Below, piece after piece: positions 1 to 64,000 of a stretch of 64,000 nt of DNA (positions are counted from its first letter, which is position 1; each line of letters starts with the position of its first letter). A program made the translations under genes and the position numbers. The notes under the pieces were generated by a model. It had not been told where the DNA came from, did not search any database, and saw nothing but the letters and a program-made list of their open reading frames with translations. The stretch lies in the NCBI RefSeq assembly GCF_965363235.1, contig NC_134842.1, positions 3,375,112 to 3,439,111 on the forward strand, written 5' to 3'. Origin of the DNA: Mytilus galloprovincialis (lineage: Eukaryota > Mollusca > Bivalvia > Mytilida > Mytilidae).

Positions 1-536
1 TGTACTTTTCATATCTGAATTTAGTTTGAGGATTAGAATAAAAAAAATAAGAATATTTGATATGTTTATTAAGGGTGTAATTTATGCACAACAGATTTTA
101 ATTTATGTTGTTACACAAGCATTAGTAAAGGATAGAGCAGTGTATTGTCATATATATGTTGAGACTAGTTATATCATAAAATATATGTAATGTATTTTTA
201 TATGTTCGCTTCGTAGACCTATTAAAAAGGCTGTTTTATTTATCAAATAACAGAAGAGTTCATATTGTTCTCACATAATAGTCACTTTTTTTCCAGTTAC
301 TCAATAAAAGAGTTTATCAAACGTTGATAGGAAATTGTGCGTATGGATTTTTAAAGTTTCACATATTATACCTAAGAAAAAGGCTGTCACACATTTGTTT
401 TATTCATTTACTATTTACACAATGTATGTTTATTGACAATGTACTATTATTACTCTAATGTGCGTACATGAATACCTTATATATTAACTGTTCAATTATT
501 TTATTAAATTATTCATAATATGTATTCTATTACAGT

Positions 537-1040
537 ATGGCGGAAGAAAGACCTGTATTTAAAAAAGGGTATATTTGCCCAGTTGCTACATGTGGACAGG
601 GCCCATTTAGTGTATTCCGACAATACCAGAGACACTGGCATAGGAAACATGTTCGTGAGGTCAGAGAATTTAGTTGTATAGGATGTAATGATTCGTTTCC
701 GCGCAGGCACCATGTTAAGGAGCACTTAATCAGCTTCCATCACTTCACACCACGTCATGCCATTCTCATCATGCCATCATTACAGTCAACCATCACAGTT
801 AATTTGAAGTATGTAAAACCTGGGAAGTGTATACCTCCGTTGTATGAAGACAGTACTAACATAGAGGTAGCTATGATTCAAGAAGAGGAGGAAGTGTATG
901 AGGACGCACAGGAATATGTTCAACCTCAAGAATATGTAGAATACGGTGAGGGCGTCCCAAGAGACATGGAATACGAGTTGGTGGAGGAAAGTGGGGAGAT
1001 GGTCATGAAACTGGTTCCGAAGAAAGACTTTTTATTTTGA
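537..1040 (+). CDS. Small C2H2 zinc-finger protein, probably a terminal exon
   Basis: An uninterrupted 167-codon ORF with two C2H2-type fingers. The first (about residues 13-38) has C-x4-C followed by a His cluster (HWHRKH). The second (about residues 47-69) is canonical C-x2-C-x12-H-x4-H. The C-terminal half is acidic and Tyr-rich (EEEEVYED, QEYVEYGEG). A good acceptor (ctattacag) ends one base before the ATG's preceding base, so the 5' UTR is probably spliced upstream. No clear poly(A) signal follows; instead a purine tract lies at 1151-1159, next to an LTR-like sequence. It could be a host gene or a late ORF of a retroelement. DNA binding is inferred only from the fingers; the product is not recognised. 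Confidence 0.6.
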   Translation: MAEERPVFKKGYICPVATCGQGPFSVFRQYQRHWHRKHVREVREFSCIGCNDSFPRRHHVKEHLISFHHFTPRHAILIMPSLQSTITVNLKYVKPGKCIPPLYEDSTNIEVAMIQEEEEVYEDAQEYVQPQEYVEYGEGVPRDMEYELVEESGEMVMKLVPKKDFLF

Positions 1041-1150
1041 ACATTTAAATTAATTATTTTTGTAAAATTTATATTCATGTATTGTGTATTTCATTCTTTA
1101 ATTTATATTGACTTGTATAGACCATTTATTGGTATTTGCAATGGTCTAGA

Positions 1151-2080
1151 TGGGGGGAGTGTGGCCGTGGAGCCTTGTTTCAAAACGTAAATTATGCAAT
1201 GTCATGGGACTTTCGACCTGGTTAATTGAAAAATATAGTATTTACACTTGGGAAACGTTCTTTGAAATTTAAATATTGATGTTACCTTATAATTTTGTCA
1301 TTAAGTAACTTTTAAATCCCAAACTGTTATATTTTCCTTGAATTTAGCCATGCTTTTATTTAGAGGAGTTCCGAATATTATTATTTCTCTAGATTTTTCA
1401 ATTGGGTGCGTTCGGAGATCTTTCTCTGTACGTTTTTCTAAATCGAGGCATAACAAGTTTTTAATAGTAAATTTCATTGGTTTAACTTATGTGTTGATAT
1501 TTCTCATTGGGTTTGTAAATTTAGATATAGTTTCTATAATTAGAACTTAACTAGTATATAAGGCCCACATATTCTTAATATCATTGCTTTTTATGCAAGA
1601 GCCACTTGTCTGTAACAGACTCTTAAGGTAGGTGCCTATTAATTTAGGACTGTTTTTACTAGCCAGCGTTAGTCTTCGACTATTAGCAAATTGGCTGATG
1701 CGTTAGTTACGACTTACAATTTTTGGCTTGTTGTATTACAAAACTTTGGCAAAACTTTAAAAACTGTTAAGCTTCCACGTCTGGTTTTTCCCTTCCCACA
1801 TTTAATTAAGTAGTCCGTTTATTGTATAAAACAAGTTTAGATAAGAAGTGTTAAGTAAGTAGGAAATTAAGGTTTTTCAATGTTATTTTAGAAAAGGGGA
1901 GATAACTTTGCCCAATTTTCACTATACTGTAATTTATAGGAGAAGTGTTGATTTGATGTACATTTATATTAAATCCTGACATGTAGATTTGTAGTTATAA
2001 CATCATTAAACTATGTGAACTTGATTGTCTTTATTTAAATAAGCTACCAAGAGGAGTCAAAGACTCAGGATCGAACTACA
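1151..2080 (+). mobile_element. Candidate 3' LTR with preceding polypurine tract
   Basis: A purine run (tggggggag, 1151-1159) is immediately followed by TGTGG at 1160. A TATA-like stretch (tatataagg) lies near 1555, and the segment can be closed at ...CTACA (2080), so it starts TGT and ends ACA as LTRs do. The purine tract just before TG is what a 3' LTR shows. The 5' LTR, pol and target duplication are not visible, so boundaries are tentative. Confidence 0.35.
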
Positions 2081-2695
2081 ACAGAACCTAGAGCTTAGAT
2101 ATACCCTGTTTTAAAGGTTTAGTCATTAACATGACACCGTTCATATTATTTTGGTTGTTTTAGTCATTGTCAATAATTCTGGTTGTTCCTTTTTGGTTTT
2201 TGGTGGTTTGAATATTCCAATTTATCATTTCGGTTGATCTCATTGAACAATCATACCGTACTAAAACAAGACATCATCATTTACAAATAAATAATTCACA
2301 AGTTACATGAAAAACAAGACAGGATAACTAGCTCCGGTTACAAACGGTTAAATTTAAGGTATTTCACGGAGAAAAGGTTCAAATACGTAGAGAGCAATTT
2401 GAAGGGTTCAAATACAATGTTGTAGAATTAATTCACTCTGTGGTTAGCCACGAATTATGTCCAAGATGACGTTTGTCCTTAGAATGTTCTCCAGTACTGG
2501 TATGACTGCAATCTTCAGTTTTAGATACGTGTGAGAGAGGGAAGAGTAGCGACGATACGATGTTTAACGTTCTTATAAGGTTAAAGGTGAATAATCCTCC
2601 AAGACTGGAACACATAAATAGATTAAGAATATAATCAAACGAACTATATAAATAACGGAGCGGCGTAACAGAATAATAATTGCTAAAAAGGTTAT
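2081..2695. other. AT-rich spacer
   Basis: No credible coding exon, RNA gene or recognised repeat seen here. Confidence 0.5.
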
Positions 2696-2698
2696 TTA

Positions 2699-2920
2699 GG
2701 GAGCTACCATTTGATTTTTATGGAGGGGGGGTGGGGGTTGGGGGGGGGGGGGGCTAGGATGAAAAATGTTGTCCTGCATTTTTTTTAGCTGTAATCTCTG
2801 TCCTGCCTTTTTATTTTTCACTCTGTCTCATCCTACCTTTTTTTTTACTCAAAACTCCTGTCCTGCCTATATTTTTCAAATTTCATCCTAGCCCTCCATA
2901 AAAATCAAATGGTAGCTCCC
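2699..2920. mobile_element. 222-bp MITE with TTA target duplication (PIF/Harbinger-like)
   Basis: Terminal inverted repeats of about 29 bp, beginning GGGAGCTACCATTTGATT at the left and mirrored exactly at the right end (2892-2920), enclose T-rich low-complexity sequence and a G-run at 2724-2753. The trinucleotide TTA flanks both ends (2696-2698 and 2921-2923), matching the TWA duplication of PIF/Harbinger elements. No transposase ORF is present, so it is non-autonomous. Confidence 0.8.
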
Positions 2921-2923
2921 TTA

Positions 2924-5099
2924 TCTGTCACAAAATATGATATTTCCTTAAAATGATTTTTTAACAATTCTGGCGTATTAAATTGATTTTCGTTACTTTA
3001 CGTCCAGTGTCAAATATTTCATGCATGTATAGGACGAGGGGCGTATTGGATAATTGATATAGCTTGCCGTTTACACAACCTATCAGTGTAAACATCCCTT
3101 TATCAGTTGCAAATACAAAATTCGGTCATTGTCGGAATACATAAAATTTATTTGTACAAGCTTTAATTTCAATGCGAGAGAAAGGGTTGAAGTTCGAGCT
3201 TTCCCCTTTTTTGAAACGAGTAATTAATACATGTTATATTTGTCTACATTGTACACACTGATGTTTTTATGGACAATTTATAATTTACGCTTGAAAACGT
3301 GTACCTAACGTTTAATCTCTTCAATAAAATCAACAATATTTTAACATAAACGTAAACAATAATATGCATCTGTTCGCTTCCATTTTCTATTTTATCCTCC
3401 AGTATGTTCATTTTTGTTTTGTATAAACGACTGTTAACGTCAAAATCCAACTGCGTCTATACTTTCGCTGACCATCGCACTTTAGTGTAAGGAGGTACCG
3501 GACTTTAGCGTAGACCATTGCACTTTAGCGTGACCATCGCACTTTAGAGTCCTACATATGTAATTTGTTGAAACACTAATATTGAGACTGTTAGTGCTTA
3601 TGCTAATTTATAATACTTTAGAGCACATGATTGTGAGACGTTATTTGTGCATTTCATTTTGATATAAGAGAAGTTATAGCATTGGATATATATTTGACTT
3701 GTTCCCCTTTGTCTATAAGTCTGTTTTATGTTGTTATGTGTTGTCTTTGTAATGTGTAATTATTACTGTTGTATATGTTGTAAGGATTAGTCCATTTGTA
3801 CTTATTGGGCCTTTTGGACCTGCTATGGTGACTTTCTCCAAGCCTTCGTTATTATAAAAAAAAATATTAACAAAGGATTTTCCATTTGAATTGAACACCT
3901 ACGCTGTTGATTTCTCTGTATTGACTTGTAACTTCCAAGATGAACAATGCTTACTTTTTTTAATGCATTGGTACAATTTTGCAAACATACTTTGCTATCT
4001 GATAAATAAAAAATATAATAGCATCTTCATACAACAATGCATTTAATGAAACATATCTAACTACAACTGCATTAAAAGTTGTGCACGTGACTGGCACTAT
4101 ACCATCATAAAACGGATATATTTTCAAAAGCTGATATAAATTTCAACAAAAATATTGGGCTTATATTAACCAGCACAAGTCATTTCCTTCCTTATTTTAA
4201 GAGGAAGTATTTTAAATTAACCATGTAAATCTGAACGTTCCAAATACTTATTATTTCAATTTTATACTGAAAAGAAATAAATGGTAAGATCATTTATTTT
4301 TAAATATATTTTAGGCACATGATACTGATACAGGGAAGATTATGACGTCGCTAACGTCATACTTTGACATTTTGTTCAAAGATGCATTTTTCGACACATT
4401 TTTATCATTAGCTTGAAAACGAGAAGAGTGAATCTCTATTTTTTAATATGACATATGGCTTGATTATAATTAAAAATTATTTGTACCAAATTTTTATGAA
4501 CAAATCACCAATGCAAAAGAGTCATATATAAAGGAAGGTATTTCCTAGATGGAAATTGGCTTAGTTGTAAATTTTGTAAAAGAAATCATGGTGCACGTGG
4601 GACCAAGCTGGGTCGTATGTTCTTAAATAAAATTACGAAAACGACATTTTTGTACAAAATAATACAATTTCTGTTTAATTATGCCAAAATATCAATCAAT
4701 AAAGACATTGTAATTGAAATGGGATTGAGCGTAAAAAAACAAAAGGCATAAAAATACTAGGTTTATAAATTTGTAATTTATGCTAACACAATATCATATA
4801 CTGGCTATCATATCCGTATGAGAAATAAAGTTAATGATGCATCTGTAACACCTTATGCTGACAGTTACTACATGGACGCCCAAATAACTTTTTTTGAAGA
4901 AAAGGAAATGATAAATTATTTGAAATATTTCTATACTATTAGTTACTAGACTCAGTATATTAAAAAAGAATAACTTAAACATCAATAAAACTAAAGATTA
5001 TGAAGCTAGAACTACATGAAAATAATATTGTGCATTTTATAATCAATATTTCAATATGTTTAAGACAATACATCGATGAGTCATGCAACATCCAATGTA
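2924..5099. other. AT-rich spacer upstream of gene A
   Basis: Holds a short tandem motif array at 3470-3550 and otherwise no recognisable gene. The promoter and 5' UTR of gene A presumably lie at its right end, but I see no decisive core promoter; short upstream ATGs occur just before the assigned start. Confidence 0.4.
3470..3550 (+). repeat. Short degenerate tandem array of a 19-bp unit
   Basis: Four imperfect copies of a unit like GACCATCGCACTTTAGCGT follow each other, with one copy shortened and offset. Confidence 0.6.
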
Positions 5100-5154
5100 A
5101 TGCAGAGAACACATGACATGTTAGCTTCTATAGTTTTAGGATTTTTAGTAATTG
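5100..5154 (+). CDS. Gene A exon 1: signal peptide
   Basis: The ATG at 5100 opens a short frame with a hydrophobic core (MLASIVLGFLVI) and ends phase 1 at a strong donor (gtaagt, 5155). This matches the phase-1 acceptor of the first Ig exon; the joined codon is Asp. There is no in-frame coding upstream, so this is taken as the start exon. Confidence 0.65.
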
Positions 5155-8100
5155 GTAAGTTTAGCAGTAAATTATAGCTATTTAAGTGATATTTAACATA
5201 AAGTTTAGATTGTTTTGTGTGTTTGTTTGTCAGTTCTATAATAAGAATGTTTGATATCTTTAAAAAAAAACAGAGAAATTGTTTTTGTTTGTTTCTGTTT
5301 CTTTTTCATGTCGTTTTAGATATATTTGGCATTGATATTCAAATTTGTCATTCACTATTTTCAGTAACTTCTCATATCAACATGATGTTGTCTCGTTTAT
5401 CTATGACTGAAAAACGGAAAAGCAAAGTCTCGAAATCTTTTTGTTTAGGTTCAAAACGCTTTGACGTTGTTTTTTGTTTGTTTTCAAACGTCAAAATGAC
5501 TCTCTTTTAAACCATGTGATAGAAAAAAAAGAACAACGCTCAACCAAATACCAACCAAAGTTGACAACTATAGGTGAATAAACAGCCCTCAACTATCACA
5601 AAACCCACACACATAAAAGGCACAAACAGTTATACCCATCAAAATCGATTAACTTCCTTCTAAGCATTACTGTCATTCAATCTTATGTAAAATATATATG
5701 CCCTTAAAATATGAAGATCATTTCAAACAGAAATGGCTTCTAAAAACGTTGATAAATATCTTAACCAAAATCGCATAGCACAATCTTAACAAAATAAATT
5801 AATGCAGATTACATTCTGTATGCACGTGCCTGTCCCAAGTCAGGAGCGTGTGAATTTGTGGTTGTCGTTTGTTAATGTGTTACATAATTGGTTTTCGTTC
5901 ATTTTTGCATAAATTAGGCCTTTAGTTTTTCTCTTTTGAATTGTTATACATTGTCATTACGGGCCTTTAACCGGGCCTTATATAGCTAACTAACGTATAG
6001 GCTTTGCTTATAGTTAAAGACCGTATGGTGACCTATGTTGTTAATTTCTGTGTCATTTTGTTTTCTTGTTGTCTCAATATGTGTATTATTTTAAGAGAAA
6101 TTCTACGAATTTGTTATTCGACATCATATTTGACATTGCTTATTACAGTAGCTACTTTTAATTATACTAATACAATAACAGAAGATATAAAGGAATATTA
6201 TCTTCAGCTGCTTCTTTTCCACCATTGAAATTATCAAAATCTTTGACCGATTGGAAGTAAATTATTATTCAAAAAGATATCTCTGTGACAAAAGGCCGAT
6301 TCTTTAATATTAAACTTATGCAAGTCTTTTAATGTTAAGAGATAGCTACCCATCACAGTCCAAATATTGTAGATTTACTCAAACTATAACGCAAGGCTTT
6401 ACACAATAAGCAAAATAAAAAGAAACTACATTTATATAACAAAGCTTGGCAAAGATCGTAAACTTCATGTATAACAAAGAAGATCTGGTATGATTGCCAA
6501 TGAGACAACTCTCCACAAGAAAACAAATGTTGTCGTGAAAATAGTTGTATACAAACATCGAGATTGTATATTAATTACATAGGCGTATCAGTGGTTTTGT
6601 TTTCTTTCCTGTGGTGTTTGTCGTTGATTGAATATGTTCGATGTATTCTCTGGTTTGCATGTTGTGATGTGAAGATCTATTTGACTGCAGTTGTTCACGA
6701 CAAGATTTTTACATATAAGATTAATTGGGATTGCCGAGAATGGTTTATAGTCCAGTAGGAGGCATCATTTTTCAAACATATCAGTTGAGGTTGAGCAGTT
6801 CAAACAACACCTCTTGAGCTTTGAAATATTACTTGACATTCGACTAGTTATTATAACAGAATATGGTTTTCCTGTTGAATTTCTGTCATAACTATACCAC
6901 TGTGACGAATGACTTTGGGACGACTGTGCATTAAAAAGGGCGAAATCAGTAGTTACTGTCCCCTTTCGTATTTGAACCATAAACATCGAAATATTGGAAT
7001 TAAAAGGTGCAGTTACAATTTTTTTATCTGACTTAATACTTACCTCAAACATCATCGTTATAATGAGTTACATTTTATTAAAGTTACAGTGAAGTTTATC
7101 ATTCAGACAATAGTATAATTTCCAATTCAAGTAGTTATACATATCTCTGACTATCGGGTACCATAATATCTTCCTTGAGATAAGATATTAACGTTTAATT
7201 ACTTGCCATCCCTTGTAACTATGGTATGCTCTATATGGCACAGTCCAATTAAGGTGGACTCATCCAGGGTTGATACACCCTCGTTACTAGGCAATATCGG
7301 ATAATGGTATTGTCCAATAGTGGTAAATCCCAATCATCCAGGGGTATATAAACAGCCGTCAACAGTCAGTTAGGGTCGGTACTACGATCATATAACATGT
7401 ATCAGTGATAAGATAAATACCTGCTTATTGTTCCAAACATTGGATTCACTGCTCAAGTCTTTTCAATAACTGAAACTTAGCAGAAGAATTACCTTTATAA
7501 GCTATAAGTGAGCTGCATCGAGAAAAGCGGAAGAGCTATAGAGCTAGAAGAGCTTCGTTGATAAAGATATAGATATGGGGGAAAGAGCAACACTATTGCG
7601 AGCCGGTTGAGCTATCTATTTGATATAGAAATATTTTTAGCCACTGGAGCTACAGCGCTAGTGAGTCCCGTACGATTGCCGATAGCTGTTTACATCCACT
7701 TCATTTGAACTGTAGTTGAAAGTGGTCTCATTGACAATCATACCACATCTCCCACGTATGGAAAAAAATACATGTCTTTGGTAATGGCAGCTATCATCAT
7801 TGTCTGAGTAAAACATAAAGAGACAGGATTTTGTCAATGAATCACTTGTCCTCCTTGCCCTTTTTCTAAAAAAGTTAGTTCCAAGACGTAAGAAATCAAC
7901 ATTCATTGTCGAAGTCAAATATAATACAAGATAGTCGTGAGTAACATAATCTTTTTGAGGATTGTTAAGCTATGATAATGATAAAAAGAAACCTATATAT
8001 TGAAGGATGTGGTGAATCATTAAAGTTTGAATTAATCGAATAATTATCATACATTACAGATATGTGCTATGGTGAAAACAAGACGTACGTTTATGTTCAG

Positions 8101-11100
8101 GAAAATAAAACAGTAACATTGCCGTGTAATCCTAACGTACTGGTATGGTGGGGACCAATTAATTTCACTGTATATGCATCAGGAGGGGATATAGACCCAA
8201 ACTTACCGAAGCACAAACGATTGTCTGTGAACTTCAATGAGAATACGAACACATCGGAATTACAAATACAACATTTTTCAAAGGAGGACGAAGGCTTGTA
8301 CAGATGCTCATTTTCCGTGAATGGCAATTATAATATGCCAGTGCTAAACGTTTTGATTAAAAGTAAGCAATTATCTGACATATTTTAACCTTACTTTCTT
8401 AGTATTTGCTTAATTTATCAAAAACAGTATGTTATAATGCATGTTAATACCAAGCCTTGAAGTCATAAAACATTCGAGTCAGTTTTTTGTACTTATACTC
8501 CAAATTAAATCAATCAAAGTGCTGAATTTCATGTTTCGAGCATGAATATTGTGCTCCGAGCACTGAGCAAAGTTTGATGAATTCAACCTCAAAGCCATTA
8601 ATAATGAGCTGATTATACACAATAGAACTAACATTCTATAGCACCACCAGCTGGATCCACTCAGAGACGGATTAAGTAAAAACATTTTACTTTCATTTAG
8701 GACGCTCATACACCCCTTTTTATCCAACAAAAACAAACAAATAAGGATTGTATCAAGCAATATTTATTAGTTATCTGAACAGAAAGAACCTTAATAAAGA
8801 CAATAGTAGTATACCTCTGTTCAAAATTTATCAATCTATTAAGAGAAAACGAATCCAGGTTACTAACTGACATCGAACGAAACACATCAACTATAAGAAG
8901 AAAACAAAAGAAACACTGAATTTAAAAACGAGCTATTTGATAACAATTGCCGTATAACTCAGTCTGACATACTCTTTTTGCAAAAGGGAGTGTGCACAAC
9001 ATAAGGGTTGTTTCCATATTTATGAAGTTTTGTGGTCTATGGAAATGCCCGATTCGACAACTTCAGCGATTGACATGCATACGTTAGAACATGTTCAATA
9101 CCAAACCAATGTTTCGTGACCTTCATTTGATTTAAAATATTAAAATATCTACTCTAAGTATTCTGATTAATGGTCGCAGAGAAGTGATTATGTAGGAGCA
9201 TACTTCACTGTCGTAGATAATATATCGATACTCAATCCACCAGTTTAATATTCATATTGCACATGTTATAATTGCAATTTAAAATTTATAGTCAATAAAT
9301 GAAACAATTCTGATTTGTATAGTTTGTTCTTATGTTGAACTGTTACCTGCTGACATGTTAAAACCGCCACATTATGCATTTATGTTCGTGTCCCAAGTCA
9401 GGAGCCTGTAATTCATTGGTTGTCGTTTGTTAAAATGTAGCATATTATTTTTTTATGTAAATTTCTTGAACATAAATTAGGTCGTCAGTTTACTCGTTTG
9501 AATTGTTTAACATTTGTTATTTTGGGGCCTTTTATAGCTGAATATGCGGTTGGGCTTTGCTCATCGTTGAAGGCCGTGCGGTGTCCTATAGATGGAAATT
9601 TCTGAGTCATTTGGTCTATTGTTGAGCGTTATTTCATTGGTAATCATACCACATCTTTTTGTTACTAATATCATGATAACAATTAATTAATTCCTACATA
9701 ACGCTTTCATATTTTTATATTTATAGAAAATCCAAAAAATATCACGATTTCAGGGACGGACAAAAACAAAAATCTACTGTTTGCACAAAGTGACCAAATA
9801 CTAAACTTAACATGTTATGTCGAAAGTGGTATTCCAAAGGAGACGATGATTTGGAGAAGGAACACAAAGGAGTTAATTCGTGGCGGACCTTCTTCACTCA
9901 CTTACACGTTTACACCCAATCGTACAGACCACATGCAGAATTTTTCGTGTTTGGTACAAACAGACAGCATTTCACTTGAAAAGAAATTCAAGCTGTTTCT
10001 GTATTGTAAGTATAATTGTACATTTCAAATAAGCTTATCATAGATACCATGATTAAATTCGGTACAAAAGACTCATTAGTGACGCTCCAAAAAAAACAAC
10101 CGCCAATTTAAGTACGACGTTGAGAAACATATCATCTAGATGTGTATCAGAATACATACACAAAGAACTAGTCACGATGAAAAACATGTGAACAAGTCTG
10201 TCTGATCTTGACTTTTTAAGATAAGCAGCTCTAAATACGGTAACCATTTTTTTTCTTTAGGACAGGTAAGCATGCTATGTGAAGTTTGTGCAGTGTGTCT
10301 TTTAAGTGTACATAATGATGTCGTTGTTATTGAGAACCAAAGTATCATCTAGATATCTAAAACTGTAATGAAATGTTTGTATCACCATTGGAATTCCGGA
10401 AACATGGCGATATACGAAATCTCCATAGCGAAAATCATGTTGTCAAGTAAAAATTAATTTGCAATAAGCATAACAAAGCACATTTAATTGACAACCATTT
10501 GCATTTGTTTTGTTACTAAAAGTGACATAAAAAGGATTGAACATATGATCGCATTTTGAATTTGTATTTAATGCCAACTTGATTAGATATGTAGATATTT
10601 TGCAAAAGAGATAATTATGAAAAGTGATATATAGGGAAGACAAATAAACAATATATTTACAAATTCGAGAACAGAGCCGAAATATAAAAAAAAAACATTC
10701 AAACCAAGAGCTATTCATTCTGAATGCATAAGTACGTTCAACTTTTGTAAATACTTCACATAAAGATTGATATTGGTATGGTTTTGTACACATTTGAAGC
10801 TAATATATATATATATATATATTGTTACATTTTATAACTACATGAAATAATTTGCATTGGTCTAATAAACTTTGAGTTTATAAATTATTTTACGATTTTT
10901 TTTTCAACTCTCTTTCTGAAGAAGCATTCAATATTTAAAAACTTGTAACTTTTGTTACTAAAAAAAAAGATTAGTCCCGAGTAAAACCCCATATAATTCT
11001 AAGACATGTGAATTAAGTGCAACATAATTATGCACCTGAGATTTGACATGCGGATAGATTTCCCACTGTTTTCTTTTAATACTAATTGTTTCAGTTCTGC

Positions 11101-14100
11101 CAAGTGTACAAATTTTACCAGGAAAGTTCGTTAGCGTTGTGGAGGGAACCAGTGTGAATTTAAGATGTAATTTCACGTCAAATCACAAAATTAAGGAAAT
11201 AATATGGCAATATGATAACAAATATTTGACGAATTCCTCTGAGTTACATCTTGTGTCTATCAAGAGAAATAAAAGTGGAGATTATTCCTGTACAGTTGTG
11301 AACGAGGCTGGAAAAGGTGCTGCAAATGTGACAATAGAGGTGTTGTGTAAGTTGCTTAAGCTTATCTTGCAGATAAATGTAGAACCATTGAAATATTCTT
11401 GGATTCATTTATAATAAAAAGACGCTTTTTCATTTCCGTACCGTCTATAAATATTTATATCTTAATGTTCCAAAATATGAAGCAACTAGCTCGTAGAAAG
11501 AAATATAAGTTTACCATTTAGTGAACATAAATTATCCCAATTTTCTAATTTGAATGGAAATGCAGCTCATTTTCAAGCAGGAACATTTTATTGAATGGTT
11601 CCACAATAAATCACAAGAGAACAGAACTCGTGCTGTGACAGACAAACAGATCGATTCTACGATTTTTGTCTATAAAAAAATATCGAATTTTGATACCACC
11701 GCAAACTTTTCTGAGGCATACTTCGAACCTCTTACTGGAGTTTTTTTGTTGTTGGCTTAATTCGTATATTACGTATTGAGCAGGATAGGCTGTCTGTCAA
11801 AATGAAACATTTGTCGTGTTCGCCCAAAACAAATTGTTTATCGGCAGATGTATATAAAATAATAATGTGAAAGCATTATAATCAAAGGTTTTATTTATTT
11901 TGATAGTCCTCATTTACCCTATTTTCCCTTGTATTGTTTATCTGTGATATCAATCACGACTGTAATATTCAGATTGATTATGATAGCTTTTTTTGTCAAT
12001 GAATTGTGGGGTGTCCAAATGGACTAAGATGTCGAACACCTGTATCACTAGCTATTAAACAAAAGGGTAGCATGTAGTGAGTTCGAATCCAACACGGGGC
12101 AACTGCACTCTATAATTAAATTATTGATTGTCAGTTTTCCTGTCTACGGTGGTTTTCTGTAAGCGCTCCGGCTTTCTTAGACAATAAATACTTACCACCA
12201 CGATATAGAACAATAGTGTTGAACGTGGGGTTGAACAGCAATCTACCAATCAATTATCATAATTGACCTCTGAACTATATATCTCGCATCCTACCTTTTA
12301 CATGAACATGTTATTTGTAAGGCCAACGTATTTAATATAGCATTTTGTATAAACATGCATGTGGTTTCAAAGACTTTTAAATATATTGATAACACATAAA
12401 TTGTTTGGTTGCTTGATTACTGGTTAAAAATTTATTACCAAAGAAAAGAATAAGCTTTATTGTTGAGATAATTCGTTTGGAATAGGGGCATTAAGGCCTA
12501 GTTTTGGCCCATGAAAATAAAATGTTTGATAACCATTTCAAATCGGCACATAATGTTTAGAAATGCATAGGGTCAAGAAATATAAATGAAAAACAGAAAG
12601 ATTTTTATCTGATGACGTCACAATTACGTCATAATATGTACGGTTTTCACAAAAACGATGAAAAATACAGAATTTATGCAGTTTTCTATCTTTACTTCCG
12701 TCGAGGAAACATCCAGCCGAGAAACAACAAAATAATTTAACAGAAGCTTTATTATAACTATTGGCATAATCTCACCAAATATAAAGTTGTTTCTTTGGTG
12801 CGCACATACTTTTTCAATCTAAAATATACTTAAAGTTTGATGAAAAAACAAGGAAAATCACGAAATTTAACAAAATATGCATATTAGGTCATGATTTGTT
12901 GCCATGGTAACTTGTTCGATGTCAAATTTGTTTTGTTTTTCTTAGTACCATATACCTTGGTCAAGTTATTAGTGATTTAAAAATATGTATGATTACTTCT
13001 AAGTTTGAAGTAATTTTTGGGCCAAATAAGGGCCTTATTGCCCCTACTCTTTGAATCCAAAAAATTCACTTCCAACCTTCGACAGAATAACTGGAAAAAC
13101 TAGTAAAAAAGGTTGCAATCAAAAGAACCTAACGGACGCGGGTTTTGAAGTTCATGCTCACTATTGAGGATTATGGATCTGTGTAGAAATACAATTCAAA
13201 TATTCATCTATATAGACCCTTATATTAAATAACAGGTTAAAACACAATGACACACGAATAAAAACTGCTCCGTCAAAAATGAACACATCTATGCATGAAA
13301 TTGTTTTCTCAAATGTGTTGTAGTTTGTAAGTAATGAATGCATTTATTAAGATGCTTCTTTCGTTCAATCTTGTTTAGTAACTTAAATACTTTTTTTCAA
13401 ATTAGTAAGCCAAGTTTTATGTTAAGTAAAATCATAACAATACCGAACAAAGAAGTCACGCCCTTTTTCGCAAAATGTTCATTGAAAAATATCAATAGCT
13501 AATAGATTAATATTCAGTGCTACTTACAAATAGTACCCGATAATCTTGGGTTATAGTTTGTAAGTGATGTCGTTGTGTATCGTTCTATCAAGTGTACAGT
13601 TTTTATAAAGTTTTAAAATATTGTTAAGATTATGTTTCATCAGTGTGAAAAATAAATACACATAAACACATACATATATTAATAAATATCCTTTCATTTT
13701 AGATCCACCTGACGTAACAGTTTCTTTTTCTGACATAGATGAGACCAGAGAATTAAAATGTAACCCCGATGGTTTACCAAATAAGTATCACTTTGGTTAT
13801 TGGGAACATAAATCAGAATTAAGAGAACATATACGATTTATATCTTCCACAAGGAATGGAACAATAACTATTCAAAACATTACAAATGAAACGAATAGAC
13901 ATTATGATAGAGGGATATATATTTGCAACGTATCCAATAACATATCTGTAAACGACAGAACTTTCATGTCAGCTGAATATTGGCTCAATAGTACTGGTGA
14001 GTGAAACATAAAAAAAAGTTGTTACTTGTACTTAACATTTGCTTCAAAAATATGTAAGGAATAATAATTAAATGTTTTTTGTGTTTGTCCCAAGTTAAGT

Positions 14101-17100
14101 AATTCAATGGTTTTCAATGCTGTGTTACATTATTGTTTTCGTTCATATTTTTAAATCAACATTACCGCTTGCTCAACATGGAATCGAAGCAGGTTAACAG
14201 GAGACTGTATCTGTAAAATTACAAATAAAGCTAATCATTATTTGTGTATCTGTAATTTGTAGAAACATTTCTATTATATTTCAAGTTTCAAATCACTTTT
14301 TGATCAGATCAAGTGTAAGCTAGCTATAACACCAGGTAAAATCCACCATTTGTACAGAAGGTTTAAACTAAATTTGCCCTTATATGTCAAAACAATTAAT
14401 TTTTTACAAAATAAGAAGTTGACTGTTCATCGTCCATCAATTATGAACTATCCAAATGTGTCTCCATTTTATATATAAATAGGAAATACGGAGAAGCTGT
14501 AGGTGATCACATGTTTCTTTTTATTCATTTATTTAGTAAGTTAGTTTTCTTTGTATCTTTTGTTTTAAGGGAGATGGATATATTAAAAAAAATATATGAA
14601 ACTAAATGAAAACTGTCAAATGCAGTATTGAAATCTGAATTTATAAATCCAGTTGCACTTCATAAATGACAAATAACAATCTACCTAATATAAAAGATAA
14701 ATGAATGTGTGCTTTGATTTTTCCTTGGATCTCGATATTTGTGCTTTTTACTTTATACTGAGTTTTATTTAAGTGCTTTTCTAAGCTTCTTATTTGATAT
14801 CGCTTTTACCTTATGTGTAAACGATATATATGGCATTCAAATTCTCTATTTAAACTTGAGACGAACTAATTGGTAGTTTATGTTTTTAAGCAATCCTGTG
14901 GTAGTACATGTAATTGATATGAGGTAAATAAAACTGTCATCCTTCGTTCCAGCTTGATTAAAGATGAATGACTTGAATAGAATATAAATTCAAAGTTTGT
15001 TTTTATTGTAATTCATATGTATATTTTATGGTATCCTTACAGGTAAACCGTACTTTGTGACATCAAACAGTGGGACCCAATACGGCATTATTAACCAAAT
15101 TGCTGTGTTAACTGCCGATATTGTTACTTTCGAAAATCTCCACGATGCTGCACTTTTCTCCGAGAAAACGGAAATATTGAACTATATCAGTATCAATCAA
15201 TCAACTGTTATTGTTAAAGATACTATGTACGGCAACAATATTAAAGTGCATGGTACTCGTCTGATGTTTCCACTTTTCATTAAAACTCCTGATTACTTTC
15301 GACAATACACAGCTGTAGTAAGTAATTCAAAAGGATCATCAAGATATGACATCAGACTTATATCTGCAAGTAAGTACCAATTTACATATTAGTATTAGAA
15401 TTAAAATCCAACAGTTTCAATCAGTATTCAATGCAATTAAGTCGTAAACTGAATGGAAATGAAGCCATCTTCAACATTATCTATTTCTATGTTTCGCAAT
15501 TTTAATTTGAAATCTTCTGCATGTCTGTCAGCACTAAACGGTCAATGTGAGCAAAATTTACAAGCCTGTGTATTTTTTTTTGTGATGGCGGTTTGTAGAT
15601 GGTTTGTTTATATTGACACTAATTTGATTGCTGGTTGTGTACACTTTATTTGTTATGGATATTTTTTCATATTCCATATTCGTTATTTTCTATGTCTATA
15701 CCTATAGATATTCCTAGCTATGTATCATCAAAGCTCTCATCTTCTTTATAGGATTAAACATTACCCTCTTTTAGCGTTCACGGAAATTGTGTTATTCCAG
15801 GGGAATTGAATTGTTTCCGAGTGTAACTCATTTACATATAATAATTTTGTTTATTTAAGGACTAAACATGGTGAGTATTATGATGGAAGCAAGAAAAGAT
15901 GACACTCAAGTCTTCCATTCATAATATTAAGTCTTCTTGAAAGAGTGTTTTGGGTCGTTGATTCTATGCTCGCCAACTTTTCACTTCGTTATGTTTTGTC
16001 TGTTGTTCTAATTGATAACGTTATGGTCATCACATTTGTATGCGGTTATATGAAGTTTTGTAACTTACTTCATCAAAAAAGACTTTACATGGTTTTGTGT
16101 ATGACACATTTTGGCTTCGTGTTTATGATTTGTATCAAATGCACAACATCAGGAGCTTTATATCCTAGTGGGATATCAGCATCCTCGATTAGGTTCAATC
16201 ATGAATGTGATTTAGAAGAAGCGTTTTCCCGTTAGGAATCCAACCAATCATCTGTAGAAGGAGCATAACCTATTACAAACCAATCCATATATAACATCTT
16301 TAAATCTATCGTTTAACGTAAACCGACTTTGTCAATTTTCTCTGTACGTTTGGTGCACGTCGGTCTATACGTCAATGTTGACGCCGGCATTATGAAGACG
16401 AAACGCGCGTCTGGCGTATTAAATTATAATCCTAGTACCTTTGATAACTATTTACACTTAAAAAAAAACCCATGAAAATGTGATGAACACACGAATCACG
16501 ACGCATTGTAAAATATAACTAAATGAATTCGATAGACAGCTTTTTAAAAAAATATTTGAAGTTCATGTGCATTTTAATGGTCAGAATGGCTTTTTTTTAA
16601 TCATCTTCCATAGAAAATAAGTAATCCTGAGATTTTAAATAATACAGTTATATATTCTAATATGCATTTGTTTTATTAAGTTTCATTAAATTTGGTTATA
16701 GGCAGGCCTGCACCCCCAACCCTTATTCGATTTATGTCAAAACAAACTGGAATCCAAGTAAGCTGGATACCAGGATTTAACGGCGGATATCCACAAACGT
16801 TTTACGTTCAATATCGCAGAATCGACGATACCAACTGGGAAACCCATAACGTCTCCAATGGAAAACAAAACACAACTACAACACTGGTGTCCAATCTTGA
16901 ACCTGGAACAGAATATTTCATTCGAATGTTTGCAAGAAATGAAATAAATGGTAGTAATTACACCAGACAGTACACAGTGCAAACAGGTAATTTTATATTA
17001 ATGTATCTACAAACACGATGATTTTAAGATATTAAACGTTTTGTTACAAAAATATATAGCCGTAAGAATATTTTATTTATCGTTTGGTGCGTTGCAAATT

Positions 17101-20100
17101 GCTATGGCAAACTTAAAAGAATCTTTAAATAATCAATAAACATGAACCTCGATATATTACCGATATATTAAACATATTCTTTGCAGTTCTCAGAACACCA
17201 CAAGGTAAATAAGAATTCATGGCAGGGGTATTGTTTTAAACATATTTACAAATTGAACATAGCGTTTCAACAATGTAAATACATATAGACATATTAAAGA
17301 AATTAAATGACGTTCGTTCATGAATATGTCAAGCTCAAAATTACCCGCGTCTAACACAATGGTGATTAAATTGAATAAAAACTATCAAAGATTTTTTAAT
17401 AAACACCAAACATCCGAATTAACAAAAAAACATAAATTTTGCATACGATGACTACGTACCAGACTTGGATAGGCAATTAATTAGTTTGTAGATTTTAAAT
17501 TGATGTGCTGATATTAAATCGACACTACAGACGAAAAGATATTGATAAAGGTTTCTGTCTGTAAACGACATCAGCCGAGATGAACTTTAACAATATAGGG
17601 ACAAAAGGTCAACAAAAAAGCGCCATATAAGCTTACCTCCAATAAACAAATTTGACATGTTATCACATGTTGCCGTCCGAAATTGTTATATTAGTTACGT
17701 TACTTCGCAATTTTTGTTTAATGTTAGGTCAGAATTCTCTTCAACTTCGTACTTTATGTGGCCTTTATAAACTTTTCGATTCGAGCGACACTAATGGAAA
17801 TAAATGTGTATAGATACAATTGCACTTAATATGTAGGAAAACACACTGGTTCTTATAATAAAAAAAGGGAAGAGAAAGTATCATATAGCAATAAAATTTA
17901 AATTAAAAAACTTTCTTTATCATGTCTATGAAATATATTGGTTCACGGTCCCAGTTGTTTCTTTTTATCAAAATGATATATATTTTTAACAAAGTTATCT
18001 AATAAATAGTATGTTAATGCTTAGTTTTCTCTTTAGGTATCATTGTTTTCTGTCAACTGTGCCATTTGTGGATATGTAGTTATTATCGTAAAATGCGGAT
18101 TGTTGTCATATCTGGTCCGATTCCGACCAGTGGTTTACACTAAAATATTAAATGGCCGCCGATAGCAATGAAAAATACGAAAATAAAACAATGTTTGACA
18201 AGAGATTGGGAATAAATATGTTGTTTTTTAATGCATTAAATGGATGAAACATAAACTAAGCCAATTATGATCACTTTCTAAAGAAAGTACAAAACTTATA
18301 CAGCTCAAAATCAAAATTTTCACTCTCGATTTACAACTAGTGATAGGAAGAGAAAGAAAGTAATACTAATATTTTGAAAGTCATAAAGAGATAAGACTCA
18401 ATCTCTTTTTAAAAGAGAAAAATGTTTGTTTCTTTGAATTTTCATTTTGCAAACATATATTTTAATTTATTTTATGATTTTCTGATTACATTTTCTCCTT
18501 GTCGAAATTTGCGATTGCATACCACGTGGTATTAATCATGTCACAAGTGACAGCTTGGGGAAATCGTATGCAACCAGTTATCACCCAAAGGGCAATTAAC
18601 ACCTATGTAATCACTTTAAATTGCCTTTATTGTCCGACTTGAAGGGATTACAATTAACGGTGATATATTTTTTATGATCATCAGCGGTAATTAGATGAAA
18701 GTTCACAATTTAGGACATGGCTTTGCAACACAGAAAAGAGAAAAATAAAATCCTGAAAATAATTATAGCGTCTCGGAAATTATTATAGCGTCACGGGAAG
18801 AAAATGTAGCGTCGCCTGGGGAGAAGACTGCTTTATAGATGAAACGCAATGTTAATCATTGTATATAAGATAAGTTTATTTGTACAGCAATGTCAATAAA
18901 AGACATTGTTTCAAAATAAAAACAAAGTAATATGTATTCTCCATTGAAATTTACGTGTTTACTTCCGAAATTCTTATTTCACATGATGTTATTCGAAGAA
19001 TGAAAGTTTTTGTAAGTTCTTATATGCTTTTTACTTGATTCATCTTTCAGAAAATGAAACGAGTCCTGGTTTGATAGCAGCATTTTCCATGATTGCCATC
19101 GCAGTAATAGCTATTTCCTTTATAACGTATCAGTATAAAACAGGTGTGTATATGACAGTGTAGATGATATTAGATATAAACATCATAAAAGTATTAATTA
19201 TTAGTATATCAAGAATTGGTTGACTAACGTATGGATTTTAAAATCTTTGTACTTTTTAAAGAAATTTTCGAAATTCTTTACAATAAACAATTCATAAATT
19301 CTGTGTAAATCAGATTTATAGTTCATGTTATTTCAGGGAATTTGACAGATATCAGAAATATGAGGTATATTTTCCTAATTATATAGTTAATGCCTCTTTA
19401 TTCTTCCTTTTGTATCGATGTACGTTATATACATGTATATGTTTAGTGTGTAAATATTGATAAAAATAGTCTGATTTGATCATTTAGGCTTAGATGCATG
19501 ATTTTCTTATTAGTTGTTATTGGCTTTGAACTAACTGTCAATAACTGCGAGTACTCTCTGATCAGTAATAAGAATCCGTTGTGTTGTTGGGATGTACCGT
19601 CCACTCAGTGTTTTTTAGGTGTATTTCTAGTTGTATCAAAAGTTACATCTTTGTTAATTGATTACTAGTGTTATAGTTTGTTCTTATGTTGTTTTGTGAC
19701 ATCATTAGCCCAAGTTAGGGGAGGGTTGTGATCTCGGTATCATGTTGAACCCCGTCACATTCTAAGTGAGCAGCCAGTTATTAAATGGTTGTAGTTTGCT
19801 GCTGTGTTGAAATATTTTTTTTAATTTTTTTTATACAAGGTGACCTATAGTTGTAAATTTCTGTATGGTTTGGTATTATATGAAGAGTTTTCTAATCGCC
19901 AATTATACCATATAATCTTTTTTTTACACCATGTAGCCCATATGACCAGTTTGATCAAATACACTTTGCCTACTGTTATTATTTATTTATATCTAAGAAA
20001 TTGTTAAAAAAAAGATAAACAATGTGTACAGTAAATGATTAAAGAGGGACGATAGATACCAGGAGGACATTCAAAATCACGAAAAATATAAAAAAATAAC

Positions 20101-23100
20101 AATAGTACACAACACAGAACATCGAAAACTTAAGAGTAAACCCCCACCAACAACTTAGGGTGATCGCCGGTCCCCAGAAGTTTATGCAGCTTTTGCTCCA
20201 CATCTGGCACCCTTTGTGTTGTTCATGTTAGTACAAACAAGGCACCAAGGTTCATTCGGTAGGTCATATTCATGAAAAGGGGAAGTTACGACGTAAGGAT
20301 CATGTCCCTATCAACTTTGAAACGGATATTCCATAAGGGTCAACCAACTCATAATGGCGTCCGTAAAATTTACGAAGGGATGATCTCAACTTCACCATTT
20401 AGAACTATTGGTTTAGAGCTTAGAAGATATACACTCAGTTTGCATGTCCTGCGGTAATGGTGCTACATAGAAGAAGAAAAAATTCACAATTGGAAGCTGA
20501 AATGATATCTTTTGTCCATGTTGTCGTACAGTTTTGTTTTTAACCGACCCTCATTGTCATTTCAAGATTCCAGGCAGACTTTTATATATATATATAGATT
20601 CTTACACTGCAACAAGTGTATTACGATATTTCTCCACTCGAGACAGTTAAATTTTATTCTTTAAAGCGCGAGGCTTGCCGAGCCCTTTAAATAATAAAAT
20701 TCAACTGTCGAGAGTGGAGAAATATCGTAATACACGAGTTATAGTGTCGGAATCTGTTTCTCTAATGCTTTTTATCGTTCTTTTTCAAAGATTTTCAGAA
20801 AATTGTGCTCTTTATATGCGACGTCATCAGGCAAGGTCGCCTTTTTTCATGACGTCACAATAGGAAAATTGAGAAGAAAACAAAACATTTTGACGTCATA
20901 ATCAAATTTCGACTAATCATTTGCCGAGAACAGATTTTTCACTAGTGAGGAGAAATATTTTTCTCACACCGGTCAGGAAATGTGAAAATAGCGCAAAAAT
21001 TAGAGAAATATTACTGTATAGATTAAAAAAAACTATTCAAATGTTTCATAGGACTAAAACATGACGTTTAAAAAATCTTCTACCTGATATGAATTCCCAG
21101 TACCAATTAAATATTCAAATTGTAACCCTGTTTTAAGCAAAATCTGCACGACTTTGTAACAGAACTTGCCCTTTTTCTTTTCTTCACTTTAATATAACTT
21201 GTGACTATTTGCTATGTATCTTTAGTGAAATTTTCTTAACAGTTGACAAAACAGTTCATAAAACTAATTAAAAAAAACTAATATTAACACTTGATAGCAC
21301 ATTAATCAGTATTGACTAATCGTCTTTTACTTGTCTGCACTTATTTAATTTATTTGGGTATTATGGTCGGTGTATTTATTTAATAGTCACAAGTTATCAA
21401 AGGTTTCAGGATTATAATGTAATACGCTAGACGCGCGTTTCGTCTACACAAGACTCATCAGTGACGCTCAGATCAGCTAAGTTATAAAGCCAAACATGTA
21501 TAAAGTTAAAGAGCATTGAGGATCCAAAATTCCAAAAAATTGTGCAAAATACGGCTAAGGTAATCCTTTCCTGGGATAAGAAAATCCTTAGTATTTAAAA
21601 AAAAACAAAGTTTTGCAAACAGGAAATTTATAAAAATGAATATACAATTGATATTCATGTCAACACCGAAGTGCTGAATACTGGGCTGGTGATACCCTAG
21701 GGGAAGAAACGCCCAACAACAGTGTTATCAACCAAGTGGTGTAAAAAGTTATCAAAGGTACCAGAATTAAAATGTAATACGTCAGACGCGCGTTTCGTCT
21801 ACATAGGCCACGTCCACATGTATTTTTGTCAATCTAATGAGTTGAGCCTTTTTTAACTGCATTAAATAGTTTGTTTTAATGTTGTATTGTAATTCCACTG
21901 TCCAAGGTTAGGGGAGACTTGATATCCCGCTAACATGTTTAAACCTGTCACATTATTTATGTATGTGCCTGTCCCAAGTCAGGGGCCTGTAATTCAGTGG
22001 TTGTTGTTTGTTTATGTCTTCCATATTTGTTTTTCTTTCATTTTCTTATTTAAATAAAGTCGATAGTTGTCCTGTTTAGATTGTTTTACATTGTCATTTG
22101 GGGCCTTTTATAGCTGATTACGCGATATGGGCTTTGCGCATTGTTGAAGGTCGTACGGTGACCTTAAGTTGTTAATGTCTGTGTCAATTAGGTCTCTTGT
22201 GGAGAGTTGTCCCACTGGCAATCATACCACATCTTCTTTTTTATATCATTGGCTATAAGATGAAAACAACGAAACAACAGTAACAATGACATGCAAAAAA
22301 AAAAAACAACGTGTAAACGAACTATTTGATATCAACTGTACTATTACTGACTGCATATGAATTATATCTTTTATGATTATATGAAGACAACATTGGCGCT
22401 CAGGCGTAACGTTTACTATATAACTAATAAAATAAGATGTAAGGTTTATCTCATTGGGACGATATGTAAGTAACAAGCAACACCTACTGCTTTCTGAGTA
22501 TATATTTTTTTAATATTACAAAAAATATAGTTGCTATGCATATATTGTAACTTGTTATTAATCTTGAGTAAAAAATGCGTCTGACCTGCTAAAGATAGTT
22601 CTTTAATCTATGAATAGCATAGCAAAGACGGATACTTATTCGTCAGTAAGACATCAACTCATCCACATTTCCAGCAAATAGCAATCTCTGGTTGACAATT
22701 GGTTTTCAACAAAAGATTTTAAACAACATGCGCGACCCTAAATCTCATTCAGACAATCCAGGTAGAGTATCATTATTTAGATAAAATATATAAACAAGAT
22801 ATACTACGATGATACGAAACACGAAATATCTAATATCTTAAATTCAGATACTGAAAGAGTTATGCTCAAATTGAATCTTTTGAAAGGTGAATTAGTGAAT
22901 ATCCTGGTACAGTATTTTATCATTGATTATTTTTCATTCACTTATGTGCTCCAGTACTTTTGTTGTGACCCAACAAGTTCATGTTGTACAGATTCATAGT
23001 TAAAATGTATGACCTTTTTTTCTAATTATTTTACAGATGCTTCAATTTCATTCAAGTCATTAGAGGTAATTAAAATCTTCTCTAATACAAAAATAATAAG

Positions 23101-26100
23101 ATATAAGCAGATTCTGTTTTCGATTCAAAAGGACCAGGTTAAATTTCGTTTTTCGTGAGGTACGTCTTGCTCAGTATTTACTTGTTAAGATAGTGTTGTG
23201 TGTCTTTTCATCTTAATGTCGTGTTTTACCACGGCATTTTTTTATTAATGCCTTTTCAATGTCCCTTCTGCATTTTCGATCACCAGTTTGTAATGCGTTA
23301 CCTTTTATGATACTCGCCAATTTATAAGTGGCATGATGGAAAACACAAAAGTTTACTGCAAACATATGCATTAGTTATCTCCAAGTATGGTATCAAATGG
23401 TATTATAGATAACATTTATTTTTAAGATAAAACTGATCAATACATATACTTCCAAATCACACAATTCGTCGTTAGTGGCATGAATGATTCTTTTCTTCTA
23501 TACAATACAAATTTATGAATTTATTGAAATAAAAAACATGTTGTTTACGCACACTTAATTGTTTGCATTCTATTTTATATATTTTTGTCTTTCCGAACCT
23601 TTTATCTCCAATGTAACATAAATTAACTGTACCACTTTTACTGCAATATTTATAATTCTATAATACTCGATAACGGCTATTCAACATGTTCAGGTAGCAC
23701 TTCTCTCGCGTACGGGAATATTATCAAAGGGATGTGTTGTGTGCTTTTTTTAAGGGAGGGGGAGTTTAACATATAAATTATTTAAAAAATGCAAATTAGC
23801 AAGTTATGTTTTAGCAGGAGACATAGGTGGTGTCGAAAATGATATGTATGAAATGCAAAACAACATACAACAACAACAACAACATGAACTTGGGCCTGAA
23901 AATCCTGAGGTTCCTGTGTATTCCTCTATAGACAGACGACAGCATTTATCTATTGGTAGCGCTGTATCTTATTCCGTGACAAAGAACAAAAAACCAAACC
24001 CATTAGGGTGTCGAATGCAACAGAAAGGTATAGTTTGTTATCTGTTGATCGTCGAGATATATATATATTTTTGTTAGTGTGACAAGACTAAAATATACTA
24101 AGACCTAGTTATTTTGTTATAACCTGCTTATCATTTTTTTACACATTTTTATTGTATGGACAGATCAGAAGACAGTAATTTACCTGATAGCAATTACTCT
24201 AAAAAAAAACATTCAGCCTCGAATACTCAACAGGATCTAATAAAGTCATTTCAAATAAAACAAATTACGTATTTCATAATATATTTGTACCATACATGCT
24301 GCATATTCATAACATAAATATATTAATATAAATGTGCACGAGGGTATTGCATTTTCCATGAGCAATAGTTTGAAACATGTGATTATTTTTGACAGGTGAA
24401 CATAAAAAAACAAACATGGCTGGAATGTCTACACCAAAAACGAATGACAATGAGGTTGGTAAAAACAGTCTGTTATGCATCAGAAAGATGTATTAAAACA
24501 AAGTCAGGTTTAGTAGAGTATAAGTTTTTGGTTTTCCTAAATCACTGATAGGGAACAAGCTAAGTTCTATTTTATATGGAATTTAACTGATTTCATCTAC
24601 AGTAGCACTTGTACTGAAGAGACATTTTTTAGAGAAACTGACCTTATTAGATAGGTTAACCCGGAATTAAGGTTCAATATAAATAGCTATAGTTACATTT
24701 GAACAGGAAGGTCCCTTACTAGCAAGCTTTGACGCAATATAAATCTGATTCTACACATATTATATAAAGCAATAATGACAGAGTTTAAATTTTTCGAGAT
24801 ATAATCTATATTGTGACGATTGTCGTGTTATAGGAAAAATGGTCATATACCGTGAGGTCTGTGGTATGATATGAAACTGGAAAAATTCAAAACATTTGAA
24901 TGATATATGTACATAATATAGCCGTGTTCATAGTAATTGAGAGCTGCTATAAAACATGTGTACATACACATAAATAAAAGGATCTCAACATAAATTGATT
25001 TTTTATGGTATAAAAATGAAATTGTGAATAGAAATTGAGAATGTGTCAAAGAGACAACAAACCGACCAAAGAGCAAACAAAAGCCAAAACCACCAGTCTG
25101 TCTTAATAGCGATAAAATCTCAAACCCGGCGACTGGCTTCAGATGACCACTAAATAATGTGTACAGTTTAGCAAAAATAGACGTCTGACTCAACTCCAAA
25201 ACATAAAAATGGAAGTTAAGTAATAACATGAAACTCACCTAAAACAAGTACTCAAACAGCTGTTCCCGAAGGGTTAATAGTTTCTGCTCCGAATATTGCT
25301 CTCGAATTAGGATTGAATGATGATAACTGAAATGTCACGGACTTACCACAATTGGATCTAATATTAAAAGTATTTAGATGCCCAACAAATGAAAACATGA
25401 TTTGTGTATGTCGCCATCTTACTCATCTGTCACGATCTTGATGTATCAAACATGCTATCCAGCATGTGCATTGACATGTTGATAGAAAGTTAACAATTTT
25501 GTATTACGGTTATTCAAAAATTACATAAACCTGAAATTGTTTCATCAAAGTCGCTGATCAAGTTAGACAGCATATGATAACACCAAGAACCAATTCCAGT
25601 TTTAAGCCTTATTAAGGTAAGGTTTGCATGAAACCAGGATTTTTTTCTTAGTGATATTACACCAATATGATACATCATTTTGTTCAGGGAGGAGTACCCA
25701 ATCATTTAATGAAAAAAAATCAAACATCGCCCGTTCAGTTTTTTCATGTGAAAAGCTCAAAATTCCGATTTTTGACGATTTTTAGGGAAAATTGTATTTG
25801 AATTCTTCTGAAATAATAATGTATGCAAGTGACTATAAAAAATAAAACTAAACAAAACATGTATAAATAATTGTGGTCCATTCATTAATAATAAATTTTA
25901 ATTAAAAAAATCATGAAAAGTTCCTAAAAACAAGATTTTTTAATTTTTGGGTTAAAAAAAAACCTGTTGCCATGGCAACAAAAAGCCAAAAATATCCTTT
26001 TTCCGGGTCCACCGTTTCTGTAAAAAACTGTGAATTTTAGGATTTAGCTATTTGCATTATAATGAGCTAATAAAATTGGTATGTCCCCGAACTCGTTTTT

Positions 26101-28503
26101 ACGGAAATGGGCGTTATGTGTTCATGTTGTCATTTCTGTAAAACACAAAAATATTTTGTTTGTTGATCTCCAAAGAAGAGAGTCATCTTTAATAGCATCT
26201 TTTTACAAAGATACATTTTGTCTTGTAACACTTTGGGACTGCCATAGTCAATGAGAGAAAACAGTGATTAACTTAGGGATGACATCAAAAAATCAATGTA
26301 GGATAAAAAAAAAACTGAATTCAAATAGCTTGGGGGGGGATAAAAGTTGCTGAAAGTTTTTATTAATTTGACATCGATTTTACATATATCCATATTGGTC
26401 AATCAAATTTTTCCCAAATTAAGTTAAGAGGGGGGAGGGGGTCAGTGAACAAACTATGTGAATTAAGTTTTTTTTTTTATCCTACATTGAACTTTTGATG
26501 TCGTCCCTTAACTTTTATGCCCACAACTATCAGTCGGAAGGGGAGGTGTTTAAATTTGGTCATACTTGTGTACTAATACATGTACAAGACTCTGAGTTTG
26601 AAGGAATGTGTCCATGGGACATTGATGATGCCCCCTCTTGCATAAATATAAACCATTATAAAGCATTACGTATAAATTTTATAACATTTGGTTGAAGCAA
26701 ACTAAAGGTAGAGAACAGAAATGAAAAATTCAGAAAAGACCTCATAAAAATACTCCGAGCGTCGTCACTACTTCATTATGATCTCCTATATATATACGGA
26801 GAAAGACTAAAAACTAACAATTTCCCGGACTGTGTGTAGAGACACCTGTTACCATCCTTGTTTTTAGATAAATTAATTCAAAGTTGACTGATATGCATAG
26901 AAGTTTGTTTGATTAGGGTTTGTAAAATGTCCGGTGGCAAATACTTCAGGTATGTTCAGGACGACACAATACAATAGGTGTGTCTGAAAGACACATTTTT
27001 AATGCATCCATAAAAAAAATACGAGTAGAAACATTCCGTCAGTTGTAAAAGTGATTGATAAAATAACATATATTTCGAATGATGTAAACGTGTGGGTTGT
27101 GTGCGTATTTGCGGATAAACCTTGCAAACTGTACATTTGAAAGACCAAGTCAACATTCTGCCATTCGTAAAAATTATGCAATAAAAATATCTGAGAATAT
27201 ATATATGCATCCTCTATAAGTAAAACACATCAGTGGCGCATTATGTGAATTCCAACCATTTTAAACGAAATTGACTAAAAGTGTCACAAAAAATGTGTCG
27301 TTTTTCACTCAATCCTGAGTTTCTATAATTTGTATTTATACTTTATAAAAAATCGGAAACGGCGTGCATCAGACTTACAAATTCAATGAAAGAGACAGCT
27401 TAACAGTCAGTGAAAAAATTATCGGGGTTCTTGGAGCAGAATAAACAACACTTCTATCTTGTGAAGGGACAGGACGGGGACAAGCCATCAAAACACAAGA
27501 TATTAGATCGATTTCTGTTGAAATGAGCTTCCCATACATTAGTTTTTTTAAAGGTTTTACGGCGGGCGACAAGAGAAAAGGGACGGGAGAAAGGAGAAAT
27601 GTGTACCCTGTCCGATCCCTCATAAATCTAGATATGTAAAAGTGACGACATCAAAATTCAAATTTATTCTGTGTTTTTGTGGTAAAAAGCATTATGCATA
27701 AGTTTTACATATCAGTTGGTTGAGGCAAACTAAAGTTAGAGAACGGAAACCAATTTTGTAAAAACGGACGTGCATTTGGATGGATGTACACACAGACAAG
27801 GATAAAACTCAATACCCCCTTGCTACGGCGGGGGCATGAAAATGTACATTTATGAAATGAAATAAAATAAAATTCATCGAAACTTTATGAATGGTTTTTG
27901 CACAAAGACGTTACGGCTTAACGTGACGTCATATAAATGAAAACTAACAAACTGAAGGTCATAACGTTACTTGTACGATTCAAATTTTGATAAAATTACA
28001 TCAAAACGGCGATTTTGAGGTAGGTGTTGTTTTATTTTCGATAATATTGTAGTTATCGAACATTGGTTAATCAAAGCAATTCAAAATGGCGGATCTCTCC
28101 TTTTTTCAATTATTTGAATTCGAGTTATCTCCCTGTGTACGCAAACCTTACCTTAAATGCATAATCGCTCAGAATAACAACAGCAAAATATCCATATGTT
28201 GCATATTACTGAATGCGATAGTTTGTCATTGATTTATATGTGTATCAATTACAAAAGGTATGTATTGTCTTCTTTTCTTTTTCTTTAAAGGAACTAAACT
28301 ACATTGAAGTCTGCTTTGACAAAAAGCCACAACATCCGTTTAAAATTCATGGACTTGAGGAAAGATCAGACTATGTTGAAATTGACTTCACCAAGACAGT
28401 TGATCGACTACCAGATTGCGACAAAGATGATGTAAGCGATGACGATTTCGTTAGTCTTGAAGACGTAAAAAGCATGAAACGAAAAACTCAATTCACAAAT
28501 TAA
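5100..28503 (+). CDS. Gene A: IgSF/FN3 transmembrane receptor with tandem ITIM-like motifs (spliced)
   Basis: Assembled by eye from acceptor/donor sites and phase: 5100-5154, 8060-8362, 9727-10005, 11095-11346, 13703-13996, 15043-15369, 16702-16986, 17187-17204 (microexon), 19051-19143, 19337-19364, 23037-23065, 23815-24027, 24396-24454, 28291-28503. The summed length is 2448 nt, divisible by three, giving 815 residues. Layout: signal peptide 1-18; Ig1 19-119; Ig2 120-212; Ig3 213-296; Ig4 297-394; Cys-less Ig-like 395-503; FN3 504-598; transmembrane helix about 612-631; tail 632-815 with polyQ, LNYIEV (Tyr749) and SDYVEI (Tyr773). Every ectodomain exon is phase 1-1. A poly(A) signal lies 230 nt after the stop. 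Family knowledge: ITIMs recruit SHP-type phosphatases. Inference: a surface receptor with inhibitory signalling. Least certain are the microexon and the 28/29-nt exons. Confidence 0.8.
5820..6110 (+). repeat. Interspersed repeat, family R1
   Basis: Begins near CCTGTCCCAAGTCAGGAG and runs through GGGCCTT...TATAGCT...GGCTTTGC. The same blocks in the same order recur at 9330-9660, 19675-19915 and 21885-22235. Probably a SINE- or MITE-like family; the family name is not known to me. Confidence 0.7.
7214..7660 (+). promoter_or_regulatory. TATA-containing, LTR-like segment in intron 1
   Basis: Begins TGTAAC, as many LTRs do. It has a clean TATA box (TATATAAA, 7345-7352) and an initiator-like TCAGTT at 7366-7371. 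No second LTR, purine tract or target duplication was found. It could be a degraded solo LTR or an internal promoter; neither is proven. Confidence 0.3.
8060..8362 (+). CDS. Gene A exon 2: Ig domain 1 (V-like)
   Basis: Acceptor acattacag, donor gtaagc, phase 1-1. B-strand Cys (VTLPC), Trp (VWWGP) and the F-strand signature EDEGLYRC are present. It has several N-glycosylation sequons (NKT, NFT). The paralogous exon is at 54493-54786. Confidence 0.9.
8363..9726 (+). other. Gene A intron 2
   Basis: 1.36 kb containing a reverse-orientation repeat block (about 8800-8960, related to 44710-44960) and an R1 repeat (9330-9660). No coding exon recognised. Confidence 0.5.
9330..9660 (+). repeat. Interspersed repeat, family R1
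   Basis: Same ordered blocks as at 5820-6110, ending with the family's characteristic tail (aatcataccacatct). Confidence 0.7.
9727..10005 (+). CDS. Gene A exon 3: Ig domain 2 (C2-like)
   Basis: Acceptor ttatag, donor gtaagt, phase 1-1, open over 93 codons. Has LTCYVESGIPK, MIWRR and the F-strand FSCLVQT, a pattern like the second domain of CD80- or nectin-type proteins. The paralogous exon is 61658-61939. Confidence 0.9.
10006..11094 (+). other. Gene A intron 3
   Basis: Contains a fragment of repeat family R2 (about 10030-10150) and a TA dinucleotide run (about 10801-10822). No coding exon seen. Confidence 0.5.
11095..11346 (+). CDS. Gene A exon 4: Ig domain 3 (I-set-like)
   Basis: Acceptor gtttcag, donor gtaagt, phase 1-1, 84 codons. 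Has VNLRC, IIWQYD, GDYSCTVVNEAGKG and four or more N-glycosylation sequons. The paralogous exon is 62762-63025, ending with the same T-I-E/Q-V segment. Confidence 0.92.
11347..13702 (+). other. Gene A intron 4
   Basis: 2.36 kb; its centre is an inverted-repeat element (12483-13046). The rest is AT-rich without recognisable exons. Confidence 0.5.
12483..13046. mobile_element. 564-bp inverted-repeat element
   Basis: Ends are imperfect inverted repeats of about 29 bp: TAGGGGCATTAAGGCC at the left against the mirror of GGCCTTATTGCCCCTA at the right. TA at both ends may be the target duplication, suggesting a Tc1/mariner-type MITE. No transposase ORF. Confidence 0.6.
13703..13996 (+). CDS. Gene A exon 5: Ig domain 4
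   Basis: Open for 98 codons between acceptor cattttag and donor gtgagt, phase 1-1. Begins PPDVTV, with B-strand ELKC, a Trp (GYWEH) and F-strand GIYICNVSN. The exon contains no useful Met early on, which is why simple ORF calling misses it. The paralogue starts at 63760 with PPTVNV and shares G-L-P-(N/D), WEH and GLYIC. Confidence 0.9.
13997..15042 (+). other. Gene A intron 5
   Basis: Short fragments of repeat R1 (about 14085-14155) and AT-rich sequence only. Confidence 0.45.
15043..15369 (+). CDS. Gene A exon 6: Ig-like domain 5 lacking the cysteine pair
   Basis: Acceptor tccttacag, donor gtaagt, phase 1-1, 109 codons. The pattern is Ig-like: TADIVTFE where a B-strand Cys is expected, and YTAVVSNSKGSS where the usual form is YxCxVxNxxG. 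Neither core Cys is present and no other Cys occurs in the exon. N-glycosylation sequon NQS present. Confidence 0.8.
15370..16701 (+). other. Gene A intron 6
   Basis: Contains repeat family R2 at 16315-16455. Longer ORFs at 15453-15707 and 15945-16235 show no domain and no coding-like features. Confidence 0.45.
16315..16455 (+). repeat. Interspersed repeat, family R2
   Basis: Carries the family core GACGAAACGCGCGTCTGG and the tail ATCCTAGTACCTTTGATAAC. The same core appears in reverse at 21400-21820, 38425-38790, 44320-44480 and 50910-51065, and forward at 55800-56120. Confidence 0.75.
16702..16986 (+). CDS. Gene A exon 7: fibronectin type III domain
   Basis: Acceptor ggttatag, donor gtaatt, phase 1-1, 95 codons. 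FN3 hallmarks: PAPP start, VSWIPGFNGG, a TFYVQYR strand, LEPGTEYFIRMFARN (the LxPxTxY-x-x-R/V-x-A-x-N signature). As usual it sits between the Ig array and the membrane. Confidence 0.93.
17187..17204 (+). CDS. Gene A microexon (18 nt, probable)
   Basis: An 18-nt segment between a very good acceptor (ttctttgcag) and a donor (gtaaat) keeps phase 1 and would add six residues (V-L-R-T-P-Q) to the juxtamembrane stalk. Skipping it also preserves frame, so it could be a cassette exon. Confidence 0.45.
17205..19050 (+). other. Gene A intron before the transmembrane exon
   Basis: AT-rich 1.8 kb; no recognisable repeat boundaries or exons seen. Confidence 0.4.
19051..19143 (+). CDS. Gene A exon: transmembrane segment
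   Basis: Acceptor catctttcag, donor gtgtgt, phase 1-1. Encodes a short glycosylatable stalk (NETSPG) followed by about 20 hydrophobic residues (LIAAFSMIAIAVIAISFI) and then T-Y-Q-Y-K-T, giving a type I orientation. Confidence 0.88.
19337..19364 (+). CDS. Gene A small cytoplasmic exon (28 nt, probable)
   Basis: Lies between acceptor ttatttcag and donor gtatat; enters phase 1 and leaves phase 2. Only together with the 29-nt exon at 23037 does it restore phase 1 for the next exon, which supports both. Confidence 0.5.
19675..19915 (+). repeat. Interspersed repeat, family R1
   Basis: Degenerate copy: CCCAAGTTAGGGGAGG, a GGTGACCTATAG block and an ATTATACCATATAATC tail in the family order. Confidence 0.6.
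20043..20575 (-). pseudogene. Degenerate reverse-transcriptase element fragment (family R3)
   Basis: Reads on the minus strand as the C-terminal end and 3' region of an RT element. The same blocks (a TGTCGTAAC-like block, GGTGCCAGATGTGGAGC, and the end GGTATCTATCGTCCCTCT) recur at 40030-40420, 43125-43770, 52590-53285 and 55005-55790. No intact frame. Confidence 0.6.
20603..20750. repeat. Long palindrome (hairpin-forming)
   Basis: Two arms of about 60 bp, left from GTGTATTACGATATTTCTCC (20616) and right ending at 20735, are near-perfect reverse complements around a G/C-rich centre near 20675, with weaker symmetry outside. It resembles one end of a larger transposon that may extend to about 21010. 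Confidence 0.75.
21400..21820 (-). repeat. Two R2 repeat cores in the same orientation
   Basis: AGACGCGCGTTTCGTCTAC occurs near 21430 and again near 21783. The segment between them shows the longer family body (GTGATACCCTAGGGGAAG and similar), also seen at 38425-38790. Confidence 0.75.
21885..22235 (+). repeat. Interspersed repeat, family R1
   Basis: One of the most complete copies: TGTCCCAAGTCAGGGGCC, GGGCCTTTTATAGCTG, GGGCTTTGC, and the end GAGTTGTCCCACTGGCAATC. Confidence 0.75.
22253..22375 (-). repeat. Repeat block shared with 30470-30565
   Basis: Both places carry ATAAGATGAAAACAACG, AACAACAGTAACAATGACAT and TTGATATCAACTGTACTATT in the same order, so they are copies of one dispersed repeat. 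Confidence 0.65.
23037..23065 (+). CDS. Gene A small cytoplasmic exon (29 nt, probable)
   Basis: Strong pyrimidine-rich acceptor (attttacag) and donor gtaatt. Entered in phase 2 it is open and leaves in phase 1, matching both neighbours; the other entry that stays open does not fit downstream. Confidence 0.5.
23815..24027 (+). CDS. Gene A cytoplasmic exon with polyQ
   Basis: Acceptor is a tandem ttagcag (NAGNAG), so splicing may include or omit one residue. Donor gtatag; phase 1-1, 71 codons. Contains a CAA-encoded glutamine run and tyrosines in YEMQ, VYSSI and SYSV contexts. VYSSI fits YxxPhi but not the full ITIM consensus. Confidence 0.8.
24396..24454 (+). CDS. Gene A cytoplasmic exon, 59 nt
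   Basis: Acceptor tttttgacag, donor gttggt (weak but GT). Enters phase 1, leaves phase 0, as required by the last exon. Encodes a short Lys/Thr/Asn-rich linker. Confidence 0.65.
24455..28290 (+). other. Gene A last intron
   Basis: 3.8 kb. Holds a repeat fragment (about 25020-25260), a MITE (26276-26507) and AT-rich sequence. ORFs of 60-130 codons here match repeats or lack any domain. Confidence 0.5.
26276..26507. mobile_element. 232-bp MITE with TTA target duplication
   Basis: Inverted ends of about 40 bp starting GGGATGACATCAAAAAATC and mirrored by TTTTGATGTCGTCCC. TTA lies directly outside both ends (26273-26275, 26508-26510). Same class signature as the element at 2699-2920 but different sequence. 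Confidence 0.8.
28291..28503 (+). CDS. Gene A last exon: tandem ITIM-like tail
   Basis: Acceptor ttctttaaag, phase 0 entry, 70 codons then TAA. Contains LNYIEV and SDYVEI, both fitting (I/V/L/S)-x-Y-x-x-(I/V/L), with 24 residues from Tyr to Tyr. The rest is acidic (DKDDVSDDDF). Tandem spacing of this order is typical of receptors binding the two SH2 domains of SHP-type phosphatases. Confidence 0.88.
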   Translation, partial: ELNYIEVCFDKKPQHPFKIHGLEERSDYVEIDFTKTVDRLPDCDKDDVSDDDFVSLEDVKSMKRKTQFTN

Positions 28504-28735
28504 GATGAAGATCACAAATAATGGGAACACCGTGTTTTGTTTTGACATCTAACTGAATTCCTCGGTCGATTATTATCTTAATTAAAAAAATGGTAGAAAC
28601 GAAATTAGATCATTTTAGAAATAGACATTTTTGGGAGCGCTTACGAGGAATAATCAGAGAATCAAGATATTTGATTTTCCCTTAACTCTTTTTGTTAAGA
28701 GTTTTTGATGGGTGTGCCGGAAGAAAGAGGCAAGT

Positions 28736-28741
28736 AATAAA
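28736..28741 (+). terminator. Poly(A) signal of gene A
   Basis: AATAAA about 230 nt after the stop codon. Confidence 0.6.
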
Positions 28742-31700
28742 CTAGAGAGATTCACACATTCAAACACAAGTAATCAGAAATTGTACATATGAATGATTTT
28801 TCTCTGAAAATAAGTACTTTTAATATCCTAATCCATTTAGAAATACACATCACCTCTTTGACTTGTTTTGTTTTTTTATATTATCAGTAACAAAAATTGA
28901 GGGCAGAGGTTTCATATTAACATATCTATTTTATATTATAATATCTTAAGATTTGACTATCTTTGGTTTTTTATTCTGTTTTGATCTTATTTTGTTTTAT
29001 TGTATTTTAAAATTGTTTTTTTGCTTAACACTTCCTGCCGGTGTTTCATGACATGAACATGGTATGAAGAATATATGTATTTTAACAAGAAATGTTTTTC
29101 TAGCTTTATACTTGTTTTGAGTTCAAATATATCATTGCTATTTCTCAGTTGATAACACATAGTCATGTATTACACATGAGGGACACACATCTACTTTAAA
29201 AGGAAAACAACGAAAACACAAAAAGACAAATTGAATGCAACATAAATAGAAACGAACTATATTAGATAACAACTGCCATTTTCTGACTTGGAACAGGACA
29301 TTGAAAGAACAAATGGTGGGTTGAACCTGGTTTTATAGTTACAAAACAAATTGCTAAAATGAAAACAATACATGACAGAAATATATTACAAATACATGTA
29401 AGAACACTCAAAACAGACAAATACATAAACACATAATGTAACATTTCTTTATATAAAAACCATTCATTTCAAATATAGAAACATATATCACTTATCAACT
29501 TCAATTGAATTGCTTACTGTATGAACTATAATGGTTTACTTTCATAAATGGTTACTTACATGGAGAGTTGTCTCATTGGAACTCAAACCACATCTATTGA
29601 TTATATCATATTATATAAAGACGCCACACTATACTACAATTCAAGAGTCATTAGTCTATTTAGAGAAAACATATACAGGTTACAAATATGAATAAAAATG
29701 AAGTTCTCAAAATTCTAAACCCTACGGAAAATTCAAAACGGAAAGCGCTCATCAAATGGCAAATTTAAAAATTCAAACACATCAAACATAGATAACGACT
29801 GCCATTTCCCTGACTTGGTACAGGAATGTTCTCATGTAGAAAATGTGAATTGAACCTGATTGTATAGCTAGCTAAACAGCTCACATGTATGACAGTCGCG
29901 ACAAATTAAATGTTATATACAACGATGTGTGAACAAACCAAACAGACATAATAGGAGAAAATGTCATAAAATGGGGTACAGCACTCAATACTGTGGTATA
30001 ATTACTATAAAAACAAACAGAAATGTAACTAAGTAGCACAAAAAAGCATATAGACAGAGCACAAAATTGAAAGACAAGGATATAAAATTTACTGTATTAC
30101 AATAACACAATAACGGATTGTATAAGTACAGAGCCACGTCATATGTATAAAAAAAACACAAAAAAACAAATAGACAAAGCGCATTAGCAAAATTGATAGA
30201 CAAGAATAACGTTTTACACATTACGTGTAGAAGCTCGAGAATGCCGAATAAATTGGGAATGTATATCCCATATGAAGGTGAAGTTGATATAAAGCTACTA
30301 AGGTCAGGGAACCTCAAAATTTCAAAATTAAATCGTTTCGTTTGTCTTAGATTCTGGTACTGAGATGTTCATGTATGTCAAATTCGAGATATACGTATAA
30401 AACTGAGACAGAGGAATCCGTGTCTGTTGTTTACTTAATTTCTTGTTCTGTGGTAAACTCATCGGTTATAAGATGAAAACAACGGAACAACAGTAACAAT
30501 GACATGCAAAAAAAACCCATGGAAACGAACTATTTGATATCAACTGTACTATTACTGACTTGATATACAGGAAATATAATAAAATGGTGGGTTGGACCTT
30601 GATGTATGGCAGAACCCCCAACTCATATACTAATGTGTCAAAGATTACACTTAGTATTCCCTCTACACACAAATATGAATTGTGTAATAGATCTTTCGAT
30701 AAATAAAGCAGGTACTGTTTTGTAATAATTCTTGTATTGAGCAGAGTAAACAAAGCCCCTCTTCCTATCCTAAAGTTCATTAACTGAAAAGCAAATATAA
30801 ACAATACTCATAAGAAACGAATATGATATGGCTCTTCAACGTACTGTAAATTTTATTCCTCTAAAAAAACTGGCAAGATTGAATAATTGAAATATGCATT
30901 TGTGTTATAATTTTGGTGCCGTTGATGCAATAACTGATAAACCATAAAACACTTCGAACAAATGTTTTGCCAATGGTTTAACGATAATTTATTTGAAAAG
31001 AGTGATATGAACATGCAATGAAAGTATCGCATCATGAGCATTTTGTTTTTATTTATTCACTACTACAAGGTTCAAACTGATTATTTTTGTAGTATTGAAA
31101 TCATGAGGTCAATTCTTCTCACACATTCGAGAACATTATATTTATTTCAATTCATAGTTGTTTTTAATTCTTCCGTAGTCGTATCACCATTTGATTTCTA
31201 TATTGTTTCAGTGTAATATTCCGGATGATTTGTCTATTGTTTTTTTTAATTAAACTTGAGTAGGATGTCCTCTCTTGACATCATAAGTAGATATTCAGTT
31301 GTCATTTCCCGGATGAACCATCTATCAATTATCTGTAGGTTTTCAATAGTATGATTCAAACTATTGATATTTATTTATTTTTCACTTCAATTCGTCCTTG
31401 ACATCATTGCCAAAAACTTGTAGTTTGATATTTGAAATCAACGATTTCGTTTTCTCTTAACACGCATTACCGTTTCTCAAAACAAATTTTCGTTCGTAAA
31501 AGTAACCGTCGTTGTCTTTATGGCAATAAAAAGTAAGAAAACATTACGAACAAAATGAAATTAAAAAAACGCTAACAATAACGATGCACCGGTACATTTC
31601 TTTTTTGTATAAATATTTCATCCGCTGATGAAATGTTGTTATATGGCTTTATACAAGGACAGATTAGAAATTTATAAATATACAATATTTCGATATTTTA

Positions 31701-32039
31701 CTATGAATTCTTTATGATATGATAAATAATACATATTAAAGATGGTGCGGAGTTCGTCTTATAATTATATATTTACTATCGTATAGCGGGTTATTTTCGC
31801 GTGTGTAACATTTCGCTATTTTCATTGAATAAGGTATACGAAATATTTTGGCGGTTATTATTTTGGTGGGTTCGAAACTTTTGTCAATACCTTCGCATGT
31901 ACACTTTTAATTTGGGAGAATATATTTTGTTTTTGTTTTATCCACGAAAATAAGCGAAAAATAAACACCCCTCGAAAATAATCAGCTATACAGTATCTCC
32001 CAGTTAAAAGTTCCTACATAACATAAATCAATCTATAAA
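28742..32039. other. Spacer between gene A and the LINE fragment
   Basis: Mostly AT-rich and repeat-derived: reverse-orientation repeat blocks at about 29160-29440 and 29700-29990 (motifs GACTTGGTACAGG, TATAGCTAGCTAAAC, ATGACAGTCGCGAC) and the block at 30470-30565. ORFs up to 112 codons lie in these repeats; no gene is supported. Confidence 0.5.
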
Positions 32040-32135
32040 AGAGGGACAAAAGATACCAGAGGGACAGCTGAAAAAAACTGACAACACCATATCTAGAAAT
32101 AAAAGAACAAATGGACAGACAATAGTCTTTTATGA

Positions 32136-33137
32136 TACTCTCATCATAAAAAAGCTTCTAAGGCATTGTTTTGTATAAAAAAAATACTCTACTCAGATAA
32201 GATGGATGTTTTTTCCCATATGAAACTATTTAATTCTTGTGTTAGCCCAATATTACTGTATTGTAGTGAGATATGGTCGCTAAAAATTGTGAAGAACAAC
32301 AAAACTCTTGAATCTCAATATTTATCTATGGAATCAGTAAAACTCCAAATAAAATTTGCGAAAGGTCTTCTAAATGTTAATTCAAAGGCAGTAAATACAG
32401 CTGTATTAGCTGAATTGGGAATGTACCCTATTGGTATACAGGCCCTTAAGTCTTCTGTAGGATTTTGGTTACATATTTTAAAGTCAAATGAAAATGAGTC
32501 ATTATTATATAATGTTTATAAAGCTAACAAGCAGTTAAATGATGGATTTGCTTCAAAAGTTAAAATGCTACTTTCAAAATTGAATTTCGCTCATGTTTGG
32601 GAAAATCAATGTACCTTCTCTAAAAAAAGATTACTTTTAGCCATCGTGAAGAAGCTCAATGAAAATTACATTATATTTCGGAGAAATTGTCTCTTTAATG
32701 ATGATAATTCAATAAATGGAAATAAACTAAGAACCTACAGAAAATTTAAAGTAAAGTATGAACTAGAAAAGTACCTTTTATTGAATTTAGATAAAAATGT
32801 TACAAAAAATTATGCTAAAATAAGAATAAGTAATAGTATGCTGGCTGTTGAACGTGGTAGATACAACAAAACAGCTTTAGAAAATAGAATATGTCCTTTA
32901 TGCCATAAAGAGGTGGAAGATGAATTTCATTTTATCATAACATGTTCAGAAATTAATAAAACTAGGATCAAAATGTTTGATGAAATATCTAGTATTGTCC
33001 CCTGTTTTAATTCAATGAGTGAAGAAAACAAATTTGATTTTATATTTTCCTGCGAAGAATGTGATATTTTACTTATCATTGTTAACTACATAAGTGAAAT
33101 GTATAATGAAAGAAACAATTATAATGTCAATATATGA
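32136..33137 (+). pseudogene. 5'-truncated LINE reverse-transcriptase ORF, C-terminal part
   Basis: The frame is open from about 32136 to the stop at 33137. It starts in the RT thumb region (KASKALFCIKK, then SPILLYCSEIW, a segment common to CR1/L2/jockey-type LINEs) and ends with a Cys/His knuckle (CPLC-x9-H-x4-C). Endonuclease and the catalytic palm are absent, so the copy is dead on arrival from 5' truncation, yet the remaining frame is intact, suggesting a young insertion. It interrupts an R3-type repeat end at 32040-32135. Confidence 0.85.
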
Positions 33138-33453
33138 ACTGTGTAATTGATGGCTCAACTTATAATGTTATATATATTATAACATATTTTTTTATAACAT
33201 AAGCATAATATTTTAATTGATAATTTTAAAGAGGAGGCATGCTGTCAAAAATAGTATTATAACTAATACTAATAATCTATGTTTTTGTTTTTCTTTCAAT
33301 GCTACATGTTTGTAGTGTTTAATGACTATCGTTTTGTATTTAATATGCCACTGTCTGTTTGTTTGTTTTTGTTGTATATTTTAGTAACAATCCTATTGTT
33401 TGGATTTTATACTAATAAAATTCTTATTCTTATTCTTATTCTTATTCTTATTC
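33138..33453 (+). mobile_element. LINE 3' UTR and (TTCTTA)n tail
   Basis: Non-coding stretch after the RT stop, ending in about six perfect copies of a hexamer TTCTTA (33419-33453). Short simple-repeat tails instead of poly(A) are known for several LINE clades. Confidence 0.75.
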
Positions 33454-36221
33454 ATCAAATTCTGTTATTGTTACAACGATGCGTGAACAAAACAGACATA
33501 CTCGGTAACATAGTCAAAATATGCTTACATCAGTCTTTACTGTTTTACAATCGCAAGACAAACAAACATATACACAAAACACGAAAAGCATCTATCAAAT
33601 TAAAAAACCACTTCCCTTGTTTCGCATGTTGGGCGTCAAAAAAAGCAAACGTCACAAAAAAGAAATTTCGTCGTTCATTCGTCTATTCAAAACAATTATA
33701 ATTTCACATTCAGAATGGTGGTATGCAAATATATCAAAAGTTATGTTAGAATAAATTAAAGAAACAGACCGAGATTAAAAATTATCCAGCAGTTCTTTAG
33801 AATTTTAAAGGATCCATATTTGGTTAATACTACTATGCAAATGAAATAATTTTGTTATTGTCGTTCAAAGTTTTATCCAAATTATCAGAAGAAAACACAT
33901 AGAAAACGAAAGAAAAGAAACTTGAACCCTTACAAACAATGGGGGTGATCTTAGGTCCTCCGGAAGGGTAAGCAGATCTTGCTTTACATGTGGCACCCTA
34001 TTTAGATCTGAGTGTCACTAGAGAGTCTGATGAAGACGATACGCGCCTTTGATAACTATTTTGGCGTTTTCAATTAAAGTTCTGGTATCTATTAGTTTTT
34101 GATTAACCGTTTTGTCAATGCTCTTCTGTTTTTACCAGAACGTTCCAAATATCTCGGTTTAAATGTTTGAAAAACTACTCATGAGTTTGGATTGCAGAAT
34201 ACATATATGTATTCAGTTATGTTTGCTGAGAAATTGATATCTCGTTAGCTGGTTCAGGTTAACCTTAAGTTTTCTCTGTTGTGTTTTGTGAACTATTGTT
34301 GTTTTAGCCATGATTTCGTAAGTTCATTTTTGACTTATTAGTTTAAATATCTCTTTGATATCTTTCGCTGATGTTTTTATACACACATTATAACACTTTA
34401 TGTAATACTATATTGTTGAAATTATGTAAACCTTAAATTGTTCACAGCAAGGTAACTTGCTACCGAGGCTAAAAAAAAGCTTCCTTAGCAAACTTTTGAT
34501 CAAACAAATTATAAAGCATCACCAATGAAAATGTTTTGATTTTCTTTTTATTTAAAGAAAAAGACAAAAACATAGCTTAAATAGTATGGGGAATATGTCA
34601 AAGACACAACAACCCGAACATAGAACAGACAACAATAGAAAGTCACCAGCAAGCAACTCCCGCACCCGGAGGCGTTCTTCAGCTAAACAAATATCTTTAC
34701 TAGTTCAGTTATAATTGACATCATGTTTATATAATATAATTCTGAACACTCAACCAAACAGTTTTAGAATAATATTGTTATGTTGACACGATGTTGTTCT
34801 TCAATGAAAATTTATCTCACACGTATTGTACACTGCAGCACCAATCGCTTAACCTTTCGTCGTCAAATGGTTCTATGATTTCTGTATTCTTATCTTTTAT
34901 TTCTGCTAATGTAGGTTTTATGTACGTCTTTTTGTGCTTCTTTGTTACATATTTGGTTTTTTTTTTTATAGTTATCAGATTAAAACATTATGTAGACTGC
35001 TGTCTTCCTATTTCTGACATTTTTTCTGTCTTTAGTATCTGTTTGTTTTGCCCATGCTTCGTTCAATATAACGGAATTTGATGCGACTGTATTACAAGTA
35101 GGATTTTGTGGCTAGCTAAAAAACCAAGTTCAATCCACAATTTTCTACCAAAGAAAATGCCTGTTCCAAGTCAGGCACGTGGCAGTATTATTCTTTAGTT
35201 TGATGTGTTGGAGTTTTGATTTTGCTATTTCATTACGGACTGTCTGTTATGAATTTTCCTCGGAACTCAGTATTTTTGTAATTTTACTTTTTTTCAAACT
35301 TATTCAACATTTATTTTGTATTTCGTTTGGGATAGGGATTCGGTTCATTATGTAGTCACTAACAATAAGTATATCATACAAGCAAGTGACAGCAGTGTGT
35401 TTGAGATATAAGGATACTACAAATATTTATACAAATATTTATATAGGTTTATAAATAATAAAAAGTTAATTCGAAGGTATTAAGACATTGTGGATAAATA
35501 TTTCGTATTAACTTTACAAATAATACACGATGGTCTTAAAGTATAGATTCTGCGTACTGCAAGCACCAATATCATAGCACCGTGTCCAGTTTTTGACCAT
35601 TTATATAAGAAACAAATCGCACACTCTGGTCATTTAAAATATTTTATAATAGCTGCATTGTATTGAGTAGGGTCCGGTCTGTTCATTGATGGTTGATAAG
35701 TGTTACGTTTGCTTGGTATGTACTTATTGTGATGAATATTGTCAGAGTTTTTCATGTATGCATTAATAATTTCAATTCTACTTTTTCAAAAATAAGATAT
35801 AGTGTTTTCATACTATTTTGCTGTATTAGTAAATGGGATAAATGATTATCGTATTGATAAACTGTCAGAATTTCGTTTTAAAATTCTAGATTAAACATTT
35901 TTTTGTATCTATTATTACAAAGTATATGTCACATAATATAATTTGGATACGTACAACGAGAGACAACTCTTATCTTCCTACTTTTCTATGTACAACCCTT
36001 GCATTATTAAACCAATAATTATTCAGACACTTTCATCTTTATTTCTCATTTTATAGAAAACACAACTGATACATTGCAACTACGTAATTATATCTAATAA
36101 GAATTAATCCTCAGATATGATAAAGATAAATATGTTTTTGTTAATTTAGTTATTTAATTGTTCGTACATAAATGACACTGTATCATAAGCCTCTAAAGGC
36201 TGGTTGATATATAGTCACATG
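33454..36221. other. Spacer between the LINE and gene C
   Basis: Repeat fragments only: R3-related (33925-34010), R2-related (34005-34085), a block like 25020-25260 (34588-34690) and a GTTCCAAGTCAGG block (35155-35300). The ORFs here (for example 33279-33701, 34791-35081) show no domain. Confidence 0.45.
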
Positions 36222-36227
36222 TTTATT
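36222..36227 (-). terminator. Possible poly(A) signal of gene C
   Basis: AATAAA on the minus strand about 205 nt after the gene C stop codon. Confidence 0.4.
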
Positions 36228-36432
36228 TTAACTACATATGTTTAAAATTGTAATATATTGTACCCAATATATAAATACCAAATTGTATTTCAAAATAAAA
36301 ATATCAATCTATCTATATAAACATCAGAGTTTTTGAACACATTGATAAAATAACCTGGATTTTTCTGCGTTGATAGAACACAACAGGTCTGTAGTAAATT
36401 TGCAATATCAATTGTACATCTAAATAAACAAC

Positions 36433-36596
36433 TTATACAGGTTGCAACATTGAACTGAAATGAATACTAGGTCTCGAAAGTCTTGATTGTTTCCATTTAC
36501 GATAACAGTAGACTGCCAAACAACAACCCACAAGCAGGCATCCTGTTAATGTTGCCATAATTATCTGTACAGTTGTATTATTTGTTTCCGATGAGT
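36433..36596 (-). CDS. Gene C last exon: transmembrane and short tail
   Basis: Acceptor tattttgaag, phase 1 entry. A glycosylatable stalk (SSETNNTT) precedes about 20 hydrophobic residues, then RKWKQSRLSRPS and a stop at 36433-36435. Confidence 0.8.
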
Positions 36597-39500
36597 CTTC
36601 AAAATAAGATATATACAGTTTTAGCAAACGTGAATTACACTTTTTGGTGACAACGTCAAATCCGACTTTCTATTTTTGCATTTCTACTAATATGTAACAG
36701 TAAGTCTTGTATGATTTTTGATTCTAGCTCATTTATATATTTCAGAATTTAGTATGACATCATGTAACATTTAACTTGTTCCAATTGATGTTGTGTGGCT
36801 AGATTAAGCACGCAATCGAGTGCGGGATATTCTCGCTGTGTTGAAGACCCATTGGTGACCTTCAGATGTTTCCCGCTCTTCGGTTGCGTTACTGTCTTTT
36901 TTGACACATTCTCTATGTTCATTCTTAATTTTTTGTCATCGTGAATTGTAAAAGAAGTTATGACGATATGAAATAGGATTATCAAAACACTGGGGCACAA
37001 AAAACCAGACACAACTATCAGTAAAATATAAGCAACTGTCTATAAGACTTGTAAGGGTAAAACTGTATCAACGATTTTATAATTTGATTTTGCCATTTGA
37101 TTAGGGACTTTCCATTTTTTTATTTTTCTCGAGGTTCATTTCTTTATTTGATTTAATATTTTGAACCACTGTACCTGCATAGGAAAATATCTGCTGTACC
37201 AAGTCAGAAATACGACAGTTGTTATGCATTCGTTGAATTGGTTTGATCTGTAGATTTTGCCGCTTGTGTATGGGTTTTCTGTTTTGAATTTTCCTCGGAG
37301 TTCAGAGTTTTGTTATTTTACCTTTTGTACGTCCGATGAACGTTTTTGCTATAAGAATGTTATCATAGTCAATCAATTTCAAACATGATGATTAAATGTG
37401 ATATGTTTTTTTGATAGATCTGATGTCAAAAAAGAGTTTTTTTCAACTCTGAGATTAAAACGGAATTAGTGTCTAACATGCATATGAATTCTAAATTATC
37501 ATAATCTTAAATGTAAGGCTATGATATGTGAATACAATTGTTTCATATCATTGCAAAATATTTCAAGAACATATATGTGAAGCATACATCTTTTAATCAT
37601 AACCGTTTTAATATTTTATAATTTTGATACACAAAATCAAGTCGTAGTTAATCGTATGCATGGAATAATAAGTTGTTATAATTAAAATAAATTAGCATTT
37701 CTTGTCATTTTAATACAGACGATGGGTTTAAAAGTATTTCATTTTAAATTGATTTGTGTCAAAAATTATGCCATCGATTTTTTATTGTTTTGTATTTTCC
37801 TCTGAGTTCAAAATTTTTATGATTTTACTTTTTTAACAGTATAATGAACCGTGTTCAGATAGTTTATTGAATAAAAACTGGCAATTTAAAATGTAAAACC
37901 AACGAGAACATGAGAGTCAATACAAATCGACAAAAATAATGATTAAAACCCTTTATCGTATTTAACTGGAAATTACTGCTTTCACGTAACCAATATATTG
38001 CAAAATTTAGTTCAATCTAAATATAAAAGAAATTGAAATCTACCAAGGCCGATCAACTGGTTTATATATGGATGTTCCTTGCAAATGTTATATCAATATC
38101 AGTTTTTTGTTTTATATCATTAGAATGTCTAAAAGTATAGAATGGCTAACCTGTGCAAGCATCAACAAGTTGAGTAATCAGCACTGTGTGGTTACCATAA
38201 CTGCATGTCACATTGACAGTGCCTGTACACATATCTGTTCTGTAGTCAAGTTCAATCTTTGTTTCGTAGAATATTGAAATGTTTTTAATACTAATTGTCA
38301 TAAACTTTGAAATGTCCTCTCCCTGAAATAAAGGTTGTTATTAGATACGTATACTTAAACCATCGTTGCGACCTTTGTTAGTTTTTTTTTTATGCAATAT
38401 GTGTATGTTTCTTAAACACGGGTACTAAATAAACTCATCATAGATACCAGGACTAAATTTAGTATATACGCAAGACGCGCGTTTCTTCTACAAAAGACTC
38501 ATCAGTGACGCTCGAATCCGAAAAAAGTTAAAAAGACCAAATAAAGTACGACGTTAAAGAGCATTGAGGACCTAAAATTCCTAAAAGGTTTGCTCAATAC
38601 AGCTAAGGTAATCAGTGCCTGATGTAGAACAGCCTTAGTTTTTCAAAAAATTCAAAAAATTGTAAACAGTAAATTCATAAATATAACCATATCAATGACA
38701 ATTCATGTCAACACAACAAGTGCTGACTACTGGGCTTGTGATACCCTCGGGGAAATGAATCTCCACCAGCAGTGGTATCGATCCAGTGGTTGTAAATAAA
38801 CTAAAACACTTTGCTAGAAAAATCTCCAATTTTATTTTTTTCGGTTTAACTCAACCTTAAAATTAACAAAATTTAAAAAAAAAGTTATTCCAATAACAAA
38901 TTCATGTTTGACTTTAAGAGTTTATTTATCTCATTAAGAAATGAATTATCCAATCCTCTCACGATATTAATTGTATACACCGAAATACACTTCATCTGAT
39001 AAGTAATTGTAACTCTGTCTACACGAAATTGGTATAACTACATCACACACATCGAAGAGATCAGGCTTTTTCGAATACTTGCGCCAAAACACTGATGATA
39101 CTCGTGTTTCAGGTAGAGAAGTCTTAATGGCTGAAGTATTTTGATATTATGAACAGCAATGTCACTGAAAAATCATCGATGATTATTACTGAGATTAGAA
39201 TTTTTGATAACTGGTGATCAGCAAAATCGACCGAGTGGATTTTGAAAAATAGCGTGTACATAACTGTACCCCAGAAGCGTATTTGATTTATAAAACGTTC
39301 ATCTTAGGGCTTAAATCAATCTGAAGATAAGATCAATTACAAAGGATAAGTTTCAATGTATTTGCCACTCTTATAAACAACACATAAATTTAGAATATTT
39401 TTTAATATCTTGATAAGGTCATCTTTGCCTTATTTTAGAAAACTGTACTGGGTCAAATACATGTACTTTAAGTTTACGAACTGTTATGTCGTGTCAACAC

Positions 39501-42500
39501 AGAAAGATCGAAAGCTTACTGTCGTTGGACTATTTAGTTCGATTGTAAGAAATATTGAATTGCAATCAACAGTTGTTCGATTGATAAATAACCATTTACT
39601 GAGTAATGAAGACCGGTGAGCTTGGCACCAGTTAAATGTACCAAACATTATTCTAAAAAAAAGATTATAATAAAATGCAAGACAAATCCAATACGATTTG
39701 TCCGTTATGCTACATCTTCTTGTTCAGATACTAATATAATGCTCTTACCTCAAATTTTCCGGAGCACAAAGGCTTTGGATAACCATTATTCACCATCAAA
39801 ATGCCATTTAACTTTCTGTTTTCTAAACTGAAGTTCTTCATATGTTCTACTGATGGTTCAGCTGTCAAGACCAAGAAATAACGTTCACAGAACAAACCAT
39901 AATAAATGGAAGTAACATACTATATTTAGTTCTGGTGTTACGATTAAATACAAAATTGTGGCAACAACAAAGTTACAAAATTAACAAAAACGAAAGATTT
40001 TAACAGCAAAGATGTTTTTGTAAGACAACATGTATATTAAACCAAGAGTTCGTAAATTTTACAGACGCATTCACGAGTTTGTTGACCTTTATGGAATAAC
40101 CGTTTCACAGATGATATTGGATATGTTCCTGATGTGGTAACTTCAATACCGTTCCCTTTTCTCGAATGTGACCTACTGAATAAGACTATTTACCGGATTT
40201 GTAAAACATAAAGCAACATGACGGGTACCACATGTGAAACAGGATCTGCTTACCATTCCGGAGTTCGTATTGCTTAGTCTTTAGTTTTCTATGTCGTCTG
40301 TGCTACTATTTGTCTGTTCGTCTTTTTATTTTTAGTCTTTTTTAGTCATGGCATTGTCAGTTTATTTTTAATCTATGAGTTTGACGGTCCCTCTGGTATC
40401 TTTCGTCCCTCTTCTACAATATTTGTTTTCAAAAATCATACTAAAATATTTCAGCTGATGAGTAATGTACTTTCCGACGTCAAACCTTTTTTTCATTAAA
40501 CAAAATCTTAATGAACAGAAAGTAGCAAACATTTTTTATGGTGCACTAAATTATAATCCTGGTACCTTTGATAACTCGTTAGGGTTAGAGTTAGAGTCAG
40601 ATAAGGATTTGGGGTGAGAGTTAAGTTAGGATGTCGGATTAAGGTTATGGTTATGGTTAGGGTTAGGGTTAATTTAGGGATTAGGGTTAGGATAAGGGTT
40701 AGGGTAAGAGTAAGTTTTACGAATACTTGTACCCCCTAAATCCTTTATAAAAATGAATATAATGAGAGGATATAAGACACCTCAAGTTAAGATAATTAGT
40801 TACTTACAGATAAAATCGTTTTCATTTAGCAAAAGATTGTCTGAATAAGTGTGAAATCCGCAATCACATTTATACATTTGATTTACGTCACTTGAGTTAA
40901 AATGTTTTATCGTTAGATTGTATATCATTTTCCTCTCATGATATTCAACATTAACTGCATACTTGTCATTGTATGTTGATTTCTTGTTGAAGGCTAATGT
41001 TTTACCATTTGGTAGCTTAGTCCATAACATTGGTGCAGATTTGTCCTCTGTATGTATAATGCATTCAAGAACAACGTTTTTTCCAAAATACACAGGCTTA
41101 GTCATTAGTTTCCACTGTATTACTTCTATTAAATGAAAATAATTTCCCAAACTTTAAATGATGCATTGCTGTATTCATAAACTTGTATAACTAGATAAAC
41201 TTAGATAAAATATTATTATTGTTTTAACAGCTACTGAAAAACAGATCACACAAAAATTGAACTCCGAGGAAAATTCAAACCGGAAGTCCCTAGTCAAAAG
41301 ACGAATTCAAATGATAAAAAAAATCAAACGAATGACAGCAACTGTCATTTTCCTGAATTGTACAGGCATTTTGAAATGAAGAAAATCGGGGATTAAATCT
41401 GTTTTTTTAGCGCTAAACCTTTCACTTGTATGGCAGTCGCAACAAATTCCATGATATTTACAACGATGCATGAACAAAATAGACAAAATAGGTAAAATAT
41501 CAATTTATCTAGATAAGACTGTCCCGTTTGAATGTTTTTACACGAGTCCTCTTATAGCGTACTGTTCGGTGTTATCCAAGGCTCCATGTTGAAGACCGTA
41601 CTTTGACATATAATAGGTTTTCTTTTCTAAATCGTGAATTGGATGAAAAGTTGACTTATTGGCACTCAAACTCATCTTCTTACATCTGATATATGTGCAA
41701 TCAATGCGTATATTTACCAATCCATGTATTCCATGCTTCCTTGAAAATTGGACTGAACAAACAAAATTAAGGGACAGCAGTCATGATAAAAGATCATCAA
41801 TCATTTTTAGAATATGCAAATGAAATAATTTACACACACTGAGGGATTGCACACTATGAAATCAGTGTTGATCTGAAACGGTTATTTTGAATTGTATTAA
41901 AAGAAGAAGATGTTGTATATGATTGCCAATGAGACAACAATTGAATTAAGGTCACATATAGGCCAATAGACGGCTTTCAGCAATGAAAAAACTAGATATC
42001 GTATGGTCGGCTATAAAAAGACACGAGATGAAAAATATGAAACAATTCAATTGAGAAAATTGAGAACGTTTACAAAAGGCAAACTAAAATTGTGATGAGG
42101 TTTGTCCTTGATTCGATTTAAAGTCTATCAGTAATATGATTCATGATGAAATAATTAATCTTCTGTTTTCAGTGAAAACGACTGAAGCCAACATAACAGA
42201 ACGTTTTACATTCAGTTTTATAAATTGGTTCACCCATACGATGTGAATATCTGTCCACTCACTTGTGACTGTATAGACATTACCATGCATAGTATGGCCT
42301 TCTACATGTACAGTAAGTAAAATTCAAGTTTAGAAATCACAAAATGCACATATTTGTGAACGTTAATCCCTTCACATTAGGAGGGATAGCGATGTAGCAG
42401 TAAAACATTCGACTATAAGAAACAAATCAGTTAGAAATGACTTAATTTCAGCTGATGTTTCAATTGTGTTATCCGAGACTGAAATAGGTTTACCTACACT

Positions 42501-44018
42501 TTATACTTTTCATATTGCTATAGTAATTCCAAAATAGTAGCAGAATATACTTTTAATGTGCTCGCTAAAAAACAGTCATAAACACAACTAAATTGCGAGA
42601 TTTAAAAATACCATTACTAGTTAAAATTAAATACAAATGACGCGGATGTGAAAAATAAATTTTAGAATGCAAATTGGGAATGCGTCAAATAGACAACAAC
42701 CCGACCAACAAGGAGAAAAAAAAAACTTCAGCGTTCGCCATTCAACAATGAAAAACTTAACCACCGTATAGTCAGCTATAAACTACGCCAAAAAAGACTA
42801 AATTTGAAACAGTTCAAGCGAAAACAAAATCAACAGCCTGATGTTTGACCTTTGCATTCTTTTACCTTAGACTTTTTGTAGAGTACTTGTGATATATACA
42901 AAAGGATAACCTTGTCGCCTGACAATATCGCACACGATTACCAAGACTAAAATCATTATAGGAATAACCAAACGTCATTGATACAAGTTTAAATCTCATA
43001 TCATGTGCGATAAGAAACCTGTAATTACCAAAAACTATATGGTTTCTAGTAATTTTTCCTGAAATAAATTTGCTCAAACTCATTTTAAAGGGGATATTTT
43101 TAAGGATTTGAAAGACAACTATTGTCGGTTAAAAACAAAACTTTACGACACCAAAAGATGAATTAAGCTTTCAAATTGTGAACTTTCAATTTCTATATAG
43201 CAACATTACAGCAGCGTCTGCAAACGTAACATTTATCTCCAAAGTAATATGGTATTCCACGGCTTTTATTTCCTATCATGAGTTTCTTGATAGAGGATTG
43301 CTGTTCACGAAGAAACTTCAAACCCAAGAGTTTTAACTGTTGGTGTAAATGTCCTTTGGTTTTTTAGTCTTTGACTCCTTGGTTTGGATTGTTATTTTCT
43401 TGAAATAATTCTTTCGTAAATTTTATGGGCGCCATCGCCAGTTGCTTGACCGTCACGGAATATCCATTTCACAGATGATATAGGAAATGTTTCTAATGTC
43501 GTAACTACAATCCCGTTCCCATTCCACGAATGTGTCCTACTGTATTAGACTATTTACAGGGTTTTGAGTAACACGAGCAAAACGACTAGTGCCACATGTG
43601 GAGCAGGATCTGCTTAATATTTCAGAGCATATGGGATCACCTCCAGTTTTGGTTTGTTTGCGTTGCTTAGTCTTTGGTTTTCAATGTTGTTTCTGATGTA
43701 CTTTTATTTGTCTGTTTGTATTTTTTGTAAGCTATAGCGTTGTCAGTTTATTTTCGATGTTTCACGTTTCTACAATGCTTCCACCTGAAACACTTTTCAA
43801 TCAAATAATAAATGTTGTATTATGAACCATGTACATTTATTATCGCGCCTACTCCTTTTGCAGTTATTGTATGCGTCATTTAACAATTGCAAAATGGATT
43901 GCTATCTGAAGAAATTATTTATCTAAAACTATATTTACCATCTGCGCTGCTTGCTTTCGCTGCATGCCATAGTACTATAATGACTAGTAATACATATTTG
44001 GTCGAACGACTACACCGT
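36433..44018 (-). CDS. Gene C: short IgSF transmembrane protein (spliced, minus strand)
   Basis: Exons read downstream: 44018-43939 (hydrophobic leader), 41125-40808 (V-like Ig), 39861-39749 and 38322-38151 (one Cys-rich domain in two exons), 36596-36433 (transmembrane and tail). Phases 2/1, 1/1, 1/0, 0/1, 1/stop all agree, giving about 282 residues from the leader exon onward. The leader has basic residues, a hydrophobic core (YVLLVIIVLW) and a small-residue cleavage region, but no in-frame ATG, so the start lies in an upstream exon. The transmembrane part (IIMATLTGCLLVGCCLAVYC) lacks charged residues and the 22-residue tail has no tyrosine. Inferred: a cell-surface ligand or receptor without its own ITIM. 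Orientation is opposite to genes A and B. Confidence 0.75.
36597..38150 (-). other. Gene C intron before the transmembrane exon
   Basis: Contains interspersed repeat blocks (36780-36880 with GCAATCGAGTGCGGGATATT; 37085-37330 with CTGTACCAAGTCAGAAATAC and TTTTCCTCGGAGTTCAG). The ORF at 36749-37012 (-) overlaps a repeat and is not supported. Confidence 0.5.
38151..38322 (-). CDS. Gene C exon 4: second half of Cys-rich Ig-like domain
   Basis: Acceptor tatttcag, donor gttagc, phase 0 in and 1 out; the other two frames contain stops. Has TISIKN, MCTG, VTCSYG and a final DAC: three cysteines that may pair with the one in the previous exon. Confidence 0.75.
38425..38790 (-). repeat. Interspersed repeat, family R2 (long copy)
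   Basis: AAGACGCGCGTTTCTTCTAC core followed by GAGCATTGAGGACC, GTGATACCCTCGGGG and CCACCAGCAGTGGTATCG, the full body order of the family. Confidence 0.75.
39749..39861 (-). CDS. Gene C exon 3: first half of Cys-rich Ig-like domain
   Basis: Very good acceptor (cttggtcttgacag) and donor (gag|gtaaga). Enters phase 1 and leaves phase 0, exactly bridging the flanking exons. Encodes 37 residues ending NGYPKPLCSGKFE. Confidence 0.72.
40030..40420 (+). pseudogene. Degenerate RT-element 3' fragment (family R3)
   Basis: Matches the 3' blocks of the copy at 52590-53285: CGTTTCACAGATGATAT, GACGGGTACCACATGTG, GGATCTGCTTACC and GGTATCTTTCGTCCCTCTT. Confidence 0.65.
40540..40577 (+). repeat. Terminal fragment of repeat family R2
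   Basis: TATAATCCTGGTACCTTTG with the family end GATAACT, directly abutting telomere-like sequence. Confidence 0.6.
40578..40715 (+). repeat. Interstitial telomere-like (TTAGGG)n array
   Basis: About 138 bp of perfect and degenerate GTTAGG units (TTAGGGTTAGAGTTAGAG, GGTTAGGGTTAGGGTTAA, GGGTTAGGATAAGGG). TTAGGG is the telomere repeat of molluscs. Confidence 0.75.
40808..41125 (-). CDS. Gene C exon 2: V-like Ig domain
   Basis: Acceptor tttaatag, donor gtaagt, phase 1-1, 106 codons. Has VVLEC, MLWTKLP and the F-strand SDVNQMYKCDCGF. The tail LLLNENDF is a form I associate with bivalve Ig proteins. Sequons NLT and NSS. Confidence 0.88.
41126..43938 (-). other. Gene C intron 1
   Basis: Contains repeat blocks at 41250-41490 and 41895-42080, and an R3 fragment (43125-43770). 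No exon seen. Confidence 0.5.
43125..43770 (+). pseudogene. Degenerate RT-element fragment (family R3)
   Basis: Blocks AAACTTTACGACACCAAAAG, TTTCCTATCATGAGTTTC, CATTTCACAGATGATATAGG and TGCCACATGTGGAGCAGG in the family order; frame broken many times. Confidence 0.65.
43939..44018 (-). CDS. Gene C exon 1 (leader) without its ATG
   Basis: Acceptor tttttttacag, donor gtaaat; one nt carried in from upstream (phase 2) and phase 1 out. Encodes RCSRSTKYVLLVIIVLW then HAAKASSAD, a signal-peptide-like segment. Confidence 0.65.
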
Positions 44019-44319
44019 CTGTAAAAAAAATAAAGATACCACTACATATTTGTACTGTGAGCGATCATGAAGCAAACGTTGCTTTAAAAAAAGTAATACA
44101 ACTAAAATACCACAGTCCGAGATTAATTCAACATAGGGAGACTTAACCAAATTGAAATTCAAAAGCTCATACACATCAAACGAACGGATAACAAGGGCTA
44201 TACAACTAATTACTAAAACAAAACCCACTAAAATAGCCTTATAAATCTAACACAAACTTTCTAAATGACTCCGGTATATGTGATAGTTTTGTTTGTTTTC
44301 ATTTGCTAACGTCATTGAT

Positions 44320-44480
44320 AGTTATCAAAAGTACCAGGATTATAATTGTATACGCCATACGCGCGTTTCGTCTACATAAGACTCATCAGTGACGCTCAGA
44401 TCAAAATACTTAAAAAGCCAAACAAATACAAAGTTGAAGAGCATTGAGGACCCTAAATTCCAAAAAGTTGTGCCAAATAC
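44320..44480 (-). repeat. Interspersed repeat, family R2
   Basis: ACGCGCGTTTCGTCTACAT core with GACTCATCAGTGACGCTC and GAGCATTGAGGACC. Confidence 0.75.
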
Positions 44481-44709
44481 ATTGAAAGATACAACGATTA
44501 GACTGTTTCATAATGCAATTTACTGATTTTGTTATACATGACATTAAAAGATGAATGTCGACATCTTTTTAATATCAAAAGTCTTTTATAAAAAAAAACA
44601 CAATATCGTTTATGTATCTTAAAGGTTATCAAAGGTAACAGGATTATAGTTTTGTTAAAACTTCAATGACAAAATGGTTTAAGATTGGGGTTGAATTGAA
44701 AATCTAAAT

Positions 44710-44960
44710 AAAAAAGGCAACAGTAGTATACCGCTGTTCGAAATTCATCAATCGATAAAGAAAAAAAAACAAATCCGGGTTACAAACTAAAACTGAGGGA
44801 AACGTATTAAATATGACAGAACTACGACACAACAGAAACACAACACCAAAATAAAACACACACATAAACGAACTATAATGTAACAATGGCAATTTTCCTG
44901 ATTTGGTACAGGGCATTGTATGAAAAAAGGGTGAGTTGAAGCTGGTTTCAAAAAGTCTCG
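44710..44960 (-). repeat. Interspersed repeat, family R4
   Basis: GGCAACAGTAGTATACCGC, CGGGTTACAAACTAAAAC and GATTTGGTACAGGGCATT. Related copies at 8800-8960 and 53310-53470 (-) and at 62150-62455 (+, reading towards CAGCGGTATACTACTGTTGC). Confidence 0.7.
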
Positions 44961-45331
44961 GGGTTACAACAATTTATAGTTGATAGAGATAAGTAAACAT
45001 GCTTAACATCATTTCGTTAAAAAAGAGAAGACTATACAACTATCCATCTGTTCAATTTTGAGTTAGTATGCCTAACTCAGAGAAATCTAGAAGTAAATGT
45101 TTACCATTTGAATACTGAAAAACGATAATTTGGAATGGCTGAGGATTTAAATTGTATCACATATACAGATATAAAGAGAAAAGGAAATAAATAAGGCATA
45201 TTTAATGACGATGTATGTGAATGACACGCAACACTAACATCTTATATGTTTATCGTTCTATATTAGTCAGCAAAAAAAGTTCATTATACACTATAATCTG
45301 TAAATGTAATGTCGATAAATTAAATACTTAC

Positions 45332-45881
45332 ATTATACAATTCTTGGAATGCGTCTCTTTTAATTTTTGATTAAGATGTATCTTCTTTATTATGGTTTTA
45401 ACTTGATGTTCAGCTTCTCCATATTTTTTAAGCTTACTTTTGATATTCAGCAGGTGCAATGATGGGATTACATATCTGTTGAAAGCAAAGCAGTCCCAGT
45501 TTGTCATTACAGGAAACATTTGTATTCCCTTGATTATATTCATGTTTTCCATGTGCCGTTCCAGAATATGTCTGTCACGTTGATTCATTTTATGATAAAC
45601 TATGTAGGAAATTGAAATCTGATGACGGCCAAAATTATACTGAGTTTGTATTGCTGCATTAGTTTCTCTTAAATATGTAATGTGTAGTATCTCTATAATA
45701 TCCGAAACACACGTGTGTGTTCCCCAACACTTTGATATTTCTACTTGCAAATAAAACGGTTTAAAACGATTTGACAGGTGATCATTAATATGATAACGTA
45801 ACACTACACTGATATTTGCATTTTTTCCAATGGGTGTTCCTCTGACAAATACTTTTCGCGAATTTTGTTTTTCCATTTCAC
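45332..45881 (-). CDS. Unrecognised 182-residue open exon upstream of gene C
   Basis: Open from acceptor tctttattttgaag, phase 1 in. It can end at a donor (ataat|gtaagt) in phase 2, exactly what the gene C leader exon needs, or at a TAA at 45328-45330 as a terminal exon. The first Met is four codons in. No hydrophobic segment; basic C-terminus (KSKLKKYGEAEHQVKTIIKK); three or four cysteines in the middle. I recognise no domain. It could be a 5' exon of gene C, which would make the leader an internal membrane anchor, or the last exon of another gene. Confidence 0.45.
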
Positions 45882-48800
45882 CTTCAAAATAAAGAATTCA
45901 GTTACTGTTACATAATTGAGTGTTCAAATGTTCAGCGTCAATTTTAAAACATAAATGATGCGCTAAGGAATAACCTTTTCTCGTTTATAAATAACTAGAT
46001 TTTTTATATTTTCAGATGATATTTGTATTAAAGAAATACAAAGGATATATCTCTGGACAACAAATATATTGTTTATATTTGAAAGTTTTATCTTTAATTT
46101 TTACATTGCATATTTTCGTTTACGGACACATTGTAGATGAATGTACCCACATAACAGCAGTAGTTGATCTAGACAAACGTGAACTCTAAGGTGATATCGC
46201 TTCTTTTATGCACAGGAAAACTAGTGTTTTTTATGTTATCTTACCAAACAATTTAAATACGTTGACGTGAGGTATAAAATTATTAACTAGTATCAGAACA
46301 TTTATTAGGGATTCAAAAACACAGTTCGTTAAATGAATAAATGTTAATGATATAATATGCAAAAGATCGTGAAGATTTTTTAAGAATATTTTGCTTTAAA
46401 AAAGTGAATGAATATGAAAAATATATTGAGAACGATCGTGTAAACGCACCGCTCTAAGTATTTGATTTATAAATAAATTGGGTATTTTTATATCATCAGA
46501 GGGATTTTTATACATAAAAGATTAATAAGATGTGTCAATTAGACAACGTTATACCACAGAACAAATGACATCAATTTATCTAGTAGTTTTAAAAGCTTTC
46601 AATAATGAATTAATTCGTGTGGTATAAATAACTATATATCAACGCCTCAAAAGTATACAAAACAACACAAATATGAATAAAAGGAAACATTAAATGTTAT
46701 TATCTATACATTTTCGGATAAAAATTATCTTTCATCAGTATGATATAGTTGTAAAATTCATCATATCAATCTAATAATATGATTCTAACTATAACGATTT
46801 GAAATGCACATGAGTTTTACCGAACATAACAACAATTTCACAATTCTAAATTTTAAACCATGATTTAGGTTAAGCATTTGGAAAAAAGACTGAAAATATA
46901 TGCTTCTAATTAACAGACAAGGAAATGCACGATCGATATGAACTGGTGCATTTTAAAATTCCACTGGTGACAATAGATAAGATTTTAAAACAAAGACTGC
47001 GTAGGCAATACATTCGTAATGAATAACAATGGTTGTCTTGAGCTGGTGGTATACTAAAATTGTGCATTTGACGACGGTAAAGTAATGACAACTGAGGCTA
47101 CGTTTTCTCATCTCCCAAATAAATAGCAATTCGCTAATGATTATAGACAACATTTATTTTTTAAAGCAATTACGTAATTAATCGTGGCTGTGTACTTATA
47201 TATCTATCTCAAATGAATAGCATCTTAAGTTATTAACAGGTATAGTTCTAGAATGTTAGAGTTGACAAAGGTAAAGGATAACCAACAGAGACTGCGAATT
47301 CGAGTCAAAGTTTTTAATTTTAAGATATCAAAATCTTTCCCAATCGACTCTATTCTCCATAGATCAAGCAGAGTAATGGTAGTTGACTGGAAAGGTCAGT
47401 CGATTCACAAGATGTGGCCAAAAGTTATAAATGAAAACAAATGGAAAAGGTGTATGTCTAAGTCACGGAATGCTTTTTATTTGGGTTATATATCATATAT
47501 TCCGGACTTGAAAATGTTGGATAAAACCTGGTTTTATAGCTAGCCTAACCTCAGCATAGAAGTTGCGACCTTACTAGATTTTGGTATAGCTAAAGTGATA
47601 ATGTGCTTTCTCAAACTTTATCTTCACTGGATAGAAATTTAAATTGGAAACCAGGAAATCCGTCAATCTAACTAACTTAAAGTGAAAGAAGTGTTACATT
47701 ATATCGATCTATGACGTGAATTTGTTGTTTGTGCTGTATTTCTGTCACAAAGTATTGTCATAAAGAGGAAAGTTTGGCTAGTCAATAAATCAGGTTCAAC
47801 CAATATGTTTTTCTTAAAATATCATTTCTCAGGTCAAGAAAATGGCAGCTATTTATCAAATAGATCGTTTCAATATATGTTGATTTTTGTTTTTGTTGCA
47901 CTTCAACGTTTCTGAAGTTCCTTTGTTTTCCTCATATTTCAACTTGTAGCCTAGATTTGTCTCTTTTCATTCGATTTCTTACTTTTGAACACCAGTATAC
48001 CACTATAGCCTTTATCAATGCAGTAATCCAGTTTCAATGGAAATTTACTTTAACAATCAATTTACTCAAGCAAAGCACTAACAGGAAATAAATTGTCTAG
48101 AACTCAATACGAAACGCTTTAAGGTTTTAACTTTTAACAATTTGATTGTACATGCAAAAAGTTCAATCTGAAAAGGATTTTTAATTCATCGCTGGAAAAG
48201 AAATGATTGTAACAATTATATTTATTCAACAAAAACATTTCCAGAATAAGCATGTTGTTTTTTCTCATACTAAACGAACAATCGATAATAAGGTTGCTTT
48301 GATGCATTGAAAATAATAAATAATCGTATACTCAATCGTCTCAATTACAGACTCAATGGTCTTAATTACAATCGCTTTACAAAGTGAAAAATTATTTCCA
48401 AAAACGGGACCGTCTTCTATTGAAAACTTACTTTTCTAATTTGTCAAATATCATACAGACCTGAATCAACGAATGATTTATAAATCTAAAACTAAGGTTC
48501 CGCCTTTTTAATAATGTGTATATCTATCACCTGTTGCACTTATCACTTACACACTTTTAATTATATGTAATGGATTTACCTGTCCTATTTGAAAGTATTA
48601 TCATAGGCTAAATCAAACAGGTCATTTGATTAGTAAACCGCGATAGCATAAACGGTAAATAATAATAAAGTTTTACTTGCATACTAAATATCCTTTTCAA
48701 ACGCTTTAAAAAAAATGGTAGATATAAATGCTAGGTTGTATATTGACCAAAAGGCTATATATCAATGAAAAACATATAATAATTCAAAGGTAAACAATAT

Positions 48801-50909
48801 AGTTCCTGATGATGTTTCTTTTAGATAGGACAATAAAACAACTTAATAACAGAAATGGTTTAGTCTTCCTGTTAAGGAATGACAAGTTCTATTATCATAT
48901 CATTTGCATACATGCATAATAAGAGTACTAGATCAAGGACGTCGAATTCGTGGTAAATTAGTAAGCAATTATGAAAAAATAATTTTATTAGGATGAATAT
49001 TAACCCTTTCTCATTTATTTTTCGTTTGTCATCTACTACGAATTGACTTTAGTCTTAAATAATCTACAACTTTAATAGTATCAGCTGACAATATATTCAT
49101 ACTTTTAAGAAGATAAAAATGTTTATTCATTTAAAAAATCATTATTTAATATTTGCATTACGATTACAACTTCACTTAATTCAAAACAAAATCAAACCAT
49201 ATATAGCAATATTATAATATACATACAGATAAAAACAGTCGGCAATTTCCCTTCCACTACGTAAGAAGACGTTTTATGTGTAATGAAAACCTTGACATTA
49301 TTATGGATTATTTATTATGCAAACTATTTGTATTGGTGTTAAACGTTCACCACATTTGAATATTGCATATGAATTGCAACAAACATTCAAGTAGGTTCAT
49401 CAATCTATAGATACAATAGGTAGTGACTAATGATTTTTTTCTTATGGATTATATTAGTGCATATGGGATCTAATATTGAACTACTCAATCTATTTTATTA
49501 TAAATAGTATAAGGAGGTACATGTTATGACCATTTGTCATATTACCAGTACATACTATTTGAATATCAGACGACCTTATATATAACCATTGTTATAAAAC
49601 ACAAAAGTTTTTATTAACAAACATATATGATGTGAATTGTTTAATACATTGGAAACAGAGACGAATAAATAATGAAAAAAAATGAATATTACAGATAAAA
49701 ACATTTTAATTAGAGGTTCCTGGTTTGGGGTAGCAAATATGGGATTTGGAAGAACAAAATCTATATACTAGTAGTGTTATTTCATTTTTATCTAACTATA
49801 CTGTTTAATATCCCGAAACATAACAGTGTTGTCAATTGTAAGATGTAAATGTAATATTTGAGTAAAATCTGATTTTCAACTGGAGGTGTTGTCTGTTATA
49901 AAATACGGACAATAAACCAATGCAAAATCGATTTACGACAAGCAAAATACCCCAATCACGAAGAACGAAAATAACCCATTAGCCCCCTCTATTATATAAA
50001 TTTCATGTTTCGAAGAACCAACACATATCAATTAAAAACCAATTAAGAGGGAAAAGTATTATTTTTATGGATGCAATATATGTTAAAATCACTAGCACAT
50101 ATTCTCGAAAAGGGACAAGAAGGTGAAGCCTCAAATAAAGGTAATATACAGGTATAATGTAAATACCTTGCAAATCTAGGTATAAAATTGACAATAACAA
50201 TAGATTTAAAATGATCGGATTCAAAGTTAATCTTTACCAGGTAGAATGTACTTGAAAAGCAATGATCCTAGATTCTTACCTTTAACGATTTGATCTGTGT
50301 TTACTATATCCAAACACATATATGAAATAACGCACTAGTCCCAGGACTTTCAATTCCTGGTAAACCAGAAAGCGAAAGTAAAAGAAAATAATTGATACTT
50401 TTCAAGTGTTGTATTCAGGATTCGGTTTTTCGGAAAATGACATTTACTGAACAACTCCAATGATTTGTTTGTCTAATAATGCGAACACATGTGCACATAC
50501 TATCGTAAAATACTATACTATTTGAATAATAATCACAACCAAATGTTCATATTTTAAAGGACATTGTTACATACATGCATTGTCATAACAGACAAAACTT
50601 GACAATTTCCCCTCCACTTCATAACAAGACGTTCTACCTGTAATTCAAACCATGACATAAGTATGGATTAAATGTAAAGAAAAGTATTTAATTTTGTAAA
50701 ATGAACCTGGATATTGCTAGTTAATTGTAAATTGTTAAGGGGAGATCATCAATTAAAAGAAAGTGAATCTATTGACGAGATGATGTTTTGTCTTATAATA
50801 GATGAAATAATCGCGTATCGGACCGAATTAAAATAGAATTGATTTTTTTATTTAATTAATAAACTGAAAAAGATGTTATGAATTTGTTATTCATAATACA
50901 TGAGCAGAA

Positions 50910-51065
50910 TAGTTATCAAAAGTACCAGGCTTATAATATAATACGCCAGACGCGCGTTTCGTCAACATAGACTCAGCAGTCAAACTCAGATCAAAATAGT
51001 TATAAAGCAAATCAAGTACATAGCATTGATGACCAACAATTTCAAAAAGTTGTGCCAAATATGGC
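50910..51065 (-). repeat. Interspersed repeat, family R2
   Basis: AGACGCGCGTTTCGTCAAC core with degenerate flanks. Confidence 0.7.
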
Positions 51066-52589
51066 AGAACTGTAAAGATATTCTAAGATCATATACACAA
51101 CCGGTGATAGTACTACAAAAGTAATATAGTGTTTTTAAAAAAAAATTGTTGGAGTAATTAGTGTTCCTAAATTAGTATTTAAGATTTGCTAGACATAAAC
51201 ATTGAAAACGGAGAAGCAATATGTAGGGAAAGAGAGAAGGTAACACTAGAAACTATATATAATTAGTGTGGTGCAGGGTTGGGGTTTGGTATATGTAAAA
51301 AGTGACCGTTACACAGCAACACTTGCGACTGTAGACACCAAAGATAGAGCTGTTTTGGGGTGGGTACAAAGACACAATGACCAAAAGAACACAAAGTGAG
51401 ATAGAGGTGTATCCAATAAATCATTAAAGGTAACAATGTTTCAGTCGCACGTTCCGTTTACTTAATACTTATCCTTGACTTTCCAATTTGAAAATTAAAT
51501 TGCAAAATACAGAGTATAGAGTTGCAAATCTATGAAAACGCAAAACTCGCGAATTGTTTTGTCATATTGTTGGATTCTAGTAATTTCATTACGAAAGTGT
51601 CCTTAGAGGTGATCCTGCATTACTGCATCTACAAAGGTTAAAGAGTTATTATAAACTATCTAGGGGCGGTATGAAACGGTCTCAATTTGTTTCCACTCCC
51701 AGTGGCATGACTATATTTGACTTTTCTATCCCTTCAACAAGTATTGAAAGTATAATTATGTCTTTCTTTGATTAAAAAATGATAACGACCAATACAATCA
51801 ATATATATACCAATAGTTTTCTTTTATGGAGAGACACATCCATAAAAATAAATGTCAAATTGATCGAAATTCGCATAAAACATACACTGACTCTGACAAT
51901 CTACTACAATGTTGATTTGATTATATTGTACAACAATGAGTTTTTATATCATATCTTAAAATTCGAGCAATATTTGCACTATAACAGTAAAACTTGTAAC
52001 ATTAAATCAGTAAAATAACAAAAAAATGACAGACCATTATTATATAAGTATATTAAAAAAAACATGCCTTTATATTATCATAGTTTATGTTACGAGCACA
52101 ACATAACTTACAGTGACAACATTAACAGTATCAATTAATTAACACGGATGTGCATTTTTGCTTTTCTGCACGGTACAAAGTTATAAAGTTTATTGAGATA
52201 CTCGTGCCATCTTAGATTATCACGTAACATATACCAGTTTTCATTGATTATCTTTTAAATTAAAATGGAAAAATTAGATTGGCTAGAAGAAGATATTGAA
52301 TTGAAAGCATATCCTATACAGGATGCGATATAATGTACGGAAAAAACCAGTATATTTTTGTAGAGCATCAAGTTTATGTAAGTAAAATTAGACGGGATCA
52401 AGATGTTTTTTTCTTTTTTTTTACTTTATATGCATACACCAACACCGAAAATATGTAAACTTACCTATAACTTTCAGAAGTTGTATCTGAATACATGTCA
52501 TATAATTAGATAAAATATATAATATACAAATACACTACGACGTGATACCCATAAAATGCGCATTATACAAGTAAGATCATAATATACAA

Positions 52590-53285
52590 TATACAACAGA
52601 TATGATAGTTACATCTGCCTCATATCTTGAATTACATCTAGAAATTAACAAGGAAGGTCGGTTGAAAATAAAACTTTACGACAACAAAGATGATTTCAGC
52701 TTTCTTATCGTGAAAATTTTATTTCCATGTAACAGTATACAAGCAGTGCCTGCATACGGAGTATATATCTTCCAATTGATATAATGTTCCTGGGTCTATT
52801 TCCTATCATGATGTCTTTGATAGGGGGTTGCTGCTCACAAGGAAGCTAATAAACCAAGAGTTCTAAATGGTCAAGTTAACATCATCCCGTCGAAAATTGT
52901 CAGGACGCCATCACAAGTTGGTTGGCCGTTATGGAATATCTGTTTCACAGATGATATCGAATATGTTTTTCTTATGTCGTAACTACAAACTCCTTCGCTT
53001 TCAACGAATATGACCTACTGACTATTCACCGGGTTTGTAATAACATGAGCAACACGACGGGTGCCACATGTTGAGCAGGATCAGATTACCCTTCCGGAGC
53101 ACTTGAGATCACCCCCAGTTTTTTTTAATAGAGTTCATGTTGCTTAGTTTCTAGTTTTCTAAGTTATGTCTTGTGATCTATTATTTGTCTGTTTGTCTTT
53201 TGTTATTTTAGCCGTGGTTCTGTCAGTTTAGTTTCGATCTATGATTTTGAATGTTCCTATGGTATCTTTCGACCCTCTTTTAGAA
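52590..53285 (+). pseudogene. Degenerate RT element, C-terminal part and 3' end (family R3)
   Basis: Begins with frame encoding SASYLELHLEINKEGRLKIK and PAYGVYIFQLI, matching the minus-strand copy at 55005-55790 (SASYLDLHLEIDNEG, PAYGVYISQLI). Continues through the shared 3' blocks to GGTATCTTTCGACCCTC. Interrupted frames make it a pseudogene. Confidence 0.75.
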
Positions 53286-54110
53286 GTGTTGTGAGAATGA
53301 CATGGAATATCAAGGAGGAACTTATACTGCTGTTCATAAATCGAAGTTAATTGAAACATATTTTCGTGTGAAAAATAAAAACTTAGTTTAACACATCAAC
53401 CATAAGCATGATAAGAGGAAACAAGACAAAATAGAAACACTGAATTGCTACAAAAACAAGCGCCAACATACATTGAAATGGATTAGGAAAATCTATATAT
53501 GCTACCTACTTCAGATTTTATATAAAACACAAGATAACGATTATGATTATAATGAATTGAACTCAAATTAGCGTAACATGAAATGAAAAATATATATATA
53601 TATGTTACGAAAATATTTTCTGTCAAGGTGAAAGGAAGGAAATTATCAAATCATTTTTTTTTTAATGTTTTGAACTCTAATAAGAGGAAATTTTTAATTT
53701 AAACCCATGTATTGTATCATGATGTAGAGATAATGGTAAGTGTTAGACATTTTGAAATATAAACAATTTACCTGTATTTATCAATAAGGAATATGTAAAA
53801 GTGAAATATTACACAAAAGGTATAGATAACATCATATGAATATGAATATGACAGCTATTATCAATTCGTTTGATGTTTTCTTCATTTTTCCATTTGCTTC
53901 GGACTTTCCGTTATATTCTCCTCAAAGTGCGTATTTTTTTTCTAATTTTACTTTTGATTTTATATAAATGTATTCAATTGTTTGATACGCCTCTTAACTA
54001 AAGCTGATGTCATGTTGCTTTCAAAAATACAATAATGAGTAAGGGTAACGAATTTACAGTAGATCAAACTTTTCATATTTTGTCGATATTATATATATTT
54101 ATATTTTTAG

Positions 54111-54162
54111 GGATTGAGAATAAGAATTTCACAACTGTTTAGTCTTTTCCTTACATTTTCAG
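54111..54162 (+). CDS. Gene B probable signal-peptide exon
   Basis: Acceptor atatttttag, donor gtaaga, phase 0 in and 1 out. Encodes LRIRISQLFSLFLTFS, signal-peptide-like and in phase with the first Ig exon. The ATG must be in an upstream exon, as no ATG is in frame here. Confidence 0.42.
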
Positions 54163-57100
54163 GTAAGACTGTAAACCATTGTTTGTTTTAAAGCGTCGCA
54201 TTATATATTTTTCATGATGTTTTTGTACTCTTGTTTGCCTGGATGTCTTTTGATTTTTAACCTAGGCGTTGTCAGTTAATTTTTAACTTTGAACGTCTCT
54301 TTGGTATCTTTTGCCTATTTTTGTAACTCAACAATCGTATACAATTACAGCACAATGGACGAAATACTTAAAGATTTTGAATTTGGGAGAGAGGCGCAAT
54401 AAAGTAAAAATTATCTGTTGTCCATATGCAATAAAATTGTATATTTATGGTGTCTTGATACTTTAAAAACATTTAAGTAAAACTATTTACAGAATTGTTA
54501 GCAGTAAACGTTTTGTACCATTTTGAAGATGACACAGTCATTTTATCATGTGAACAATTGTCAAATGAACAGATAGTATGGCAGGGACCAGCAAATTATT
54601 CTACATATGGATATGGGGATATCATAAATCCCAATTTGTCTAAATCCAACAGAATTACAATTGAACATGTCAATGGAAGTCGACAGTATAATTTGCAAAT
54701 TCGAAATTTCTCCAGGGAAGATGAAGGGCACTACAAATGTGTAAGTGCCAGTGGCGGGGAGGACTTCTTTACTTTGACAATAGGCAGTAAGTCATTACAA
54801 TAAGTATATGCATACTTTAAAATCTTCTCAATTTGAAAGGTTTTTTTATATATAAAACATCACTATTAATTAACCAGTTTGAATCAATAGTACTTACTTC
54901 ACATGTCTAATCATATTGTCCTGTGTTTGCAATTTTCGAAATGACTGTTTCTAGACAATATTTGGAACGAGCACCTGACTAAAGACGAATAACAATGAAC
55001 TTATCACAGATGCTCCGGAAGGGTAAGCAGATCCTGCTCCACATGCGGCAGCCGTCGTGTTGCTTATGTGATAACGAACCCGGTAAATAGTCTAATTCGA
55101 TAGGTCAAATTGATGAAAGGAAAGTGGATTGTGGTTACGACGTAAGAAACATCTCCGATATCAATGAAACGGTTATTCCATAACGTTCAACCAACTCGTG
55201 ATGGCGTCCGTAAAATTTACGAAGGGATGATTTCAACTTCACCATTTGGAACTCTTGATTTAATAGCTTCCTTGTGAGCAATCAATTGGGAGATATATAC
55301 ACCGTATGCAGGTCCTGATGAAATGTTGCTAATTAGAAATGGAAAGTTCACAATTGGAAAGCTGAAATCAACTCTTTTGTCGTTAAGTTTTGTTTTCAAT
55401 CAACCCTCATTGTCAATTTCTAGATGTAAGTCAAGATATGAGGCCGACTTAACTTTATCTGGTGTATCATTTATCTCTAGTTCAATGGGATATATGCGTC
55501 CGACATAGTCACCACATTTTGAATTATTTAGTGAAAAAACATCATCTGTATAGCGGCAAGTAGAGTTTAAGGATATTGCTAACATCTTATATTTCTTCCT
55601 AAGAAGTTCCTGTACGAAGTCTGTCTCATAATAATAAAAAAAAAGTCGGCAAGAAGAGCGGCAGAATTCGTTCCCATTGAAATGCCGATAGTTTGTTGAA
55701 AAACACGTCCTCCGAACGTAACAAATTTGTTGTCAATCAAAAAATCAAGCATCTTGATAATGTCTGTTTCAGAGAAGTGTTGACTACTGCGATGGGGATA
55801 GACTCCAGAAATAAAAATACCACCAGCAGCGGTATCGACCCAGTAGTTGAAAATAAACTTATCTTAGATAAGGATTACATTTTAAGTTTGCAACATCGCG
55901 TGTTTCGAAAAACTACTAAGGATTTTTTTATCCCTGGCATAGATTACCTTAGTCGTATTCGGCGCCACTTTTTGGAATTTTGGATCCTCAATGATCTTCA
56001 ACTTTGTACTCGTTCGGGATTATAATTATTTTGATATGAGCGTCACTAATGAGTCTTATGAAGACGAAACGCGCGTCTGGAGTACTAAATTATATCCTGG
56101 TTCCTTGATAACGATTTCGTCTACAAAATATTAATCAGTGACGCTCGAATAAAAAAAGTGAAACAAAGCCATTACTTGGTTAGTTTTCTAACCACCCTTT
56201 TCTGTTAAGGTAACACGATACCGAATGACGTTACGCCATGAGTTATCGTTCCTGACGTTATCGAATAACGTTCACACATATAAGCCAAAGCAGAGGGTTT
56301 TGTGTAGCATTTTAACGGTAACTTTCCCTAGATGCAGAGTGCCGAGAGTTTTGATGCAATACGTAGCGGTTATTTGACATAGATTGTTTTATCGTTTTCC
56401 GGAAATCATTCTGCTCATTGTTAATCTTTAAAAAGTATTACTTTACTTTTTAAATATTCTGTTTCTTTGATATTTAAGCATCTGCACACTTTATCTATAT
56501 ATGGGCGTTTTTTCAATAAAAACGTACTTTCTTGTCCCAGCCACTTTAAAAAAAATGTGTTTGATCTTTGCAAGTAATTTTTTGTGCAGTCAGTACATTG
56601 AATTAGATATAACATTTTTAAGCAAAGAAACAGTTTATTTTTTAGAGGGATTGATAAGATATTGATTCCTGAATGGTCCAAAACAACCAATATGGCATGT
56701 CCCTAGACCGCCTGTTTTACTTAATATAAGTTCTTTGATAATTCAAAAGTATGTTTAGAGCCAACATATTTTAAATAAACATCTTTTAACATAGGATTTT
56801 TTATTTTAGAAGGTGTGTCCCTAACACAATGTCCACTACGAAACGAAGTCATTAAAACTTGCTTATAAACAGTTTTATAAAATCAATGTAATTTTTTGTT
56901 TGCAAGAGATATAAACATTAGGGTCTTACAAAAGAAGTGATGCTTTTATAACGGCAATTAAACTGTTAGTAAGAAAAATTGAGCACATCAAATGGACCAG
57001 AGTGATACCGTATTTTTGTAAATGTCCACTACGAAACGGGTCAAATCTCTTTCAGTAACTGGTTTTAAAATTATGAAAAAAATATCAGTGTACAGCTCAA

Positions 57101-60100
57101 TAACGCTTTGATGAATACAGTCAGTCTTGTTACTATTGCAATATAGGGGTTGTGAGAAAAAAATAAAATATGTGAATACGTCCCCTACGAAACAAGTTTG
57201 GGAGAAAAACGTTTCGTAGTGGACACTACCACTACCACGCAGTCTTTTTTTACTCTTTTGTGAATTATATTCGTGCAAAGTAAATAACAAAGGTTAGTTT
57301 CATGTAATTTTTATTATGTTTTTATTAACATAGAATAGGGTTGATGTCAACTTCGAAACTTTTTGTCCACTACGTAACGGTTTTGTCAACTACGAAACGC
57401 ATCAAAATGTCCACTACGTAACATGAGTTGTACCTTCATATGTGAAGTACTGTCTAATCTTTATCGATAAAAAATGGTTCACCAATTCAGAAAAAATGAG
57501 ATTTTTCTAGTATATAAAGTAAACAAACTGGAATGTCTATAGGAAACATTTAAAATTGCAAAAATATGTGTGTTTAGAAACAGTTTTTGTCCCCTACGAA
57601 ACAGTACACAAATTATGAAAATAATATCATTTTAAAGAGTATTTAAGATTGCACTTTTTGTTTACAAACAGGTATATAATATAGGTATTCAACATAACTC
57701 CTGAAAATAAATTTTAGACTAGTTGATTTTCCATTTTTTTTAGGTCTGAAAGGAACGCTTTTATTGAAAAACGCCCATATGTTCTTATGCATAACAGACA
57801 CAGTTTTATCACTTTGTTTTTATTCTTGGTATATATATAGGAAGATGTGGTGTGAGTGCCAATGAGACAACTCTCCATCCAAAAAACAATTTATAAAAGT
57901 AAACCTTGGTTTATTTTTGCAATAAGTACTTATTCATGATTCACCCCGTATCCCCATGAAATTTTGTTTTGAAAGTAGAAATGTAATTCATAGAAGCTTA
58001 GGATGATGTGTGAAAAAAAACAGGGAATTTTACAACTATTAATTCGTTTTAAAATGGTCATCAAAAACACCGCTCGGACAAAATTGAAATTTATTTGGAT
58101 GAGAATACGGATATAATTAGGGGGGAAAGCACAATACAAGCAGACGTTGAAAATCATACAGAAAATAGTTTGTTTGTATGGAATGTAAAAAAGTGGTTAT
58201 TTAGCCGAATAACTTTTCCTGTGTTCCATGTGTAAACAGTCTCTGTAATTCATTGGTCTGTACAGAGTAAATTCGATATAGTTTTGGAAACATTTTAAAA
58301 TACAGCGCCAGCTTTGTAATCGTTTAAACCACGTCTACTCAGGACGGACAGCAACATCGGAATGCAGCATTAGAAAGTTAACGAAGGCTGAGAAATACAT
58401 GGGCACTTGATTCGGCAGAAATAAAATAACAAAATTCAGGTTCCGTTACAGTCTAAATAAAGCCATCCCCGAGTATCCACTTGCGTCTACAAATGCAAGT
58501 TGATAGTTGGGGATAGCTGTAGTCAGACAGGTTCCGTGTTCTCTGATTCCGTTATAATTTTTTCTCGAAATTTACATGCAAACGGCTGACTTTTTATTAT
58601 TCAAAGGGCAAGAGACTGTATAAAAGCTAGATCTTGAAATCATTGAGATTTTATATTCGTGTTAATTTACGCTTGCATGGGTATTCGGTGTTTTTTTAGT
58701 TTTGAGTTGGAAGTAATGTACATGTACAAGTTGGGAGACAAAACGACTGAAAGAAAATTAACAAAGTTACCTTTTAGGGCTCTGCGGGCCATACTGCTCG
58801 CATAATAGGCATCGGAAAAGGCACGGAAAGTTTCTTTCTTAAAATTAGTTTTTAGAACAAGTATACAAGTATATATATACATGTACAGCGTCAGTTTAAA
58901 TTTTCCCGACCATCATCGCGGATGCCCTGCCTCTATTGCAAAACCTACCTATTGTATTTATTGTTAACTTGTTCTCGTCCTCAAAATGCATGAACTATTT
59001 CCACTGGACGTTAACCAACCAATAATCAAAGCAATCAATCCTACAATTTTCCCCCGTCACTTGGAACTTTAGTTGTTAACATTTAAATCATTGCCTCTAA
59101 TTTTTTCAAAAAATACGACAGAGTTTAAACGCAGACCGCGAGGAAGACCAAAATTGAACAGTTACGCAAAACTAAATATCTACGTTACCGCTTGCTCATT
59201 TTGGAAGTGGGGTAACATGAGACTTTATTTGTAAAAGTACAAGTACAAATAAAAAAAAATTGGGTACATGTACATGTTATTTGTACAAAGTTGACTGATA
59301 GAATGATAAATGGAGATATGTGATATGATTTTATAAGATAGCAACAGCTGGGCATTAATTAATTGACATCAAGAAAATCGTGACTAATGCTAATTGGAAT
59401 AGTATCTTTACACTTCTTATTTGTAGTTTTAGTAAAAGTTGGAAAATTTTGAGTATGTGTAGTATAATTGTCACAGTAACATTTCAGTCTCTTGGTAAAT
59501 ATTAGTTTAAGTCTTAAAACTTTTGCTCTTCTCTAGAAAATTCAAACCATTATGAAATATTATATAAGGAGATGCGGTTAAATTTCCAATTAGTCAAGTT
59601 TCCACCAAAGACGAAATGACGGAAATGCTATCCTTCTTATTTTGCTACTACATTTCAGATCTCCAAATTACCATTCCATTATATGAACTGCATATTCAAA
59701 AATATGCATTGTCACCAAATTACTTATAGAGCACGTATCATCATATTGTTTTACATTTGTCTGTTCGACCGTTAATCCCGCACTTAGTATATATTGAGTT
59801 AATTCGGCTAATTATTTATAACTACAGTAGTTTTGCTTCAGCTTTAAAACTATGTACCTGGTGTTAATACTCATATTATAGGTGCGCATATCGTCTGGAG
59901 TTTCTTTTTTGTTTCATGACAGGCTGCTGGATTAGGCATTTTGATAAAAATACAAAGGCACACAGAGTACAGACTCCGGCTTACATCTGATACAGGTTGA
60001 ATTTCAAGCTGGAACTTTTAAATTTCGCAGTTGTTTTACTTATATAAAGAATGTATATATGATCTCAAGATTTGTTATGTAAATATTTTTTCACAAATGA

Positions 60101-63100
60101 CAGAATGTTGAAATTTGTGAAATTTGGCATACAGTTTGCTAACCCGAATAATTCAGTCCCTCTCCGTAATCGATCTTCCCTACTTACGTAATGTAGTAAG
60201 CGGAATATAACGACTAAATTATTCGGGTTAACAGTTTGCAAGTTTGTCCGACTTGCTGAGCAAACAAGTAACACATTTACACAACGCAGAGTACACTATA
60301 CTACATGTATTGTATGTACCAAGTCAAGAATATGACAGCTGTTTATCATTCTTTTTATGTTTTTCAGCTTTTGATTTCGTCATTTGATAAGGGATTTTTT
60401 CGTTTTGATTTTTTCTTGGAGTTTTGTTATTTTATTTTTTGGAATGTGTATTTTATCATGATCATTATTTTTCCTCATAATTTCCACAAAATCTTTCTTG
60501 ACTGTTTTCAAAATTGTATTGTATCGTCCCGAACATGCATGAACTATTTGCCACTGAACGTTAAACAACCATCAAACCGAGCAATTAAAAAACTGTTAAA
60601 TGAATCATTTTTTTTTAAATACTATATTTCTGCATCACGGGATGCAGTGATGATACCACCATTGTCTAATATGATGGAGTTAAAAATCAGTAATTCGGAT
60701 GAATCTCACGTGAAATGTTTCATTTAATTTTCACGTAAACTTAACAAAAATCTGAAGGTATTTTTTATGGTTTTAATCAAATTTTAGAACAAAGACATTA
60801 TTTAAATAATTTTATTTCAAATATTTACGTGAATTTAACGTGTACAAAATTCCTGTAATTTATGCATGAACTATTATCATAAGATTCACATGGAACCTGT
60901 TTACGCAAGTTTCAAGTCATGATATGCTCGTTTGATGTGAAAATCGGACGATATTGATATTAATTCATATGAGTGAAATTCCATGTGCAGGACGAAATAA
61001 AATGATATCTGATTCAGTAGAATTTTATATTGCATTACTAGGAACTTTACGACAGTCGACAGGGGAAATGAAAATAAAATATACTCATTCAGATCCCGAC
61101 ACATATTTTGTTCTCCATTTCTCTGAGAAGGAATAACGTTATATTCCGTACACCATAACATCACACGTTTTTGGTCAAATTCTAGGCCTATCGATCAACT
61201 TTGAAGCCATTTATTTCAAAAACAAGGATGGTGACATATGAGTTTCTATACGTGTATGGATTCACTATGCAATCCTGGATATTATGTTAGTTTTTTGTTT
61301 TTCTCCGTATATAAGAAAATAGCCATCCATTCGAAAATCTAAAAAAGTAAGCCGAAAACAAGGCATTTCCCCTTTATACCTAAGTAAATTTGTCGCCAAA
61401 ATTGACGTTTTCCTATGAAAATTACAAAAAAACAAAAATGGTGACCCCAATTTTTTATTACATATTCCGATGTAACTCGATTCAAAGTACACGTATGCCA
61501 AAAATTTTGGAAATCGGGAGATATGCCATTCGGTATCGTGTTACCTTAACCTGAAAAAGACAATCAATTAGTACCATTGTTTGCAACAAGCAACAATGAC
61601 ATTGCAAAATACAAACAACAGAAAACTGATTCTAATAAAAACAAAAATCTTTCACAGCATATCCAAGCAACCTAACGATAGTAGAGGAAGATTCTCAACA
61701 CGTCGTGTACGGGTATCTCAATCGTGAACTGAAACTGAACTGTACTGTTAATCATGGAATTCCAAATGGAAAATTGGTATGGATGGTTCACAATCAAACC
61801 CTAGAGGAAAAAACAACAGCATCGTTAGTTTATTCATTCGTACCGAAACAACCAGACCATTTGCAAAACTATACATGTGCAACAAAAAGCGATTTAGCAC
61901 AATATTCTATGGAACGCACTGTTCAATTGTTTATCTACAGTAAGTATATATATATATATTCATTAGATTGTTCTTTATTAAAGCTTCATATTTCTTTGAT
62001 ATTGTTTTTTACCGACGGAATGTTATAAATTGATTTTTCTTTGCCAGTATATTTATTTAAGATTTACAGTTTTAATAACGAAACTACTATTTTGGTTCAT
62101 TAGTGTTTCTCGTTTCTCATTATAGACCGTTTGTATTACATTTTAATTGTTTTTACACTCGTTTGGGGCTCTTTATAGCTTGCTGCTTTGGAGAACGTAC
62201 TTTGACCTATAATGGTTTACTTTTTCAAAGAGAGACATTGAAGGAGAGTTGTCCCATCTTCTATATATTTGTCATTCTCGTGGGATTTTGTCTATATGTG
62301 TTACATTTTAGTGTTATGTCGTTGTTCTCCTCTTATATTTAATGCGTTTCCCTCGGTTTTAGTTTGTTATCCCGATTTTGTTTTTTGTCCATGGATTTAT
62401 GAGTTTTGAACAGCGGTATACTACTGTTGCCTTTATCTATACTATATAAAGAAAATTCGGACAACAAATGATTGCTGAATTATAATCATGCATTTCCAAC
62501 ATGTTGTTGAAGCCTTGGATACAATCTATAGTGATGCTTAATATTGTTGTTTTTCTGTATTTTTGTCCTTGCAATTCAGAAGATTCTCTGTATTCATACA
62601 TCGCTAACGTTCTAATTTTCCAATTTATAAATTGTTATGTAGGACGAAAACTAAGATAGTGTGTATTTTTCGAGACATCGTATGTTGAACATATATTGTT
62701 GTTTTGTCTGTTCAACACTCAAATTGTGTGTAATCATGGTTGTGTATTATTTTGTAAACAGTGCCGCCCAAAGTATTGATTTCGTTGAATAAAACACTTG
62801 GTATTGCTAAAGGAGAAGATTTGACATTGTTCTGCAACTACAGTTCAAACCACGAGGTAAAATACTTGAAATGGGATAAAATGTTCCAACACAAAAATCC
62901 ACTGGATGAGCGATCAAAGTATTTAAACATTAAGAGCATTAATAGGCAACATGCAGGAAAGTACAGATGCACCGTCACAAATCTGGCCGGACGCGCGTCA
63001 GATATCGTGACCATTCAAGTATATTGTAAGTTCTATTATTGTTAATTTTACAATAAAAATTCAAATTGCCAAAATCTACATAATTGCATATAATGCATAA

Positions 63101-64000
63101 TGTGTTTACGCATAATTTTCATGGTCCATGAATTACATATATACACACAGAAATTTTTTATCACTTCCACGTTTTTTCGAAAGTACAAATATTACGATAA
63201 GAGTCATTGGATTCCGGAAAAAATGTTGGCAAAAATGGTAATACAGCCTGTTAGGAAATAGCATTAGCTTAATGAAAAACACGACGAATTGAAACAAAAA
63301 ATGATACTTTGATGAATAGATTGTCACAATACACTTAAGTATGGATCGCCTATTTTAAGTATGGATCGTCTCAGTTCGTTTTGCACGATACTATTGCCAT
63401 TTCATTTAGACGACGTCCATGGTAAGTCTGTTAACGATTTCCATTGTTCAATATTTAAATTCGAGTGGATGAAAGAACAACGTGATTGGTTGCAGGACTT
63501 AACCTTGTGTCTCATCCCTATAATCGTACCAGAGGAAACACATTGAGTTAACTCCGCAAATGGTACAAATGCAATTCTTTAGATACAAATTTTGTGACTT
63601 TAATTTAATAGTAAAATCAAGTGTTCAGCATAACCACATATCTTCTGATTATCATAATGATGTAGCTTATTTTTTTCATTTTTATTATAAATTAATAAAT
63701 CTTCTCCATGATGAAGCATATCGTGTGATTTTCAACATAATTTGTTTCTAATTTCCCAGATCCGCCAACAGTAAATGTCATATTTGAAGACCGCGGTAGC
63801 TATAAACAATTGAACTGTTTAGCTAATGGATTACCCGATCGATACATCTTTACAAGGTGGGAACATAGGTCTGACTGTTATGATCTGATCAGATATCTTC
63901 CTGACGATGGCAGTGGTAGACTAATACTTGCAAACACCAAAGGAGAGACAGATCGCCATCACGACAGAGGACTTTATATTTGTCACGCTTCTAATAAAGT
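54111..64000 (+). CDS. Gene B: tandem paralogue of gene A, truncated by the window edge
   Basis: Exons: 54111-54162 (probable signal peptide), 54493-54786 (Ig1), 61658-61939 (Ig2), 62762-63025 (Ig3), 63760-64000+ (Ig4, cut). All Ig exons are phase 1-1 and follow gene A in order, size (294/282/264 nt against 303/279/252) and motifs: VWxGPxN and REDEGHYKC in Ig1, GIPxGxxxW and PxxPDHLQNYTC in Ig2, NYSSNHEVKYLKW and GKYRCTVTNLAG in Ig3, WEHRSD and RGLYIC in Ig4. Sequence has diverged well beyond allelic difference. The transmembrane region and tail are outside the window, so whether it keeps ITIMs is unknown. Confidence 0.8.
54493..54786 (+). CDS. Gene B Ig domain 1
   Basis: Acceptor atttacag, donor gtaagt, phase 1-1, 98 codons. 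VILSC, IVWQGPANYS and REDEGHYKC; counterpart of 8060-8362. Confidence 0.9.
55005..55790 (-). pseudogene. Degenerate reverse transcriptase (family R3), palm region to 3' end
   Basis: Minus-strand reading gives fragments of an RT palm: a G-I-(S/P)-M-G-T-N motif, the catalytic box in RYTDDVFSLNN, then PIELEIND, SASYLDLHLEID and PAYGVYISQLI, with frame breaks. I recognise this as an abundant mussel RT family but cannot place it in a clade with certainty. Confidence 0.78.
55800..56120 (+). repeat. Interspersed repeat, family R2 (long copy, forward)
   Basis: CACCAGCAGCGGTATCGACC through ATTGGATCC-like blocks to AGACGAAACGCGCGTCTGG and GGTTCCTTGATAACG. The 110-codon ORF at 55693-56025 is contained in this and the RT repeat and is not a gene. 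Confidence 0.75.
56830..57603. repeat. Cluster of eight TGTCCMCTACGWAAC motifs
   Basis: Copies start near 56830, 57023, 57179, 57210 (reverse), 57364, 57384, 57408 and 57588. Most read TGTCCACTACGAAACG or differ by one or two bases; spacing is irregular. The copies at 57179 and 57210 face each other and could form a hairpin. Not a coding repeat: the copies fall in different frames. Confidence 0.8.
60140..60230. mobile_element. 91-bp MITE with perfect 9-bp target duplication
   Basis: Inverted ends TAACCCGAATAATT(C/T)AGT match in 17 of 18 positions. The direct repeat ACAGTTTGC flanks both sides (60131-60139 and 60231-60239). A 9-bp duplication points to a Mutator-like origin. Confidence 0.85.
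61658..61939 (+). CDS. Gene B Ig domain 2
   Basis: Acceptor ctttcacag, donor gtaagt, phase 1-1, 94 codons. KLNCTVNHGIPNGKLVW and DHLQNYTC; counterpart of 9727-10005. Confidence 0.9.
61940..62761 (+). other. Gene B intron Ig2-Ig3
   Basis: 0.8 kb, mostly an R4 repeat in forward orientation (about 62150-62455). Confidence 0.55.
62762..63025 (+). CDS. Gene B Ig domain 3
   Basis: Acceptor tttgtaaacag, donor gtaagt, phase 1-1, 88 codons. LTLFCNYSSNHEVKYLKW and GKYRCTVTNLAG; counterpart of 11095-11346. Confidence 0.92.
63026..63759 (+). other. Gene B intron Ig3-Ig4
   Basis: 0.73 kb, no recognisable feature; ORFs of about 60 codons inside have no support. Confidence 0.45.
63760..64000 (+). CDS. 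Gene B Ig domain 4 (partial, window edge)
   Basis: Acceptor atttcccag, phase 1 entry, open to the end of the window. PPTVNV, QLNC, WEHRSD, GLYICHASNK; counterpart of 13703-13996. One extra Cys (SDCYD) occurs between the core pair. Confidence 0.88.

What the first reader, a model, noticed from the sequence alone, without database searches (positions are those of the whole stretch)
28291..28503. Tandem ITIM-like motifs in a bivalve IgSF/FN3 receptor (gene A)
The last exon encodes LNYIEV and SDYVEI, both full matches to the ITIM consensus, with Tyr-Tyr distance 24. Established: vertebrate receptors such as PECAM-1 and SIRP-alpha use two similarly spaced motifs to engage the tandem SH2 domains of SHP-2. 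Seen: this tail is joined by phase-consistent exons to an Ig(5)-FN3-TM receptor. Inference: an invertebrate inhibitory-type surface receptor.
Basis: partly seen in the sequence, partly recalled or inferred. Interest (0 to 1): 0.8.

Follow-up and report, generated by a model that had tools for sequence, protein, structure and literature searches.

The report
Mussel receptors with paired inhibitory-type motifs
A mussel cell-surface receptor ends in a tail with two tyrosine switches, spaced as in the vertebrate immune "brake" PD-1, and the same tail piece occurs at least 22 times in the mussel genome, so mussels may use a whole set of such brakes; whether they really brake anything is untested.

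Summary
Exon 28291-28503 encodes LNYIEV and SDYVEI, Tyr-Tyr 24, in the phase-0 last exon of a Mytilus gene with five Ig folds, one FN3 and one TM. Shuffles of the exon give such a pair in 27 of 100,000. Public Mytilus protein models run through the same exon order. The window's genome holds at least 22 copies of this tail exon: all 22 keep motif 1 (LxYxx[VIL]) and motif 2 ([ST]xYxx[IV]), Tyr-Tyr 24-28, at median pairwise identity 42%; the only invariant columns are Leu-2 and Tyr of motif 1 and Tyr of motif 2. Motif 2 is T-type (ITSM) in 20 of 22; gene A has S. Both motifs fit the SHP-2 N-SH2 pattern, and SHP-2-like exons lie in the genome. Best reading: a clustered family of IgSF receptors with a two-site ITIM-ITSM docking exon for SHP-2. 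Phosphorylation, SHP-2 binding, expression and inhibition are inferred. ITIM-type receptors are already reported from oyster, amphioxus and Botryllus; the conserved multi-copy PD-1-like cassette is the new part.

The parts
5076..5154 (+). candidate signal-peptide exon of gene A (MSHATSNVMQRTHDMLASIVLGFLVI, donor TTG|GTAAGT, phase 1)
   Evidence: best of three candidates passing the ATG + hydrophobic + phase-1 donor filter upstream of 8060, two of them at this same donor; weak, no homologue support
8060..8362 (+). Ig domain 1 (V-set)
   Evidence: V-set 3.5e-8; AG/GT, phase 1
9727..10005 (+). Ig domain 2 (C2-set-like)
   Evidence: C2-set_2 5.9e-5; phase 1
11095..11346 (+). Ig domain 3
   Evidence: Ig_3 1.3e-9; phase 1
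13703..13996 (+). Ig domain 4
   Evidence: Ig_3 1.1e-4, below the Pfam cut-off; 53% to P0002
15043..15369 (+). Ig domain 5, no cysteine, no Pfam match
16702..16986 (+). fibronectin type III domain
   Evidence: fn3 1.6e-10
19051..19143 (+). transmembrane exon, symmetric phase 1
   Evidence: Kyte-Doolittle 19-residue peak 2.6; aligned with the TM region of P0007
19337..19364 (+). optional juxtamembrane micro-exon (28 nt)
   Evidence: with 23037-23065 restores phase 1; GNL..CF..FI.QV resembles P0007
23037..23065 (+). optional juxtamembrane micro-exon (29 nt)
   Evidence: as above
23818..24027 (+). cytoplasmic exon with conserved MYEMQN, VYSSID and SYSVTK tyrosines
   Evidence: 76% identical to P0002 over 72 columns
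24396..24454 (+). cytoplasmic linker exon, phase 1 to 0
   Evidence: AG/GT borders
28291..28503 (+). last coding exon, ITIM/ITSM docking cassette and stop
   Evidence: 22 genomic copies
28294..28311 (+). motif 1, LNYIEV
28366..28383 (+). motif 2, SDYVEI
54486..63995 (+). paralogue gene B (Ig exons near 54486-54788, 61660-61938, 62761-63024, 63762-63995); its tail exon lies 3' of the window (G000:C5:3447064-3447258) with LSYIEV and TNYVDI
   Evidence: 78-83% to M. edulis P0008; public model P0010

Best explanation
Gene A is one member of a clustered mussel family of single-pass IgSF/FN3 surface receptors that share a last exon working as a two-site docking cassette. On ligand engagement a Src-type kinase would phosphorylate the proximal ITIM (mostly L-x-Y-[IV]-E-[VI]-x-F) and the distal ITIM/ITSM ([S/T]-x-Y-x-[DE]-I-D-F in most), 24-25 residues apart in most copies; the two SH2 domains of the mussel SHP-2 homologue would bind both, opening the phosphatase at the membrane, where it would dampen neighbouring tyrosine-kinase signalling, as PD-1, BTLA and SIRP-alpha do. 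Shown here: the exon and its join by phase and by relatives' models, domain folds, conservation, family size, SHP-2-like exons in the genome. Inferred: phosphorylation, SHP-2 binding, inhibition, an immune setting, the ligand.
For: Motifs and spacing. Relatives' protein models carry the same tail on Ig/FN3 ectodomains. 22 of 22 genomic tail exons keep both motifs; only three columns are invariant, all motif-defining. SHP-2 N-SH2 pattern (hydrophobic -2, +1, +3, +5; acidic +2, +4; PMC8007070, passages): gene A scores 5 of 6 at both sites; none of 390 other distinct Tyr contexts in the same 16 proteins reaches 5. Over the 22 exons motif 1 is hydrophobic at -2, +3, +5 and acidic at +2 in 22 of 22 each; motif 2 is [VI] at +3 and acidic at +4 in 22 of 22. 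Motif 1 LNYIEV lies close to the IRS-1 site LN-pY-IDL, one of the highest-affinity N-SH2 ligands (PMC8591604, passages). PD-1 and BTLA: ITIM and ITSM tyrosines 25 apart (PMC8631942, passages). Same genome: SH2, SH2, PTP, PTP exons in order on one strand (C13, 58.073-58.053 Mb); three of the four were compared with the PDB and match PTPN11 best: N-SH2 2e-27 (PTPN6 3.5e-17), C-SH2 4.7e-37 (PTPN6 1.8e-25), PTP 1.1e-17 (PTPN6 5.1e-16); Gly13 is kept and Val14 is Ile.
Against: No transcript, phosphorylation, binding or functional data. Gene A is absent from the public models returned. Copies were found by similarity to the motif exon, so part of the conservation comes from the search. Two of the 15 proteins that reach motif 1 have Val instead of Tyr (P0014, P0015), and P0015 has lost +3 of motif 2. 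Motif 1 lacks the acidic +4 in 14 of 22, and motif 2 has S/T, not a hydrophobic residue, at -2 in all 22. In four less related IgSF proteins 2 of 148 Tyr contexts also reach 5 of 6. In PD-1 itself one study found that the ITSM, not the ITIM peptide, bound SHP-2 SH2 domains, and that ITIM-ITSM activated SHP-2 far less than ITSM-ITSM (PMC7078208, passages). ITSMs can also bind SH2D1A/B adaptors, and SHP-2 is often a positive signaller (recalled).
Confidence: 0.6

Rival explanations
1. The cassette recruits SHP-2 (or an SH2 adaptor) but the output is activating or adhesive: the proteins act as cell-adhesion receptors using SHP-2 as a positive signaller, as Gab/IRS docking proteins do.
For: Public names are NCAM, nephrin-like, DSCAM, DSCAML1, HMCN. 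Closest PDB chains by profile are titin, CEA and DSCAM, by fold contactin-2 and Robo2 at low TM-scores of 0.18-0.30 on a model of mean pLDDT 59.5. The motifs resemble IRS-1 sites as much as PD-1 sites. Motif 2 is ITSM-type in 20 of 22, and ITSMs in some receptors bind SH2D1A/B.
Against: ITIM then ITSM with 24-25 spacing copies PD-1/BTLA; clustered, diversified ectodomains are more usual for recognition receptors (inference).
Confidence: 0.25
2. The two sites are YxxPhi endocytic/sorting signals read by AP-2 without phosphorylation.
For: YIEV and YVEI fit YxxPhi, as ITIMs generally do (recalled).
Against: Conservation extends to -2, +2 and +5 of motif 1 and -2 and +4 of motif 2, which a YxxPhi signal does not need, and the spacing is held at 24-28 in 22 of 22.
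Confidence: 0.1
3. Gene A is a silent or decayed copy; only its paralogues work.
For: No public model of gene A returned; signal exon only a weak candidate.
Against: Ten core exons without stops, consensus splice borders and one consistent phase scheme; the two large tail exons 76% and 60% identical to M. coruscus P0002.
Confidence: 0.12

Closest known systems
Oyster CgIgIT and CgIgIT2 (J Immunol 2020;205:2402 and Dev Comp Immunol 2023;144:104708; titles seen only in the reference list of PMC11999971)
   Same: Bivalve IgSF receptors; the titles report IgIT-mediated inhibition of the antimicrobial response in oyster hemocytes and an immune inhibitory receptor.
   Different: Sequences were not held, so no comparison was made; the review section read calls the CgIgIT2 motif an ITAM although the title it cites says inhibitory. 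No family of tail exons was seen described in the texts read.
PD-1 / BTLA
   Same: Proximal ITIM, distal ITSM, Tyr spacing 25 (PMC8631942, passages); this family 24-25 in 20 of 22 copies.
   Different: PD-1/BTLA have single-Ig ectodomains (recalled); here five Ig folds plus FN3. No sequence homology is claimed.
SIRP-alpha / CD33-type Siglecs
   Same: IgSF receptors with paired motifs (recalled); SHPS-1 pY470 and pY429 score 6 and 5 of 6 on the same N-SH2 pattern.
   Different: No ectodomain orthology tested; no FN3 in those (recalled).
Amphioxus BbLcLRR (PMC8211107, abstract) and Botryllus FcoR (PMC12065747, passages)
   Same: Invertebrate receptors with ITIM or ITIM-like motifs; BbLcLRR inhibits TCR signalling in Jurkat cells through its tyrosines.
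   Different: BbLcLRR is an LRR receptor and FcoR a V-sushi-C2 receptor; neither text seen describes a fixed ITIM-ITSM exon cassette.
Oyster CgSiglec-1 (PMC5877582, passages)
   Same: Mollusc Ig receptor; blocking antibody raised apoptosis and phagocytosis.
   Different: Two I-set Ig domains; sequence not compared.

Membership tests
ITIM/ITSM-bearing inhibitory receptor | at least one S/I/V/LxYxxI/V/L in the cytoplasmic tail | tested here: met
   two in gene A; 22 of 22 copies have motif 1
ITIM/ITSM-bearing inhibitory receptor | second site TxYxxV/I (ITSM) or ITIM at PD-1/BTLA-like spacing | tested here: met
   gene A SDYVEI at 24; T in 20 and S in 2 of 22 copies, spacing 24-25 in 20 and 28 in 2
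ITIM/ITSM-bearing inhibitory receptor | single-pass surface receptor, tail inside | tested here: met
   Ig/FN3 exons and one TM peak; P0007 model (mean pLDDT 59.5) has one TM helix and a disordered tail; by sequence only, and the signal exon is only a candidate
ITIM/ITSM-bearing inhibitory receptor | SHP-1/SHP-2/SHIP partner in the same organism | tested here: met
   SHP-2-like SH2, SH2, PTP, PTP exons on C13, three compared with the PDB; one transcript not shown
ITIM/ITSM-bearing inhibitory receptor | tyrosine phosphorylation, phosphatase recruitment and inhibition | not testable with these tools
   needs bench work
ITAM receptor | two YxxL/I separated by about 6-12 residues (recalled) | tested here: not met
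   tail Tyr at 10, 34, 51, 93, 117; no pair of YxxL/I that close
NCAM (name given to P0002) | five Ig plus two FN3 (recalled) | tested here: not met
   one FN3 exon in the chain between the last Ig and the TM
Oyster CgIgIT orthologue | sequence orthology | not tested
   no CgIgIT sequence held; tail searches returned only Mytilus, and they reach only relatives sharing exact 5-residue words

The most novel reading that the evidence does not exclude
Mussels run a many-locus inhibitory checkpoint array: at least 22 largely clustered loci, of which those examined with success encode IgSF/FN3 receptors with diversified ectodomains, all end in one exon-encoded, two-tyrosine SHP-2 docking cassette with PD-1-like order and spacing, so that bidentate ITIM-ITSM-to-SHP-2 braking arose or was elaborated in molluscs independently of, or before, the vertebrate system.
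Probability: 0.4. Interest if true: 0.78.

Novelty: new member of a known kind. Interest (0 to 1): 0.58.

Why it matters
If true it gives a bivalve, which lacks vertebrate-type adaptive immunity (recalled), a large set of receptors with the SHP-2 docking geometry known from vertebrate checkpoints. It makes an old question directly testable: whether ITIM-ITSM bidentate SHP-2 signalling is ancestral or convergent, using short tail peptides and the mussel's own SHP-2.

Tried and rejected
Rejected: ITAM (spacing); NCAM proper (one FN3); chance motif. PDB sequence search with the tail exon found nothing meaningful (best E 0.36). Pfam on eight further window ORFs gave nothing at E 0.01. The AlphaFold model of P0007 is poor (mean pLDDT 59.5), so its whole-model fold matches are weak. 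Of 11 other tail-exon loci searched 10-20 kb upstream with family proteins, Ig/FN3-like exons on the right strand were found in 6 (loci of L002, L003, L004, L007, L008, L013) and not in 5 (L005, L012, L014, L015, L016) at E 1e-3; the remaining loci were not examined this way. Literature: ten searches. 'tyrosine-based inhibit' + 'Mytilus' gave 4 papers, and in the passages seen none concerns a Mytilus ITIM receptor; most subscription papers are not held. No tail homologue outside Mytilus was returned, which does not show absence. Codon-level selection could not be tested: only proteins of the other species were at hand.

Full report

Where it is. The window lies at G000:C5:3375112-3439111 of a 1.38-Gb assembly. 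So the species is very probably M. galloprovincialis (inference).

Relatives. The full model finds five proteins at E 1e-3 among 7,991 scored: M. coruscus P0002 (50% over 74%) and four distant IgSF proteins from snail, mosquito, fish and starfish. The tail finds P0002, P0007 and P0008; the P0007 tail finds 14 proteins, itself included, 13 named Mytilus and the window's own P0010. These searches reach only relatives sharing exact 5-residue words. Gene A itself was not returned as a public model. Of gene A plus 15 relatives, 15 reach motif 1: Tyr in 13, Val in 2 (P0014, P0015). 14 reach motif 2: Tyr in 14, full [ST]xYxx[VI] in 13. Residue -2 of motif 2 is S in two (gene A, P0017) and T in twelve. 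Spacing between the two sites is 24 in gene A, P0019 and P0020 and 25 in the other eleven. Gene A against P0002, which lacks Ig domain 2 and the TM: ectodomain 42% of 478 aligned, tail before the last exon 70% of 88, last exon 62% of 63. P0007 against P0008: 77, 91, 97%. For P0009 against P0010 the difference all but vanishes (88, 91, 89%), so faster ectodomain change is not universal. P0019 has a different membrane-proximal tail and only about 24% identity in the ectodomain, yet ends in the same cassette.

Genome census. Gene A's exon finds 16 places at E 1e-3; gene B's exon finds 22 at E 0.01, including those 16. These are lower bounds by the tool's own note. The 22 lie 13 on C5, 5 on C6, 2 on C7, 1 on C3 and 1 on C14, with local clusters such as C5:3.40-3.66, 46.6-47.5 and 84.1-84.6 Mb. 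Three matches are reported with a stop inside; in the translations the stop follows both motifs. All 22 carry LxYxx[VIL] and [ST]xYxx[IV]; spacing is 24-25 in 20 and 28 in 2. Pairwise identity has a median of 42% and a minimum of 23%; the only columns invariant in all 22 are Leu -2 and Tyr of motif 1 and Tyr of motif 2. Because the copies were found by similarity, part of this comes from the search; but retention of gene A residues over the first 35 columns averages 9.7 of 21 against 21 of 21 for these three. Ig or FN3 exons were found upstream in 6 of 11 other loci examined.

How it likely works. PMC8007070 (passages) gives the SHP-2 N-SH2 pattern: hydrophobic at -2, +1, +3, +5 and acidic at +2, +4. 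Gene A scores 5 of 6 at both sites; none of 390 other distinct Tyr contexts in the same proteins reaches 5, while 2 of 148 in four less related IgSF proteins do. By class, in the 22 exons, motif 1 keeps -2, +2, +3 and +5 in 22 of 22 and +1 in 21, but acidic +4 in only 8; motif 2 keeps +3 and +4 in 22, +1, +2 and +5 in 20, and has S/T at -2 in all. The near match of LNYIEV to the IRS-1 high-affinity site (SLN-pY-IDLDLVKD; PMC8591604, passages) and the 25-residue spacing of PD-1 and BTLA (PMC8631942) make bidentate SHP-2 docking the best reading. A caution: for PD-1 one study found SHP-2 activated mainly through two ITSMs, not ITIM plus ITSM (PMC7078208, passages). A partner exists: on C13, one strand, in order, SH2 at 58073086, SH2 at 58066293, PTP at 58057130 and 58052643. 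Both SH2 exons and the last PTP exon have PTPN11 as best PDB match, the PTP exon by a small margin over PTPN6; the other PTP exon was not compared. The N-SH2 exon keeps Gly13 and has Ile for Val14, the site said to favour a hydrophobic -2 residue. Phosphorylation, binding and sign of output remain inferred.

Known or new. Invertebrate ITIM-type receptors are reported: oyster IgIT (title in a reference list only), CgSiglec-1 (passages), amphioxus BbLcLRR (abstract), Botryllus FcoR and Hydractinia candidates (passages). So this is a new member of a known kind; the multi-copy, exon-encoded ITIM-ITSM cassette with near-constant spacing was not described in the texts seen. The inhibitory claim needs bench work.

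Noticed in passing
window 54108-54160: Gene B's signal exon reads stop-GLRIRISQLFSLFLTFS where P0009 and others read MRISQLF; no in-frame ATG lies between that stop and RISQLF, and the public model P0010 starts at an internal Met. Possible start loss or an unmodelled upstream exon.
   Followed up: partly
P0002 (M. coruscus) and P0009 (M. galloprovincialis): Both models lack the TM region, which in gene A is a symmetric phase-1 exon; could be a soluble isoform or a model error.
   Followed up: no
P0014 (M. coruscus) and P0015 (M. californianus): Motif-1 Tyr is Val in both; P0015 also loses +3 of motif 2 but has an ITIM match LVYSSI further up: natural variants worth testing.
   Followed up: no
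22 genomic tail exons, L001-L016 and L039-L044: A linker around IHG..[DEN][RK] between the motifs and a downstream DPLP are often conserved without an assigned role.
   Followed up: no
window 40800-41153 and 36433-36669, minus strand: A weak Ig-like exon (Ig_3 E 0.009, under cut-off) and a TM-like ORF without a Pfam match between genes A and B: a possible third IgSF gene.
   Followed up: no
window 23818-24027: Three further conserved tail tyrosines (MYEMQN in 10, VYSSID in 11, SYSVTK in 11 of 13 rows). Their readers are unknown.
   Followed up: no
P0019 (locus of L008) and its M. trossulus relative P0020: Nephrin-like Mytilus proteins with the same end cassette plus an extra ITIM VLYAAV and AEYASV, DEYAVV sites.
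   Followed up: partly
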